Assembly: GCA_003116975.1 (NCBI GenBank)
Contig: BGKB01000046.1
Location: 363,315 to 427,314, forward strand
Direction: 5' to 3'
Source: Aurantiochytrium sp. KH105
Lineage: Eukaryota; Sar; Bigyra; Thraustochytrida; Thraustochytriidae
DNA: 64,000 nt
In this document: piece after piece, positions 1 through 64,000 of the stretch
Numbering within the stretch: the stretch's first letter is position 1
How the letters are laid out: the number at the start of each line of letters is the position of its first letter
The notes under the pieces: model-generated
The model's input: the letters and a program-made list of their open reading frames with translations, nothing else
What the model was told of the DNA's origin: nothing
Database searches by the model: none
Position numbers and translations under genes: made by a program

Positions 1-786
1 GGCGCCGCAGCCGCAGGTGGCGAGGCAGGTGATGCGTCGACGCGGAGGCCAGGCGCAGGCAGAGCGAGAAGGGAGAAGCTGGCCGAGGTGGGTTGGGCGT
101 TTGGCAGGGGGAGCGATGGGAGAAAAGCGGAAAGGAAGGGCGCTTTTGCTACGCTTGCTGGTGATCGTGGACCTTCTCTGGGAACGGGGACTTTCTCTCA
201 GCGGAGGAAGGGAAGGAGAGCCCAGAGCGGCCTGGCTGGTGAGGTGACGGTTGTCTACAGCTGGCTGGCCTCGGACTCGCAGAAGCCAAGAGGAGCGATG
301 GTCTGAGCGTGGCATGCAAGCAAGCCAAGCGATGATCTCGAACAAGTGCGTGCAAGTTGCATTGATAGTTGTGATTTCCTCGTTTCGCATTTTCTGTCGT
401 TTCCCCCGGATGGTTATAGAGATCGGTGACGTGACCTCGCTGGCTGACTGACACTGATGGTTGTCCGTTCACAGCTTTGCTCGCCACAATAATGCCGCTT
501 TCCGCCAGTGGCGAGGCCCAAGCCGAGCCTCTTTTTCTTCGCTAGGCCTACTGTTTTGCAATCTCCTCTTTGTCTCTTCAAAAAAAAAAAAACTATTCTC
601 CGAGCTCGTCCAAGCTGGTGCAAATCTGCACGCCTGGTGCAGCGCGGTCGCGCATACGGGGTGAACTGGAGCCTGCTCGCGAGCGACGAACGAGCGAGAG
701 ACAAATTGCGCGCTCGCTCCTGCTTGCGCCCCCGTTCCTGAATCTCGCGCAGAGCGTACGGCAAAAGAAAGGAGGGGTGAACCGAG
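1..786. other. Upstream non-coding region of the PH-like gene
   Basis: I see no convincing gene here. Open frames on both strands are short, overlapping and of biased composition. An A-tract lies near 581-593. The last 100 bases lead into the ATG at 787 and are presumably the promoter and leader of the PH-like gene, but no clear TATA box is visible. Confidence 0.5.
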
Positions 787-2523
787 ATGCACAACACCGG
801 AGGAGGATACAGCAACGCGCCGTCGTCAGGCTATGGCGGTGCAAACGGAGCGAGCTACGGTGCGCAGACGTACGGATCGGCGTACGGAGGTCCCGGTGCG
901 CAGCCGCCTTCCGCTCAAACATACTCTGGCGCGCCGCAAGCTTCTTGGCAGGCTCCAGAGTCGTCCTACTCCACCTCGTCCTCGAGCAACGCTTATTCGT
1001 CCTCGCCTCCTGGTCAGCAACAGCAGCCCTTTACATATCAGCAAGACTCACTTGGCAACCCATCGCCTGCGCTACCGCAAGGTTCGCAGTACGGGTCAAC
1101 GAGCTCTTCCTTTGCTGGCCCGAACTACCCTGGGTCCTCAACGTCGTCGGGCTATCATGGGTCAAGCATGAGCAGCGGGTACATTAATCCGCAGCAGAAC
1201 TCTGGCTACGCTGCGCCATCGAGCTACGGGTCTTCCTTTACATCGGCGCAAGGTCCATCCTCAATGTCGTCGCCGCCACTGGGCCCGCCGTTGTCATCTT
1301 CATCTTCGTCCATGCAAGGCTTTGACGCCTCGTCCTCGTCGTACACCCCGGCGTACACCGGATACGCATCGAGCCCCGGACTGGGCCCCCAGCAATCGGG
1401 CCCGCAGACCATGTATCAACAGGCGCATCAGCCTCCGCCACAGCCTGTGAGCCGAGACATTCTTGCGAGTTTCGACCCCCTTGGGGCCGGAACTGGGTCT
1501 TCTGAAGAGGTCTCGCTGTCGAGCATCATTGGCAGACTGAACAGGCTTGCGCAACGGGGCGTCCTGAGTCAAGGAGAATACTCAGCATTGCAAGTCCTCA
1601 CAGCACATGACGCGCGACGAGTCCAAAACGCGCTCAACAAGCTCGAGCATTTTGATGACCGCAGTGACGTGACAACAATTGCATATAGTTATGACAACAT
1701 GACGGCAAGGCGCGCCGCGGAACAGAGCAAACGAGAGCAGACCGCTTTTCAGCAAAGGGCCTCGGCCCGCGCGACTGCGGCGTCGCTCGCAGAGCAGGAG
1801 AAGCAGCGCCGCGAAGCAGCCCTTGCGGCAACAAAGGCCAAGAAAGATCTCGGCATCGAATCGGACGAGGAGTCAGACACCATGAGCGCCGCAGGGGAAG
1901 CCTTCGAGACAGAAACTATTGTCGACAGCGACGAGGAGCGCCGCCAAGACAAGATGACAGCCTCTCGTATGCAAGCGCGCATTGATGCCGAAAACGCTCT
2001 CAAGTCCGCCCCCCATCCTTGTGCTGGTGGCTTCAAGGATAGCATTCCCTCGACCTTTGTATTCACAGGCGATGAACTTCTTGGCACAATTCTCGTCCGC
2101 GTTTCCAAGAAAAAATTCTTTCGCAAGTGGAAGCCCATGTTTTTCCGACTCACGACCACGAGTGTGCGCTTATACGAAAACAATGCCGAGTACGAGAGCG
2201 GGAGCGCCGCTTCTCTCGTTTTCCCCTTGCATCCTTGCATGTCTATCGACAAGCCCGCTCTCAAACGTACATATTCCATGGCCGACGAGACTGAACATGT
2301 GTTTTTCACCACCTTCAAGGAGAACATTCTCGATGGCATTAGCGAATTTGAGATGCCCAACAAGTACTCGAATCGCCGTCGGAATCGCAGACTCTGCAAG
2401 TTTGGTTCCACTGTGACGACAGAAATTTCTGCATTTGCGCATGCGCTGCACGGTGTCATTCTTCGTCGACGCAAGGAGCGATCGCTCGGCAGGGCGAGCG
2501 CTAACGCCGGTCGCTATTCTTAA
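787..2523 (+). CDS. Low-complexity N-terminus plus C-terminal PH-like domain protein
   Basis: 578 residues from an ATG at 787 to TAA. Residues 1 to about 220 are rich in Ser, Gln, Gly, Pro and Tyr and look disordered. A short conserved-looking helical segment follows (about 235-290, ISRLNRLAQ-like), then an Ala/Glu/Lys/Gln-rich coiled coil (about 310-355) and an acidic stretch with SDEE. Residues about 425-560 resemble a pleckstrin-homology fold: an opening basic strand (KKKFFRKWKPMFFRL), then a RLYEN strand, ending in an amphipathic helix (EISAFAHALHGVI). PH domains bind phosphoinositides or proteins, so a membrane-proximal adaptor is an inference. The gene is convergent with AP-4 mu. No intron is needed. 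Function unknown beyond the PH-like fold; other beta-sandwich folds are possible. Confidence 0.8.
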   Translation: MHNTGGGYSNAPSSGYGGANGASYGAQTYGSAYGGPGAQPPSAQTYSGAPQASWQAPESSYSTSSSSNAYSSSPPGQQQQPFTYQQDSLGNPSPALPQGSQYGSTSSSFAGPNYPGSSTSSGYHGSSMSSGYINPQQNSGYAAPSSYGSSFTSAQGPSSMSSPPLGPPLSSSSSSMQGFDASSSSYTPAYTGYASSPGLGPQQSGPQTMYQQAHQPPPQPVSRDILASFDPLGAGTGSSEEVSLSSIIGRLNRLAQRGVLSQGEYSALQVLTAHDARRVQNALNKLEHFDDRSDVTTIAYSYDNMTARRAAEQSKREQTAFQQRASARATAASLAEQEKQRREAALAATKAKKDLGIESDEESDTMSAAGEAFETETIVDSDEERRQDKMTASRMQARIDAENALKSAPHPCAGGFKDSIPSTFVFTGDELLGTILVRVSKKKFFRKWKPMFFRLTTTSVRLYENNAEYESGSAASLVFPLHPCMSIDKPALKRTYSMADETEHVFFTTFKENILDGISEFEMPNKYSNRRRNRRLCKFGSTVTTEISAFAHALHGVILRRRKERSLGRASANAGRYS

Positions 2524-2915
2524 AAGTGCCATGTTCCGAGTCATACTTGCTTTGCAGAAAGAAAATCGAAGTGTTTGAGGCTACGACCAGGACTCCTGCA
2601 GCCGCCGCGACATTCCATCTAGCTAACGAAGGAGCTTTCTTTCCTTTTTCAGCAATAAGAGTGCGGGCAGCCTTGTTGCCTTCTTTGTGTGTTTGGTTCT
2701 TGTTCGCCTTGTTTGTTTTCTTGGAGAAGGAAAGCATGCAAGTCGCATCAACAAGCCTTCAATTGCGGAAAGAATCGAGGCCTTTCCACCGATACATGAC
2801 TCGAAACACTTAAGGATGCGCGATGCGCACGCTCAACGAAAAAGACCAAAAGAAAATCAAAGCTCAACAGCATCAAGTAGGCAGAAAAGAAGTAAAGCAA
2901 ATCAATCAAGCAACG
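2524..2915. other. Convergent intergenic spacer
   Basis: About 390 bases between two convergent genes. It should hold both 3' untranslated regions. It is A/T-richer than the flanking coding DNA; I see no gene or strong structure. Confidence 0.5.
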
Positions 2916-4268
2916 CTAATTTGTCGAGAATCTGCTGACGTAGCTGGCGCTCTGCGAGACATAGCGCACCCATCGATGGGGGTTGTACGTCCGGTGCTGC
3001 TCAACAATCCGAAGATACTTGACCTGGAGCTGAGATGCGTTAAACATGGGGATCTCGAAAGAAAGCGAAATGGGTCCAATTTCGCGCCGGATCGCTGGCG
3101 ACATTGGCTCCTTGAGGTCGACCTTTGCGCGCAGCGTGTGCTCAGCGCCACCTTGAAACTTTTTAATCGTCCAAACCACCTTGTGGTCCTTGGCGCGATA
3201 CTCGGCCGTCTGCCCTGCTGCAGCTGCGCCCGAGTCGAGACGGCTGCTAACGCCATTAGAACGCGCAGGGACCGGCATCGTGGCCTGCACATTAACGCCA
3301 AAATTGTTCTGCGGAAGATCTGCTCGGATCTTGACGACAATTTCGATTTGTGTCGGCGAGTTCTCCTCGACGTGAGGGTATATCCGAAATGGCGCTACAA
3401 AGTCGCTGGTGATGCGGTAGTTCATGAGCACGAACTCGCCATCTGGCGGCACGAAGTTGAGCAGCCGCATGGACTCAAAGTCGTCCAGGCGCACGCACTC
3501 GTGAAAGTTACAATCGTCAAGAACAACCGAGCCGCCATAGTTGGCCGCCTCGCTTCCTTTTCCGACAACGAGATCCTCATTGAGCGCAAGGCGGAGCGGA
3601 GGATTTCCTGAAAGGTAGCTCTTCATGACGATGCTGCCATCAATATGCGAGCTCAGCGTGTACCCGTTGCCGTTGAAGAGCATGGTGAGACGTTCGAGTA
3701 TGTCGACAAAGATTTCGTTGCGCTGCTGACCAGACTTGGCGGCCAGAGTGACGGGCTTGTACACTGAAGAGGACGGCGTGGTTTTCTGGTTCATTGTGGG
3801 CATCTTGAAGGAATTCGCCTGCTTGATCATGTCGACCATGACCGGCTCGTTATGGACGTGCACCTTGAGCTGCTCCGTGGATGAGACCATGGGGTAGCCA
3901 TAGTCGAGAACTTCGTCGAGGAGCTCGTAAATGAGGACAAAATTCTTGCGGATGGCCTCCTCCGACAGCACGCCGCAGTAGTCCTTGAAAAGCTTGGCCA
4001 GACGGGCGAGGAGCTCGAGGGCAAAATTTGGCGAGACATTGTATTTGGTCGTGCACACAAAGTAGAGCCCGCTTTGCTTGATGAAGATGTAGTTCACGCC
4101 GTCAATGTTGAAGCACGGCGGGGCCTCGCTGCCGCCGTCACCCTTCCAGAACTTGACGCTGTGAAAGAAGACCTCCGCGGTGCCCTTGTCCACGTCGCTC
4201 CTAAAGTTTCGACTAATGATCGTGTCGCCGCGTGGCGACAAAATGTAGAACTGGCTCACGGAGAACAT
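2916..4268 (-). CDS. AP4M1: AP-4 adaptor complex subunit mu
   Basis: 450 residues starting at the ATG at 4268 (MFSVSQFYILSPRGD). A longer frame reaches 4316 but adds only a basic, non-conserved extension. The N-terminal ~145 residues are a longin-like adaptin domain: SQFYILSPRGD, EVFFHSVKFW, APPCFNIDGVNY and NFVLIYELLDEVLDYGYP all follow the AP mu pattern, and the FFxxVKFW/APPxFNxDGVNY wording is that of AP-4 rather than AP-1 or AP-2. Residues ~180-450 are the mu-homology domain that binds cargo tyrosine motifs, closing with the typical WVRYVSQSxSYVSR end. AP-4 sorts cargo at the trans-Golgi network without clathrin. Its presence implies the other AP-4 subunits elsewhere. Complete and intronless. 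Confidence 0.93.
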   Translation of the reverse strand: MFSVSQFYILSPRGDTIISRNFRSDVDKGTAEVFFHSVKFWKGDGGSEAPPCFNIDGVNYIFIKQSGLYFVCTTKYNVSPNFALELLARLAKLFKDYCGVLSEEAIRKNFVLIYELLDEVLDYGYPMVSSTEQLKVHVHNEPVMVDMIKQANSFKMPTMNQKTTPSSSVYKPVTLAAKSGQQRNEIFVDILERLTMLFNGNGYTLSSHIDGSIVMKSYLSGNPPLRLALNEDLVVGKGSEAANYGGSVVLDDCNFHECVRLDDFESMRLLNFVPPDGEFVLMNYRITSDFVAPFRIYPHVEENSPTQIEIVVKIRADLPQNNFGVNVQATMPVPARSNGVSSRLDSGAAAAGQTAEYRAKDHKVVWTIKKFQGGAEHTLRAKVDLKEPMSPAIRREIGPISLSFEIPMFNASQLQVKYLRIVEQHRTYNPHRWVRYVSQSASYVSRFSTN

Positions 4269-5220
4269 TTCTCTGGCCGTGTGTCGGCGCCCCCGCCGCC
4301 CCACCGCTCGTGCCACGCCGCGAGGCCCCGCTCGCTCGCGCGCGCGCCCGCTCCCGACCTTCGTAGGCTGCGCCTCTCTGCCCGGCCGTGTATCTTCTCC
4401 GTTGCTCGCCTTCCCCGCGTTCCCCGCGCTCCGAGTCCTCCAAGGTTGACTCTCGCGATGATGGAAACGATGCTGGCAAGGATGCCGATCGATGCTGGAA
4501 AGGATGCCAACGTTGGGAAGGATAGGATAAAGCTATGGAAAAAGGATACATCGATGCTAGAAAGCATGTCTTGCGACGCCCACATCGACCTCGCGTCAAG
4601 GGAAAATCGTTTGCTCCGCTCCGGGTGAGATTACGAGGGAAGGGCGCCAGAGGAAGTCCTTTAAAATCGTACGTGACGCATTTATGTCTGTCTCTCGGGG
4701 CGCATTTCAAGCTACAACGCCCTTTTGGAGTCGTGCATAGAATACTGACGAGTCTCGGTGTCAACCAGCCAGACCTTTCCTTCTCCATGCTTACCTTTGC
4801 AACTAGATGCCAAGTTGAAAATTCTCCGCAACGCTCGTGGACCGCGAGGCGAGAACACATCTTCTTCTTTAAAGTAGTAATGCAAACATGGTTCGGCTGT
4901 CAAGATGTCCTTACTTAGCAAGAAGTTCAACGCGCATCATCATATTAGATACCTCATGGCCACGAGAGCACATACTTTTGCGCCACTCGTGCATCTTCGG
5001 TTCTTGCCTTCTGCCTACTACGACTGCTTGTTCATGCAAGGCATGAACCATCGTCATCCTCTCCGAAGCGCAATTTTTAATTTATGGCTACAGCTCAAGG
5101 CCAGGGTTTCGGTGGATGTGTGCAATTTGAGCACAATGAACTGAGAATTAAAAGACTTTGCATGTTTTCGTGAAGGAAGCCAGGTTGGTAGGTCCTGTAA
5201 GCCTGTCACTGCGCAAGTAA

Positions 5221-5298
5221 TGCAATGCAATGCAATGCAATGCAATGCAATGCAATGCAATGCAATGCAATGCAATGCAATGCAATGCAATGCAATGC
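5221..5298. repeat. (TGCAA)15 microsatellite
   Basis: Fifteen perfect TGCAA units from 5221 to 5295, followed by a partial TGC. The pentamer creates open frames on both strands (repeating Cys-Asn-Ala-Met-Gln or Cys-Ile-Ala-Leu-His), which are artefacts. It is intergenic. Confidence 0.97.
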
Positions 5299-6128
5299 TT
5301 CCGAAGAAGTTTCGCGACAACGTCACTCAAACATTGAGCTTGCTTGATCCATGCAAGTTCGCAAATGCCGTTCCAGAAAGTCCTTGTCAAATTTTGCTAG
5401 CGCTCTCGATCACTATATATTTCTTCTAGATCCTAGGTCCTAGGGCTCATGCGACCAAAAACTGTAGAAAATTGGTCCCAAGGAGAACGGTGCGCCTTTG
5501 TTCAGAAAAATAACCTTCAACTCGCCGGTGACATGTTCTTGACCCCCTCCTCCCAAGTGCTCAGACTCTCTGCGTCAGCGCGCACATTCCATTAGAAAAG
5601 AAAAACTTTCCGATTGATTCCTTGCGTGCGGCGCAAGTCTTACAACGTAACCGCTACCGGCAGCGATGAACAACATCTCGGTCGTCACCACTCGCTATCG
5701 ACGCGGCACTAACCCAGCAAGCAAGCCAAAGCAAGCATGTTAGGGACCTTCGGCGCCGATCGGACGGAGCTCTGTTCCCCGAGTTCCCGTCGTAGTTTTC
5801 TCCGCAGCCCTACTGGACTCCGTGTATCCCCCCCGCGAACTACGTCCCCTCTTCACACGCCTCATCCCGCGCGAAGCGCTTGGTAGTTTCGGGGGCCAGG
5901 AAGCGTGTCTCTGCACCTGCGCCGTCCACTGCAGTGCGTCCCTTCAGACGAGACAGAATGCCGGGGTCTTAGTGGGGAGAAAGAAAGAGCAGGCAGCGAA
6001 TTCGCAAGCTGAGCGAGACCTGGGTCTGGTGGCAACCGCACGACTACTGTCTCTGCTTTTGAAGACAGACACCAGGCCGGATACGCGCAAGAGACCCGGT
6101 CGGGACGGGGCCCGCGCATGGCGGGGTG

Positions 6129-6332
6129 CGCATAGGCGACTTGCGGCGGCGGAAAGTGCAGTGTGCGCGCGACCGGTTTCCACTTGCGCGCGCGCGCTGC
6201 AAGTGCGGAATGGCGGCGCTGCGCAGACGCAGGCGGCTGCAGAGGGCGGACGCAAGTGCGGGCGCGGGCGGCTGCAAGTGGGTTATGCGGCGCGCGCAAG
6301 TGCCGCGGGCGGCGCCGCAAGTGCGCTATCGC
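6129..6332. promoter_or_regulatory. Phased ACTTGCG-motif array upstream of SDHA
   Basis: Contains three strong copies of a 17-bp composite motif (CGCATAGGCGACTTGCG at 6129-6145 on +, and reverse-strand copies at 6273-6289 and 6316-6332), plus a weaker copy at 6198-6214. CAAGT cores start at 6253, 6275, 6297 and 6318, i.e. every 21-22 bp; forward ACTTG cores sit at 6139 and 6182, 43 bp apart. The array ends about 210 bp before the SDHA ATG, consistent with an upstream activating region. That it binds a factor is inference. Confidence 0.65.
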
Positions 6333-6543
6333 GCCGCGACCGGAGCGCCGAGCTGCGCAGCGCCGCGCGGCCCTTTCGACTTTCAAAACAGATCCTTGCG
6401 CGACGGCGAGCACGCGGACAGCGCGAGCGCGAGCGGAGAGGCGGCGGCGGAGTTGCCGGCGCAGGCAGAGAGGCAGGCACGCAGACGCGCAGCGAGCGCG
6501 AAGGGACGAGGTCCGGCGCGGAGAGTAGAGCGAGAAGCACGGG

Positions 6544-8424
6544 ATGATGATGCGGCAGGCAGGCCTCCGCGCGTCGCGGCCGAGCGCCGCGGCGCGCCGC
6601 GTCGCCGCGCGTGGCTTGAGCAGCAAGACCACGGGCGAGTACACGGTGGTGGACCACGAGTTCGACGTGGTGGTGGTCGGCGCCGGTGGTGCCGGTCTCC
6701 GCGCCGCCATGGGCGCTGCCGAGCAAGGCTTCAAGACGGCTTGCGTCACCAAGCTCTTCCCCACGCGTAGCCACACTGTCGCCGCCCAGGGTGGCATTAA
6801 CGCCGCCCTCGGCAACATCACCGAGGACGACTGGCGCTGGCACGCGTACGATACCGTCAAGGGTGCTGACTGGCTCGGTGACCAGGATGCCATCGCCTAC
6901 ATGGCGCGCGAGGCCCCCAAGGCCGTCCTCGAGCTCGAGGCCTTTGGTCTCCCCTTTTCCCGTACCGAGGAGGGCAAGATCTACCAGCGCGCCTTTGGCG
7001 GCCAGTCCCTTGAGTTTGGCAAGGGCGGCCAGGCCTACCGCTGCGCCTGCGCTGCTGACCGCACCGGTCACTCGCTGCTCCATACTCTTTACGGTCGCTC
7101 GCTCGCCTTCGACACCTCGTTCTTTGTCGAGTACTTTGCCCTCGATCTCATCATGGACTCCCAGGGCGAGTGCAAGGGTATCATCGCCATGAACATGGAG
7201 GACGGCACACTTCACCGCTTTGCTGCCCAGGCCACTGTCCTTGCTACCGGCGGCTACGGTCGTGCCTACTTCTCGGCCACCTCGGCCCACACCTGCACTG
7301 GTGATGGTGGCGCCATGGCGCTCCGTGCCGGTCTCCCTATTGAGGACCCCGAGTTCGTCCAGTTCCACCCCACCGGTATCTACGGTGCGGGCTGCCTCAT
7401 CACTGAGGGCTGCCGTGGCGAGGGCGGTATCCTCCGCAACAGCGAGGGTGAGCGCTTCATGGAGCGCTACGCCCCGAGCGCCAAGGATCTTGCGTCTCGC
7501 GATGTCGTGAGCCGCTCCATGACCATGGAGATCCGTGAGGGCCGCGGTGTTGGCCCGGAGAAGGACCACGTCTACCTTCACCTCGACCACCTTCCCGCCG
7601 ACCTCCTTGCCGAGCGTCTCCCGGGTATCTCGGAGACGGCCAAGATTTTTGCCGGCGTCGACGTCACCAAGGAGCCCATCCCGGTCATTCCCACCGTGCA
7701 CTACAACATGGGTGGTATCCAGACCCTTCACACCGGCCAGGTCGTCAACCCGATCAAGGATGACCCGGACCGCGTTGTCCCCGGCCTCTACGCCGCTGGC
7801 GAGGCTGCTTGCGCCTCCGTCCACGGTGCCAACCGCCTCGGTGCCAACAGTCTTCTTGATATTGTCGTCTTTGGCCGCGCCTGCGCCAACCACATTGGCG
7901 AGACCCTCAAGCCCTCCAAGAAGGTCGAGCTCCCGGCTGGCGCTGGCGAGGACTCGATCGCCAACCTCGACAAGATCCGCAACGCCAACGGCTCCACGCC
8001 CACCGCCGACCTCCGTCTCCGTCTCCAGAAGACCATGCAGAACCACGCCGCTGTCTTCCGCACCAACGAGGTTCTCGCCGAGGGTGTCGTCAAGGTCGAC
8101 GAGGTTGTCCAGGAGTTCTCCGACATCAAGGTCACCGACCGCTCTCTCATCTGGAACTCGGATGTCATCGAAACCCTCGAGCTCCAGAACCTTTTGGGCA
8201 ACGCCGCCTGCACGATGCACGCTGCCGAGGCCCGCAAGGAGAGCCGTGGTGCCCATGCCCACGAGGACTACCCGGACCGCAACGACAAGGAATGGATGAA
8301 GCACACCATCACCCACTTCGACACCGAGACCGGCAAGGTCAAGGTCTCGTACCGTCCCACCCATCAGCACATGCTCCCTGGCGAGGACCTCGAGCCCTTC
8401 CCACCCCAGAAGCGCGTGTACTAA
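6544..8424 (+). CDS. SDHA: Succinate dehydrogenase flavoprotein subunit, mitochondrial
   Basis: 626 residues; ATG at 6544 (three consecutive ATG codons), TAA at 8422. The first ~35 residues are Arg/Ala/Ser-rich without acidic residues, a mitochondrial presequence. [15 protein letters not shown] (about 41-55) is the FAD-binding dinucleotide fold. SHTVAAQGG carries the His (residue 77) that bears covalent 8-alpha-histidyl [24 protein letters not shown] and [12 protein letters not shown] contain the dicarboxylate-binding and catalytic Arg region, and [21 protein letters not shown] the second FAD contact. The end, PFPPQKRVY, matches the eukaryotic family. It oxidises succinate to fumarate in complex II and the TCA cycle at the inner membrane. 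Length is normal. Third codon positions are overwhelmingly G or C, indicating high expression. The antisense strand is therefore open for hundreds of codons, but only as a shadow. Confidence 0.98.
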
Positions 8425-8613
8425 ATTTAGTAAGATTTTTACCGTCCCGTTCCTCCAATTCCTTGCTTCCGTCTTGTCGTGTTTTGTAGGCCTTCACCTA
8501 TTCGTGCGTTTTGCACAATCGCGGTTGCGGCCCGTGTGAGCGCGTGCCGCACATGCCACCCTCCCCTCCCGCGCCGCTTGTGTTTGCCTGGCCCCGTGTC
8601 GCGTTGTGGGCTG

Positions 8614-8728
8614 GTGACATGTTTTCAAGCGTGACACGTTTGCGGAGTGTTGACGCCGGCGCACAATCAGGTCACCGCAACAATCGTGTCACGCTCGAAA
8701 ACATGTGACACGCTCGAAAACATGTCAC
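8614..8728. repeat. Inverted and direct 25-bp repeats upstream of helicase gene
   Basis: One arm at 8614-8638 (GTGACATGTTTTCAAGCGTG and five more bases) recurs as its reverse complement at 8685-8709 (two mismatches) and again at 8704-8728 (three mismatches). The two rightward copies overlap with a 19-bp period sharing CACGCTCGAAAACATGT. The structure could be an operator-like binding site or the remnant of a terminal inverted repeat; no matching repeat is seen downstream of the gene. Confidence 0.9.
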
Positions 8729-8740
8729 GGTCAGCAAGGC

Positions 8741-8785
8741 AGGCGAGCGCCGCGCAGCACGAGAAGGCGAGCGGCGCGCAGCACG
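8741..8785. repeat. Tandem 21-bp GC-rich repeat, period 24
   Basis: AGGCGAGCGCCGCGCAGCAC at 8741 recurs at 8765 with one change. It lies between the inverted repeats and the TATA box of the helicase-like gene. Confidence 0.8.
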
Positions 8786-8930
8786 GGCATGCGAGTTGGT
8801 CAGACGCACCTGCCTAGCCCGTCCGGACCATGCGCAGCCGTCCGGCGTCCACCTACTTTTCCTCTTTTCACTTGAGCGCTCTCGCCAGCTCCTACTCCTT
8901 TCGCTCGCGCTCTCAGACCGCTCTAAAACC

Positions 8931-8937
8931 TATATAA
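8931..8937 (+). promoter_or_regulatory. TATA box of the helicase-like gene
   Basis: TATATAA, about 205 bp before the ATG at 9142. Few genes in this window have so clear a TATA element. A start site near 8960-8970 is inferred from usual TATA spacing. Confidence 0.55.
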
Positions 8938-9141
8938 TCGCTAGGAGGTCCTACCACACCTTAGTGAAGGCAAAGAAGAGGAGGGCCGCGCGACGGGCCC
9001 GGGGATCAGCAAATCCGCAACTCCAAGCAAAACCCAAACGTAGAAAGCAAGCACCACCTGTCTTCTCAAGCATCCGCAAGCAACACCGCAAGCAATACCG
9101 CGAGTAATACCGCAAGCGCAAGCAACACCCAAGGGAGCAAG

Positions 9142-12078
9142 ATGGACGCCATTGTAGACTCCTTCAAGTTTCTTGCGAAAGACTACCTCGAAAAGAATGA
9201 GGACGGTCTTAACATGCTTCGCGCCATTTGGAACGCTGTACGGAGCGATCCCGGCAAGGTCGAATTCTTCAAGACTGCAGGAGGGCCCTTGGCTGCTCTC
9301 TCTTCTTTTCTCGTTGGACTTCACGAGATGAACAAGCATCACGAGGTCGACAAGATGCTCGACGAGTTCGAAGGCGCCATGTACACCCGCGGCTCAAAGC
9401 GTCCTCGCATGCTCGATTCGGTATCTGCGGCCTCGTCTCCGGACCACCACGACTCGAAGCGTCTTCGCACGCTCGAACCGGGGTCTGCGGCCTCGTCTTC
9501 GAACCAAGCCGAGAGCAGCGGCGCCTCGGCCGAGCCCTCTCACGCGGACATCCCTATGGCGGAGTCGAACAGCGCGCCAGAGCCTGTTCCAGAGGAGCAA
9601 GAGCCCTCTATCGTGGCCGAGTCCCCACGCTCTGCAAGCGACTTTGACGATGCTTCCACTGTCGCGAGCGATTCCGACGAAGACGACGAGCTTCTGGCTA
9701 GCGAGAGCGATGACGAGGATATCGACCCAGAGCTCGGCAGCGTCAGCGAGGCCTTCGAAGGCACTTACTTTGGGCAGCTGCCGTGGACCAATGCTGCGCA
9801 AGCCGCAATCACGCTAGGCGAGCCCGAATGGATCGAGTGGGTCCAGACCATCAGCCGGATGGGCGAGCTTCTCGAGGCGCCGAAGACGGTCGAGGCCGCC
9901 ATCAATCTTCGTCTCGCCTGCAAGCTCATGCAGGACGACTTTGAGGCCCAGGAGCTCGTCGACATGAATCAGCCGGTCTTTGAGGAATTCTGGAAACGCG
10001 GCCGCGCGGTGTGCTCGTGCATCATGCAAGGCGGGAAGACTCGACGAGCGATTTTCTATCGTGGTCTCGTACATGCGGGGGTGCACAACAAGCACGCGGT
10101 CGTCCTCGCGAACGGAATGGGCGTTGCCTATAACGACCTGCTTTCCTCCATGAAAGATCTCAATGAAGACTACGTCAAAAAGGTCCCCAAGAAGCTTCGC
10201 GAGAACAATAGATACCTCCCGACCGAGGAACTTTTCCTCGGCACGAGGCTCAACCAAAAAGACCACTTCAGAAGATTTGAAGAACGCCAAAGAGGACAAG
10301 TGCACTTCAACATTCGTCTTTCCAGTGTGGCAAATCTCAGAACGCTCTCGGCAGCATTTAGAGGCCAGCTCGAATTCAACTCTGAAAACACGCATCTTCT
10401 TCTCGATGAGTCGCACGAGGCGATGGGAAGGCGTCGGTTTTCTACGCACGTACGCAGCGAGTTGGCCGAATGGAAAGACGTCACGCTTGTGACGGCCACC
10501 CCGCAAGCGCAGTTCATTGCGGAGGACCTGCTCGGAGGCAAGTTTCGCTTGGTGAACATCGTCCCTCGACCCGGATACTACTTGTACGGGCCGAAGGAGG
10601 AAAACCCCAGTCAAGACAGCGAGGACGGCAAGGTCCTGGTCGTCAAGTATGAGCCGACGGACGGAATGCAAAATTCTGATGCGGGCTCGAGTGCGAGTCA
10701 AACACTTGTCCCTTTTCCACGTGAATTCTTTCCACGCAGCGTGCCAGACGAGGAGATCACAGCACTTGGCAAGATTTGCAGGCGGAAACACTCCTTCTTC
10801 TGCATCGTTCTGAACAATCATGATGGACAAAATCCCAACGAGGGGGGTAGGTCCGTCAATGTTGGCCATGGCGTTATCGCCAAATGGATTATGCAGCTGG
10901 CGGTGTCACAGAGAATGCAGTTCAAGGAACCGGAGGTTCGGCCCTCGGTCGTCACCTACACGGTGTTCCAGCATTCTCGGGTCTCGAGCGAGTTCAGTAG
11001 GCCGCGACTCTTCTTCAACAAAGAGTTTTTGAAAGCGCTCGCACGCATCAGATTACCAGGCGTCGACAACCTCGTCTCGAGCATCTTTACGGAGAAGCAT
11101 ACTCGCTCGAATGAACGTGTGCTTGTCACGAAAAAGGTGTATAAAGCCCTCACGGATTTCTTCAAGGACGTGGTGCCGCAAGCTGTCGAGGTCTACAACG
11201 AGAAACCTCTCAACGATGAAAGTGTCTTCTCTCGCTATAGGACGACCTTGAACAGCGGTAAGGTGCTCACAACGTACTCACTTCAGCTCCCGCGGCTAGA
11301 AATCAAAGCAGTGCTTAGCATCATTCGATTTGTGCACGAGACTAGGTTTTCCAAGAGCAAATACAAGTCCTACGAGTCGGCTCCGTTGCAGCTTGCTGTC
11401 GTCGGCGGTACGCTTCTCAAACAGAGTGTCAACGTCGAGTCCAAGTGTCGCGAACTTCAGTCAACGCACCTCATGTACATGCGCAAACCTGGTGAGCGTT
11501 TTGATCTTACACGTCTTCTGCAAAAGCTTGGTCGCGTCGATCATGGTCACACCCAAAGCTCCTTTTTCAGGAGCGCCTTTCCAGGCAAAACGAAGGTGGA
11601 CGAACGTCGCCCGACTGTCGTGATGAACAGAAGGTACATCGATCTTGTACTTAACTCGCCGCGTATGCTGCGGGAAGCAGCGGAGAGGGGTTCTGACGCG
11701 CTCATCACATTCTTTCGCAACGTTTGGATGCTGTCCCTGGAGCAGGCGAAAAAGCGAGCAACAATTATGAGCTGTGCATGCAGAGAGCTCGAGGAAACTG
11801 AGGCGGAATACTATGAAAGGGTGAGGGACATGAACGAGCTCAGTGCCTGGATTCTGAACGAGTCCAATGTTCCCAACGTGACTCATCAGGACGCTACAGA
11901 CATCGCCCAAGCGATCAAGGAACAATTTGCTGTTGTGGGCCTGAATCCCGACATGAGTCGTGAAGGCCTTATCGACGTTTTCGACTACGGGATTGATGCC
12001 TCTCCTCTTCAGCGAAAGGTGCACAGCTTTTTGGGAAGGGCTCCGGCAATTCCGGCTCGTTTTCTGACATTCCCTTAG
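9142..12078 (+). CDS. SF2 helicase-like ATPase with Z1-type motifs
   Basis: 978 residues in one exon; ATG at 9142, TAG at 12076. Residues 1-75 are a helical leader; about 80-205 are acidic, Ser-rich and contain a repeated KRxRxLxxxSAASS unit. The ATPase core starts near 280: MQGGKT with Lys299 (Walker A of the xQ[SG]GKT kind), VVLANGMGVAY, LLLDESHEA with Asp422 (Walker B), and LVTATPQAQF at ~449 (motif III). The second lobe has LAVVGGTLLKQSVNVES (~750) and a LLQKLGRVDHG box (~792), in the same order as the VGGxxLxRGxTxE and D-LLQ-x-RWFGYR signatures of Z1-domain proteins. Nucleic-acid-dependent ATPase activity is inferred; the substrate is unknown. Base composition is less GC-biased than SDHA. 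Candidate origins include a mobile element or large DNA virus, but no neighbour supports either. Confidence 0.85.
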   Translation: MDAIVDSFKFLAKDYLEKNEDGLNMLRAIWNAVRSDPGKVEFFKTAGGPLAALSSFLVGLHEMNKHHEVDKMLDEFEGAMYTRGSKRPRMLDSVSAASSPDHHDSKRLRTLEPGSAASSSNQAESSGASAEPSHADIPMAESNSAPEPVPEEQEPSIVAESPRSASDFDDASTVASDSDEDDELLASESDDEDIDPELGSVSEAFEGTYFGQLPWTNAAQAAITLGEPEWIEWVQTISRMGELLEAPKTVEAAINLRLACKLMQDDFEAQELVDMNQPVFEEFWKRGRAVCSCIMQGGKTRRAIFYRGLVHAGVHNKHAVVLANGMGVAYNDLLSSMKDLNEDYVKKVPKKLRENNRYLPTEELFLGTRLNQKDHFRRFEERQRGQVHFNIRLSSVANLRTLSAAFRGQLEFNSENTHLLLDESHEAMGRRRFSTHVRSELAEWKDVTLVTATPQAQFIAEDLLGGKFRLVNIVPRPGYYLYGPKEENPSQDSEDGKVLVVKYEPTDGMQNSDAGSSASQTLVPFPREFFPRSVPDEEITALGKICRRKHSFFCIVLNNHDGQNPNEGGRSVNVGHGVIAKWIMQLAVSQRMQFKEPEVRPSVVTYTVFQHSRVSSEFSRPRLFFNKEFLKALARIRLPGVDNLVSSIFTEKHTRSNERVLVTKKVYKALTDFFKDVVPQAVEVYNEKPLNDESVFSRYRTTLNSGKVLTTYSLQLPRLEIKAVLSIIRFVHETRFSKSKYKSYESAPLQLAVVGGTLLKQSVNVESKCRELQSTHLMYMRKPGERFDLTRLLQKLGRVDHGHTQSSFFRSAFPGKTKVDERRPTVVMNRRYIDLVLNSPRMLREAAERGSDALITFFRNVWMLSLEQAKKRATIMSCACRELEETEAEYYERVRDMNELSAWILNESNVPNVTHQDATDIAQAIKEQFAVVGLNPDMSREGLIDVFDYGIDASPLQRKVHSFLGRAPAIPARFLTFP

Positions 12079-12636
12079 GCTCTCATCCTTTCAAGTAAAA
12101 AATAAAAGAGGAAGAGCTCAGCTTTCGCGTTCATGCCTTGTTCAACCTGTTATATTCAACCTGTCAAATACCTCTCATCAGAACACGACGAAGCGATCAA
12201 GGACTAGATGAAATAATGACAGTCAATCGCTGGCCAGGGCCTCTGCACGTGTGATCCATCTTGCACCTGCAGCTGACGTTTTACTTTAATTAACTCTTTG
12301 TCTTTTCTTTTCTTTTTTTCGACGTACTACCACCTTTTCGGGTGCAGCGTTATCGAGGAGGAAGCAAATTTGCTTCCAGGACTCGTCTGGGAAGAGTGCC
12401 TTAGGTAGATAAGTAGTGAAGAAGTTTGTTATGTATAAGATCGAGCAAGGCAAACAAAAACTGCACAAGGCAGGTCCGCAAAAGGTGTCTGGCTGCTTCA
12501 GAACAGGTCTCTCTCTCTTGGCGCAAGAACCAGCGATAGAGAATCGGCCGCTCGGCGCGCCCGAGTCGAAAAGGAATCGACAATGGGGCCCTGGACCCTG
12601 GGTTGGGTTTGCAAGGGGGCCCGGGGGATGGGGTAT
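12079..12636. other. Convergent spacer
   Basis: 3' regions of the helicase-like gene and the convergent hypothetical gene. An AATAAA-type poly(A) signal lies at about 12100-12107. I see no gene; the short frames here lack coding character. Confidence 0.5.
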
Positions 12637-13410
12637 TTACAAAAAGACGGGGTCCTCAAACAGAACGGTTGTCTTGGGCGCGGCGCCAGTCGCTGAGCGG
12701 GACTTGGAGAGCCCTGAAGCAGATGCGCCGACGCGCGGGCCTTCGCCAATCATCTCGGCGTCGTTGTGCGCTTGGAGCGCAAGCATGTGCGAGCGCGTCC
12801 GCTCAAGGTCCTCAGCTGCGCGCTCATCCTCTTCATCATAGCCGGTGCGGGCGTCGCCAAAGATGAGCTGATTGATGAGGCCGTGTTGGGCGTGCGCCGT
12901 ACGCTCCTCGTGACTGCCCTTGCTTGGCACGGAGAGACACTGGATAAGAGTCTCGAGACGCTTGTCAAACATGCGGCATTGCGCCTTGAGGAGCTCGAGA
13001 TCGTCGACGACATCAAGCTTGCGCCATGCGTTGAACCACATTTTGGCATGTGCGTCCATGCTATTCTGAATGCGCGTCAGTGTGATGGTAATCGTCTCCA
13101 TCACATCGCGCACGTTGCTCACGCAGACATGAATAAAGTCCTCGCTCGTGCTGCCGGCGAGCTCGACCTCGTCACTTTCGACGGCCTCGAGTAGAGACCG
13201 CACCGTCTTGAATTTGGCCTCCACATCGAGCTCCATCAAAATGAATTGCACGCGTCCGACAGACTCGTGGTTCTTGGCGAGAAGCGCGATTGCTGTATTG
13301 GCCGCAGCTTCGACGGCTTTGTACAGCATCACTCGCGTGAGCTGGTACGCGAGCGACACGCTCACGGCGCTCACCGAGGCCACCGTCACGATCGCTGTCG
13401 CGGCGGCCAT
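12637..13410 (-). CDS. Hypothetical protein with hydrophobic N-terminus
   Basis: 257 residues from the ATG at 13410 (MAAATAIVTVASVSAVSVSL); an open extension to 13491 is a Ser/Lys/Arg run encoded by a leader repeat and probably not translated. Residues 3 to ~35 form a hydrophobic Ala/Val/Ser-rich segment, a likely membrane anchor or signal. The rest is mainly helical, with charged segments (about 45-200) and an Asp/Glu-rich patch (DEEDERAAEDLERTR) before a Ser/Gly-rich tail ending FEDPVFL. I do not recognise the family. The coding sense is supported by an unbroken frame, normal amino-acid composition and a clear stop. Three weak-to-moderate ACTTGCG-type motifs lie about 0.95 kb upstream. Confidence 0.7.
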   Translation of the reverse strand: MAAATAIVTVASVSAVSVSLAYQLTRVMLYKAVEAAANTAIALLAKNHESVGRVQFILMELDVEAKFKTVRSLLEAVESDEVELAGSTSEDFIHVCVSNVRDVMETITITLTRIQNSMDAHAKMWFNAWRKLDVVDDLELLKAQCRMFDKRLETLIQCLSVPSKGSHEERTAHAQHGLINQLIFGDARTGYDEEDERAAEDLERTRSHMLALQAHNDAEMIGEGPRVGASASGLSKSRSATGAAPKTTVLFEDPVFL

Positions 13411-13820
13411 TTCGCTTGTTCTCTTTATTTTTCGTCTACTCTTGCTCTTGCTCTTGCTCTCGCTTTGGCTTTTGCAACGAGACGGAGACAAGCTCGTTCA
13501 CGACGCGGTGCGAGCAGGTGCTTGGGGCGTTCCACGACCGGAGGCGCTACGGCCACCTCGTCGCGAGCGCGGCGCTGATCTTCAAGTCTCTTCCCGGGCG
13601 ACAAGATGCGCGTGGAACAGCGGGCCCCTTCGCTACCCCCGCCGAGCGTACGTACAAGCGCACTCACCCGCGTGTGTGCGCACGTGCGTGCAGGCGTGCG
13701 TCGAGAGCAAGAGCAGCCGCGCGACGACGCCGAGACCGACGCTCGGCGGTCAGTCGGTCTTCCCTAGATTGACTTGACGCAAAGTCTGACGAACGAACGA
13801 CGAGCGAACGACGACCAGGC

Positions 13821-13862
13821 GGGCGGGCGGGCGGGCGGGAGGGAGGGAGGGCGGGCGGGCGG
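13821..13862. repeat. GGGC/GGGA tetranucleotide tract
   Basis: Repeated GGGC units interrupted by GGGA units. Intergenic, G-rich on the + strand and potentially able to form G-quadruplexes. Confidence 0.85.
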
Positions 13863-13956
13863 ATACCCTGCGGCGCCACGCGGCGCGTCTGTCTGTGCTC
13901 GCGAGCTCGTTGCCGCCGCGCGTGTGTTTCCCTTTCCCGTTTCGCCTTTGCTTGAA

Positions 13957-13979
13957 TCGATCGATCGATCGATCGATCG
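13957..13979. repeat. (ATCG)n microsatellite
   Basis: About five and a half perfect ATCG units, self-complementary (GATCGATC), in non-coding DNA. Confidence 0.9.
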
Positions 13980-14345
13980 GTGAGTTTGAACAATCCAACA
14001 AACGCAGCTAACAACAGCACCAAATTGAACTCGTTGTGTATTAAAGGGGTTTATCTGAGTTCGACGCTTTTGAAAAAGTGCTCGAGCCTCCTCCTGCCTC
14101 TCACCCGCCACTGTTCCTTTGCCGCGCAGAGAGCCAGGCTCCGCGGAGCAGCGCGGCGCCGCGCAGGCCGCTACCGCTCGCGCCGCTCGCGCCGCGGCGG
14201 GCCGCGCCGGCGTGTTTCGCGCTCCTCGCGCGGCGGGCGAGAGCGCGGCGAGTGCGCGCGTCCTGGCTTTTCTTTCCTTCCTCTCTCCTTTTTTTTTTTT
14301 CTTTCTTTCTTTCTTTCACGGTGCCCAAACGACTCCGGCGAGCAC

Positions 14346-14402
14346 GGCAAGTGGGCAAACGGACGTCGTGCAAGTGAATTATCGGGGTGAAAGCGACTTG
14401 CG
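14346..14402. promoter_or_regulatory. ACTTGCG-type motif cluster
   Basis: Reverse-strand copies at 14346-14362 (GGCAAGTGGGCAAACGG, weak) and 14369-14385 (TGCAAGTGAATTATCGG, moderate) are followed by a forward copy at 14386-14402 (GGTGAAAGCGACTTGCG, moderate). Cores are 23 and 25 bp apart. The cluster lies between two minus-strand genes, about 0.95 kb upstream of the hypothetical gene starting at 13410 and just past the 3' end of the methyltransferase gene. Confidence 0.5.
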
Positions 14403-14720
14403 CGACCGAGGAACCACAGAGGAAATTTCCTCCCCTCTCCTGGACATCAAGTATACACAGCGCCGACCAAGTCGGAAACGAAGCCTGCAAATGAAGAATA
14501 GCCAACCAGTGCAAATAGAGACAATATCATTTCAAATTAAAGGTCAAATCAAACAAGTCGAGGAAAAAGCCCCATCTTTGAGGCTGGCCGAGAGCGGCAC
14601 GCCATTTTCGCAGCCGTCGGTACAGACGCGCAAGCACTCACGTTGCGAAACAAAGGCACTCACTCTTCATCTCCCTACGCGAAAAATTGAAAACCAAACA
14701 AGCGTCTCGGACAGGGCGCA

Positions 14721-16379
14721 TCATGAAGCCGCTGCTTCTGCTGCCGACGGCGACCGCGTGTAGCGGAAAAGCAAACAGCGCTGCTGCTGTAAATGGTCCG
14801 GCTTGCCGACGCGCCAATAGGAAAGGTGACCCGACGCCTGCAGCAAATTTTTGACCTGCTCGTGGCGCTTGGAAAAGTTTCCGGACACTTCGACCGCAAG
14901 AATCGCACCTTCTTGGACAGAATTTGTCTGCGCGAAAAAGGACGCCACAGCGCGATAGCCGTCGAGACCATCTTCGCCCCCAGAATAGCCGGCGCGAGGC
15001 ACATTGCGAAGAACAGCCATCGTGTCCGAAACTCGATCAGGAAGGTACGGAGGATTGCAGACTACCGCTGAGAAGAGGACGCCAGAGGTTTGCACTTCTG
15101 GGAACGGGTCCGGAAACTGAGCGTAGTCGCACTGCTTGAGAACGCAGCGGTCCGCAAGTCCAAGCGAACTCGCATTTGCACGAGTAGCCTCAACGGCATC
15201 CGAGGAAATGTCGACGCCAAAACCCTTCCAGTCTGAATCGAGATGCTGACGGAGTAAAGTGAGCAACAAACAACCTGATCCAACGCCGAGATCGATGATC
15301 GCCTTCTCTCGTGCACCGGCAGCGGCGGCGGGTGGAGCTTCCACAAGTGCCTCGGCAAGAGATTCTACGATGGATTGTGATCCCTGGAAGGGCGCAAACA
15401 CTCGCTGCGAAACTGAAAACGTCAGGCCCGCAAAGCTTTGCTTGCCTGTCACATACGATATAGGGTCTCGCTCTTCGGCCAGGAGGCGCGCGCGCTTGGG
15501 ATCGATGCCCTGCTGGATGAAGTCCTGTTCTCGTTTGCACGTCTTTGTTTCCCAAGCCGCTTCCTCGCGCATGCCGAGCAGAGCGTAGCGCTCCAAGACC
15601 TCGTCGACCCTTGAAAAGTCGATGCAAGTGCCGTCTGCGAGAGTAAACTTGAGACTGCACGTCGCAAGCTTGTTCCCTCTGAAACCTCGTGCGCGCAGTC
15701 GAGCTGTGGAGCTTCCGTGACCCACGACAGGGTGACCAATCTTTTGCAGGCTTGCCTTGATGGCGGCCTGATGAAAGGCGGTCCATTGCGCCTCCAAGAT
15801 GCTGAGCCAGCCACCTTGAGCGGAATGGCTATGGAACTGGCGAACTACGCGAACTTCATGGATTGTGTCGGTGCTATTCTTATGCGTGCGTCGCAGCGCC
15901 TCTAGCGCAGCGTCGTCGACCTTGCCATGGACCATCCAGACCGATCTCTTGATGATACCGCCGGCGCGCGCCACTGCGTGCACGGCATCGAGTTTCTCGG
16001 GTCCTTGGGCCGCAATAAAAACGTCTTGTGTACCCTTTGTCAGAGCTCGACTATAGACCACGTTCCACTCGGATCCACGCGCCGATTTGATGAGGGCGTC
16101 TAGTTGCACGCCCGACACATTGGGCGACTTGATCCCGGCAATGAGTCCCTCTTGCTCCTGCATGATCTCGTAATGAACGAATGGCAGTCGCACACCCTCT
16201 TTCTCCTCCTTGACGACTGTCTCTCCGGCGCTTAGCTTCGTGCTGGTCTCCTTGACGGGGTCCAGGTCGTCCGCGTCCCTGTCGCTCCCGCCACGACGAC
16301 GACGACGTTGCTCAATACGTCCATCCATCACGCCGTGCTCTTCGACCGCCGCAGCGGACGCATCGTCGTCGTCGTCCAT
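14721..16379 (-). CDS. HemK-type N5-glutamine methyltransferase with degenerate RluA-like N-terminal half
   Basis: 552 residues; ATG at 16379 followed by an Asp/Ala-rich lead. The C-terminal half is HemK/PrmC-like: DPISYVTGKQSFAGLTFSVS (linker preceding the fold), IIDLGVGSGCLLLTLL (SAM-binding motif I), GVDISSDAVEATRANA (motif II) and CNPPYLPD (NPPY, which holds the substrate glutamine). HemK enzymes methylate the GGQ glutamine of release factors; this bacterial-type arrangement suggests a mitochondrial role, though no clear presequence is visible. The N-terminal half (about 60-260) has the order of an RluA pseudouridine synthase, especially FHQAAIKASLQKIGHPVVG resembling the HQIRvHla-GhPivGD block, but lacks the RLD catalytic Asp. 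The usual IPRPETE segment reads APFQGSQ. The fusion reading is inference. Confidence 0.85.
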   Translation of the reverse strand: MDDDDDASAAAVEEHGVMDGRIEQRRRRRGGSDRDADDLDPVKETSTKLSAGETVVKEEKEGVRLPFVHYEIMQEQEGLIAGIKSPNVSGVQLDALIKSARGSEWNVVYSRALTKGTQDVFIAAQGPEKLDAVHAVARAGGIIKRSVWMVHGKVDDAALEALRRTHKNSTDTIHEVRVVRQFHSHSAQGGWLSILEAQWTAFHQAAIKASLQKIGHPVVGHGSSTARLRARGFRGNKLATCSLKFTLADGTCIDFSRVDEVLERYALLGMREEAAWETKTCKREQDFIQQGIDPKRARLLAEERDPISYVTGKQSFAGLTFSVSQRVFAPFQGSQSIVESLAEALVEAPPAAAAGAREKAIIDLGVGSGCLLLTLLRQHLDSDWKGFGVDISSDAVEATRANASSLGLADRCVLKQCDYAQFPDPFPEVQTSGVLFSAVVCNPPYLPDRVSDTMAVLRNVPRAGYSGGEDGLDGYRAVASFFAQTNSVQEGAILAVEVSGNFSKRHEQVKNLLQASGHLSYWRVGKPDHLQQQRCLLFRYTRSPSAAEAAAS

Positions 16380-16923
16380 CGAGACCTTCCACAGCGAGTA
16401 CGCAGCTGCGTCCGCTCACGTCGTATGCCGCTGCGTATGCCCGCCCGCTGCGTATGCCCGCCTGCTGCGATCTGTCTGTCTTTATTTTGCTTCTCTCTCG
16501 GTGGCCACCGAGTCGATCGCGTGCATCAAACAAGGGCCCAAGTTTCAAAATTCAAAAACCTCGCGCGCACGTTTCTCGACAGCGCTGCACGCTGCCGGCG
16601 CGGCTGCGCCTCCGCTCCTGCGCGCGCGCGCGCGCTCGTCCTCCTCGGGCTCCTCCTCGCCGTCCGCGCTGGGCCGGCGCTGCTGTCGCGACGGCGCCTT
16701 CGGCCTCGCGCGTGGGGGCACTTCTCTTTCCGGGTGGTTCTCCTGGGCCCTTGTATGTTTGGCGATGTTTGGTTGATTGATTGTCATCGCGCCATCCATC
16801 TCTTCCCCGCGATCTCCCGCTCCCGCCGCGCTGCAGACCGGCGCCGCCGCGCGCCGCGGTCTCCGCCTGCAGCTCCGCGCGCGCGGCCTGCGCCCGGCGG
16901 CCCCGCGCAGCCCTCCGCCGCGG

Positions 16924-16968
16924 TTCGAGTTCGAGTCCGAGTCCGAGTTCGAGTTCGAGTTCGAGTTC
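16924..16968. repeat. GAGTTC/GAGTCC hexanucleotide repeat
   Basis: About seven tandem hexamers alternating GAGTTC and GAGTCC in intergenic DNA. It encodes Glu-Phe/Ser runs in shadow frames only. Confidence 0.9.
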
Positions 16969-17022
16969 TGCGGCTGCGGCGCGGCCGATGGGATACTGGC
17001 TTGGCCTGGCCCCACCGGGCGG

Positions 17023-17093
17023 CGCATAGCCCACTTGCGCGGCGCTTTCCGCACTTGGCTCAAGTCGGGTATCGCGGCGATTCCCGACTTGCG
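17023..17093. promoter_or_regulatory. ACTTGCG-type motif cluster between divergent genes
   Basis: Strong forward copy at 17023-17039 (CGCATAGCCCACTTGCG), a weak forward copy near 17044-17058, a strong reverse copy at 17059-17075 (CTCAAGTCGGGTATCGC) and a forward copy at 17078-17093 (CGATTCCCGACTTGCG). It lies about 640 bp upstream of the methyltransferase ATG and 730 bp upstream of the channel ATG, so it could serve either gene. Confidence 0.6.
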
Positions 17094-17213
17094 CGCGCTG
17101 GCCGGAATCAGTAGCATCATACGTATACAGGCAGAGCCAGCAGAGCAGCAACAAACCAACCGCGGCAAGAAACGAAGGCCGCCCGCGCGACCGCGAGCGC
17201 AGCCGCCCCCGCG

Positions 17214-17268
17214 CCGCGCCGCGCCGCGCCGCCGCGCCGCGCCGCGCCGCGCCGCGCCGCCGCGCTGC
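17214..17268. repeat. CCGCG pentanucleotide tract
   Basis: Imperfect tandem CCGCG/CCGCCGCG units in the divergent promoter region; almost pure G+C. Confidence 0.85.
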
Positions 17269-17627
17269 CCGCGCCGCGCCGAGGCGCTCGCCGTCCGCCC
17301 GCGCGGCCACCCGCGCGTCTGGAAAAGCGAGCAGGGGGGAAGAGAGGGGGAGGGAAGGAGGGAGGTCGGTCGGTCGCGCGCGCGCCCGCTCGCTCGCTCG
17401 CTCTCGCGCCGCGGTCGCTGCCGTGCGTGGTAGCGCCGCGCCCTCGCCCTCGGCCTTCACCCCGCCCGCCACGCGGCGCCGCGCGCGCAGGCCCCGCCCG
17501 CCCGCCGCCGGCCGCGACGCGAGGCAGCCGAGGGCGAAGAGAGAGGGAGCAAGGGATCATCAGGCGGTAGGGACCCGAAGTCCGCTTCTTTCTGGCTCCT
17601 CTTTTCTTCTCTTGCCCGGCAGACTAC

Positions 17628-17633
17628 TATAAA
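17628..17633 (+). promoter_or_regulatory. Putative TATA box of the polycystin-like gene
   Basis: TATAAA, 194 bp before the ATG at 17822. It supports 17822 rather than an upstream GTG-initiated frame as the start, because transcription would begin near 17655-17665. Confidence 0.45.
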
Positions 17634-17772
17634 CCGAGGTGCAACGTGCCGTCGCCAGCGCTGCTGCGGCTCGAGGACGCGGCTCGCGACCCCGGCCTCT
17701 GCACCTCCCCCCACCCCGACGACCCGCGGGGGCGTCTGGCTGGGCCGCCCGTCGGAGACGGAGACGGAATCG

Positions 17773-17814
17773 CTCGCTTGCTTGCTTGCGTGCTTGCGTG
17801 CTTGCTTGCGAGGA
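17773..17814. repeat. GCTTG tetranucleotide-type repeat in channel gene leader
   Basis: Repeated GCTTGCTTGCGT units ending a few bases before the ATG at 17822. Similar GCTTG or GCAAG tracts precede several other starts in the window. Confidence 0.8.
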
Positions 17815-17821
17815 GGAGAAG

Positions 17822-20800
17822 ATGCCCACCAGGGGCGCCAACGAGCCCACGGACGAGGAAGTGTTCGCGCCGCCCGCGCCCACGCCCTCGCCTGCGCTGC
17901 ATCGCCCGAACACAGTGAACGGCGGCGGCGGCGACGACGACGACGCCAAAGAACGCGAGCTGGACGAACTTGACTTGGCAGCCAACGAACACGGGCTTCG
18001 TAATATTGCCTCGGTCAACGACATGAAGGCGGATGACGGCCCCGACGGCCGCGTCGGGAGCACGAGCACCGGCAGCAGCACGAGCAACAGCGAAGACCTG
18101 GACAGGCTCTCCGAGTGTGCCTCGGGGCGGAACACGCCCTTTGGCAGCTCAGCTGCCGCGAGCGGTGTCTCAGACCGCCTCTTTGAGACAGAAAAGGCAA
18201 TGTACAAAACTCCACGCAACTCGTACATGACAGCAAATCATCAAGACTCGCTCTTAGGCGTTGGTTTGGGCAAAATTACCAACGCACCAGCGTTACCTCC
18301 GCGCAGAACTTTAGCACCTCGACCGGAATCTTCTGGACCAACAGATACGCTGCTCCCCTTTGGCACAACAAATGAGGCACCAGCTGGCGTCCAAGTTCTA
18401 CATCGTCCAAACGATGCGAATGGCGAAGGAGGCGACGGAGATAGCAATCCCGGCGACGGAGATAGCGTTCCGGGCTCCTTGGACGATAGCATCGAGGGAG
18501 AGCCTCTCGCCAGCGGAATTCCCCTCTTTGAGATCTACAAAGCCACGCGGCTCTTCAAGGTGCAAAGCCGGGCCTTGGAGGGTATTTTTTTCCTCGTGTT
18601 CATGCTCGCCTTTTGCTTTGTCTTCATTGATCTACGTGTCACCGTTCTTGCAGGAGAAACTACTGAGACACTACTGGACTTTTTCATAGAGGAGGAGTTC
18701 GTCGAGCTAGACGTTCCGGGTCTCGAGGGAGCGCCCTTTTTTCAAAAAACCTATCGCGACGTCAAAACCACCGAAGAGTGGTGGCGCTGGGCGCTTGGAC
18801 CGCTCAGCAATGGTCTCTGGGCCGACTTCTCCGATAATGGCACGTATCCCCGTGGCCTGCCGCAGCAGGACTCCCAGAATTATATTCTCGGAGGCGCAAA
18901 TGGGGGTATTCTCTTTCGCACCGCCCGCGTAACCTCTGACTCATGCACGCGCGCGTCCTTTGCGACCGAGCAAATGAGGGAGCTGGCAGGCAACGATGAC
19001 GCCGTCGAGTGTTTTGGTCGATGGCCCGACATCGACATTAATGACCCGGGTGCAAACCAGAATGTCGATACGACCACTTTCGGGCCACTCAGCGACGGCA
19101 ACATTTCTGCCAAAGCACAGAGTGCCTTTGTTTTTACCAAGGACATTGAGACGTCGCTCGAAGGCACCCTCTTGGGCCAAATGTACTTTCAGCGTAACAA
19201 CTACGGGATTGGCGCTTTCATGGTGGACTTGCCAGTCAACAACTTCGACTCCGCCTCCACGGACGTTCTCAAGGAACTCTTTAGCAACAACTGGATTGAC
19301 CTCGCCACGCGCGTCGTCTCGGTTGAGTTCAATGTCTACAATCCGAGTACCAACGTTGTCACAGCTGTCCGCTTCTTCACCGAGATTGCGCACACGGGTA
19401 TGATCCGCCCATCCTTTAGGTTCTATCACATCAACGCGCTCTTGTGGGAAAATATGCGAGGTGGCCAGATTGCTGCCACCGCCATTTTCTTGGTGCTCTT
19501 GCTTCGCCTTTCTGCTCGATGGTTCAACCGCATCTTTACCTGCAGCAGATGGGAAACGCTGCTTCGCTGGGAGGTTGTCTTTGACACGATCCTCGTTTTT
19601 CTCTTTTGGTCGTCAATCATCATGATCAGTATGGTGACACAGCACTCGCGGGTGGTCCGTTCCTCGCGCTTCTCCGAGACGGTCTCGAGCGACACATTTA
19701 CACCCGGCATTTTTGAGAATGCTGAATTGATGCACTCCGTCGACGCACTGTGCTCAATCAACCTCATGCTTGCCACAGTCAAGCTCATCAGCTACCTGCC
19801 CTTTAAGACGACGCGGACAATCTGGTCGACCCTCGGAGGAGCCGTCAAGGATGTGGTGGTGCTTGGCATCGTTGTGCTCGTTTTTTGGGCGGGCTTTTCG
19901 GTCGGCTCGCACCTCACCTTTGGTTCACTTGGGTTCTTTGACTTTAATCGGATCGATCGCACCTTTGGCACCCTCATGGTCCTCATGTTTTCTGGAAGTA
20001 TTGAGTTTAACGCCATGCGCGAGGTTTCTTTCACCGCCGCGCCCCTCTTCTACTCCATTTACATGATTTTCATGTGGGGTGTGATGCTCAATCTGTTTGT
20101 GGCCATCATCGTTCTTACCTATGAGCGTCACACCCAGTGGCAGGCAAACTTTGAGACGTGGTCTGATCTGCACCAGGGGACAAATAGCGGCTGCATCATC
20201 ATGAGCTTTTTGGATCGCCAGCTCCACCGTTGCCGCCAATACTGGTACATGCTGCGTTGTAGCATCCTCAAACAATTTTCTCCCAAGGCATCAACACTTC
20301 CAGGGGCAACTGCACGAGACAGTGATATCGAAAATGGCACCGCTGCTGCTTCTGTGGATGCAGAAGACGTGCGCGCCGACGATAATGAAGTCACCGATGA
20401 TATCAACCAAAATGGCGACATTGCCGCGACTGGCGCGACTGGTGCCCGCTTGCAAACGATTGAGTTGACCGAATCCGCTGAACGAGGTGGCGCGCGTCGC
20501 GGCTCGGAAATCCGGTCGACCCGAGGGTCCGGACGCAACACTTCTTTCTTTAGCCCGTTTCGCACCAGTCAACGTCGCACGCAGCGTAGCGATCCAGACG
20601 AGCTTCCGTGGGACGACCGTCGGAACCGTGGCGATATAGCGGCGGCCAGAGTGCTAGTTGCCGAAGTGAGACGGCTTCCGGAAGAACAACGCCTTGCGAA
20701 GCTACGGGAGCTTGACAATCCGCACAAGGTTCTCTTTCGCGAGGCTTTTCATCGGGAAAACTTTCGCAAAGCTGTCGCTGTCACCCGTGACACGCTCGAG

Positions 20801-21478
20801 AAATTCAGTCGTGCTGCCCAGGCGGAATCAGTGATCATCAAAAGATGGCGGTACGAATTCGACCAGCAGAATGGCCATTCTCATAATGGGTCCATGAGTC
20901 TGCTGGATTATATCAAATCGTGGATCAATGTCTGCAGAAGAGCGACCGAGTCCGATCGAGCCTCACAAGTTAGTCGGACTGGAAACAGGAGATCGGGTCT
21001 GGCCAAGTACGAGCGCTTCTCAACGCTTCTCAAGCAGGAGAAGGAGCTTGCAATGCACAAGCTCATCATTGAAAAGGCGCTGCGAGAGACGCAACATCTC
21101 TTCCAAAAACACCGACTGAGCTTTAATCGTCTCATGCGCTCTACCTGGGACCACGCTGCGGACAATGAACGCCTTATGGAGGTGAACTTTGCGGAGCTCA
21201 AGGAAATGTTCACGCCGGGATGCTCGCCGGGTAAGTGCTCATTTTGCGCTGAAGAGACAAAGGCCATCGAAGAACGTACAAAGGCTCTCTTGCGCTCGTA
21301 CCATTATTTGCAGAGACACAAGGCCTTTTTCAATGGCATTCGCCGTCGTGTAATTCGTGTGCGTCGCGTTAATGATCTTTCGATGAGGATGCCCCCACCT
21401 GTACAGCGCGCCATGAGCACCAACACCCATGGGTCTGCGTTCGACACCATGTCGAATTCGCGTCAGCCTTATCGGTAG
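17822..21478 (+). CDS. Polycystin-2-like (PKD2/TRPP) cation channel
   Basis: 1,218 residues from the ATG at 17822. The N-terminal ~235 residues are cytosolic and low-complexity. TM1 is near 253-275 (IFFLVFMLAFCFVFIDL), followed by a ~270-residue luminal loop typical of the polycystin TOP domain: TYRDVKTTEEWWRWALGPL near its start and an RFYHINALLW strand near its end. TM2 to TM6 lie near 545-570, 583-606, 638-660, 676-700 and 738-766, with a pore loop at ~714-726 (FGTLMVLMFSG). TM6 ends NLFVAIIVLTYERH, a polycystin signature. The ~450-residue C-terminal tail is charged, has a CSPGKCSFC cluster and coiled-coil character; I see no EF hand. The family forms tetrameric Ca2+-permeable channels in cilia or endomembranes; location here is unknown. 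The gene is convergent with the GAF protein at 185 bp. Confidence 0.93.
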   Translation: MPTRGANEPTDEEVFAPPAPTPSPALHRPNTVNGGGGDDDDAKERELDELDLAANEHGLRNIASVNDMKADDGPDGRVGSTSTGSSTSNSEDLDRLSECASGRNTPFGSSAAASGVSDRLFETEKAMYKTPRNSYMTANHQDSLLGVGLGKITNAPALPPRRTLAPRPESSGPTDTLLPFGTTNEAPAGVQVLHRPNDANGEGGDGDSNPGDGDSVPGSLDDSIEGEPLASGIPLFEIYKATRLFKVQSRALEGIFFLVFMLAFCFVFIDLRVTVLAGETTETLLDFFIEEEFVELDVPGLEGAPFFQKTYRDVKTTEEWWRWALGPLSNGLWADFSDNGTYPRGLPQQDSQNYILGGANGGILFRTARVTSDSCTRASFATEQMRELAGNDDAVECFGRWPDIDINDPGANQNVDTTTFGPLSDGNISAKAQSAFVFTKDIETSLEGTLLGQMYFQRNNYGIGAFMVDLPVNNFDSASTDVLKELFSNNWIDLATRVVSVEFNVYNPSTNVVTAVRFFTEIAHTGMIRPSFRFYHINALLWENMRGGQIAATAIFLVLLLRLSARWFNRIFTCSRWETLLRWEVVFDTILVFLFWSSIIMISMVTQHSRVVRSSRFSETVSSDTFTPGIFENAELMHSVDALCSINLMLATVKLISYLPFKTTRTIWSTLGGAVKDVVVLGIVVLVFWAGFSVGSHLTFGSLGFFDFNRIDRTFGTLMVLMFSGSIEFNAMREVSFTAAPLFYSIYMIFMWGVMLNLFVAIIVLTYERHTQWQANFETWSDLHQGTNSGCIIMSFLDRQLHRCRQYWYMLRCSILKQFSPKASTLPGATARDSDIENGTAAASVDAEDVRADDNEVTDDINQNGDIAATGATGARLQTIELTESAERGGARRGSEIRSTRGSGRNTSFFSPFRTSQRRTQRSDPDELPWDDRRNRGDIAAARVLVAEVRRLPEEQRLAKLRELDNPHKVLFREAFHRENFRKAVAVTRDTLEKFSRAAQAESVIIKRWRYEFDQQNGHSHNGSMSLLDYIKSWINVCRRATESDRASQVSRTGNRRSGLAKYERFSTLLKQEKELAMHKLIIEKALRETQHLFQKHRLSFNRLMRSTWDHAADNERLMEVNFAELKEMFTPGCSPGKCSFCAEETKAIEERTKALLRSYHYLQRHKAFFNGIRRRVIRVRRVNDLSMRMPPPVQRAMSTNTHGSAFDTMSNSRQPYR

Positions 21479-21662
21479 GCCTAGATGATATTCTTTTTCG
21501 CATCCTTTCTCTTTCATTATTCGAGGCCTATGGAACTGAGGCACTGCTTTTGGCTTTCCTACAACCGCGGGAGAGGAGTGCTTCTGGATGAAACCTGAGC
21601 AAAGCCAACTTGAGCAAATCACACAAAGAAACGATGTTTGGTCTTTAAAATTAAATCTCCCT

Positions 21663-24600
21663 CTAAAGCCACTGGTGATGGCTACCCAGGGTTGAAGACG
21701 AAGGATTGGTGACCTTTGCCCTCATCTTTTGCGCGGCGGAGTGCGTCATTGCAGACACAGATGGCCCCGAAGTCGCCCGTACTGGTCCACGACTCGTTGG
21801 CTTTCGCTTCCCGCCAGGTCGAATTGACTCCACGGATATACATGGCCCATCATGACCCGAGATGTCAAACTGCAAATGGCGCCCTCGAGCTGAGACGCTG
21901 ATTTTCCCCCTTTTCACCTCTGCTGTGCCAGTGCGGTGTGTTGTCTTCTCAATGTCGTCCTTTTGTCGTGGCGATCGCCCCGCGACACGCTTTTCCTTTC
22001 GGGTCATGCGACCCGTACGCGGAACTTGATGCAACGGCAGCCCTTCTCGAATTATCCCCGTCTGTTTTGCACCTTGCACGTCATTTTCTGCAGCGGTGCG
22101 CTCGATTTGAAAGAGAAGGACTTCGTTACGAAGCTCAGCAACACTTTGCTGCAAAATTCGAACCTCGGTCTTGGCTGCGTTGCTCTCCTCATCGGCAATA
22201 CGCAATTTATCTTGCAAGTTCGCCTCCTCACTTTGTAGTTTGTCCACAGAGGATTCGAGTGCTTGCTCTCGTACTTTTGCCTTCCGAAGTTGCTCGCGAA
22301 GTTCTCCGCGTTGGTTCTCCGAAATTTCGAGCGCGCGCGAACTGTGCGTCGCGCAAAGTGCGTGTGCGTTTGCTTCCTTTCGAGCCTGCTCAAGGTGCAC
22401 TTGAGTTTCTTTGAGCTCGGACCGCAGACCTTCCATTGTAGTGCGCAAGTCTCTGACGACCTTGATTTGACAAGCATTTTCATCTTCGACCATTGCGCGT
22501 GCTGTTTCGAGCTGCTCCTGGGCGTTGGCAAGCTCGGCGCGAAGACTTTTCACCTGATGCTCCAAGTTTTGCACTTGAGCAGTCTGGCGGGTTTGGATAT
22601 CGGCAGCCTTACTTTCAGAAATCATGCGCGCGTTTTCTGTTTCATTTACGAGAGCTTCCGCCCGATGGCATGCTCTTTGCGCAGAATGGCAAGCTCGAAG
22701 AGCCTCTGTTTTGTCACTTTCGGCTTGCACAATATCTTTGGAAAGCGCATCGGCTCTGCCGTGCGCTTGTGCTTTCTCTTGCTCAAGTCTTTCATTGTTG
22801 GCTTCGAGCTGCTCCACCTTGTTTGTGAGCTCTGTTTGGACCCCTTCAAGGCGCTGCCGTTCGCGTGCAAAGGAGGCCGTCTCCTTTTCGTGTTGAGACA
22901 ATGTGCCCACAAGCCACTCACGGATTTGAGGCACCTTGACATGCGAGTCGAGTATCGGGAAGCTCTTTGTCTCCCATATTAGGTTGTCAACGTGCAACTC
23001 GTCAATGGCTTGCTGCACGTCTTGCAGCTGTGAGTTCAGATATTGCGCGTGTGCGTCAAGTATTTCCGGCGCCAAGCTGACGGTCTCGGACCAATTTGCG
23101 CATGCCGCAAGACGTTCCCAACGCGTTTCCATGCATTGCAACTTGCTGTCAACCTCTAGTTTTGCTTCGTGCATCTCTTGCATTTTTTGGACAGTCTGAA
23201 TGATTGGACCAAGCACATTTGTGGTCAGCTGCTGCAACTGAGCGACCTTGGTTTCTTCTGGTGCGACATCGAGTCCAAGCATAAGAGCTCCCAAAACTGC
23301 ACCCGACTGTGGATCTCGAATCGCGACTCCCAGAGCGCATTCATACTCGAGCTGCAGCGCAATCTCGGCGCGTTTGTTCCTGCGAGCCTCATTCTCTGCG
23401 TGATTTACGAATACGAGATCGTGTTGTCCAAGAAGAAGAATCGCCTCAATACCCTCCTTGGCATGAACGCGGCACATCCGATCGCCTCGAACCAGGGTCG
23501 CCTGATTGTCTGCATCAAGGGTGCACAGCCATGCCTGCGAAATGTTGTCCTCGACGCGAGGCAAAGTCTCTTCGAGCGCTTGGCTCAGGGCGTGAAAGCC
23601 GTCAGGGACGCTCTCGAGACAACGCAAAAGAAGATTCCACCATGCGTTTGTCACGACTGAATCGGTCTCGCTTTTATCAGAGACAGTTTCTTTTGTTTCG
23701 GAGATTGATCGTGCAAGATCATCATCTTCCTTTTCTTCCTCTGCAGCAAAGGAAGAAAACGCATCGGCACATTCCTTGCTTCGTTCGTCGTAGGCGATTC
23801 GGATAGCCTCAATGTGTGGTCTCAGGATGGTATGATATGTAGACAAGGAAGTGGTGCCCCCCGCTGGCGGAAAGTCTTTGCTCTCAAAGGACATTGATTC
23901 CCTAAATGGCTCATTCGACTTTCGCGGATGATGTTGTCCCTCGTTGTGATTCTTGTCAGCCGCTGTACTCGAACGATCGAATGTGGTGACAAGATTTCCC
24001 TTCGTCTCAGCTTCTGGGCCACAACAGGAGTCAAGTTCTGCAAGAAAATCGCGAATCTGTGCTGCCGATTGCGCACTTGCTTGGCGGCGCGCAAGCTTCA
24101 AAGAGAATCGAGTGACAGCATCAAGGATTGCGCGCAGCTCTTGCTCTTGCTGTTGCGAAGCCATGAGAGTATCCTGCAAGTCCTCATGTGCTGCTCGTAA
24201 TACAGAAAGCTCATCGGTTGTGCCGTTTAGTTGTGAGACAACCTCTTGAAGCTTTTCCAGGCGTGTTTCCGCCAATTGTCGCCGTTCATACTCCGTTTCA
24301 AGGGAAGCCTGAAAGTCAGCGGCCATCTTTTCGTAAAAGGTTGCAGCATTACTTGCGGCCGTGCACTCTTCACTTGCCGCTTTATTGCGTTGTTGAAGTT
24401 CGAGAGTAGTTTGACGTAGATCTGCAATCGTTGTCCGTTCAAGATCCTCGATGGAAGCTCGAAGCGCATCGCGCTCAGCTAATACTGCGTTAAGCGAGAT
24501 ATTTGCTTGTGACAGTGAGACGTCGCTTGCCTCAAAGGCTGCTTGAGACGCTGCATGAGCTGTATTCGATGCCTCGAGCATGGCATGAAGCCTGGCGAGT

Positions 24601-26276
24601 TCCGCATCGGACGTCTCGAGTCGACTTTGTTTCTCTTCGCAAACCGCTTGCGACTTCTCCAATGCTGCCTCGGTTTGGGCCAGCGAAATTTGCGATGTCT
24701 GAAGGGCGTCTTGCATCTCATCGAGTCTTGCTTGTGTGTTTTCGAGGGCAGACACTTTGTCGCTGTACGCCGCTTGCATTTCCGAGAGACTTTTCTCGGA
24801 ATTTGCAACTTGCTCGGCAAGACGAAGAGCTGCAACTCGATCGAGAATGAAAGGAGCAACGGTAGATTGCACAAAAAACTGAATGAGATCTGTCTGCAAT
24901 TCAGTGAAAGGAGCGTTGCCTGCTGTATCGTCGAGAACAACGTGCACTGCCCAGCGCGACCCCAAGAATTCGTCCGTCAGGTCACTGTCAAGGTGTGACA
25001 CGGGTACACAGATTTGCGAGCACGGAAGAAAGTCAAAACTCGTGCGGCCGCTTTTATTGACAAACACAACAGCATTGGCAATGCAAGCAATATGCGACGG
25101 CGCACTTGGATGGACCTGAGTCCATGAAGCGGAGGCCTTTGCCGGATTTTCTGTATCTTCAAGCCATGTAACTCCGGATGCGACATCGTGCATGTGAAGA
25201 GTCACGCGGACCAGGCAATTGAGAATCGCAGAGAAAGCAGCATTAAGTGAGGACATTGCCAAGGCCGTGTTCTGTGCGCAAAGAGGTCGCAGCGTGCTAG
25301 CCGCGCGTAAAAGTTCGCCATTTCGCCGAATGGTCTCACTCTGTTCACGTACACGGGCACGCAGAAGCTTTGCCTCTTCCTGGGCGTGCAAGAGAGCACT
25401 ACTCTCTTCTTGTGCCTTTTTTCCTTGCTTCTCAAGCTCGAGTTGTGTGTTCTGCAGAGCCTTTGCGGTCTCGCTGACTGCATTTTCGGAGCACTGGAAG
25501 GCCTCGCGGAGAGCTATCGTCTCGATTTGTTCGCGTTTTCGCGTTTGTTTTGCGGTATCGAGCAAGAGAACATGAGGAAGAACGAGATTGAGCACGTGCA
25601 CCATGACCTCGATGGTCGCGCACAGATCTTCATCAGAGATTGTAGGATGCCCAGGATAGCTTTGAAGTGGCTTTTGAACCTGAAGCAGGCCGACAACTGT
25701 AGTTCGATCCATGACAGGGAAAACGAGCACTCGGTCGGTAATGACTGGTAGGGCAGTCTGCACAGTATCACAGTAGACACCTTGTGAAATATCGATCCTC
25801 GTTGGCTTTGGTGCTACCGTCCAAGCTTGTTTTTCTTCAGGATCGATGACAAAGAGCTGTGCCTGTGCAGCGCACGCGGAGACCGCCGGAGTTCCTTGGA
25901 CAACGACTCGCATGACGTCTTCGCAAGAGCTGATGGCATGGTCTTTGAAGAGCCGGGATGCATGTTTCCAGGCTGCCTCGCGCGAAAAGCATTCTCGCGT
26001 ACGCTCGCTGCGCAATTGGGAGCGACGATCACATGCGGCATCGAGCTGACAAACGAGCGCTTGCATTTGAGTATCAAAGTCGTGGTTCTGACTTTCGTCA
26101 TTGATGCTAGTTTTCTGGACGTTGGAGCTCGCTGTCAGGCGGGACGCACTCTGGGTCAATAATCCTGGACCCTTGGCATCATGGTTCCCGGGCATTTTTG
26201 CATCGTCGTACTGCAACGTCTGGGCATGCTTGCGCCGCACTGCACGCAGGCGCTGCGCGCCGGATAGACTGGACAT
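21663..26276 (-). CDS. Large coiled-coil protein with three GAF-like modules
   Basis: 1,537 residues from the ATG at 26276; the frame continues to 26366 but starts there only with TTG. Three regions look like GAF folds: residues ~125-225 (AQLFVIDPEEKQAW ... VLVFPVMDRTTVVGLLQVQKP), ~365-480 (CVPVSHLDSD ... GSRWAVHVVLDD) and ~910-1035 (CTLDADNQATLV ... GVAIRDPQSGAVLGALMLG). Between and after them are long heptad-rich coiled coils (Glu/Gln/Ala/Leu-rich, about 250-350, 490-700 and 1040-1440). The C-terminal ~110 residues are basic. GAF domains bind small molecules or dimerise; coiled coils suggest a cytoskeletal, centrosomal or basal-body scaffold. That role is inference and I do not recognise a named orthologue. 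No kinase or cyclase domain is present. Confidence 0.85.
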   Translation of the reverse strand: MSSLSGAQRLRAVRRKHAQTLQYDDAKMPGNHDAKGPGLLTQSASRLTASSNVQKTSINDESQNHDFDTQMQALVCQLDAACDRRSQLRSERTRECFSREAAWKHASRLFKDHAISSCEDVMRVVVQGTPAVSACAAQAQLFVIDPEEKQAWTVAPKPTRIDISQGVYCDTVQTALPVITDRVLVFPVMDRTTVVGLLQVQKPLQSYPGHPTISDEDLCATIEVMVHVLNLVLPHVLLLDTAKQTRKREQIETIALREAFQCSENAVSETAKALQNTQLELEKQGKKAQEESSALLHAQEEAKLLRARVREQSETIRRNGELLRAASTLRPLCAQNTALAMSSLNAAFSAILNCLVRVTLHMHDVASGVTWLEDTENPAKASASWTQVHPSAPSHIACIANAVVFVNKSGRTSFDFLPCSQICVPVSHLDSDLTDEFLGSRWAVHVVLDDTAGNAPFTELQTDLIQFFVQSTVAPFILDRVAALRLAEQVANSEKSLSEMQAAYSDKVSALENTQARLDEMQDALQTSQISLAQTEAALEKSQAVCEEKQSRLETSDAELARLHAMLEASNTAHAASQAAFEASDVSLSQANISLNAVLAERDALRASIEDLERTTIADLRQTTLELQQRNKAASEECTAASNAATFYEKMAADFQASLETEYERRQLAETRLEKLQEVVSQLNGTTDELSVLRAAHEDLQDTLMASQQQEQELRAILDAVTRFSLKLARRQASAQSAAQIRDFLAELDSCCGPEAETKGNLVTTFDRSSTAADKNHNEGQHHPRKSNEPFRESMSFESKDFPPAGGTTSLSTYHTILRPHIEAIRIAYDERSKECADAFSSFAAEEEKEDDDLARSISETKETVSDKSETDSVVTNAWWNLLLRCLESVPDGFHALSQALEETLPRVEDNISQAWLCTLDADNQATLVRGDRMCRVHAKEGIEAILLLGQHDLVFVNHAENEARRNKRAEIALQLEYECALGVAIRDPQSGAVLGALMLGLDVAPEETKVAQLQQLTTNVLGPIIQTVQKMQEMHEAKLEVDSKLQCMETRWERLAACANWSETVSLAPEILDAHAQYLNSQLQDVQQAIDELHVDNLIWETKSFPILDSHVKVPQIREWLVGTLSQHEKETASFARERQRLEGVQTELTNKVEQLEANNERLEQEKAQAHGRADALSKDIVQAESDKTEALRACHSAQRACHRAEALVNETENARMISESKAADIQTRQTAQVQNLEHQVKSLRAELANAQEQLETARAMVEDENACQIKVVRDLRTTMEGLRSELKETQVHLEQARKEANAHALCATHSSRALEISENQRGELREQLRKAKVREQALESSVDKLQSEEANLQDKLRIADEESNAAKTEVRILQQSVAELRNEVLLFQIERTAAENDVQGAKQTGIIREGLPLHQVPRTGRMTRKEKRVAGRSPRQKDDIEKTTHRTGTAEVKRGKISVSARGRHLQFDISGHDGPCISVESIRPGGKRKPTSRGPVRATSGPSVSAMTHSAAQKMRAKVTNPSSSTLGSHHQWL

Positions 26277-26664
26277 CCGCAAGTTTGCTTGCGCGCTCTT
26301 GCGCTCGTCGCTCGCGCGCGTTATGCCTTCGCGATGGCTCGCGAAGCATCGCGGTAGCGGTCGCAAAATCGATTGACAAGCTTTTTAAATGTCCGTTGGA
26401 TGCCAATCACTGTCAGGCGGAGTCAAAGTGGCGAAGGCATCGAAAAAAGAGAGGATGCGAATCAAAGGAGGAATCAAACGGTTTATAGCAGTTTCCAAGA
26501 AATGGGGTTAGGTCCTATGGATTGACCCATCATTCATAATAGCGAGCAAAAATGAAGAAGGAGGCGGGCTCCTCTCGCCAGGCGGCGCTTTCGCGAGCAA
26601 AGCATCCTTTCAAAGAGAAAAGAGCGTCCATGTCATGTATACAAGTGCAAGATCAGCTGTTCTT
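26277..26664. other. Intergenic spacer
   Basis: About 390 bases between two minus-strand genes: the promoter of the GAF/coiled-coil gene and the 3' region of the Ser-rich hypothetical gene. No clear TATA box or gene is seen. Confidence 0.45.
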
Positions 26665-27564
26665 CTATGAGACAATGTGTTGAAGACAAGGGAAGAGCGT
26701 GGCGACCCATCCTGCCACGGAGTTATCCGAGGCAGAGCTGGAGTCAGTGTCAAAGGGAGACTTTGGCTGTCTGCCAGCGCGCGAACGCGAAGGCTTGGCG
26801 TCAATGTCAATGAAAGGCGCGTCAATGTCGTCAAAGTCGGTGTCGTCGAGTTCTTGGTCGACAAGCATGCTCAATGGAATCTGTTGCCAGCTTCGCGTGG
26901 CTCGAAGCGCCTTGAGTTTGGTGCGAAAATCATTTGCGGCGGAGAGTTCACTGGCGTTTGGGACTCTAAGACCCAAACGCAGGAACGCAGCTGGAGGAAC
27001 CGGCGAGTCGAAGGCAGGTGGAGCGACTTCTGGATTTTCTGTCCGCCCAGCGCCAGATTCTTGTTCTGCCAGAAGGGCAGAAGATGATGATGACAACGAC
27101 GTGGATGATGAGGAGGAAAACTTGGCGCCTTCACGAGATGTCAAAGAGGGGTGTTTTTGATTACCCTCGTTAGTGTCATCGTACACTAAAGAATGCAAAG
27201 AGGTTGCGGAGGCGTCAGTAGCGACTGACACCGAGGAAAGCGTTCCGAAGCTGGCGTGACTATCGGCTTTGGAAGACTTGGCTGGGATGAGTATGCGGAG
27301 AGGGTTAGCGTTTCTTGCATGAAGAGCATGCTTTTCTGCGCTATCTTTTATTTTCATGCCAGGTCGGCGTTTGGTCCCGGGGATCTGGGTTTTCAAGCTT
27401 GGACTGCGCGGGAAAACGATGGCAGTGTTTGACTTGCCCTTGGCTCTGCCAGGTTTCGAAGGCATGGGCGGGAGTTGAGGCGGGTCTGTCTGCGCCGTGT
27501 GTCGTTGCCGGAGCCCAATCTCGGCGGCAACGAATTCTGCCTCGTTACTAATTTGCGTGAGCAT
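26665..27564 (-). CDS. Hypothetical Ser-rich, basic/acidic protein
   Basis: 299 residues; ATG at 27564, TAG at 26665. The N-terminal half is basic and Pro/Lys-rich (PPMPSKPGRAKGKS). A polyserine run (about residues 150-165) follows. The C-terminal third has a more ordered segment: PPAAFLRLGLRVPNASELSA then DFRTKLKALRATRSWQQIPLSML, followed by an acidic stretch (DDTDFDDIDAPFIDID) and a closing WVATLFPCLQHIV. I recognise no family. The unbroken frame and the conserved-looking C-terminal segment favour a real gene, possibly a disordered regulator or scaffold. It lies head-to-tail with the GAF protein gene. Confidence 0.65.
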   Translation of the reverse strand: MLTQISNEAEFVAAEIGLRQRHTAQTDPPQLPPMPSKPGRAKGKSNTAIVFPRSPSLKTQIPGTKRRPGMKIKDSAEKHALHARNANPLRILIPAKSSKADSHASFGTLSSVSVATDASATSLHSLVYDDTNEGNQKHPSLTSREGAKFSSSSSTSLSSSSSALLAEQESGAGRTENPEVAPPAFDSPVPPAAFLRLGLRVPNASELSAANDFRTKLKALRATRSWQQIPLSMLVDQELDDTDFDDIDAPFIDIDAKPSRSRAGRQPKSPFDTDSSSASDNSVAGWVATLFPCLQHIVS

Positions 27565-27644
27565 GTTTGCTTCTCTGCCAAACGCGTGCGCCTGTTTCTT
27601 GGTGAGAGTGGACTCTGATCGATTGACAGTGAATACTCGTGCGA

Positions 27645-27726
27645 CGATGCAGGGCAGGCAGTCAGTACGGCCGCCGCTCTACGCCGCTCTACACCGGTCT
27701 GCGCCGGTCTGCGTCGCTCTGCACAG
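27645..27726. repeat. Degenerate CTCTACGCCG/GTCTGCGCCG repeat
   Basis: Several imperfect 10-11-bp units (GCTCTACGCC, GCTCTACACC, GGTCTGCGCC and similar) in tandem, in non-coding DNA upstream of the Ser-rich hypothetical gene. Confidence 0.6.
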
Positions 27727-28905
27727 CGCTTCGAAGAACTGTTTGCCCCTGACCGATAAGACGCGCTCGGGCGTGTGCTCGTTACGATTGCACGTCACTG
27801 TGCACGCACAACCCGGTCCGGTCACAGAGCTGCGCGTTAAGCTCGATAAATCGCGTGCGAGTCGGCTGACTTGTTGGCCGAGCCAGACGCAACCGCGCGG
27901 CCCGCTCGTCTTGGATCTCTGTTGCCGCGGCTTCCCTTAGCGGGCCTCGCACGAGCTCAAGCGAGTCCAGGTTCGCGTTCACCTTGCGGCGGCGAGCTGG
28001 CCGGCGAAGCCGGGTGCACATTTTTTACGTTCTCATGCAGGGGTGCGCATTTTCTTGGTGTGCACCACGCAGTCGCGGTTTCATGGGAACGCTGTGCGCT
28101 TGTACGGGCGCCGCACTTTCCATCCACGGGCTGGAGGCTCCACAGTGAACCACAGCGTGTAGCACGTCGTCGCTGCGGTGGGCTGCGGAGACTTGATTCC
28201 AATCGCGCGCTCTGCGTGACGTGAAGCTGAGGCCTGCTCGGCGCGGGGCTCACTGTCCATTCATTTCATTCGCTCACTTCATACTTTTGTTCACTCGATT
28301 TGTCAATGGCAGCTGCAGATGCTGGTCGTTGTCCGTCCACTCACCACCCACTCATTTATCGATCTGTCCATCCATCCTTTCGAAAGTGTTTCACCCCTTG
28401 CGCGCGCACGCATCCGGACCTGCGCTGCATCAGAGGTATGTAGACTAAAGTCCGCCGGCCAGCCGGGCGTGACGTCGCTCGGATTTTCCTTCCTTGCTAG
28501 CAGCGCGCTCTTTTGCTTCTGGCTTTCCATTTTGTACATTTTCTTGTCCTCCTCCTTCTTCTCTCTCCCTATCTTTGTTGTTGCCAGATCGGAAGACTCG
28601 GAGCTCGTCATCCTGGCAATCAAGTTCATCCTGGCCTGTCTTCTCTGGATGCCGAGCTCGAGCAAGGGACGCGAAGACCACTCGATTCGACAGGCATGCG
28701 CTGGCAGCGACGTTCTCGGACGGCCGGGAAAGCACGTGGATCGCGGCGCTGACCCGGCGCGGGTCCGTCGGAAATGGCTGCTAGCGTGTGGCTGGCAGCG
28801 CATGTGAAGGAAGGATACTCCTCCGCTACCTGTAGGCCTATAGTGAGGCTGGCGGCCAGGCTAGCAGGGAGCAAGAGCGCATTCGAGAGGTGGGAAAAAA
28901 TAAAT

Positions 28906-28938
28906 CGACCGACCGACCGACCGACCGACCGACCGACC
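28906..28938. repeat. (CGAC)n microsatellite
   Basis: About eight perfect CGAC units. A short complementary GGTCGGTCGGT tract occurs at about 29087-29097, giving a small inverted pair about 150 bp apart. Confidence 0.9.
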
Positions 28939-30076
28939 ACTGCGCCTGCCAGCTACAGTAGCAGTAGCAGCTCACAGCGACCGACATTTCGCACGGAATT
29001 TGAGCGACGGCGAGGAATTCGAGCAAAAGAACCAGCTTGCGCTCGATCGTTGCTTCTGGCTGGTATCACGGGGGTTGCAACAGGGTCGGTCGGTCGGTTA
29101 AGCTCCGGCCAGGTCTGGATTCGCTAGCCAGTGGAAAGATCAGCATCACGACTTCGCCCGCGCTTGCCAATCGCGCCGTCACGCCCCAACGTCGCGCGAA
29201 GGCGTATAGCACACGCACGCACGCTTCCAAGGAAGTCCCAACTGCATCCGGTCCGGCGCGGACTTTTTTCTTGTTTTTTTTTTTTTTTTTACCTTTTTGG
29301 CTTTCTTCCTTCCCTTCGCGCGTGAGATAATTTACGATTCTCACTTACGCCTCTGTCGAATTCGCAGCAGGAACAGCAGCAGCAGCAGCAGCCAGGGTTT
29401 CGTACATGTTGGTCGCACGCTGTCAATGGAGCGGTCAGCGTGGCTTGGACTGCTGTTGCAGGTCGTGGTGGGGCAGCCAAAAATTGTGAAGAAAAATCAA
29501 TCCTCAGAACAACGTGTATAACTATAAAATGCGGCCAATGTAACGGGTATCTGGCAGCACAGCAACCGAGCTTTTTGTCACGTTGGCGGTTTTTCTTTCA
29601 AAGTTCGGCTGGCTAGCCATCGTTTCGCGCAGAGCAGCCACCACCGTGACCGTCCTTCACTCCAACGCATCGGAACGGCAATGGTTTTATTCTTGTTCTC
29701 AAGAAAGCTTTTTATCGCCGAGTCACAAGGGTGGCAATCCACACGGTTCGATCGCAATTGCTCCCCACTGCCGCGCAAGCAATTGAAGCCAGCGCCGCAT
29801 GGTTTTCTGGCTTGCGTGCTGCTGACGCTCAAAGAAGTCCCCCCACCGGTGGGCAGAGGGCCGCCACAGTGGGGGTCCATCGGGTTGTCGGGGCGGTCTC
29901 AAATACGAAGCGCGCTCATCACATCTCGACTCCTTTCAGCTCCTTTCAGCTCAGCTCTGCAAAGCCGCACGCCTCACTCTCACTCTGCCGGCCGCGGCCA
30001 ATATCACATGCGCCACTGGTTCTTCTTGTTGCTAGGCTGTAGCGGCGCGGACCGGGATGCGCTTGACTCTCCAGGC

Positions 30077-30101
30077 CCCCCCCCCACCCCCCCCCCCCTG
30101 C
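30077..30101. repeat. Poly-C tract
   Basis: Near-continuous C run interrupted by one A, in non-coding DNA. Similar C runs occur at about 35551-35563 and 53049-53060. Confidence 0.85.
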
Positions 30102-31240
30102 CGCCGACCTCCTCTTGGACTTCCCCCCTCCGCCATCAGTGCGAGCGACATGGCGGCAGAGCGTTTCGTCGCGCCTGCTGCACGGTTTCCGCGCGCCTTT
30201 CCGCCTCCGCCCGTGCTGTACTGGTGGATTGATGGAAAGAAGACCGCCGCGCCTCTCCGCGCCGCGCTCGCTCGCCCACGCAGCGTCCTCCCCCAAGGGC
30301 GGTCTACCCACACATAATTCCACAGCGGCCCACAGTATGGCAAAAAGCCTTGTATGCGGCGCGCGGAGGGAAAGGAGGGGGGGAGAAAAAAGATGGGGCC
30401 GACGGAAACCCACTCCGCTCCGCCCCTCTCCTCGATTTGTCTTGGATGCAGCAGCGCGTGTATGAAGAAAAAAGTAATGCCAGGCATGGCGTGGCGCGAC
30501 TGACGTGGCGCGGCGTGACGCGCGACGAGGTGTTCGGCCGGGGACGCCGCGACGCGGCGACTGAAGCGCAGCGTAGAGCGTACACCACGCCACGTCTCCC
30601 GAGCTGGCGTTTTTTCCTTCTTTCTCTGGCCTTCATTGCTTGCTGTCGACGCCGCGGCGCACATGCCATTCTCTCCTCCATATAGACCGACTTCGGACTA
30701 CTGAGGTGAGTGAGGTGAGGCCGCACTCGAATGGGCGCCACGCGTCTTTTTATTATTCATTGGCCAGCACGCCCCGCCACCCAATCTTCTCTCTCGCTAT
30801 TTCTCCTGTGTCAAGTTCTTTCTGCCTCGCTCTGCGCTGCTCTGCGTGACGGGCCTGCATCTGCAGCTGGCCACTGCAGCTGGCCACGGGAGAGCGGGCC
30901 TTCACGAGCGCAGGCCACTCACAACTCGAGTCAACTTGGGTCGCCTCGCTTTTACGCGGCCGTGGCGCTGCGCTAGCTGTGCTGCACCGCGGTGCTGTGC
31001 TGCCCTTGACGCCACCGTGTGGACCGCTGCCGCCACAGCCAGCATCAGCAGCATCAGCATCAGCGGCAGCACAGCGCAGGATCTTCGTCCGGATCCGCGT
31101 CGGGAAGGCAGCCACCGAGGCCAGCCTCCCTTTCTGCGTGCTTGCCTGCACCCGTGCGGCGAGGAGGCGCAAGCGAATGAACAAGTGCGCTCACTCACTT
31201 CATGTCCTCCGCGTCCATACATCCACCCGTAGCCTACATT

Positions 31241-31275
31241 CATTTATTTATTCATTCGTTCATTCATTCATTGAT
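31241..31275. repeat. (ATTC)n tract, left arm of an inverted microsatellite pair
   Basis: ATTCATT-type repeats. The complementary GAAT repeat lies at about 31677-31709, so the two form inverted arms around about 400 bp. Confidence 0.85.
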
Positions 31276-31676
31276 TCACGCGCGCATCCCGTGATCCTCG
31301 CAGCTCCTCCCCGAATGGATGGATGGCCGTGAAAGGGTAGCAACCAACTGCAACAAAGCAGTCAGCAGCAGCAGCTGGCTGCAGCAGGCTGGATGGATCC
31401 TTGGCCACGTGGCCTCGCGGGGCCGGGCTCGTGATCGAGACTTGCCTTCCGCGTCCCTCTTCCCGCGCCTTACCGGCGGCCGGCCCGGGCAGCGATTGCG
31501 ACAAGTAGCGAGCGGCATGCAGCGCCGTACTGTGCGAGTAGTGCACTCACTGCAAGCAAGGCCGCGAGCGCAGTGCGCGGAGGGGAAGAAAGGGCGAGCG
31601 AGACGTGGGCGGCCACCAAGAAAAGCCGCTTTTGTTTTACCCGTTTGAACAACAATAAGAATAATCGTACAAAGGA

Positions 31677-31709
31677 ATAAATGAATGAATGAATGATGAA
31701 TGAATGAAT
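31677..31709. repeat. (GAAT)n tract, right arm
   Basis: Tandem ATGA/ATGAATGA units complementary to the ATTC tract near 31250. Confidence 0.85.
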
Positions 31710-32318
31710 CTCGCCTCGCCATCTCTTAATTTCTGTGTCGATAGGCTGACCACGGCTTTCCATCACCACCACTATCACCCTCCCGTGACCGGGCGTACGG
31801 GCGTGCGGCCGTCGAAAATCAACGCTGCACGCACCCGATCCAGTCCTGCGGCCGCCCGTGCGCCTGCCCACTGATCCTTTCTTGAATGAAACTGCGAAAG
31901 GAAACCGCGGTGTTGCTGCAGACAGCAGCCACCGGCCCCGCGAAAGAAAAACCTTCTACGACCTTCTCGGACCCCGCCTGTTTCTTCCCTTGTAGTGCCA
32001 GGCAGACAAACAGCTAGCCAGCAACCGTGGCCAGCGGCCGTTCCTTGCGGCCATCTAGCCGGCCGGAGCGGCGGCAAGTTGGCAGCAATGCAAGCAGCTG
32101 CAGCAGGGATCTTGGAAAAATGGAGAGGACCGACCCGGCCGGGCGTCAGTCCAGGCCGCGCGAGGCCCTCCACACCGTCGCCCCCCATCCTGCCCCACAT
32201 GGCCCGCACTCGCCCGCCGCCCCTCCACAGATGCGTCACGGGGCCGCTGCCGCAGGTACCCGTCTTGGGAGTATCGCTTGAGGATCAAGCCGCGTTTCGT
32301 GCGTGGCCGGCCATTGCT

Positions 32319-32344
32319 GGATGGATGGATGGATGGATAGATGG
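32319..32344. repeat. (GGAT)n microsatellite
   Basis: Five to six tandem GGAT units in non-coding DNA. Confidence 0.85.
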
Positions 32345-33463
32345 CCATTGGATGCATGGACGAATGAACCAAACGAACGAACGAAGAATGGAAACAGGAA
32401 GGCCGTCACTCCGCGCGGAACGAATGACCGACGGGCCGATAGCTTGCTTTGCTTTCTCGCTCCGGGACCTTCCTGGCTTGGTCTGCCTGCCGCGCTTGCC
32501 GGGATGTTCTTCTGCCCGCCCTCGCACGCGCGCGGCACCTACGCCGACACCGACCCCAGCCGTCCGGCCAGGCAGCAGCGAGACTCGGAAGAACTGCGAG
32601 CTGCCCTCGCGTGGCTGCTGCAATGGCTGCAGAACAGAAGGAAGAGAAGGGGCCGGCGCTCCATGTTCCCGCCCGCGTGCGCACGCGACATCGATCGACA
32701 CGTCGAGCTGATGGGAGTGAGGTGAGGCCGAGCGCAGCGCGGCGCGGCGGGCGTCGGCGCGAATTGCGGAGCATGTAGTCGTATGACTCGTGAAGTGCTT
32801 GCCGGGGGGAGGGGGGAGGGGTCCAGGCACGGCGCAGCCAGGCACGGGCAGGAAGGAAGGGAGGAAGGCCGTGCATGGGTTATTTCCTGCAAACTTTTCC
32901 ATTTCTTTTATCGCCGCTGGCTGGCTTGGTGGTTTTTTCTTTCTTTTCTTTTCTTTTTGTTTCTTTTCTTTTCGGGCTGGCTGGCTGGGCAAAGTTTCCG
33001 CGCACTCGTTCGCCCACGCAGCCAGCCTCACAGCCACACAGCTCGAAGCGCCCGCGGCGATCACGAGAACACCCTCCCTTCCGCGGCACGGTGCGCGGCG
33101 ACGCGTCGCCGCCTCACCGCGCCGCGCTCCGTGACCAGACGCTCGCTTGCTTGTTAGCTTGCTAGCTTTCTTGCTTGCCTTTTCACCATTGGGGAGACAG
33201 CTCGGCGCCGGTCCAGTCCAAGTCAACTTATGAATGCACGCAAGCAGCCAGACAGGAACAGTCGACGCGTAGACCATTGCAACACGCCCTTCCTCTCGCG
33301 AAACCAGGCAGGCAAGCACGCGAGCGCAAGCAAGCAAGCAAGCAGGGAGGGAAGAAGCAACCAGAGCACAGCGCGGGATTCCTGATTCCTTCATTTCGGC
33401 CTGCACTGCGTGGTCATACAAACTCGAATCCACTAGCCAGCCAGCGGCCGGCGCACCCCCGTG

Positions 33464-33542
33464 AGCAAGTAAAAGCAAGTAAAAGCAAGCAAAAGCAAGC
33501 AAAAGCAAGCACAAGCAGGCGAGCAAGCAAGCAAGCAAGCAG
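33464..33542. repeat. AAGC/AAAAGC compound repeat
   Basis: About 80 bp of AAGTAAAAGC, AAGCAAAAGC and AAGC units. It generates apparent Leu/Ala/Cys-rich reading frames on the minus strand that are not genes. Confidence 0.9.
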
Positions 33543-33845
33543 GAAACAACGCAAGACCAAGGTAGCTAGCAAGCCATAGCTAGCGCACGGCCTGCCTCGC
33601 GTCCCCGCCAGCGCACAAGCCGGCCAGCCGTACGGCCTGAGCACTCGCTCGCAGGCGGCCGACGCGGCTGCCTCGTCTCCGTCCCGGCACCCATCCATCC
33701 CTCCATCCGTCGTCGCCTGACTTGCATCCCAGGCGCGGCCCTCCTCTGTGACGTGGTCACGTGCACCGGGCGGGCAGGCCAAGCGCATCTCCAATCCCGT
33801 TGCCGCCGCGCAGACGCAGACGCAGACGCGCAGACGGTCGCGCAG

Positions 33846-33866
33846 GCAGGCAGGCAGGCAGGCAGC
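33846..33866. repeat. (GGCA)n microsatellite
   Basis: Five tandem GGCA units followed by GCCGGGCGGGCGG in GC-rich non-coding DNA. Confidence 0.85.
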
Positions 33867-34061
33867 CGGGCGGGCGGCCGGGCAGCAGCTCCCGTCGCGG
33901 CAGGGCGGAGCGAGCGCAGCGTCGAGGCCGCGAGAGCGCGCGGGAGCCCCGTGCCTTCTCCCGGCGGCGCGTCGGAAGCCGCGCGTGACTTGGAGTCGGG
34001 GCGGGTCGGGTGAGTCACGCACTGCCCGCGCAGAGCAGAGGGGGAGAGAGGGAGCCTGCAG

Positions 34062-34063
34062 GA

Positions 34064-34106
<43 letters not shown>

Positions 34107-34108
34107 GA
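34062..34108. repeat. (AAAG)n microsatellite
   Basis: About eleven perfect AAAG units, purine-only on the + strand, inside a longer purine-rich segment to about 34145. Confidence 0.95.
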
Positions 34109-36240
34109 GAAAAGAAATAACAAAAAAGAAAGGAGGAAAGAAAGAGGCGCTCGCCCTTTTCGCCGCCCCGTTGGCAGCAAGCAAGCGAGCAAGCGAGCAA
34201 GCAAGCAAGCAGCGCTGGAGCAGACCGCCTTCGCGCCTGCGATCCTCGCGCACGGCCGAGACCTGCCTGCGTGGCGAGCCCGATTGATTAAGGAGCGGCG
34301 GGAGGTTGCGCGCGCACGCGGAGTCGGGAGACGCGAGCGAAGTGAGTGAGCGGCAGCAGCAGCTCGCGCGGCGCAGAGCAGAGCAGCCTCGAAGGCATCG
34401 CATCGCACATTGCAGGCAAAGCCAGCAAGCAAGGCTCCCTCCCCTCTCTCTTCCTCGCGGCACGCCCCGCGACGCGAGACGAGACGAGACGAGGCGAGAG
34501 ACGCGAGAAACGCGCGCCGCCGAGCGCGGGGAGAGCGCGCGGCCGGCCCCGGCGGCCAGCTTGCCGACAGCAGCGCCGCGACCGCAGGAGCGCGCGTAAC
34601 CGCAGAAAAGAAGAAGAAGACAGTCGCACCTTTTTGTGCGGGATCTCGCTGCCGCGACCGAGCTCACGCCCGAGCTCGCGCCGTTGGAGACCGGCCGCGC
34701 TCGGCCCTCGCGGACCCGCACTGGACTGCCAGGGCAGGACGGCCCAGAGCAGGCAGGGAAGGAAGGGACCGCCGCAGGGAGGACCCGCGCTCGGTCTGCT
34801 GTAACGCAGCGCGTCGATCGGGCCCTCACTCAATCCTTCATTGATTCATCCGTTCGATCTCTCGCTCGTGCATACATAGATAGATTCATTCGACCGACCC
34901 CCCCGTCTCGAGCGCAGCGCATCGTCACGCGCAAGGAGAACCGGGACATTGGCCGCCACGGCCACGAGATCGACGAGAAACGGAGTATAGTCCTTTCCTT
35001 TCCTGCAAGGTGGGTGAGGCGGAGGCGCTGTTGTCGGGCCCAGACTGCAGATAACTCCTCACTCGTATCCGTGCTCGGTTCTGCGCGTCGAGCGATACCA
35101 CTTGCTCGTCCGCAAGGGAATTAGCAGCTCGCCGAGCTTAGAGCAAAGCCAAGCAAAAGCAAAGCCAAGCGAAGCCGAGTTGTAGAGAAGCAGCGAGACT
35201 AGACCACTCGACCGTCAGCCATCCAGTGTCATCGAGGAATCGTCCTCGTCGACCGCTCAGCATTGACGCGCCGTTCTTCCGCAAAGCCTGCGGCCACTGC
35301 TGTGTAACGCGCGGCCCTCAGCAAAGGCAAGAGCATCGTTTTTCCAATCCCCTCTCTTTCAGGCAAGTAAAGAAAGGCACAAGCCTGCACGGCACGGAGC
35401 CGAGCTTTGGAACCAGAGCAGCAACACCTGCTAAACAAACGCACGCACGCTCGAACGCTGGCTAGCTACATCAAGCAAGCTTGAGCGAGAGACCTGGACG
35501 CATTGGGCACCTCAGACCAGACCCGAACCAGGCAACCGCCGTTTTTACTCCCCCCCCCCCCCCTCTCCTTTGCTCCACCCCCAAGCGCTTTACGAACGCG
35601 AAAGCAAGGCAAAGGCAACAACTGCCGCCGCTGTCACGCAGACGAGCGGAGGGAGCGCAAGCGCAGCACCCGCGTCGCGTCGCGTCGAACTGTCTTGCAC
35701 AGCATCGCATCGCATCGCAGTCCCGAGAATACTACATTCACTGCATCGCAGTGACTGTTTGACTGACTGCCTGATCGATTGGCCGCATCTATCCGTCTCT
35801 CTCTGCGTGGACAAGCACAACATCCAGCGCCAGCCGAGCAGGAAGAACTCGCAGCCGTTGGGGACGCCCGCGCGCTTCGCTTCGCCGGAGACCAGCAGCG
35901 CAGAGCAGAGCAGAGCCGAGCCAAGAGGCAGCGCGAGCCGAGGGACGCACGCGCAGCCCAGGACCGCGCCCGCCGAGCAAGCGAGCGAGCACTCGAAGAA
36001 GCGACGAGCAGAGCAATCTATCTTGCTCGCCCGTCATCGCGGCTCGACAGCACCGCTCAACAACAAGCCACCTCAACACAAACGGCAGGCGGGCAAAGCC
36101 AGGCCCACCCTTGTCTTCTGTGCACCGCGCCTCTCGCGACAGACGATCAGCCAAGGAAGGACAAAGCCAAGCCAGACCAGGCAGACAAGCAAAGCGCACC
36201 GAGACCTTCGCACACAAACTCGCACGAGGAGTCAGGAAAG

Positions 36241-38307
36241 ATGGCCGACACGCTCGCCGATAACCAGCACACGCGGACAGCAGTAGCAGCGCCAGCCACG
36301 CCTGTCGCACCAGTTGACGACGACAGGGACCTTCCCGACCTCGACGCCCTCTTTGACCCAGAAAATGCCTTTCTCACTGACACTGATGGCATCAGCGTCA
36401 TGAAAGACGACGTGATGATGCTCGACGCCATGGTCGAAATGACAGACGAGTTCCTCGAGGGTGTAGAGACCCCGCTCACCACAATGGCCGTCTTCAACGA
36501 AGACTCACTCGAACCCAGCAAGCCCAGCGAACTTCGTGCTCCCCGTGTCTCAGGTCTTGAAGACGACGACACCGCACACGTTGACATCGTGCGAAACGGA
36601 AAACCAACACCCTTTGGCTCAATGTCGGACCTCAGGTTAAAAACACGCAACCTCCGCGCCGCCTCATTATCGCGAGACAGGGAAGAAGACGACCATGACG
36701 AACACAAAAACATCCCCCTCGATGTAGATCCCGACGACAGCAACGACCAAGACGAGGATGCCGAGGTCATCACCTCCAAAGATTCGGCTCTTCGCATGAT
36801 TGAATTCCTCCACGGCCAGCTGCGCGCAAAGCAAAACGAAATTGAAGAACTCAAGCGCTCCGCCCCCGCGCCGCAGCCCTTTGAGTCCTCGACCCCGCGC
36901 CAGTTGCGCAAGAACCTCAACGATGACTTTGAACGCATCGTAGAGGAAGCCGTTGCTGCCGTAGAAGAGACCTCGGATGAAGAATGGACCCGGACACCGC
37001 AGGCGCTCAAGACTCGCGCATTCTCGCACCAGAGTCTCGATCTTCACCTTGATGAACATGACATGGACGACATGGTTGGCCCGGTGGCCTCTTCGGATAT
37101 TCTCAGCCCGGTCGCTCTTGCATCGCCTTCCCCGTCAACCACTGTTACCCGACGGAGGAAACGCAAGCTTCAGACGACTGCCACCACGAGCGTGAGAAAG
37201 CCGCTTGGCGCCAACGTCACATCCGACTCGCTGTCCTCGGTAATGACTGCACCTGCCTCGCGGTCTGGCGCTGCAACATCCACCCCAATGCCCTCCATGT
37301 CCACCGCGGCTCTCCCCACCTCTTCTTCCACTTCAGCTTCTGGTCCTCGGCAATCGACTTCTTCTTCTGCTGCTGCTGCATCGGGACAACAGCGATCGCA
37401 GCCCCTGTCGCAGCAACCTTTGAAAAAGAAGGCGCGCAAAAATTCCACAATCTCGACCCTCTCCTCTTCTTCCTCTTCTTCCTCATTATCCCCTTCGTCT
37501 GCTCTTCACCGCGTCTATAGCTCGGCGGCTTCCTCACTTGGCGGCGCCGATGACGACGACGAGAGCGACGCTGGTGGCCGGAAAAAGACGGCGCGCCGCT
37601 GGACTCCCGAACAAGATGAGGAGCTCCGCCGTGCCGTCGACAAGCACAATGGCCAAAACTGGAAGGCCATTGCAAATCTCGTCCACGGTCGCGATCATGT
37701 CCAGTGTCTGCAGCGCTGGAAAAAGGTTCTCCAGCCCGGTCTTGTCAAGGGCATGTGGCGCAAGGAGGAGGACGATCTCTTGCTTGAGCTCATGAGCACG
37801 AGCAAGCCCAAGAACTGGGCCGACGTCGCACAAAAGATCCCTGGTCGCACGGCCAAGCAATGCCGCGAGCGCTGGAGTCTCAACCTCGACCCCTGCATCA
37901 ATCGCGGAGCTTGGACTCAAGCCGAGGACGAGCTTCTCCTCAAGCTGCATACCAAGCTCGGAAACCGCTGGGCCGAGATCAAGCGTCACCTCAAGGGCCG
38001 CACCGAGAACGGTGTCAAGACGCGCTTCAAGAGTATCGAACGCGCTCGTGCCAAAGATCAAGAGGTCGTGTGGACCCCCGAGCTCGAGAAGCAGCTGCAC
38101 GATATTTCTGTCCGTTTCGATTGCAAAATCGACGAGGTCGCCAAGCATCTCCCGCGCTCTCTGCGTGGCATTTCCTCCCAGGCCATGCGGGATCACTGCA
38201 AGATCCTTCGCGAGGCCGAGGCCAGGAGGGCCAAAACTGTCGCTGCAAACTTGGCATCGGCCATGGCCAGGTTCCCTTCCGACAACCCACTCCTGAAGCG
38301 CTGGTAA
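36241..38307 (+). CDS. Three-repeat MYB (3R-MYB) transcription factor
   Basis: 688 residues from the ATG at 36241; the frame extends upstream only through non-ATG codons. The N-terminal ~450 residues are acidic, Ser-rich and largely disordered, with a short coiled coil near 183-207 (EFLHGQLRAKQNEIEELKRS) and a polyserine stretch. Three MYB repeats follow: R1 ~453-500 (RRWTPEQDEELRRAVDKH), R2 ~503-553 (GMWRKEEDDLLLELM ... GRTAKQCRERW) and R3 ~556-603 (GAWTQAEDELLLKLHTKLGN ... GRTENGVKTRF). The RTAKQCRERW and RTENGVKTRF recognition helices match the animal c-Myb/plant MYB3R class, which binds AACNG sites and often controls G2/M genes; the target here is unknown. The short tail after R3 is helical and basic. 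It is convergent with GAA1 at 210 bp. The 5' leader is long and repeat-rich. Confidence 0.93.
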   Translation: MADTLADNQHTRTAVAAPATPVAPVDDDRDLPDLDALFDPENAFLTDTDGISVMKDDVMMLDAMVEMTDEFLEGVETPLTTMAVFNEDSLEPSKPSELRAPRVSGLEDDDTAHVDIVRNGKPTPFGSMSDLRLKTRNLRAASLSRDREEDDHDEHKNIPLDVDPDDSNDQDEDAEVITSKDSALRMIEFLHGQLRAKQNEIEELKRSAPAPQPFESSTPRQLRKNLNDDFERIVEEAVAAVEETSDEEWTRTPQALKTRAFSHQSLDLHLDEHDMDDMVGPVASSDILSPVALASPSPSTTVTRRRKRKLQTTATTSVRKPLGANVTSDSLSSVMTAPASRSGAATSTPMPSMSTAALPTSSSTSASGPRQSTSSSAAAASGQQRSQPLSQQPLKKKARKNSTISTLSSSSSSSSLSPSSALHRVYSSAASSLGGADDDDESDAGGRKKTARRWTPEQDEELRRAVDKHNGQNWKAIANLVHGRDHVQCLQRWKKVLQPGLVKGMWRKEEDDLLLELMSTSKPKNWADVAQKIPGRTAKQCRERWSLNLDPCINRGAWTQAEDELLLKLHTKLGNRWAEIKRHLKGRTENGVKTRFKSIERARAKDQEVVWTPELEKQLHDISVRFDCKIDEVAKHLPRSLRGISSQAMRDHCKILREAEARRAKTVAANLASAMARFPSDNPLLKRW

Positions 38308-38517
38308 AAACTATAAAGCCAGCGCTGTGGACCTGCTCGACGAGCACACAAGTCGTCATCTCCCAATCATTCTCTTCTTTTTTTTGTTCCCCTGTTTTGT
38401 TGACTACGCGGTCTCGTGACTCATGACTAGATGAAATTGATATATTGATCATGCAAAATTCTCTTTTGCCCCTCATTTCCACTTCTCGCTTGCTCTCACA
38501 AGTATTCATCTTGTCCG

Positions 38518-40614
38518 TCACTCTGCGCGGCCTAGTACGCCTGTAAAAATGGCCAGGGAGACGAGATGTGCTGGCATGTGCACCAAGAGCAAAAGCGGAA
38601 CGTGCATCACGCCGTACTGCGCGTATGCGGAAGCGAGCGCCTCGAGATTTTCGGCAAACGAAGACATGGTACTACTCTCGCGGGAGAATCCCCACGCTTC
38701 TCGATCCACCACGAGGCCAGGTAGCACATAAGCTGCGAGCGCAGGCGAGACAACAATCCACCACGTAAAGAAACAGAGTCCGCTGAAAAGACTACGGGCG
38801 GGTCGAACATGCGCATAAAATAGGGATGTCCAGCATGCAGATATCAGCGCAAGTGGGTAGTTCACCATGCCCACCATTGCGTGCGCTACAACCAACGCCA
38901 ACGCCAGCGCAGCCTTGACCGACTTCCACAGCACACCCGGACAACCTGCTTCGACGCGACGCCGAATGACCAGCATGAACAAAAAGGAAACGGGCCCAGT
39001 CAAGAACACGTGATGCAGCCCTCGAAGACCGATCGCATCGTTGCTCAGTAGAAAGCCGCCAAAGCATCCCGCTGTGAGCAAGACCGCGCACGCGCCTACG
39101 ATTGCAGACACTGGATCAAATCCTTGCAGAGCAGACTCTGAGGAATGTCCAGGTTCTCGGCCTTGGGGCTCAACAATCGATCGCAAAAAGTAGAGAAGAA
39201 GCGGCGCGAGAACGAGCACAAGCGAGCCAGAGTACTCGCCAATGCTCACAAAGAGACCCACATCAGGGAGCACATAGAGAAAGTAGGACTGGTGAAACTT
39301 TTCCTCCAAGTTGCTCAGGCTTCGTATCGTGTGCTCGGCCGTTTGACGCATTACTCTACATGCGTCCTCCGGCGCGGCCCACCTCCGAGACGGATCTTTC
39401 GTATAAACGGTGGAGAGCGTCAGCGCATGAATGTCGAACGGCAAGAGCTCGGCATGCAGACCTGTCGGCCCAAAGGCTACACTTTGCATGAATCGCTCGA
39501 GTTTACCCATACGTTTTGTGTATTGATTCAAGGCGAAGGCATCCACGGCCCCCGGGGCCAACGCCTGGACTTGACTTCCAAGGGCGCGCACGAAGTCTTT
39601 CAGGAGATTGTCCCAATACACTGTAGAGCGGCTTGTAAAGTGCATTACCTCGGTGGCTTTGCTGCCCCCATGAGCGCGAAGCAGGTGAACGACAACATTC
39701 ACAAGATCCAGGTTTGGAAGAAGACCGTTCGCTCCAGGAACGCGCACATCAATGGATTCTGCGAAATACCCCGAGGGCGCGCGGTCGGCATCCAAGACGA
39801 GTCCGCCAACAAGAATACCAGCATGTGCCACATGCACTTGCGACTTGCTGTCGTGGATGCCTTGATGATACGCGGCCGTCCAGGCTCGCACAGCCTTGCG
39901 ATCTCGTGCAAAGAGGAAGACTACATTTTTGCTGAGCCACTCGGCCTCTACTAATGCCTGCGCCAGTCCCAGCACAATGCCTACGCTCGTGCAGCCCTGA
40001 GTTCCCGCTTCTGTATCAACCTTTTGCGATAGATGGCCTTGGGCCACGATAATGATGGCGTCCCGCCGATCAGCGCCCGTGTGAGGACGCAAAACGGCTG
40101 AAACGTGCGAATTGCCCTCGACATGCACGTCTTCGAGTCCAAGGCTCTCCAAACTTTGGGCCAGAAACTCAGTGCGGCCTCGACCGCCCGCTTTCAACGC
40201 CGCAGCAAAGACCTCGTCTTCAAGCTCTCGCATCGTGCGAGTCGAGACTGCGGAGGATGAAATATCTCCTAGTCCAGGACTCAGCGCATTTTCCGAAAAG
40301 TAGGTGCCGCGACATTTAAGCTCACCGGTTGTGATGCACACGAGCGGAAAGAGGCCGACCCAAATGAGACCAGCGAGAAAAAGCACAACGCCGAGCGGCC
40401 CCGCGCGTTGAAGAACTGCGCTTGCTATGCGATGTTGCAAGGGAGGCCGCTCAACCTTTTCTGGTGCTGGCATCTTCTTTGATGCGTCTTCGCTTCCCTC
40501 GCTAGTCGTGCTCGTGCTGGTGCTCGCGTCATGGTCTTTGTCGTCACCTGTGCTCGCGTCGCTTGCCTCCTCCGCCTTGATGCCTCGTCGTCGCAGACCC
40601 TCGGACTCTGTCAT
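38518..40614 (-). CDS. GPAA1: GPI transamidase component GAA1
   Basis: 698 residues from the ATG at 40614; the open frame to 40740 starts with GTG and is low-complexity. TM1 is near residues 68-90 (GVVLFLAGLIWVGLFPLV). The large luminal domain begins with RGTYFSENALSPG, the hallmark of GAA1, and has the M28-peptidase-like fold region (DAIIIVAQGHLSQKVDTE ... VGIVLGLAQALVEAEWLSKNVVFLFARD). Several TM helices occupy the C-terminal third. GAA1 is an ER-membrane subunit of the GPI transamidase, with PIG-K, PIG-S, PIG-T and PIG-U, and helps attach GPI anchors to proteins with C-terminal signals. A candidate substrate, the small protein at 51.5 kb, is in the same window, but that proximity need not mean anything. 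Confidence 0.93.
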   Translation of the reverse strand: MTESEGLRRRGIKAEEASDASTGDDKDHDASTSTSTTSEGSEDASKKMPAPEKVERPPLQHRIASAVLQRAGPLGVVLFLAGLIWVGLFPLVCITTGELKCRGTYFSENALSPGLGDISSSAVSTRTMRELEDEVFAAALKAGGRGRTEFLAQSLESLGLEDVHVEGNSHVSAVLRPHTGADRRDAIIIVAQGHLSQKVDTEAGTQGCTSVGIVLGLAQALVEAEWLSKNVVFLFARDRKAVRAWTAAYHQGIHDSKSQVHVAHAGILVGGLVLDADRAPSGYFAESIDVRVPGANGLLPNLDLVNVVVHLLRAHGGSKATEVMHFTSRSTVYWDNLLKDFVRALGSQVQALAPGAVDAFALNQYTKRMGKLERFMQSVAFGPTGLHAELLPFDIHALTLSTVYTKDPSRRWAAPEDACRVMRQTAEHTIRSLSNLEEKFHQSYFLYVLPDVGLFVSIGEYSGSLVLVLAPLLLYFLRSIVEPQGREPGHSSESALQGFDPVSAIVGACAVLLTAGCFGGFLLSNDAIGLRGLHHVFLTGPVSFLFMLVIRRRVEAGCPGVLWKSVKAALALALVVAHAMVGMVNYPLALISACWTSLFYAHVRPARSLFSGLCFFTWWIVVSPALAAYVLPGLVVDREAWGFSRESSTMSSFAENLEALASAYAQYGVMHVPLLLLVHMPAHLVSLAIFTGVLGRAE

Positions 40615-41129
40615 GGCGGCGAAGGTCTTGTCCGATGAGCTGTGCGCCGCGGCCTCACGCCGGACACCCACGCACAAAGACCAAGTTTCCTTTTGCGCTG
40701 CGTCGCTTCCTCTCCGTTGCAGCGCCCGAGGCAAGGACACGAGGGGCGCGACGCAAGTCTCGGCTGGACGTTGGCTTTTGAATGTTGTTGTTTTGTCGTG
40801 TTTTGCGATTTGATTTGATCAAGTTTTGATCTTTCTTTGTTTTTCGTGCAATGCCATCATGCTCTGGGTCTCTTTTGCCTTCTTCGTGGGCGATCATTCT
40901 AAGTGACAAAGAGAGGGGAGGGGGAGGGGAAAAAGGAATAGGAGAAGGGTGAAATACGTCAAGACAGACATGAACGAACAAACAAACAAACACGAAAGGG
41001 AAACGAACGACCTTAAAATTTTGCGTATTGCTTTTCATATTCAATAGTACTGGGAGCAATAACGACCGTCGCGAAGACGAAAGAAATTGCCATTTTCGTG
41101 ACCAGGAGAAAAGAGGACTGGTCACTTTC
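40615..41129. other. Intergenic spacer between GAA1 and BRCT genes
   Basis: 515 bases between two minus-strand genes. It contains A/C-rich DNA upstream of GAA1 (on the coding strand, AAACAACAAC-like runs near 40790), a GGGGA-rich patch near 40915-40950 and an AAAC repeat near 40977-40990. No gene is seen. Confidence 0.5.
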
Positions 41130-42032
41130 TTAGTGATGCTTTTCGCACCATTCGCAAGATGGCTTGCCCTCGTCATGGCAAGAACAGCAGCAGCCAAGAT
41201 CAACCTCGAGAACGGGAGCGATGGCCGTCGTTTCGGCGCTGTCACTCCCATCCTCGATAACCTCAAAGTCATCGGCCTTGCTCTTTTTGGACTTTTTGCT
41301 CTTCTTGTCCTTTTTACTCTTCTTGCTCTTCTTGTCTTTTTTGGTGTCCGTGCCATCATTGGCGGAGGTTGGCTCTGCCTCTGGGACTTGACGTAAATAG
41401 GGGTCAACCGCAACGCAAGCTTTGGCTTCTGCACAAGCAGTCAGAAATGCCTCACTGACGACAGGAACGTTGAATTTGACAGCCTTGCGTACCTTTTGCG
41501 ACCGCCGACGGACTGCACGCTCCGAAGCAACAAGTGCAAAGACACGCTTGTGGAGAATTCCACTCATCTTGCCGCCAGCATCCTCAATCAGAGTACGAAG
41601 CTCGTCAAAACCGAGAGCCTTGGCATCGTCGCCCTCGGTGCCCTGTGCGTTGTTTGCGACGCCATCCTCGTTGTCATCATCGCCGTCTTCCTTGTTGCTC
41701 CGCACCGAGATGCCAAACACCTTTCCTCGAAAGTATTTGCGCTTCTTCTCGAGCGGAGGCGGGGCCTCCTTTTTGATTTTCTTGGCCGGATCCTCGGCCT
41801 TCTCGCCGCGCTCGATTCTGCGCCGCCTCTTGCGCTCTCTGCGGGATTCTTTCACCTCATCTGCGCCCTCGGCGTCCCCAGAGCCACCCGTGGACCTGGC
41901 CGTCTTGGTCTCGTCCTGCCGCTCGTTTCCATCTTCGTCCTCGTCGTCGGACCCAAACACGACGTGCTGCCGCTCGACCTTGGGCTTGCGCTTGCCGCCC
42001 TTGCGCTTCCGCTTCGCGTCCGCGCTCGACAT
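41130..42032 (-). CDS. BRCT-domain protein with basic linkers and Cys-rich tail
   Basis: 300 residues; ATG at 42032. The first ~95 residues are highly charged with basic, nuclear-localisation-like clusters (KRKRKGGKRKPK, RRERKRRRR). A single BRCT-like domain spans ~97-205: YFRGKVFGISVRS (strand 1), ELRTLIEDAGGKMSGIL (helix 1 with the Gly-Gly turn), VFALVASERAVRRRSQKVRKA, then VPVVSEAFLTACAEAKACV (helix 3, where a Trp usually stands). Next is a Lys/Ser repeat (KKSKKDKKSKKSKKS), and the extreme C-terminus is a Cys/His cluster (CCCSCHDEGKPSCEWCEKHH) that could bind zinc. BRCT domains mediate phosphopeptide binding in DNA repair or replication; a nuclear role is inferred. Exact orthology is unclear. 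Confidence 0.85.
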   Translation of the reverse strand: MSSADAKRKRKGGKRKPKVERQHVVFGSDDEDEDGNERQDETKTARSTGGSGDAEGADEVKESRRERKRRRRIERGEKAEDPAKKIKKEAPPPLEKKRKYFRGKVFGISVRSNKEDGDDDNEDGVANNAQGTEGDDAKALGFDELRTLIEDAGGKMSGILHKRVFALVASERAVRRRSQKVRKAVKFNVPVVSEAFLTACAEAKACVAVDPYLRQVPEAEPTSANDGTDTKKDKKSKKSKKDKKSKKSKKSKADDFEVIEDGSDSAETTAIAPVLEVDLGCCCSCHDEGKPSCEWCEKHH

Positions 42033-42665
42033 CTTTCTCCCGCGCCCGCGCTCGCGTCTTGGCTCTTTGCTCTTCAGGCTTGGCGAGAGCAGCCGCCACC
42101 AGTGCTAGGAAGCCTATGGTACTACGCCTAACAGCACAGTCCCAACCCGTCTCGACGCCCTGCCGACGCCACGCGACGCGGGCGTGCTCGCGAAAGCAGA
42201 CGCGCCTCGCGCATTTCTTTCGAGCGGCGGCGGAAGGCCGCCCTGCCGTCGCAGACGGTCTCTCGCTCGAGCTTGCCGAGCTGCCTGGCTGGCTGTCTGG
42301 GGCCCGTGGCGAGGACTTGGTCTCGCGGTACTTGGCTGCTACTACTTTCTTGCAGTGCGTGAGCACAGCGGCGCGGAAGCAAAGCAGAAAAGTTACGCCC
42401 GGGCCGGCTGGGCGCTCGACGTGGATCACGCACTCGCAGAGCGACTTCGCCCGCGAGCAAAGCGAGGCCCGCGGAGGGCGGCCGCTGTCGAGCGCACGGG
42501 CTCGCGAGAGCGCGAATTGCTGAGGAACGAGCGGGTGAGCGAGGAGAAAGCTGCGACTTGGTGATCGCGTTTGGCGTGCCGAGGCAGTTGACCTCGGTCC
42601 TCGCTCGCTCGCTTGCTTGCTTACTCGCGGACTCACTCACTCACCTACTCGCCAATCCACTCAGC
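42033..42665. other. Divergent promoter region, BRCT gene and cysteine protease
   Basis: 633 bases between divergent starts. It is GC-rich with no supportable gene. A CGCTCGCTTGCTTGCTTACT tract (about 42601-42620) and ACTC repeats lie directly before the protease ATG at 42666. Confidence 0.5.
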
Positions 42666-44537
42666 ATGACGGCGCGCAGAGCGGCAATCGTGCTGGCGTT
42701 TGTCGCAGCCTTGGTGACGCTGGCCGCGCTCGCGAAAGAGGAGTGGTCATTGAAATGGCACGGCGATGTGTCTCCCAAGCAGGATGACAACGACGTGGAA
42801 AACATGCATCATCGCTGGGAGCACTTTAAAGAAACCTTTGGCAAGCGCTTTGCGAACGCTTCGCATGAGGCGTACCATCGCGCTGTGTTCCTGGAGAATC
42901 TCGTGTACATTTCGAAACGAAACAACGAGCAATCATCCTTTACTCTCGGCGTGAACCATTACGCTGACCTCACGTGGGAGAGCTTTCGAACAAGACTCGC
43001 GACCGCACCTGGACGCGGGAGCTGGACGGCCTCGCGTGAGCGCAGACCACATCAGTTTTCCAAAGACGAGATTGCCGACTTGCCCGCGTCCGTGGACTGG
43101 CGCTCCAAGAATGCCGTAACCGAGGTCAAAAACCAAGGCCAGTGCGGATCGTGCTGGTCGTTCGCTACGATTGCTAGCGTCGAGGGCGCGTACGCCATTG
43201 CTACTGGAGCGCTGCGCAGCCTCTCTGAGCAGCAGCTCGTGGACTGCGCTGTACAAAATCACGGTTGCGGGGGAGGCAACATCGATTTGGCGCTCTCGTA
43301 TATTGAGCGCAATGGTGGGCTCGATTCCGAAGACGACTACCCTTATTCCGGGGTTCAGGGCACGTGCGACCGCCCGCGCAACAATCGGGTCGTCGCTCGG
43401 ATCAGCGACTTCCGCGATGTCGAGCCTCGAAATGAGGCGCAAATGCTTGCTGCGGTTGCAAAGGGTCCCGTTGCCGTGGCCATCGAGGCAGATCAGCGCG
43501 ACTTTCAGTTTTATCAGAGCGGCGTCTTTGATGGTGTTTGCGGCGACAAGCTCGACCATGGTGTCACCGTCGTTGGGTACACTCCGGATGCATGGATTGT
43601 GCGCAACAGTTGGGGCGCTTCATGGGGAGACAAGGGCTACATTTACCTGAAACGCTTTCCAACGTCCAAGGAGCACCCCGCGGGCCAGTGCGGCGTGCTC
43701 TCCATTCCAAGCTACCCATTGATTGGAGACAGGAAGCCCGTCCCTGTCCCCGAGCCAACTCCCTCGCCGCCACCAGGGCTCAAGTGCGAGTGTGAGATGT
43801 CCTGTNGAGCTCGTGGACTGCGCTGTACAAAATCACGGTTGCTGGGGGAGGCAACATCGGATTTGGCGCTCTCGTATATTGAGCGCAATGGTGGGCTCGA
43901 TTCCGAAGACGACTACCCTTATTCCGGGGTTCAGGGCACGTGCGACCGCCCGCGCAACAATCGGGTCGTCGCTCGGATCAGCGACTTCCGCGATGTCGAG
44001 CCTCGAAATGAGGCGCAAATGCTTGCTGCGGTTGCAAAGGGTCCCGTTGCCGTGGCCATCGAGGCAGATCAGCGCGACTTTCAGTTTTATCAGAGCGGCG
44101 TCTTTGATGGTGTTTGCGGCGACAAGCTCGACCATGGTGTCACCGTCGTTGGGTACACTCCGGATGCATGGATTGTGCGCAACAGTTGGGGCGCTTCATG
44201 GGGAGACAAGGGCTACATTTACCTGAAACGCTTTCCAACGTCCAAGGAGCACCCCGCGGGCCAGTGCGGCGTGCTCTCCATTCCAAGCTACCCATTGATT
44301 GGAGACAGGAAGCCCGTCCCTGTCCCCGAGCCAACTCCCTCGCCGCCACCAGGGCTCAAGTGCGAGTGTGAGATGTCCTGTGAGAGGATGTGCAACCAAT
44401 TTGGTATGAAGTGCTGCAGTGGCAAGGGCGGCAACTGCAATTGCCAACCACCACGCGACACGTGCTGCGACGATCAAGACGAGTACGAGGACGACAATGC
44501 TCATGTTAGTAACAACGTAGCGCTCGCGTGGTGGTAA
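42666..44537 (+). CDS. Papain-like cysteine protease (C1A) with granulin-like tail; apparent internal duplication
   Basis: As sequenced, 623 residues from the ATG at 42666; the frame upstream starts only with TTG. A signal peptide ([20 protein letters not shown]) is followed by an I29 propeptide. The mature enzyme begins at [13 protein letters not shown]. Catalytic residues are Gln near 157, Cys163 (QCGSCWSF), His298 ([10 protein letters not shown]) and Asn314 (VRNSWG). A Pro-rich hinge and a Cys-rich granulin-like domain (CECEMSC ... [13 protein letters not shown] ... DTCC) close it. A 572-bp block (43234-43805) recurs at 43808-44381, separated by an N at 43806, with only two single-base insertions at the start of the second copy. 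The second copy lacks the catalytic Cys. Without it the protein would be 431 residues, normal for this protease type. A lysosomal or secreted enzyme is likely. Confidence 0.9.
43234..43805 (+). repeat. First copy of near-identical 572-bp block
   Basis: Identical to 43808-44381 except for two single-base insertions within the first ~55 bases of the second copy. It ends exactly at the ambiguous base. Confidence 0.95.
43806..43806. other. Ambiguous base N at contig-join-like position
   Basis: The only N in the window. It sits precisely between the two near-identical blocks, as expected where two overlapping contigs were abutted instead of merged. Confidence 0.9.
43808..44381 (+). repeat. Second copy of the 572-bp block
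   Basis: Carries two extra bases relative to the first copy: GCTGGGGGAGG for GCGGGGGAGG near 43841, and ATCGGATTT for ATCGATTT near 43858. Together with the two bases at the junction they restore the frame (net 576 bp), so the artefactual ORF stays open. Confidence 0.95.
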
Positions 44538-44942
44538 GTTTGAAAGACCAATTCACTTTGTTGACAATGCAAAAAATTAAAGATGAACTGTTCATTGGAA
44601 AGGGTGTCCTTTTTTATTTCTGATTTTGATGAACCATAAGCCCAACTTGGTGCGCAGCGCTGCGAAAAGTAAAAACCAAACAGCAAAACGAGAGATTGGA
44701 AAAGAGAAAAATGTAGGTTTATCGCTATAGATAGTGTCGAAAAAGTTCATTGCTCTTTTGGCGAACTGCAGTCAATCGAAGACTGACTACCCTGCCGTTT
44801 TCATTGTCCAGGAATAAGTACGCCGGCAGGCGTGTTTGACTCTGGGCTGAATAGAACGGGACATTACGGTCGCTCGAGAGAGATGAATTTGTGTGTGCGC
44901 GTGAGAGTTAAAGAGCGTGTGCGTGCAATTGTACATTTGTGA
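44538..44942. other. Convergent spacer
   Basis: 405 bases between the protease and the convergent coiled-coil gene. It is AT-rich and includes poly(A)-signal-like AATTAAA near 44574. No gene is seen. Confidence 0.5.
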
Positions 44943-45872
44943 TTACGCCTTCATGATGGTCTTCATGCGCTTGGAAAAGTCCTTCCAGTGCTTGGTAAAG
45001 GCCTTGACGTCAGACGAGTTGACGTCATGCTGGTTGAGCTCGTCGCGCAGTGATCGCAAAAGCTCGAACTCGGCGTCAAAAAGATCGGAAAGTTCCTTGG
45101 AGGTGATGATTTGGTATGCCTCGCGGTTGAAGGTCTCGACGGAGTGGTTGACCTTGTGCATGCCGAGCTCGTACTGTCCCTCTTCGCGGTGCATGCGGTC
45201 ATCATGCTTGTCGCCAGCGTTGCTGCTCTTGCGGCGATCACGGTCCTTGGCGTCGCGATGGAAGAGCGTGTCCTTGCGCATGTTCTTGATCTCCTTTGCG
45301 CGCGTGTTGAAATGCTTGAGCGAGGTGTACCCGCCAGCAGCAGCGACGACGCTGTCAATGCGAGCGCTCGCATCCTTGACCTCCTGGGTGAGGCTGTGGT
45401 CCCGGCGGTCAAAGTTCTTGGCCACCTCTTGGAGATGCGCGCACTTCTTCAAGGATGCGTTGCGGTCCTTGAGGGCAAACTTGACGCGCTTGTGCATGGT
45501 GAGGAACTTTTCCCAGAGCTCCTTATCCTGCTCGCTCGGCTCGGTGAAGGTCTTGTGAAAGTGCTTTTGCTTGAAGACCTTCATGCGCTGCATGGCGCTG
45601 GGATGCTTGAGCTTCTTGTTGGAAATCTGCAGCTCATTGTCGTCCGCGGGCGTGTTGTGGTGCTCGTTGACGTCCGGCTTGGACTCGCTATGGGTCGTGG
45701 GCGAGGTGGAGTTGCTCGCGTGCGAGTCTTCCGTCACCGAGTCGCGGTACTTGGACTCCTCGGGCTGCTCTTGAATGCCGGTGTTGCTCTCGCCGGCGGC
45801 CATCTTCTTTTGGTGGTACTCATCTTGGCGCTCCTGCTCGTAAGCATTGTTGTTGCTCTGTTCGGCCAACAT
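44943..45872 (-). CDS. Coiled-coil, possibly BAR-like protein
   Basis: 309 residues; ATG at 45872. Residues 1-95 are hydrophilic and disordered, rich in Gln, Glu, Asn and His. Residues ~96-309 are almost wholly helical and charged: MQRMKVFKQKHFHKTF, then EQDKELWEKFLTMHKRVKFALKDRNASLKKCAHLQEV, KDASARIDSVVAAAGGY, and a C-terminal KELSDLFDAEFELLRSLRDEL. The three-helix pattern and length (~210 residues) resemble BAR/IMD domains that bend membranes, but I cannot confirm this from motifs. A GCAAG/GCAAA repeat immediately precedes the start. No other domain is present. Confidence 0.8.
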   Translation of the reverse strand: MLAEQSNNNAYEQERQDEYHQKKMAAGESNTGIQEQPEESKYRDSVTEDSHASNSTSPTTHSESKPDVNEHHNTPADDNELQISNKKLKHPSAMQRMKVFKQKHFHKTFTEPSEQDKELWEKFLTMHKRVKFALKDRNASLKKCAHLQEVAKNFDRRDHSLTQEVKDASARIDSVVAAAGGYTSLKHFNTRAKEIKNMRKDTLFHRDAKDRDRRKSSNAGDKHDDRMHREEGQYELGMHKVNHSVETFNREAYQIITSKELSDLFDAEFELLRSLRDELNQHDVNSSDVKAFTKHWKDFSKRMKTIMKA

Positions 45873-45880
45873 GGTCTCTG

Positions 45881-45912
45881 CTTGCTTGCTTGCTTTGCTT
45901 TGCTTTGCTTTC
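45881..45912. repeat. GCTTG/GCTTT repeat in coiled-coil gene leader
   Basis: Read on the coding (-) strand this is a GCAAAGCAAAGCAAGCAAGC-type tract ending about nine bases before the ATG at 45872. Confidence 0.85.
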
Positions 45913-46371
45913 TTTTTCCTCTGCTCTTTTGTACTTTGGGTCTTGCCTGTTTGGGATTTGCTCGGTTGCTTTCGCTGGAGCCTTCAGAGTTTCGGGTTTG
46001 CCGCCATCACCCTGCCGGCGCACCGCTCGCCCGCGCCGCAAGCAGCAAGCTGCAGCTGCAGTCCGCACTGTCAGCTCGAAGACCAGGAAAACACACGCCT
46101 GTTCTATCTGCGTTGCTCGGAAACCACAGCAGTGCAGCATGCGCGTGTACTACCCAAAGCGCTACGCCGCCGGCAGTGCAGAGAGTCATTTCAGTGTTGC
46201 TTCTTCTTGCACTTGCCAGTTGCCCATGGTGTTGGTGTAGTAGTTGCCCGGAAGGAAGCGGGGCCGCGCCCAGAGAGTCAGCGAGGGCCTCGGGCTTCTT
46301 CTTTGACACGGGGCGGCCCCGACGGCGTTGACGATGGCAACGACAACGATATTGTCAATGATGCCATCTGA

Positions 46372-46430
46372 CATTGCTATTGGCATTGACATTGGCATTG
46401 CCATTGGCATTGACAATCGCATTGACAATG
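46372..46430. repeat. ATTGGC/ATTGAC hexanucleotide repeat
   Basis: About nine imperfect hexamers (CATTGG, CATTGA) in non-coding DNA. Confidence 0.8.
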
Positions 46431-47650
46431 CGCTGCGAGCTCGCCTCGCGAGATCAGCCGGAACAAACGTAACGCCTACCTCGCCTGCCTGCCTGCACAG
46501 CCCACAGCTCGCTGTGGCAAAGGCCAGGCACTCCACAAGCCCGCGAACGCTCGCTCCCGCTCTCGCGCCGCGAGGCTGAGCGCGTCCGCTCCACGCCCAG
46601 CCAGGGCAGGCCAAGGCAGGCCAAGGCATGCCAAGGCAGGAGGGCCTGCGGAGCCAGCGCCGGAGCCGCGGCCTCCGCGTCGCGTCGCGTCGCGTCGCGG
46701 TCGCAGGCGCCGCCATCTACAGCTGCTGGCTGCCGGTCGCGGTTCGTGACCAAGTGTTGGCTGCATGCCTGCCTGCACGCACAGGTCGGCGAAGGGCCGT
46801 TGTTGCGCTGTCTCCTCGCGGCCGCGGCCGAACGAAGCGGCGTTCGGCCTCCTCGCCGCCGCGCGGTGCTGCTCCGCCTGCTCTGTCTGCTCTGCTCTGC
46901 TCCGCTCTGCAGCTGCTCTTCGCAGGCGCCATGCTCGCCACATGGTCCGCGCTAGCCAGCGAGAGCCGTGCGAGATCGATAAATCAACCACAGCTGCGGC
47001 GGCGTCTCTGCGAAGCTGACAGTGACGGCGAGACCGGCAGCTGCAGCTGCTGCAGCTGCAGAAGCAGAACGGCGCGGGGCTGGCAGTGGCCGTGGTGACT
47101 GGCTTTCGCGTTGCGGCGGCGCTGCGCAAGCAGCTGCTGCTGCGTTGTTGGCGGGAAGCTCGCGACGTCGGAGTTGTCAGAGCTGGCGGGCGTCGTGCGG
47201 CGCTCACTGGCCTTGGTCGGAGCCAGCGACGCTTGGGAAAGCGGGCGGTGGTGGTAAAAGGGTTTTAGGTATACTACAAGGTCGTGATAGTTGAAGCTGA
47301 CTGGCTAACGCGAAGCTGTCCCGCGCACATTCCCTAGACGTGACAAGTGATCACGAGTTCACTTGCGTGTATATAGCCTTCTTCGGCGGCGGGATGCGGT
47401 CTGTCCCATCCTCATGCCACGGCAACCACACTGCAAGGGTCCGCTGCAGCTGCCGTCAGCAGCAAGCTGCTGCTGCTGCTGCTGCATATGTCAGCACGAG
47501 TCCATTCAGCAAGTTGCAAGACCGACCTCGGTGATGGCGACGAACGAAAGCCACATCGCAGGCGTGGCCCGCCCCCGACAAGAGCCAGCCAGCTCAGACG
47601 AGTCCGGTTGCGTTGTGGGATGCCGCTGTCGACGGTAAAGGATTCATGGT

Positions 47651-48637
47651 TCAATTTTTATCGAGAGGGAAGAAGAAGAGCAACGGCAGAACCATGCTGA
47701 GAATAAGAATCAGCACAAGCAGAGAACGCAACACTTGCGCAAGGTGCTTGCTTGCCAGCCACGCTGAAGCGCTGGCGTTCCAGCACGGCAAAGAACAACC
47801 TTCCCCTTGATTCAACGTCGCCGCTACGGCATTGAGAACGCTGCGCTCTGGCTCTTGAGGACCCCGTTCGAGCATGTGATCGCCTACGAGGGCTTCGCGG
47901 TCGAAGCGAAGCACGTGAAAATGCGCAGAACGCGCGAAGCGAGCAATCTCGTCGGCGCAAACGCAATCTGCTCCGGGGAGCTCGAGCATGTTCAAGTATG
48001 GACTGAAGTGGAAAAGGTCCGGGTCGAGTTTGCGCACGAGGCTGCTCCAAAAATCAGGCTCCTCGGTCTGACACCGGACGATAAGACCTCCGGAACTTGC
48101 AGACCTGTGCATGTGTAAAACTCTGCGCTGGCTAGTCCGCTGGTCATGGGGTCCGCTCCCGCACCCGTTGCAGCTGTCGGGCTCGTTTTCATCATCACGC
48201 ATCCCCAAGCTCTCTGGCTGATCATCCTCATCGCCGTCGAAGAATTCTGCGCCCGTTCTCTCGAAATCCCCCGCCTCATGACGGTTCGGGCCATGCACGA
48301 GTGTTGGTGCTGGCCTGGCGACAGCAGCTACTCGTGCTGCAGCTGCTCCTCCTGCTCTTGGTGCAAGCCTCCTTGGGAGTTCCTCGAAAAACATGACGAT
48401 TGCGCCTTGTGGCTCTTTGCCTGGCTTCAAGATGCTCTCGAGACGCACTCCATCATCGTCGAGGACTTGTCCTTGGTACGCCAGTCGCAACGCGCAAATG
48501 GCTTCGTCGTGATACCCAAGCGCATCTCCTAGTGCAAGCTTGAATCCTCGTAGAGTTGCTCCTTGAATGCGGAAATCGTGAAGGACGAGTTTTCCCCCCG
48601 TCGGCAGTCTCACGAGCACATCCGTTCTTGCTTGCAT
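47651..48637 (-). CDS. Ubiquitin-like domain protein with C-terminal membrane anchor
   Basis: 328 residues from the ATG at 48637; the frame extends to 48844 without an ATG. Residues 1-90 look like a ubiquitin-like beta-grasp: TDVLVRLPTGGKLVLHDF, an LRGFKLALGDALG helix, ALRLAYQGQVLDDDGVRLESI (the place of ubiquitin's IFAGKQLEDGRTL) and AIVMFFEELPRR. A Gly-Gly processing site is absent, so it would be an integral UBL. The middle is acidic and disordered with a CNGCG cluster; about 205-290 is more ordered (DFWSSLVRKLDPDLFHF). A C-terminal hydrophobic helix (SLLVLILILSMVLPLLFFF) followed by LDKN suggests a tail-anchored or ER/Golgi membrane protein. The architecture recalls UBL proteins of ER quality control, but this is inference. 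Confidence 0.8.
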   Translation of the reverse strand: MQARTDVLVRLPTGGKLVLHDFRIQGATLRGFKLALGDALGYHDEAICALRLAYQGQVLDDDGVRLESILKPGKEPQGAIVMFFEELPRRLAPRAGGAAAARVAAVARPAPTLVHGPNRHEAGDFERTGAEFFDGDEDDQPESLGMRDDENEPDSCNGCGSGPHDQRTSQRRVLHMHRSASSGGLIVRCQTEEPDFWSSLVRKLDPDLFHFSPYLNMLELPGADCVCADEIARFARSAHFHVLRFDREALVGDHMLERGPQEPERSVLNAVAATLNQGEGCSLPCWNASASAWLASKHLAQVLRSLLVLILILSMVLPLLFFFPLDKN

Positions 48638-49186
48638 GGCGCGGCAGCATGCACGCACCAATACGAAGAAACCTATGCTTGGATGGTATGACGGCAAGAC
48701 CTCTCTCTCTGCGTGCGGACGCAACGCAGCGTCGTTGCTGCTCGATGCTCGGCAAGTCAACTTGAATTTCAAATTTGCAAAAGTTGTGCAAGCAGCAGCA
48801 GCAAATTTGAATTGCCCATTTTGACGACCACTTTGCGCTTGCAAGCAGCAGACTTGCGGGCGAGGGAGACCTTGCTGCGTACCAAGAAAAAGTCTCTACA
48901 AATTGAAAAGCTTCGCACATCAGAAGAGGGGCGGTCCTCCAATGCCGATACAAGCCAAGTGTAAAGGGGAAAAAGAAGAGTCATTGCATTTTGCCCTGCA
49001 TTGCAAGGAAAACAGAATCGGCTTCGCCTTGTAATTAGATTCGTCAAAGACGAGGGAAGAAGTCTCCACGTCTACAGTTCACGCGACAAAGACGAACGAT
49101 TTGCTTAGTAGAAGACAGGAGTGTATATAGAGAAAAGTTGACAGAGCATGGACTTGTCATCGAGGACACGAGTGCATAAAAAGTCG
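48638..49186. other. Intergenic spacer
   Basis: About 550 bases between the ubiquitin-like gene start and the enoyl-CoA isomerase stop, both on the minus strand. No gene and no striking repeat were seen. Confidence 0.45.
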
Positions 49187-50239
49187 TCAGAGCTTGGATT
49201 TGCCGCTCTCGTCCCAGGTCCCATCTTCAAAGCCGAGACCCTGAAAGCTTTCTTCGTCAGTGAGCGCCTTGTAGGCCGTCGTGTAGGTGCGTCGCTTGAT
49301 AGATTCCATGGTCTCGCGGTACTTGAGGCCCTTGAAGCGCCCCTTGGCAACAAGCTCCCGCGCAAACTGAAGCGAGACAGAGACCACCTCGGACAGCTTG
49401 ACAGCTTCGACGACGACATTCTCGCGAACAAGATCTGTGGCGCCGTAGCGTTTTGCGTAGACAATCATATCATTGTGCATATGAACTGGCGTCTTAGCCT
49501 TCATAAGCTCCGTCATGCCAGGACTGTACACGAGTCCGATGTCAATGGCGGGGACGAAGAAGAAGCCCTTTTCAACATTCATGATCCGGTAGTCGAAGGC
49601 TAGGCCGAGCATGGCGCCCGCCGCGCAAAAGTGGCCATTGATGGCAGCAATTGTCGGCAGCGGAAAGGTGAGAATACGCGCGAGGAGCGCCTCTGTGTTT
49701 CGCTGGAGCTCATCGGCCTCTGCGGGGTTGGCGTCGATCCACTTGAGGTCCATGCCATTGCTAAAAAACTTTCCCTCACCTGTCACGACGACGGCGCAGA
49801 CATTCTCGTCTGCGAGCGCGGCGTCGAGGGCGGCATCGATGGACTCGATCAGGTGCGGGTTGACCCTGTGCTCGCAGACACGCGTGCCCCACGGGAAGGT
49901 CTCCTTCGCATCGCCGCCGAGCAGCTTGACGACGGCGACGCTGCCGTCGCCCTGCACCTCGGTGCTCACGATGACGCGTACCTCCGACATGCGTTGCGAC
50001 TTGCGCATCGGGAGTTGGCGGACTGCCTCGTCCTCTGCCTCCTGCTCCTGGCCGCGGCGTCTCCTGAGTCCGTCCGCGGCGCCCTCTTGCTCCTCGCCGC
50101 CGGCCTCGCCGCTGCTGCTGCTTTCGGCGGCGCCGCGTGCGGCCGTCGCGGGCGCCTGCTGCGCCTGCTGCCGGAAGGACAGTTTGCGCCCGCGCGCCGC
50201 GCCCATGCACGCCAGCAGCCGCCGCCCCTTCGAGCCCAT
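49187..50239 (-). CDS. Peroxisomal enoyl-CoA hydratase/isomerase, plant ECI-type
   Basis: 350 residues from the ATG at 50239; a later ATG at 49990 would give 267 residues, the usual family size, and may be the true start because the intervening ~83 residues are low-complexity. The crotonase fold shows CEHRVNPHLIESIDAALDAAL, VVVTGEGKFFSNGMDL (oxyanion-hole strand) and TIAAINGHFCAAGAMLGLAFDYRIM (second oxyanion hole), then GFFFVPAIDIGLVYSPGM. These blocks match plant-type delta3,delta2-enoyl-CoA isomerases. The C-terminus is SKL, a canonical PTS1, so the enzyme should act in peroxisomes, shifting double bases of unsaturated acyl-CoA for beta-oxidation. At the strand where relatives often carry a Glu (ELDIG-like) this protein reads AIDIG, so the catalytic acid is uncertain. 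Confidence 0.88.
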   Translation of the reverse strand: MGSKGRRLLACMGAARGRKLSFRQQAQQAPATAARGAAESSSSGEAGGEEQEGAADGLRRRRGQEQEAEDEAVRQLPMRKSQRMSEVRVIVSTEVQGDGSVAVVKLLGGDAKETFPWGTRVCEHRVNPHLIESIDAALDAALADENVCAVVVTGEGKFFSNGMDLKWIDANPAEADELQRNTEALLARILTFPLPTIAAINGHFCAAGAMLGLAFDYRIMNVEKGFFFVPAIDIGLVYSPGMTELMKAKTPVHMHNDMIVYAKRYGATDLVRENVVVEAVKLSEVVSVSLQFARELVAKGRFKGLKYRETMESIKRRTYTTAYKALTDEESFQGLGFEDGTWDESGKSKL

Positions 50240-51486
50240 CGCGGCCCTCGGCCCCGTCCCGCGCGCGTGCTCGCCCGCGCCCTCGTCCTCCGAGTCGTCC
50301 TCGTCGCGAAGGGCGAGCACGATGGACGCAATGAAACGAAAGCAGCGCGCGCGGTCGCCTTTGCCGAGCGACTGCGACGCGCGCCAAGCTCGTCGCGTGG
50401 CGCTCGCGCGGGGGAGAAGGGGGGGGGCGCTTGGGCGGGATCGGAGGCGGTCTGCCGCAAGGCTGCGCGCGGCGGCGTGCACGTGCGAGCCCAGGTCCAG
50501 GTGCTCAACGCCGCGTCGTCGCTTCGATCGCTCGGTGCGGGTCCTTGCCCAACAACACGCAAGACCGAGCGCGTGCACGCGAGCGCAATGAGCGCAGCGA
50601 CGGGGGGGTGAGGCGAGCGAAGAGAGCTGCAGACGCAGACGCAGAGCCGTGCCTTTGCGACGGCCAGACGCGGCAGCGCGTCCCCCGTTTCGTCTTTGCC
50701 TCCGCGCGCTGCGCTCTGAGAGCGTGGAACGCGGGCGTGTCGCGAGGGACCTTGCGTCGGCAAAGGAAATCGCTGGCGCAAGAACTGGGAGCCCCGAGAG
50801 AAATGAACAGACAGGAGAAAAACACCGGCCGCCGGGAAATGGCAGTGGCCAGCTAGCGTCTCTTCTGCTGCCAGCTGCTGCTACTGCTGCTGCTGCTGCT
50901 GTCGCTACTGCTTTTGATCATGATGATGATACCAGTTTGTCTCTCCCGGCGAAGAACTCGTGCCCGCCCAGCCAGCAAACCACGCCAAGGAATGATTGAC
51001 AACGACTGGGAGAGACAACAAAAAGAATGACAGGGAATGAATAAAAAGGGGGCCAGGGACACATCATAGACGTCCCCCGGACATAGGGGTCGTTTATTCG
51101 GCGCAGGCGCGCGCCGAAGTTCTCAACGGTCACGCTCGCGTTGAGAGATGAATGCATGCAAACAAGCAAGCAAGCTTTGCATTTACTTTATTTCATCGTG
51201 TGGCGTGGCTTGGCGTGGGTGGCCCCACGAGGCGTGGCGTGGCGTGGCGTGGCGTGACGCGACGCAGTGTGGCGCGGCGTGTGACGTGGTGGTTTCCATC
51301 GCTGGACCGTGCAGGGGTTTACTTTCAATCGGCAGGAGAAGCATGGAGCGGACTTCAATGTCGAAATCACAACGTTGCCTTTCTCGTGAACAAGGGGAGG
51401 ACATCTCGAGCGCAAAAAGATGCACGAAACAGACGAAGCCGGAATCGGCCAAGCTTCATAGGAAAACCAAATGTGTGGGAGCACCG
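50240..51486. other. Divergent intergenic region
   Basis: 1.25 kb between the isomerase and the small secreted protein. The first 500 bases are GC-rich and leave the isomerase frame open without an ATG. A CTGCTGCTGCTGCTG tract lies near 50885-50905 and a GTGGC repeat at about 51233-51258. Frames here are repeat- or GC-derived. Confidence 0.5.
51233..51258. repeat. (GTGGC)n repeat
   Basis: Five tandem GTGGC units followed by diverged copies (GTGACGC, GTGTGGC), about 230 bp upstream of the small secreted-protein ATG. Confidence 0.85.
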
Positions 51487-52006
51487 ATGTTGAGTCTCAT
51501 TGCGTTATTGAGCTGTGTTGCAGGTTCTCGCGGTCAGATCAAGGAATTTCACAAACGCTATTTGTGCGATGATGCGGGATCACTGGACGGAGTCCGTGTC
51601 CGAAACACACTCGACTTTGCCATGTGCAGAAACACCTATGGCAAGGAAGATTATTGCAGTGTAAGTCGGGTCTTTTCGCGCGTGAGACCAAGTGCTATCT
51701 TAGGCTAACGTTTGACTGATCCGTATCTTGCAGAAATGTCGATGTGCTTTTGTCAAATATTATGAGAGCGCAACCGCTTGTTTCACAGCGGATCCCGATT
51801 ACGAGAGTCGTGTGCTTGCGACGAAAGATACATGGGAAGCCGACTACATCGAGCATTGCCTCGATGGCGACACCGAGGCAAATCTCGAGTTCTCCCTCGA
51901 CCCCACAAGTGATGCTTTTTGTAATAGTAGCACACGCGCGCTCAAAGCAAACGCTTGGTCTCTCACAGTAATTCTCTTGGCACTCGGTCTGCTTGTATCC
52001 TACTAA
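51487..52006 (+). CDS. Small Cys-rich secreted protein, probably GPI-anchored (two exons)
   Basis: CDS is join(51487..51660, 51734..52006), 148 residues. The ATG at 51487 starts a signal peptide (MLSLIALLSCVAGSRG). Exon 1 ends with DYCS; the frame then resumes in phase 0 at KCRCAFVKYYES. The mature part carries about eight cysteines (LCDD, AMCRN, YCSKCRC, ACF, HCL, FCN), suggesting disulfides. The C-terminus has small residues (NSS), a short polar spacer and a hydrophobic end (SLTVILLALGLLVSY) with no following basic residues, the form of a GPI-attachment signal. GPI transamidase subunit GAA1 is encoded elsewhere in the window. No known family is recognised. The frame upstream to 51148 is open but repeat-derived and lacks coding character. 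Confidence 0.8.
51661..51733 (+). other. Spliceosomal intron (73 bp) in small secreted-protein gene
   Basis: Begins GTAAGT and ends TTGCAG, with CTAAC/CTGAT branch-like sequences near 51705-51720 and 73 bp in length. Removing it joins two frames that share a Cys pattern. Without splicing the exon-1 frame stops at 51708. Confidence 0.85.
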
Positions 52007-52173
52007 TAGAGATAAGATAAGTGTTGCTGCCGCAGAAGCGGAGATAGGTGCCTCAATTTGACAGCATGAGGTCGAGTGCCTCTAAAACTTCACGGCTTGT
52101 ATTGCGGAGGCTTTCTAACACAAAGAAGCTTTTGATTATTCCTTGTATTTGTGTGAAAGCGAATGGCGTGCTC

Positions 52174-52388
52174 ATGGACTTGGTGTTTTTCCAAGGAGGA
52201 ATCAACGAGCGTCCGACGCGTAGAACCAAGAGTAAGCTTGGAAACTTCATGGTTTGCAAGAAAGGCTACACAACGCTCAGCGCATACGAAGATGGCAGTC
52301 TTCTTGTCTTTCTTTTGTGTATGCCGGTCATTGACTTGTGCTTTTTTCGAGGAGACATCAACGAGCACCCGACGCAAAGAACCAAGAT
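52174..52388. repeat. Imperfect 60-bp repeat pair, 156 bp apart
   Basis: Copy 1 is 52174-52233, copy 2 is 52330-52389. They share about three quarters of positions (TTTTTCVAGGAGRMATCAAC and CCGACG..AGAACCAAGA blocks). The 156-bp offset is a multiple of three, so a repeat-containing peptide is possible, but the similarity is not obviously codon-biased. Confidence 0.75.
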
Positions 52389-53138
52389 TGTGCCATGTAT
52401 GCAAGACATGGCACCAAACGACGGAGAGCGAAAGAGGAGCGCAAGAACGGCAAGGCATCATCTTTGGCACGATTGCACCAAGAGCTTTTCGCAGGCATCG
52501 AGGCAAGCATCGACGCACTGTATCTTCTGAGCTTGCGCTAAATCTGCGCTCCTTTATCGCTATCTCGGGCAATTTGGAGGCGAACAAGTGTACCAAACGG
52601 ATCCCAGTAACGAAACGACTGTCCCGTCGCTGTAGCTCGAGTAACCAACATGTACTGCCAAATGCGTCATTTAGAACATTCAACGGAACCTCGCTCCCTC
52701 CTGTACACGTCGCGCTCACGAAAGAGCCCACCCAGTCGGACCTTTTCAGGTGCGCTGGCTACCGCGCGGAGGTTTCATTTCGCGCGCAGCGAGCGGTCAG
52801 GGCGATGTGCTCATATCAGCGCGGAGACGGTCACGGTCAAGGTCACGGTCACTGGTCACGGTCTCGTCTCCTTTCCATTGCATTCCATTCGATTCGTTTC
52901 GTTCCAACGGTACCAGCCGCAGCAGGTCAGTATAGTTGCACTGTCCGGCGCCAAAAGAAGGAAAGAAAGAAAGAAAAAAAGAAAGAAAGGAAAACCGGCC
53001 AGTCCCCCGTTTCGCGTGGGCGCTGTTGCTGTGCTAGCTTCACGTCTCCCCCCCCCCCCGAAACGTGCATCTTTGCAGGCCTGTGCTGCTGCCTGCGCTC
53101 TCACAGAGGTCCAAAGTGAAGCGCTCTCAATGCTGTCT

Positions 53139-53272
53139 TTTTTTTTTTTCAATCAAATTTTTTCTTGCTGGTGTTCTTTTCTCCAACCAACAAAACTTTT
53201 TTTTCTTTTCAAACCTTTTTACTTTTCTTCTTTTCTTTTCTTTTTCACCCTTTTTATTTTTTCTTTTCAGTA
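53139..53272. repeat. T-rich pyrimidine tract
   Basis: About 130 bp of T/C-rich DNA with several T runs (53139-53150 and later). Low complexity, non-coding. Confidence 0.85.
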
Positions 53273-54258
53273 TTCGTCACGGGCGCTACTCTTCTTGTAT
53301 GCCCTCGTATCACATCCTTTCCCTCGTTCACGATTGAGTGCAAAAGGGGCGCGCTGCACGTCTCTGTGCAGCCGGTCTCATCTCCTCGCGCGCCGTCCGG
53401 CTTCGCGCAAGTGAACAATGGTGCTATTCTCCACTTACGCTGCGCCCTGGCCAGTCAACTCACCTCGCTAGCCAACCAACTAACTATGACAACTAACTTG
53501 CGGGCTGGCTGTCTGGCCGCCTTGCCACCCTATCTATCTCCAGCCTTTCACCTCGATCCCAACCTCCGCCAACCGCTCGTCCATTTCCGTCGCCCGCTCT
53601 ACAGTGCACGGCAGGCGGTCTTCGAGCGGTCTCCCTCGCCGGTATCCGGCCTAGCCTCGCCAACATGCAAGCAACCATCGCGTGCGCGGGTCGGTCGTAC
53701 GGGGCGCCATCACCCTCCACTTGATTACTGGTATACTAGTATAGATGAATGTCCGCAAAGCAAAGCTTCACATTCTGGTCAGTATCCGCTGCCACTCGTC
53801 GAGGACGGATACACCCACGAAAAATACACCCACGAAAAAATCCACGCTGCTCTCAACGCGCGTGGCCTGGCCTAGGCCTATGCCTAGTCAACGTGCCGCC
53901 CGGCATTCGCTTCATCGCTCCGGGCTAGTCGCGGTGGCGTCCATCTTGGATTCCCGCTTCGTTCTTCCGGGAAATCCACTACGGGACAGGCCGCGCCCGT
54001 CCCGCCGGCGCTTCTGCGAGTACTAGCAGGCATGGCGGTCCTCGCCTCCCGCCTCGGCCCGGCCCGCCCGCCCCGCCCCGGCTCGCGGCCGCACCGGAGG
54101 CTTCGCGCTGGCACGGGCCAAGAGCTGCGCGGGCGCGTGCGCAGAAGCGTGCGCGAGCGGCGGCGGCTGCGCGGGAGGGAGGCTGGGTCCGGGAGGGAGG
54201 AAGAGAGGGAGACGGAGGAGGCGCGCGTGCGCGGCGGGCCGGCTTCACGCGCGAACGC

Positions 54259-54330
54259 GCTATAGCCGACTTGCGTCGCGCGGAATCTGACTTGCTTGGG
54301 AGGGTTTGGCCGACTTGTGCACAGTCGGCC
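54259..54330. promoter_or_regulatory. ACTTGCG-type motif cluster with near-perfect palindrome
   Basis: Strong forward copy at 54259-54275 (GCTATAGCCGACTTGCG), a weaker copy at 54279-54295 and another at 54302-54318 (GGTTTGGCCGACTTGTG). Cores start at 54269, 54290 and 54313, spaced 21 and 23 bp. The last copy runs into GGCCGACTTGTGCACAGTCG (54308 onward), a near-palindrome centred on TGCA. The cluster is about 1.0 kb upstream of the type I membrane protein ATG at 55323. Confidence 0.6.
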
Positions 54331-54696
54331 TTCGCTTGGCTGGGCTTGGCTTGGCTTGCAAAAGTTCAAAAATGGAGGAGAAAACTTTTCTTCTTCCTTT
54401 TCCATTTTCTCTCTTTTTCTTTACCATTTTTACTTTTTTTTCAAGGGCGTTCTCCTTGTTCCATTCAATCGCGCCTCCCGGCTGACCAGTCTCTCGCTTC
54501 GCTTCGCTTCACCTCGGTGCGCTGTGCTGCGCTCGTGGCCCGTCTTCTAACTCGAGGCCATGATCAGCCAGCCAGCCAGCCGACCTGGCGGGCCTCCAGC
54601 TTCCCGGCTCCAGCCAGCTCGCAGCCGCGGCCGACACGCCTCAAGACGAAGACTCTGTCGCCAAAAAAAATATCAGAAAATCAAAACCAACCAAAA

Positions 54697-54724
54697 AGAA
54701 AGAAAGAAAGAAAGAAAGAAAGAA
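54697..54724. repeat. (AAAG)n microsatellite
   Basis: About seven AAAG units in non-coding DNA. Confidence 0.9.
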
Positions 54725-55322
54725 ACAGAAAGAAAGGAGCGAGTCCGAGACCTCGATCGCTCGTGCGACCTCGCTCGCCGCGCTCGCCGTGCCGGCCCGC
54801 GTCCAGACCCCATTCGCCCCGCGCTCCCCGCTTACCCCGCTCCCCCTCCGGTTCCCGCCCCAGCTCCTCCTCCTCCCCTGGGCGTCTCCGTTCGCGCGGT
54901 CCGTCTGTGCCGGTCGGTCGCGAGTCACGTCGCGAGGCCAAGGCACGGAAAGAAGCGCAGAGAGAGAGAGAGGGTGCAGCGTCTTTTTCTTTTTCTTTTT
55001 CTTTTCTTTCCCTTCCTTTCCTCTGCTTTCCTTTCCTTTCTTTCCGTCTGTTTTCTTTTGTTTTGAATTCACAGTCAATTCAAATCGACAGAAGCAAGCA
55101 AAGCGCCTTCGACCCCCGCGACGACGCAACGCGCGACGCGACGCGACGCGACGTGGACCCCCGCGCCGCGGAAGGCCCCTGCCGTCGGCGGCGGCGTCGC
55201 CTTCGCCTTCGCCTTCTCCTTCGCCCTCGCCCCGCGGCCCTCTCGGCGGAGGAGGTTGAAGACTCGACGGAGCGAGAGAGCGATCGATTGAGCGAGTGAT
55301 CGCTTTTGCTTGACCGTGCGCC

Positions 55323-57269
55323 ATGGGCCTGCGAAAGGCGGTCGCGGCGCTGGCCGCCGTGGCAGCGGCGGCGGCGATCGCGCCGGGCGCCGTCGGCGCG
55401 GCCGAAAGCGACGACGCGTACGGGGGCGGGTACTCGTCCGATCACTTCCTCGAGTACGCCATTCGCTTCACGTACATTTGCAGGGAGGATGGCGGCGGCC
55501 TTGAGGACACCTCGTTTGGACCCTGCCTCTACGCCTCGACGACCGTGCTCGATGAGAACTCCAACACCCACGTTTTCGCGAGCGATATCGAAACCAGCGA
55601 CCTCGATGACCCAGAGAAACGCGCCCTTGTCGACAACGAGTACGGATGGCGCGTCTACTTTAGTGGACCCGATGATAACGACACCGCCGTCGAATATGTC
55701 GAGATCGAGCACAACTACACAGATGGCGGCCTTGATCTCGTCCAGGGCAGCACGATCAATATCTGGAACATGACGATCAACCATAAGGAGGGCGAAGCCC
55801 TTGAGCTTGGCCTCGTCGGCAACACTCTTCCCTCGGACCTCGCAGGGCCGTACCAATTCTCCTTCAATGTCTCGGGCGTCATTCAATGTCTTTCCATCAA
55901 CAACACCCGACACGTGTACATGGGCGACTGCTCGAGCAACAACTCTCAGCTCAAGTTCGTAGACTTTGTGGCCCCTTCTCTGTCGCCCACGGGCGCACCC
56001 ACGTCCACGCCCGCGCCCACCAGCACCTCGCCACCGACCACTGCTGGCGACAACCAGAACGACTTTTCCGAAAAGGTCGTTCTCCTGCGCAGTTCTTACA
56101 GGGATACCTACAACAACGGCCTTCTCCTTGGTCTCGGCATCTCTCTGGGAGATAGCGCTCCCAGCAAGGGCGACAAGCTCCAGCTCAAGAGTCTCACCAA
56201 AAACTACTTTAGGGAGAATCTCGATCAGTACAAGATGATCTGGAACCATGACTCGAACTACAGGCTCGGGCTTGCACTCGACAGCGAGGGCGATTCCGAT
56301 CTCTTCATGCAATCCAAGAAGAACGTCGCGCGTCTCAAGCACAACCCCATTGACAAGTTTGGTTACGTCCAGCTTGCCGACATGAACGACCGCGGGAAGC
56401 AGATGTTTACCTTTGTGCGAAGGTCAGTCAACAGCAACGACGAACCGGTCGTCAAGATTATCATGGGCAACGACCTCACGTCCACCGATGGTGACATTAG
56501 CTCCAAAGATCTCTGCCTCACGGTGGCCAGCTGCGATCCATACGCTGAGGACGTCTGCCGTCCCAACTCGAACCACGTTGGCTGCGAAACATCCTGCGAC
56601 GAAGACAAGCCCAAGATGCTCCAGGGCATTGTCAACGGCTCGTACGTCAAGCTTGCCAACTGCAAGTCCGACTACGACGAGGCCCAAATCTTCGTCGTGA
56701 CTACGACGGAAGCCGCCCTTGGTCTCCTTTCCGACTCGAACTCTCCGACGGCCTCGCCCACCACAGGCACGCCTACCGTGCGTCCGACCGCCAACCCCAC
56801 CGCCAACCCCACGGCCCAACCTACGGCCAAGCCCACGGAAATTGCCGATGACGAGCGTGCCTCGGCCCCTGCCGCCGACGAGGACACCAACGATAGGTCC
56901 CTTTCCGGACTCTACGGACTCCTTGCGCTCGTAATCGCCGCGCTTATCCTTGCCGTCTACGTGCGCCGCCGCCGCCGGAACCGCACGCACGACAGGGGCT
57001 TCAAGGATGGCATTGGCGGAGGTCTCTATGCCGATGATGACGACGACGACGATGATGATCAGGAGCTGTACAACTCGTTCGACTCGCCCATCGGATCCAA
57101 CGAGGAGGGCTCTTCGCTCAACGGCGATGGTGCCTCGGCTTCTGGACGCCGCGCCAAGACCTCAAACTCGCTCGAGCAGCCCATGATCAACAAGAGGAGC
57201 AACTCGATGTCGTTTGAGCCCCACGTAGCGCACTTTGAGCAAGAGGCTGGCTTTGTCGCGCGCGTTTAG
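55323..57269 (+). CDS. Type I membrane glycoprotein with Pro/Thr-rich linkers
   Basis: 648 residues; ATG at 55323. An Ala-rich signal peptide (~1-26) ends near GAVGAAES. The luminal part has two presumably globular regions: ~30-215 (several NxT/NxS sequons, Cys at FTYICREDG, FGPCLY, IQCLSI and MGDCSS) and ~245-470 (Cys-rich stretch CLTVASCDPYAEDVCRPN ... GCETSCDED). Each is followed by a Pro/Thr-rich linker (PTGAPTSTPAPTSTSPPT and PTASPTTGTPTVRPTANPT). The TM helix is at ~527-547 (LYGLLALVIAALILAVYV) followed by RRRRR, then an Asp-rich cytosolic tail. PTxxPT linkers are common in stramenopile surface proteins. I recognise no enzyme or adhesion family; a cell-surface or endomembrane receptor role is inference. 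Strong GC3 bias indicates robust expression. Confidence 0.88.
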   Translation: MGLRKAVAALAAVAAAAAIAPGAVGAAESDDAYGGGYSSDHFLEYAIRFTYICREDGGGLEDTSFGPCLYASTTVLDENSNTHVFASDIETSDLDDPEKRALVDNEYGWRVYFSGPDDNDTAVEYVEIEHNYTDGGLDLVQGSTINIWNMTINHKEGEALELGLVGNTLPSDLAGPYQFSFNVSGVIQCLSINNTRHVYMGDCSSNNSQLKFVDFVAPSLSPTGAPTSTPAPTSTSPPTTAGDNQNDFSEKVVLLRSSYRDTYNNGLLLGLGISLGDSAPSKGDKLQLKSLTKNYFRENLDQYKMIWNHDSNYRLGLALDSEGDSDLFMQSKKNVARLKHNPIDKFGYVQLADMNDRGKQMFTFVRRSVNSNDEPVVKIIMGNDLTSTDGDISSKDLCLTVASCDPYAEDVCRPNSNHVGCETSCDEDKPKMLQGIVNGSYVKLANCKSDYDEAQIFVVTTTEAALGLLSDSNSPTASPTTGTPTVRPTANPTANPTAQPTAKPTEIADDERASAPAADEDTNDRSLSGLYGLLALVIAALILAVYVRRRRRNRTHDRGFKDGIGGGLYADDDDDDDDDQELYNSFDSPIGSNEEGSSLNGDGASASGRRAKTSNSLEQPMINKRSNSMSFEPHVAHFEQEAGFVARV

Positions 57270-57613
57270 TTCGCTCGCTCGGCTGCAGCTGTACCATTTT
57301 CCACTCTGGCCTCAATTCGACAAAATATATTCTTTTATCTTGTTCTTTGCTTCTTGCAAGCTTCTTGCAATTCGAGTTCCCAGTTCGCTTGCCGGACACT
57401 TTTTGAAAGTAAAAAAAAAATCACTTCTCGAGGAGGGGAAAAAGTAATGTCCAAAGAATATTCTCTTCCCGTCCTGTGACGGCGCGCACTTCGTCTTTCT
57501 AGAATCTTTTTTTTTTTTTTTTTCTAACCCCTTGCCAGGCTCATTCGACGAGGACTCGACCGGTCGCTCCTGAACAACAAAGATACGAAGCCAGTAAATG
57601 TCGTCCGGTTCTC
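57270..57613. other. Convergent spacer
   Basis: 344 bases separating two convergent genes, holding both 3' ends. T-rich runs lie near 57408-57420 and 57506-57524. No gene is seen. Confidence 0.5.
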
Positions 57614-60133
57614 TCAAGTCCTCTTCTTCTTGACCGCCGCCACAGAGCCAGTCTCTGAACCCAGATGCTCATCAAAGTACTCCTTCATGCGCTTTTCCAT
57701 GTAGATGCGGTCCTGCAGACGACGAGGCGAGTGGCGCTCGTCTGGAAACAGCAAGAGATCGTACGGTTTAGCCTCTGCAATAAGCGCGTTGATAAGGCGC
57801 GCCGTGTGCCGAAAGTGGACATTTTCGTCGATAAGTCCATGCACGAGCATAAGCTTGCCCTGGAGGTTGCGCACGTGGGCCATTACAGCCCCCTCCTCGT
57901 AGCCCCGAGGGTTGGTCAGCGGGGTGCCCATGTAACGCTCCGTATAATGCGTGTCATATCCATCCCAATGGGTGACAGGCGCGCCAGCAATGGCAACGTG
58001 GAATACATCTGGCCTCTTTAATAGGCACATGGCCGACATATAACCACCGTAGCTCCAACCGTACATACCCACACGAGAACGGTCCGCGATACCCTTGCGC
58101 TCCAAAAAGAGAACTCCCTCCACCTGGTCGTCCACCTCGACCGTGCCCATACGGTGCTTAATCGCCCCTTCAAAATCGAGGCCGCGACCGGAGCTTCCGC
58201 GATTGTCTACCTTCAAAACAGCGTACCCGGCATTCACCAGACGCTGGGCACGCATGTCCACGGTCACATCCCATCCATTCGTTACGCGTTGCACATGAGG
58301 CCCGCCATAGACCGCCACAATCGTGGGAAAAGGCCCATCGCCGTGCTGTTCTGGGTCAGGGCGATACAAGGCACCGTGCAACAAAGGTCCGTCCGATGGG
58401 GCGGGGAACTCAATGAGCTCAGGGGTGACGAGAAGAGGTTGCAGGCGCTCGAGCTCGTCGTGCACGAGCGAGCTTTCCTTGCCAGCGTGCAGAGTGTAAA
58501 TCTGGGAAATACCACGTTCGCCATTGTCACCGGAAATACGAAAAAGTTGTGTTGTCGGCGGCGTCAAGATGCTATGGTGCGTCAAGACAGCCAGGTCTCC
58601 GTCAGCATCCATAACCATGCTATTCATCCCGGCAAAGGATTTCGTGAGCGCGCGTCCTTCCGTCGCCGCATCCGTCGAAGACCACAGCGATACGCAGTAC
58701 ACATGGCGCTCCAGCACGCTGTCTCTTGTCGCAGCATAGTACAAGAGGCCGCGCTCCAGATCAACCTGAACCAAGGACGTCACCATCCATGGCCCATCGT
58801 CGCAGAGCTTACGGACGAGCTGTACCTCGCCTGTTTGCGACGAGTAAAAGTACAGATACAGCTTCATGAAGCGTGTTTCGCTTTCCGAGCCCCAGATAAA
58901 AAAGAATCCGCACGGTTGCTGACCCTGCCATGCCGCGGCATCCGCTTCGTCGCCACCTTGCATTGCAACGTCGCCCGAAGCATCCGCACCAGCGCCGTCC
59001 TTGCCATCGCGCAGACCCAGAACTTGCTCGCCGCGCATCGAGTCAAATGAGACAAAGAGGTCGTGCAGATTGATCCAGACGTCAGAGGTCTCACGCTTGA
59101 GCAAAGTGCGCTGGCCCGAGTTGATATCATATCTTACGAGGAGAAGCTCCGACTGCTCGCGATTCTCGAGCTGGGCAGAGAGCGAACCATCCGGGAGCCA
59201 ATCAACGCGAGCCAAATACATATCGTTGTCCCCGGACCCCTCTTTTAAGCTAATGTCGAGCCAACGAACGCTGGGCCGCTGCCCGTTGCCTGCCGCCGCA
59301 ACCGACACAACACCGAGGCGAACGTGTGGGTTTGCTTTGCCTGCAAAAGGATAACGATGATCTTCTTGCGCGCTGTCGCCAACCTCTTCCTTGCCTTGAT
59401 GCATGATGCGGTATTCCGGAATGTGCGACTCGTCGACCAGCTCAAAGGCAATGTGCTGGCTATCGTGTGACCACCAAAAACCATGGTACCGGTCCATTTC
59501 CTCCTGTGCAATAAAATCAGCCAGACCGCTCGTCTTGCCATTGCCGCGCGAGTCATACGTGAGGCGTTGCGGCGTCGGTGCGTCGGCATCGACCTCGAGC
59601 ACATAAAGCTCCGCGTCGCGCACGAAAGCTACCATGCGGCCGTCTGGAGACATGTGTGGGTCGAGCGCGCCTCCTCGGGCGTCATCACCCGGGGCCGTAG
59701 AAGAGACCTTGTCGAATACTTTGCGCGGCGGTGCCGCGACGTTGGGCTGCATTTCCTTCATGAAGATGTTCCCGTTGAGCGGAATGAGCATTCTCGACGC
59801 CAGCGAGGGCGACGAGGACCAGGCATACTGCGTAATGCCAACAGACATTTGGCGAGAGCGCTCGCGTCGAAGTTTGTCCTCGAGCGAGAGCGTTTCCTCC
59901 GTGTTGCTTTCCTCAGAGCTTGCCGCTGGATCCCAGAGCTTGAACGCCGAGCCCTGCGCATTGCCCTCTTGATCAAGCTCGAGGCAGTAAAGCTGGCGGT
60001 TGAGAAGGTTGTCGCTCGAGTCCGGGCACAGAAAGGCCAAGTATTTGCGGCATGGACTGAACGACGGCTGCGAGGGCGCGACAATGCCTGGCAGCGGCCG
60101 CGCCGCGACAATGAGATCATCGAGTTGACTCAT
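57614..60133 (-). CDS. Dipeptidyl peptidase, DPP8/9-like (S9B family)
   Basis: 839 residues from the ATG at 60133; the open frame to 60214 begins with GTG. The N-terminal ~580 residues form the beta-propeller of S9 peptidases. The QEEMDRYHGFWWS block near 211 carries the Glu-Glu pair that holds a substrate amino terminus in DPPs and matches the DPP8/9 version (QEE-DR-GYWW). The C-terminal alpha/beta-hydrolase has the nucleophile in GWSYGGY (Ser ~695), the Asp in GLIDENVHF (~768) and the His in DERHSPRR (~801), with normal spacing. No signal peptide or TM segment is visible, so like DPP8/9 it should be cytosolic. It removes Xaa-Pro dipeptides in relatives. The final residues (VAAVKKKRT) are basic. 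Complete and intronless. Confidence 0.93.
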   Translation of the reverse strand: MSQLDDLIVAARPLPGIVAPSQPSFSPCRKYLAFLCPDSSDNLLNRQLYCLELDQEGNAQGSAFKLWDPAASSEESNTEETLSLEDKLRRERSRQMSVGITQYAWSSSPSLASRMLIPLNGNIFMKEMQPNVAAPPRKVFDKVSSTAPGDDARGGALDPHMSPDGRMVAFVRDAELYVLEVDADAPTPQRLTYDSRGNGKTSGLADFIAQEEMDRYHGFWWSHDSQHIAFELVDESHIPEYRIMHQGKEEVGDSAQEDHRYPFAGKANPHVRLGVVSVAAAGNGQRPSVRWLDISLKEGSGDNDMYLARVDWLPDGSLSAQLENREQSELLLVRYDINSGQRTLLKRETSDVWINLHDLFVSFDSMRGEQVLGLRDGKDGAGADASGDVAMQGGDEADAAAWQGQQPCGFFFIWGSESETRFMKLYLYFYSSQTGEVQLVRKLCDDGPWMVTSLVQVDLERGLLYYAATRDSVLERHVYCVSLWSSTDAATEGRALTKSFAGMNSMVMDADGDLAVLTHHSILTPPTTQLFRISGDNGERGISQIYTLHAGKESSLVHDELERLQPLLVTPELIEFPAPSDGPLLHGALYRPDPEQHGDGPFPTIVAVYGGPHVQRVTNGWDVTVDMRAQRLVNAGYAVLKVDNRGSSGRGLDFEGAIKHRMGTVEVDDQVEGVLFLERKGIADRSRVGMYGWSYGGYMSAMCLLKRPDVFHVAIAGAPVTHWDGYDTHYTERYMGTPLTNPRGYEEGAVMAHVRNLQGKLMLVHGLIDENVHFRHTARLINALIAEAKPYDLLLFPDERHSPRRLQDRIYMEKRMKEYFDEHLGSETGSVAAVKKKRT

Positions 60134-60757
60134 TGTTTCGACACTGCTGCCGCTGATGCTGACAAAGCCCCGCTTGCCGCTTCCGGCACTTGCTGCGCTA
60201 GGTATGATGGTCACCTTGGTGTCGCAGCAAGAGCTGCTACGCAGACTACCCTCACTCCTTTTCGATGCGCAAGTTCGCCAGCCGCCAAAAGAGAGTGGGA
60301 AAGTGAGCGAGAGAGAGACCTGCTTGACCCGTCAAAACGCGAGTCCTTCGCTGTAGTTAGCTCTCTAGCTAGCCGAGTATCGTTGGTGGCCTGGTGCTAT
60401 TGCTTCTGATTCTGTGTCTGCTGCACGAGATCGTGCTGCCGGCGCCAGAGTCGCTGTCGAGGACGAAAAGCGACGCTTTGACAAGTGAGGAGGTAGCAGC
60501 CACCTTGCAGTAGGACTACGCTCTCGCGTCTGCCTGCGCCGGCAGCGGAGCAAGGCCGCTCGCAGAGGAAAGGAAGAGGGCCCGGGAGCGTCTACGGCGC
60601 CCGGACTCGCGCGCAAGCGAGCGCAGCCACGGGGTCGTCGCGCACGAGGACGGCCGGCGGCCGATTGTCTGTTTGGAGCATTCTTATCTTCTCTCGACAT
60701 GCCGCTGTGTCCTGTTCACGGGGCATCGCACGAACTTCGCAGCAACGCGTGCGTGGC
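60134..60757. other. Intergenic spacer
   Basis: About 620 bases between two minus-strand genes: promoter of the DPP-like gene and 3' region of the EF-hand gene. Frames are GC-derived and I see no gene. Confidence 0.45.
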
Positions 60758-63730
60758 TCACAAATTAGAGGACTCGGGAGCGTTTAGGGAGGGGACTGCT
60801 GCCCGGAGTGCAGAGAGCACGGCGGCGAAGTCCACCAAAGGAATGACATCGTAGGCTCGACAGACGCGCTGGAAGACTTCGGGCGAGAGCGCGAGACCCG
60901 AAGAAAGGGAGTGTGACCCGGAGACGCTCTCGAATTTGGTTGCCGTGCACGCTTCTCGAAAAATGCGCAGCACCTTGCGGCTTGACAAGCTGCTGTTGGC
61001 CGTTTGCAGGATCCGCGTGAACTCGTGGAACGATAAGACACCGTCGCCGTCGGTATCCCCACGAATAAAGAGCGTCCGCAACTTTTCGTCGATATGATGC
61101 TCTCGTGCGAGTAAGACTTTGACAAGGCTCTCGAGAGCGCGGTCGATATCTACCACGACCTTGTCGATGCGGTGGGTGCGGTCCCAAGGAGACTTACCAC
61201 CCTCATTTCGATCGTGGTGCAATAGAGCATTTCGCATGTGCATGCGCACAGTGGTTCGATCGCCCTTGGCCACGCCCTTTGGTACGCGGATCTCGACCAC
61301 ACGTACACCTTTGACATTGGTGTACTCGGAGTGCACGGCCGCCATCTTTTCGACTGCGCGGCAGTACATGTTCACTTTGCGCGGAGGCAAAAAGGTACCG
61401 TAGAGAGCTCGTAGAAAATTGACTGCTCGATCTAGCGGAACGTATGTTCGGTTTTCGAATTCAATCACATCACCCGCAAGCGCGTGGTCTGCAAAAGAGA
61501 CGCTTGGAATCGTGCAGTCGACCTCGGTGGCAGCATCATCCAGCGAGAGACGTCCATTGTGTGGGTTTGGCGAACTGCTGCTGCAAAGCATAGCATTGTG
61601 TTGCTCTTGTGCAATGCTCGGACGTAGCAACCACTGGCGAATTTGAAGGAAGACCTGGAGAATGTGATTGTTGCAGATGCGCTGATCCGACTCATTGTGC
61701 TTGTAATGGTACGCATCAAGAAAACGTGCAAAAAGTTTGACACGCGTGTGCTTTTTCATGTGTGCGCGCACCGCCTGCAAGAGCTCAAAGAGTCGAAGCT
61801 CAGCGACGCGTCGTACCCCGTGATGATAGAGGAACTGTTCAATGGCAAAAGCCCCAAGGGTCTGCAGAGCTAAGCCGTCGCTTGCGTCGCTCTGATCGGC
61901 CTCGAGCTTGTCATCGTACAGTGTCTGTATCCTCTCAAGAACCCATTCTAAAGTCGGTGGGGCTGCGTCCATGGCGTTCGGAGGCAGATTCACAAGAAAA
62001 GTGGACAGCTCGGAGGGCATCTCAAATCCGTTCTTGTTGGAATTCATCACGCGGATCATTATGTCGGTCGACAAGCGTGGCACGTCAAGACCGCTGCCAG
62101 CCCTGTCTGTCTGCGAATCTGCAACACTTTGTTGCGAATTTCCGTGAGCTTTGGAATCATCCTGCTCGAGCGCTGTGGTCTCAGTCTCGGACGAAGATGA
62201 CGGTGTGCGCCCGTTCTTGGACAGACTCGCGGCATCCTTTTCAGGTCGCGAGGACTCAGATGACGTGTGTGCAGCTCTTGCGCGCATTGTGTTTTGCCCA
62301 TCTTCCTCTTGTTGTACCCGTGACCTCCTTTCCTTTTCAGAAACTTTTGCAACCGCTGCTTCGTTTGCTGCAGCTGCTTCAAGACGGAGACTAGCTTCTG
62401 CTTTGAGTGCTTCCATTTCAGCAAGCTCTGTGGCTGTGACTTCCTTTTGCACTTCAACTTTACATCGCGGACAACGCGCGAGATTGAATGCTCGCCACCA
62501 GAGTGTTTTGTGATAAACCTTTTGACTGACGGGAATGATGTCTTGGGTATCACTGTCTGATGCGGATGGTTTTGCGGTTGTCATGGTGCCCTTGTCTTGC
62601 ATCTCCACAAGGGCTACGTCATCGCCGCGAAGCTTGGCGACCATGAACTTCGCGTCGTTTGCCTTGTTGCGTTTTGCCTCGTTCTCAGCCACCTGCAAGA
62701 GCATTTCCATATTGCTCAAGATGAGTTGTTTTGCCTGGCCTTGATCTTCAAAGTTGTTGACGAGCGTGTCGAGAGCCTGAAGGGGAGCCTCCAAGGCCAA
62801 TTCGACAATGTCGGGTCTGGTGTAGACCCCTTCCCGCTCCTCCTCTTCCTCTCGTTCGTACCCACCTGTCTTGTCGCTGCCGCTACTGCCGCTGCTGCTG
62901 CGACCAGCGCGAAGATTACGATTCGCAGCGTGATCTATTTCGTGAATGCCTTTCTGCTTTCGAGGCGTTTCGACGCGGGCGAGCAGGTCGTTGGACTCGC
63001 CGCGAAGAAGGGTTCGTAAGTGGGCGACTTCCTCTTCAAGTTCCTCGATCCGCTCTCGTTGTGTGCGAACGACAAGATCAGTAGCGTTGGTCTGGGCCCG
63101 GAGAACGCGATGATCGCTTTCCAGCGTCATGACCTGCATGCGAAGATCGCGTTCTCTTCGTTTAAGATTGGCGGCCCGACGTTGGAGCTTTTGGTCCTTT
63201 ACCGCGTGCATCTTGGATGTGGTGGAAAGCAAGTGCTCAAAGCTATTCACGTATCGTGCTCGAATCTTGGAAAGTATTCGACCGAGCTGAGCATTTCGTC
63301 CGTCCATGTTTTGCGTAAGCTCAGCAAAGTGCGTAGTCAATTCTTGAACGCGGGTCGCGATGCGCATGAGTTCATCGCGCAGTTCGAGACTAGGATCGAG
63401 ACCGTCGTCTACGTCTTCGGCGACTTCTGGCGAGTGCAATTCACGCAGGTCCGCATCACTGTCATTATTTCGTGCCAAGTGTGCACCAAAGTCCCTCGGG
63501 TTATGTTGTTGGAGAAAGTCGGAATCGGACTCCACGTATTGCAAGAAGTTGGTCTTGGCATTTTGCACTCCATGGCCCGAATCATGGTCAACACTTGCCT
63601 GCCATCGGGACTTTGCTGCCCCGCGTTTCAATATGTCGGATCCTTTTGTTGCAAGCCCTGGGTTGTTTGAGCTTGTCGGCGATGCGCTGCCGTGGCCGGA
63701 AGCGTGCCGCGCGCCGATGACGGGCAACAT
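60758..63730 (-). CDS. EF-hand coiled-coil protein
   Basis: 990 residues from the ATG at 63730; a longer frame to 63829 begins with GTG. Residues ~100-280 form a long coiled coil (ELRDELMRIATRVQELTTHF ... RTQRERIEELEEEVAHLRTLL). A Ser/Asp-rich linker follows, then a conserved-looking CPRCKVEVQKEV with a CxxC pair near 440, another coiled segment and a helical region (~560-700). Near the C-terminus, RGDTDGDGVLSFHEF is a canonical EF-hand loop; a second, degenerate one may follow (SGLALSPEVFQRVC). The last residues end APESSNL. Calcium-regulated scaffolding, possibly flagellar or cytoskeletal, is inference. I do not recognise an orthologue. No intron is needed. Confidence 0.85.
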   Translation of the reverse strand: MLPVIGARHASGHGSASPTSSNNPGLATKGSDILKRGAAKSRWQASVDHDSGHGVQNAKTNFLQYVESDSDFLQQHNPRDFGAHLARNNDSDADLRELHSPEVAEDVDDGLDPSLELRDELMRIATRVQELTTHFAELTQNMDGRNAQLGRILSKIRARYVNSFEHLLSTTSKMHAVKDQKLQRRAANLKRRERDLRMQVMTLESDHRVLRAQTNATDLVVRTQRERIEELEEEVAHLRTLLRGESNDLLARVETPRKQKGIHEIDHAANRNLRAGRSSSGSSGSDKTGGYEREEEEEREGVYTRPDIVELALEAPLQALDTLVNNFEDQGQAKQLILSNMEMLLQVAENEAKRNKANDAKFMVAKLRGDDVALVEMQDKGTMTTAKPSASDSDTQDIIPVSQKVYHKTLWWRAFNLARCPRCKVEVQKEVTATELAEMEALKAEASLRLEAAAANEAAVAKVSEKERRSRVQQEEDGQNTMRARAAHTSSESSRPEKDAASLSKNGRTPSSSSETETTALEQDDSKAHGNSQQSVADSQTDRAGSGLDVPRLSTDIMIRVMNSNKNGFEMPSELSTFLVNLPPNAMDAAPPTLEWVLERIQTLYDDKLEADQSDASDGLALQTLGAFAIEQFLYHHGVRRVAELRLFELLQAVRAHMKKHTRVKLFARFLDAYHYKHNESDQRICNNHILQVFLQIRQWLLRPSIAQEQHNAMLCSSSSPNPHNGRLSLDDAATEVDCTIPSVSFADHALAGDVIEFENRTYVPLDRAVNFLRALYGTFLPPRKVNMYCRAVEKMAAVHSEYTNVKGVRVVEIRVPKGVAKGDRTTVRMHMRNALLHHDRNEGGKSPWDRTHRIDKVVVDIDRALESLVKVLLAREHHIDEKLRTLFIRGDTDGDGVLSFHEFTRILQTANSSLSSRKVLRIFREACTATKFESVSGSHSLSSGLALSPEVFQRVCRAYDVIPLVDFAAVLSALRAAVPSLNAPESSNL

Positions 63731-64000
63731 TGCGTACTGTTTCCTCCCAGCTAGCTCGTGGAGTCTTTGCTGAGCTGGGGGCTCGCACTCCCACTCGTAC
63801 CCCGCCAATGATAGGCTCAACGGACACACCTTGTCGGCCCTCTTTTTCCTCTTTCTTTATATTTTTTTCCCCTTTTCGTTTTGGTTGGCAAGTAAGATCT
63901 TCAGATCACATGGACAAGCGGTGATAAAGTTGGGGGATCATCAATGAGATCGGCGGAAATCATTATGGGTGTTTATGTACGCATGTACTTTCCCGCCGAG
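63731..64000. other. Promoter-side DNA of the EF-hand gene
   Basis: 270 bases up to the window edge. A pyrimidine-rich tract with TTTATATTTTTTT lies at about 63840-63880. No gene is visible before the end. Confidence 0.4.

Follow-up and report, generated by a model that had tools for sequence, protein, structure and literature searches.

A 17-bp motif built around ACTTGCG recurs throughout this genome in short arrays, and its copies lie on an orientation-independent lattice with a pitch of ~21.5 bp, measured from the A of ACTTG. The motif is probably a genome-wide proximal promoter element, along which protein units would sit side by side on one face of the DNA and aid transcription. The initial annotation of the window (the whole stretch of 64,000 nucleotides analysed here) had described the motif in intergenic clusters; the observation is real and confirmed, and is larger in extent than that annotation had it.

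The coordinates and strands of the seven 17-mer copies quoted there are all correct in the window sequence, as are the starts of the CAAGT cores in the array upstream of the SDHA gene (6253, 6275, 6297 and 6318) and the 43 bp between two of its forward cores (A of ACTTG at 6139 and 6182). Five arrays lie in the window. They were scored with a weight matrix trained on 69 clustered sites from 16 loci other than the window, the 5' half of which is biased to the consensus of the initial annotation, since each training locus had been picked for an exact copy. The arrays, with the positions of the A of ACTTG and the matrix scores, and the neighbouring genes, with their Pfam domains, are as follows:

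2916..4268, minus strand: adaptor-complex medium subunit, divergent neighbour of SDHA (Adap_comp_sub)
6130..6331: SDHA upstream array, A at 6139(+), 6182(+), 6204(-), 6257(-), 6279(-), 6301(-) and 6322(-); scores 9.3-21.0
6544..8424, plus strand: SDHA gene, downstream of the first array (FAD_binding_2, Succ_DH_flav_C)
14345..14403: array, A at 14352(-), 14375(-) and 14396(+); steps 23 and 21 bp; scores 16.2, 12.1 and 10.0
14721..16379, minus strand: methyltransferase-domain gene, divergent from the polycystin gene (Methyltransf_31)
17024..17094: array, A at 17033(+), 17053(+), 17065(-) and 17087(+); scores 24.5, 10.7, 12.3 and 17.8
17822..21478, plus strand: polycystin-type channel gene, downstream of the 17 kb array (Polycystin_dom, PKD_channel)
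53405..53440: weaker pair, A at 53412(-) and 53433(+), 21 bp apart; scores 17.9 and 12.8
54260..54320, plus strand: array, A at 54269(+), 54290(+, weak) and 54313(+); steps 21 and 23 bp; scores 16.5 and 14.6 (54269 and 54313)

The pair at 53412 and 53433 had been missed by the initial annotation. Site 17033(+) is an exact match to the consensus, and its array lies between the starts of two divergent genes; the array at 14345..14403 lies ~0.9 kb upstream of a minus-strand ORF (12637-13410). The weak core at 54290 is visible in the sequence and scores above threshold in the other copy of the genome described below. The last two arrays (53405-53440 and 54260-54320) lie ~0.9 kb from each other, in the same long interval that separates divergent coding calls at 50.4 and 55.3 kb. 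Scans of the window for tRNAs and Rfam families returned nothing.

The recurrence of a 17-bp motif stood, while the consensus quoted for it proved slightly too narrow. Across 86 distinct tandem pairs genome-wide, among the matches listed, the broader consensus is approximately CATNSYSS-ACTTGCG, with ACTTGCG fixed and positions -4 to -1 variable (S, Y, S, C or G); among these listed pairs, position -1 is C in 83% and the AT at -7/-6 is found in 64% and 70%, respectively. G precedes ACTTG in 16-23% of sites, and the resulting GACTTG led us to reject an E-box (the bHLH site CANNTG), which needs CACTTG. Plant site II, TGGGCY, was also rejected: its conserved GCCCA block is absent, positions -4 to -1 vary and ACTTGCG is the fixed part.

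Throughout the 76.03 Mb assembly (367 contigs), CGCATAGCCSACTTGCG was found with up to two mismatches in 573 places, 36 of them exact, versus 9 for the reversed pattern, and tandem ACTTGCG pairs 11-41 bp apart numbered 1,193 versus 11 for the control. Coding regions were defined by codon-usage calls trained on Pfam-supported ORFs, not by gene models, and with this definition ACTTGCG ranks 4th of 630 7-mers of the same composition in the non-coding DNA of the window plus 40 kb, and 233rd of 630 in the coding DNA. When compared to dinucleotide shuffles (five per region, with four score thresholds tried), the 33 kb of non-coding DNA in the window holds 18 sites with scores of at least 12, versus 2.2 in the shuffles, and the 30 kb of coding DNA holds 4 versus 1.4; for an unselected 40 kb from another contig, the same threshold gives 7 versus 1.2 in non-coding and 0 versus 0.8 in coding DNA. 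The excess is weaker at a score of 8. Enrichment is thus genome-wide and mainly non-coding, as expected of the non-chance pattern that the initial annotation had claimed.

It could be argued that such words simply arise by chance in GC-rich DNA, and the arrays do occupy the most GC-rich stretches, with local GC peaking at 0.69-0.72 compared to 0.55 at 2 kb. This is refuted both by the genome-wide counts and by the window itself, where [CG]ACTTG occurs 3-7 times in four of the five array regions versus a mean of 0.07-0.26 in shuffles (the region 53380-53460 carries 1 versus 0.08), and we give chance practically no weight. A search for partner motifs around the arrays returned GC-rich words as the most enriched 6-mers (top 40 6-mers). 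On viral contigs, the exact 17-mer produced eight single matches, which we judge to be due to chance, and the pair pattern produced at least 120 matches, as did its reversed control (at least 120).

The relative placement of the sites is tightly defined in every orientation. Besides the tandem pairs, the assembly contains 752 pairs in the four-turn range of 32-62 bp (control, 26), 333 convergent pairs (control, 10) and 237 divergent pairs (control, 11), counts which do not represent independent sites because the assembly carries many regions twice. Among the matches listed, which are the first in contig order and not a random sample, spacing is 19-24 bp in 88 of 100 tandem pairs and 41-44 bp in 67 of 100 four-turn-range pairs, while total length is 21-25 bp in 34 of 50 distinct convergent places, and 42 of 50 divergent pairs fall at 33-35 bp. 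For the peak pairs among these listed matches (88 tandem, 34 convergent and 45 divergent), the mean distance between ACTTG centres is 21.40, 17.91 and 25.09 bp, respectively. Since the convergent and divergent means average 21.50 bp, a single pitch fits all three orientations provided that the unit has its centre ~1.8 bp 5' to the middle T, a point that falls on the A of ACTTG.

The two-turn phasing put forward in the initial annotation is borne out by a genome-wide spacing peak at 21-22 bp (it had proposed to look for one at 21-23 bp), with exceptions in two clusters of the window: in the 17 kb cluster, 17065 breaks the two-turn rule, at distances of 12 bp to 17053 and 32 bp to 17033, and the SDHA array has a 53-bp step between 6204 and 6257. 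When distances are taken from the A, sites defined by the matrix in 18 sequences fall into the two-, three-, four-, five- and six-turn bins in 44, 3, 28, 2 and 14 pairs, and the near-empty three- and five-turn bins indicate a two-turn unit rather than helical phase alone. In addition, we examined 28 four-turn pairs, among the matches listed, whose own strand carries no exact core between the two sites; in 20 of them the middle slot was filled by a site with a score of at least 8, versus a mean of 0.14 and at most 2 in shuffles; these 20 sites comprise 6 exact cores on the opposite strand and 14 weaker copies. A periodogram of all distances between 12 and 140 bp did not single out 21.5 bp (0.51, versus 0.60 for 11 bp and 0.59 for 23 bp), a result that counts against the promoter-element reading without being decisive.

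These figures also bear on a chromatin signal, in which helix-phased, AT-containing patches would set nucleosome rotation or bend the DNA with no dedicated reader. The two-turn period holds in both orientations and the AT patches stand in GC-rich sequence, both of which are in keeping with it. Such a signal should nonetheless allow three and five turns, which are rare here (3 and 2 pairs, compared with 44, 28 and 14 in the two-, four- and six-turn bins), and it does not account for the preference for ACTTGCG over its own reversed order or for a core that is kept base by base. A purely rotational signal of the kind that the initial annotation had entertained is thus disfavoured by spacing and base-specific conservation, and we consider it improbable.

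The intergenic location described initially was also borne out. We read 20 of the 36 exact-site places with ~5 kb on each side, where some coding calls are weak: none of the 20 sites falls within a call, and 35 of their 40 nearest neighbours among the calls point their 5' end toward the site. The sites are non-coding and close to gene starts, as is usual for promoter arrays, at ~0.2 to 1.4 kb from the start codon; this variable distance counts against a promoter element. Stricter coding calls, which allowed 15 of 16 distinct loci to be typed, gave 10 divergent, 4 tandem and 1 convergent locus. We rejected a bidirectional-promoter signal on these grounds, since approximately 65% of unselected intergenic length already consists of divergent gaps and there is no clear divergent excess. 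The lack of such an excess also counts against the promoter-element reading.

Position likewise weighs on the possibility that the arrays are a replication, boundary or other chromosome element, intergenic by happenstance. Bacterial replication origins carry phased arrays, and the mixed orientation and two to seven sites per array would suit such a role. An element of this kind is difficult to reconcile with the 5' ends of 35 of 40 nearest coding calls pointing at the site, and with the scarcity of sites between two 3' ends (0 of 20, or 1 of 15 with stricter coding calls), and we regard it as decidedly improbable. The replication element that the initial annotation had offered as an alternative thereby gained no support.

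Beyond the genes listed above, Pfam-supported genes adjoining arrays encode Mo25, GAPDH, eIF3e, an ABC transporter, a TCP-1/cpn60 chaperonin, a kinesin, an RRM protein, HSP70, EF1-gamma, a PRP21-like splicing factor, a second GAPDH and ASF1, and the array-adjoining coding call at locus L016 is a proline dehydrogenase. Taken together, the neighbours of arrays range over glycolysis, respiration, translation, chaperones, splicing, signalling and channels, and a single regulon was rejected because they have no common pathway. A signal common to all housekeeping genes was not supported, in that only 1 of 12 proteasome upstream regions carries an array (800 bp upstream of each; 12 of ~15 distinct proteasome-family loci). 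Both results count against the promoter-element reading.

The assembly contains two diverged copies of each region compared, with 3.4-5.5% substitutions, as in a highly heterozygous diploid or a hybrid. Positions 3345-22066 and 52021-57113 of the window pair with contig C43 (L042, L023 and L043); L014 is the second copy of L012, L015 of L011, L019 of L018 and L023 of the window locus. Alignment of six regions showed 5 substitutions in 340 core positions of clustered sites versus 235 in 3,468 flanking positions, and a weaker contrast when the other copy served as reference (13 of 381 versus 285 of 4,122); the two directions are not independent, and bases were treated as independent. Indel events numbered 1 in 636 bp versus 50 in 3,680 bp of flank in the same six regions. 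Lattice steps were of unchanged length in 16 of 16 cases from one copy and 17 of 17 from the other, including the steps of 43, 22, 22 and 21 bp of the SDHA array, with no indels in 389 bp of lattice steps versus 59 in 3,894 bp of flank. The sites are thus under selective constraint, as are those of promoter arrays. Counted against the promoter-element reading are the weaker contrast from the other copy and the control word [CG]TCATG, one of five, which is about as conserved as [CG]ACTTG when all occurrences are taken, coding ones included (9 of 354, or 0.025, versus 12 of 534, or 0.022).

A further alternative is a dispersed repeat or satellite remnant copied through the genome. Many copies are similar, and a few arrays (L012 and L026) have very similar neighbouring units, as a repeat would. 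Nevertheless, Tandem Repeats Finder reported no array across the five window arrays, cores are kept while spacers are free, strands are mixed, and the near-identical loci are second genome copies; a conserved head-to-tail unit including its spacer, which would define a satellite or tandem repeat, was not found. We consider this origin very improbable.

Base specificity, occurrence on both strands, alignment on one face, a unit of constant size and conservation together fit a sequence-specific protein that binds next to its neighbours, and the promoter element remains the probable reading. Each site of ~17 bp (CATNSYSS-ACTTGCG) would be bound by one unit of a putative sequence-specific protein that, judging from site statistics, may read two patches approximately one helical turn apart, the AT at -7/-6 and ACTTGCG. 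Units aligned at the ~21.5-bp pitch, in either orientation, would share one face of the DNA, so that neighbours could touch and help one another onto weaker sites. The array would keep GC-rich DNA close to gene starts occupied, thereby helping to recruit transcription at a subset of genes, and its position suggests activation of the adjoining ones. Protein binding, contacts between units and activation are predictions from sequence. With regard to the cooperatively acting factor proposed in the initial annotation, motif, enrichment, spacing, position and two-copy conservation all fit a neighbour-binding factor, and we infer the cooperativity. In an unlikely variant that deserves some attention, a protein would tile promoter DNA in two-turn units regardless of site orientation, forming a short one-face filament that replaces or excludes nucleosomes; promoter architecture would then result from tiling and not from separate factor sites.

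The promoter element proposed here resembles the sites of housekeeping promoter factors (mammalian NRF1 and GABPA, M1BP and DREF of flies, Reb1 and Abf1 of yeast), which bind specific sequences where the promoters of general genes are GC-rich or poor in nucleosomes. We know of none among these factors that reads a 17-bp site in an orientation-independent lattice of 21.5 bp. The geometry recalls bacterial iterons and phased operators, where proteins are aligned on one face over sites of ~17-22 bp placed approximately every two turns. Those belong to bacterial replicons and operators, in contrast to the hundreds of mixed-orientation arrays seen here in a eukaryotic genome.

Among stramenopiles, the PhRiboBox of Phytophthora, an oomycete, is a promoter motif of ~12 nt in many constitutive genes (PMC4696810), and resembles the present motif in being common to many genes. 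It differs in being concentrated in ribosomal-protein and related genes, and its description there does not mention phased arrays (PMC4696810), features by which the two may be told apart. The oomycete core promoter elements INR, FPR and DPEP (YCAYTYY, MWTTTNC and SAASMMS; PMC3599244) were likewise found by over-representation, and are described as tied to the transcription start with a forward bias. The present motif is longer, occurs in both orientations and in arrays, and lies 0.2-1.4 kb from start codons; identity with these elements was rejected on the basis of the different consensus (PMC3599244) and the widely varying start-codon distances. As far as their motif descriptions go, the oomycete promoter papers concern other motifs (PMC3599244, PMC3520976 and PMC4696810, the PhRiboBox by description only), and an ATAC-seq study of Schizochytrium limacinum names BPC, MYB and other classes (PMC10840233). 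Among the papers listed (15 of 304 in the case of ACTTGCG promoter motifs), we found no description of the element in the literature on thraustochytrid promoter motifs or binding sites or on ACTTGCG promoters, with subscription papers, preprints and patents outside the scope of the search.

If the proposal is correct, it would define a widespread promoter element in a poorly studied eukaryotic lineage, with the sharp geometric prediction of a two-turn lattice that keeps to one face and has the A of ACTTG as its centre. Such an element would offer a direct route to factor isolation and promoter annotation, a way into promoter evolution outside animals, fungi and plants, and a tool for promoter design in oil-producing protists, provided that the organism is one. 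The assembly carries two copies of a PfaA-like polyunsaturated fatty acid synthase region, which scores 930 bits (family cut-off, 1,010); weaker PfaA-like matches, all below the cut-off, occur in 11 of 14 control genomes. This region makes a thraustochytrid source plausible, as support short of proof.

Three further features of the window were recorded. The gene at 36241-38304 encodes a protein with three Myb repeats, for which no link to the motif was seen. ORF 9142-12078, which has no Pfam match, contains a 60-bp tandem duplication at 9393-9506 (1.9 copies, 83% matches). Finally, 16 perfect tandem copies of the pentamer AATGC lie at 5219-5298, upstream of the SDHA promoter.
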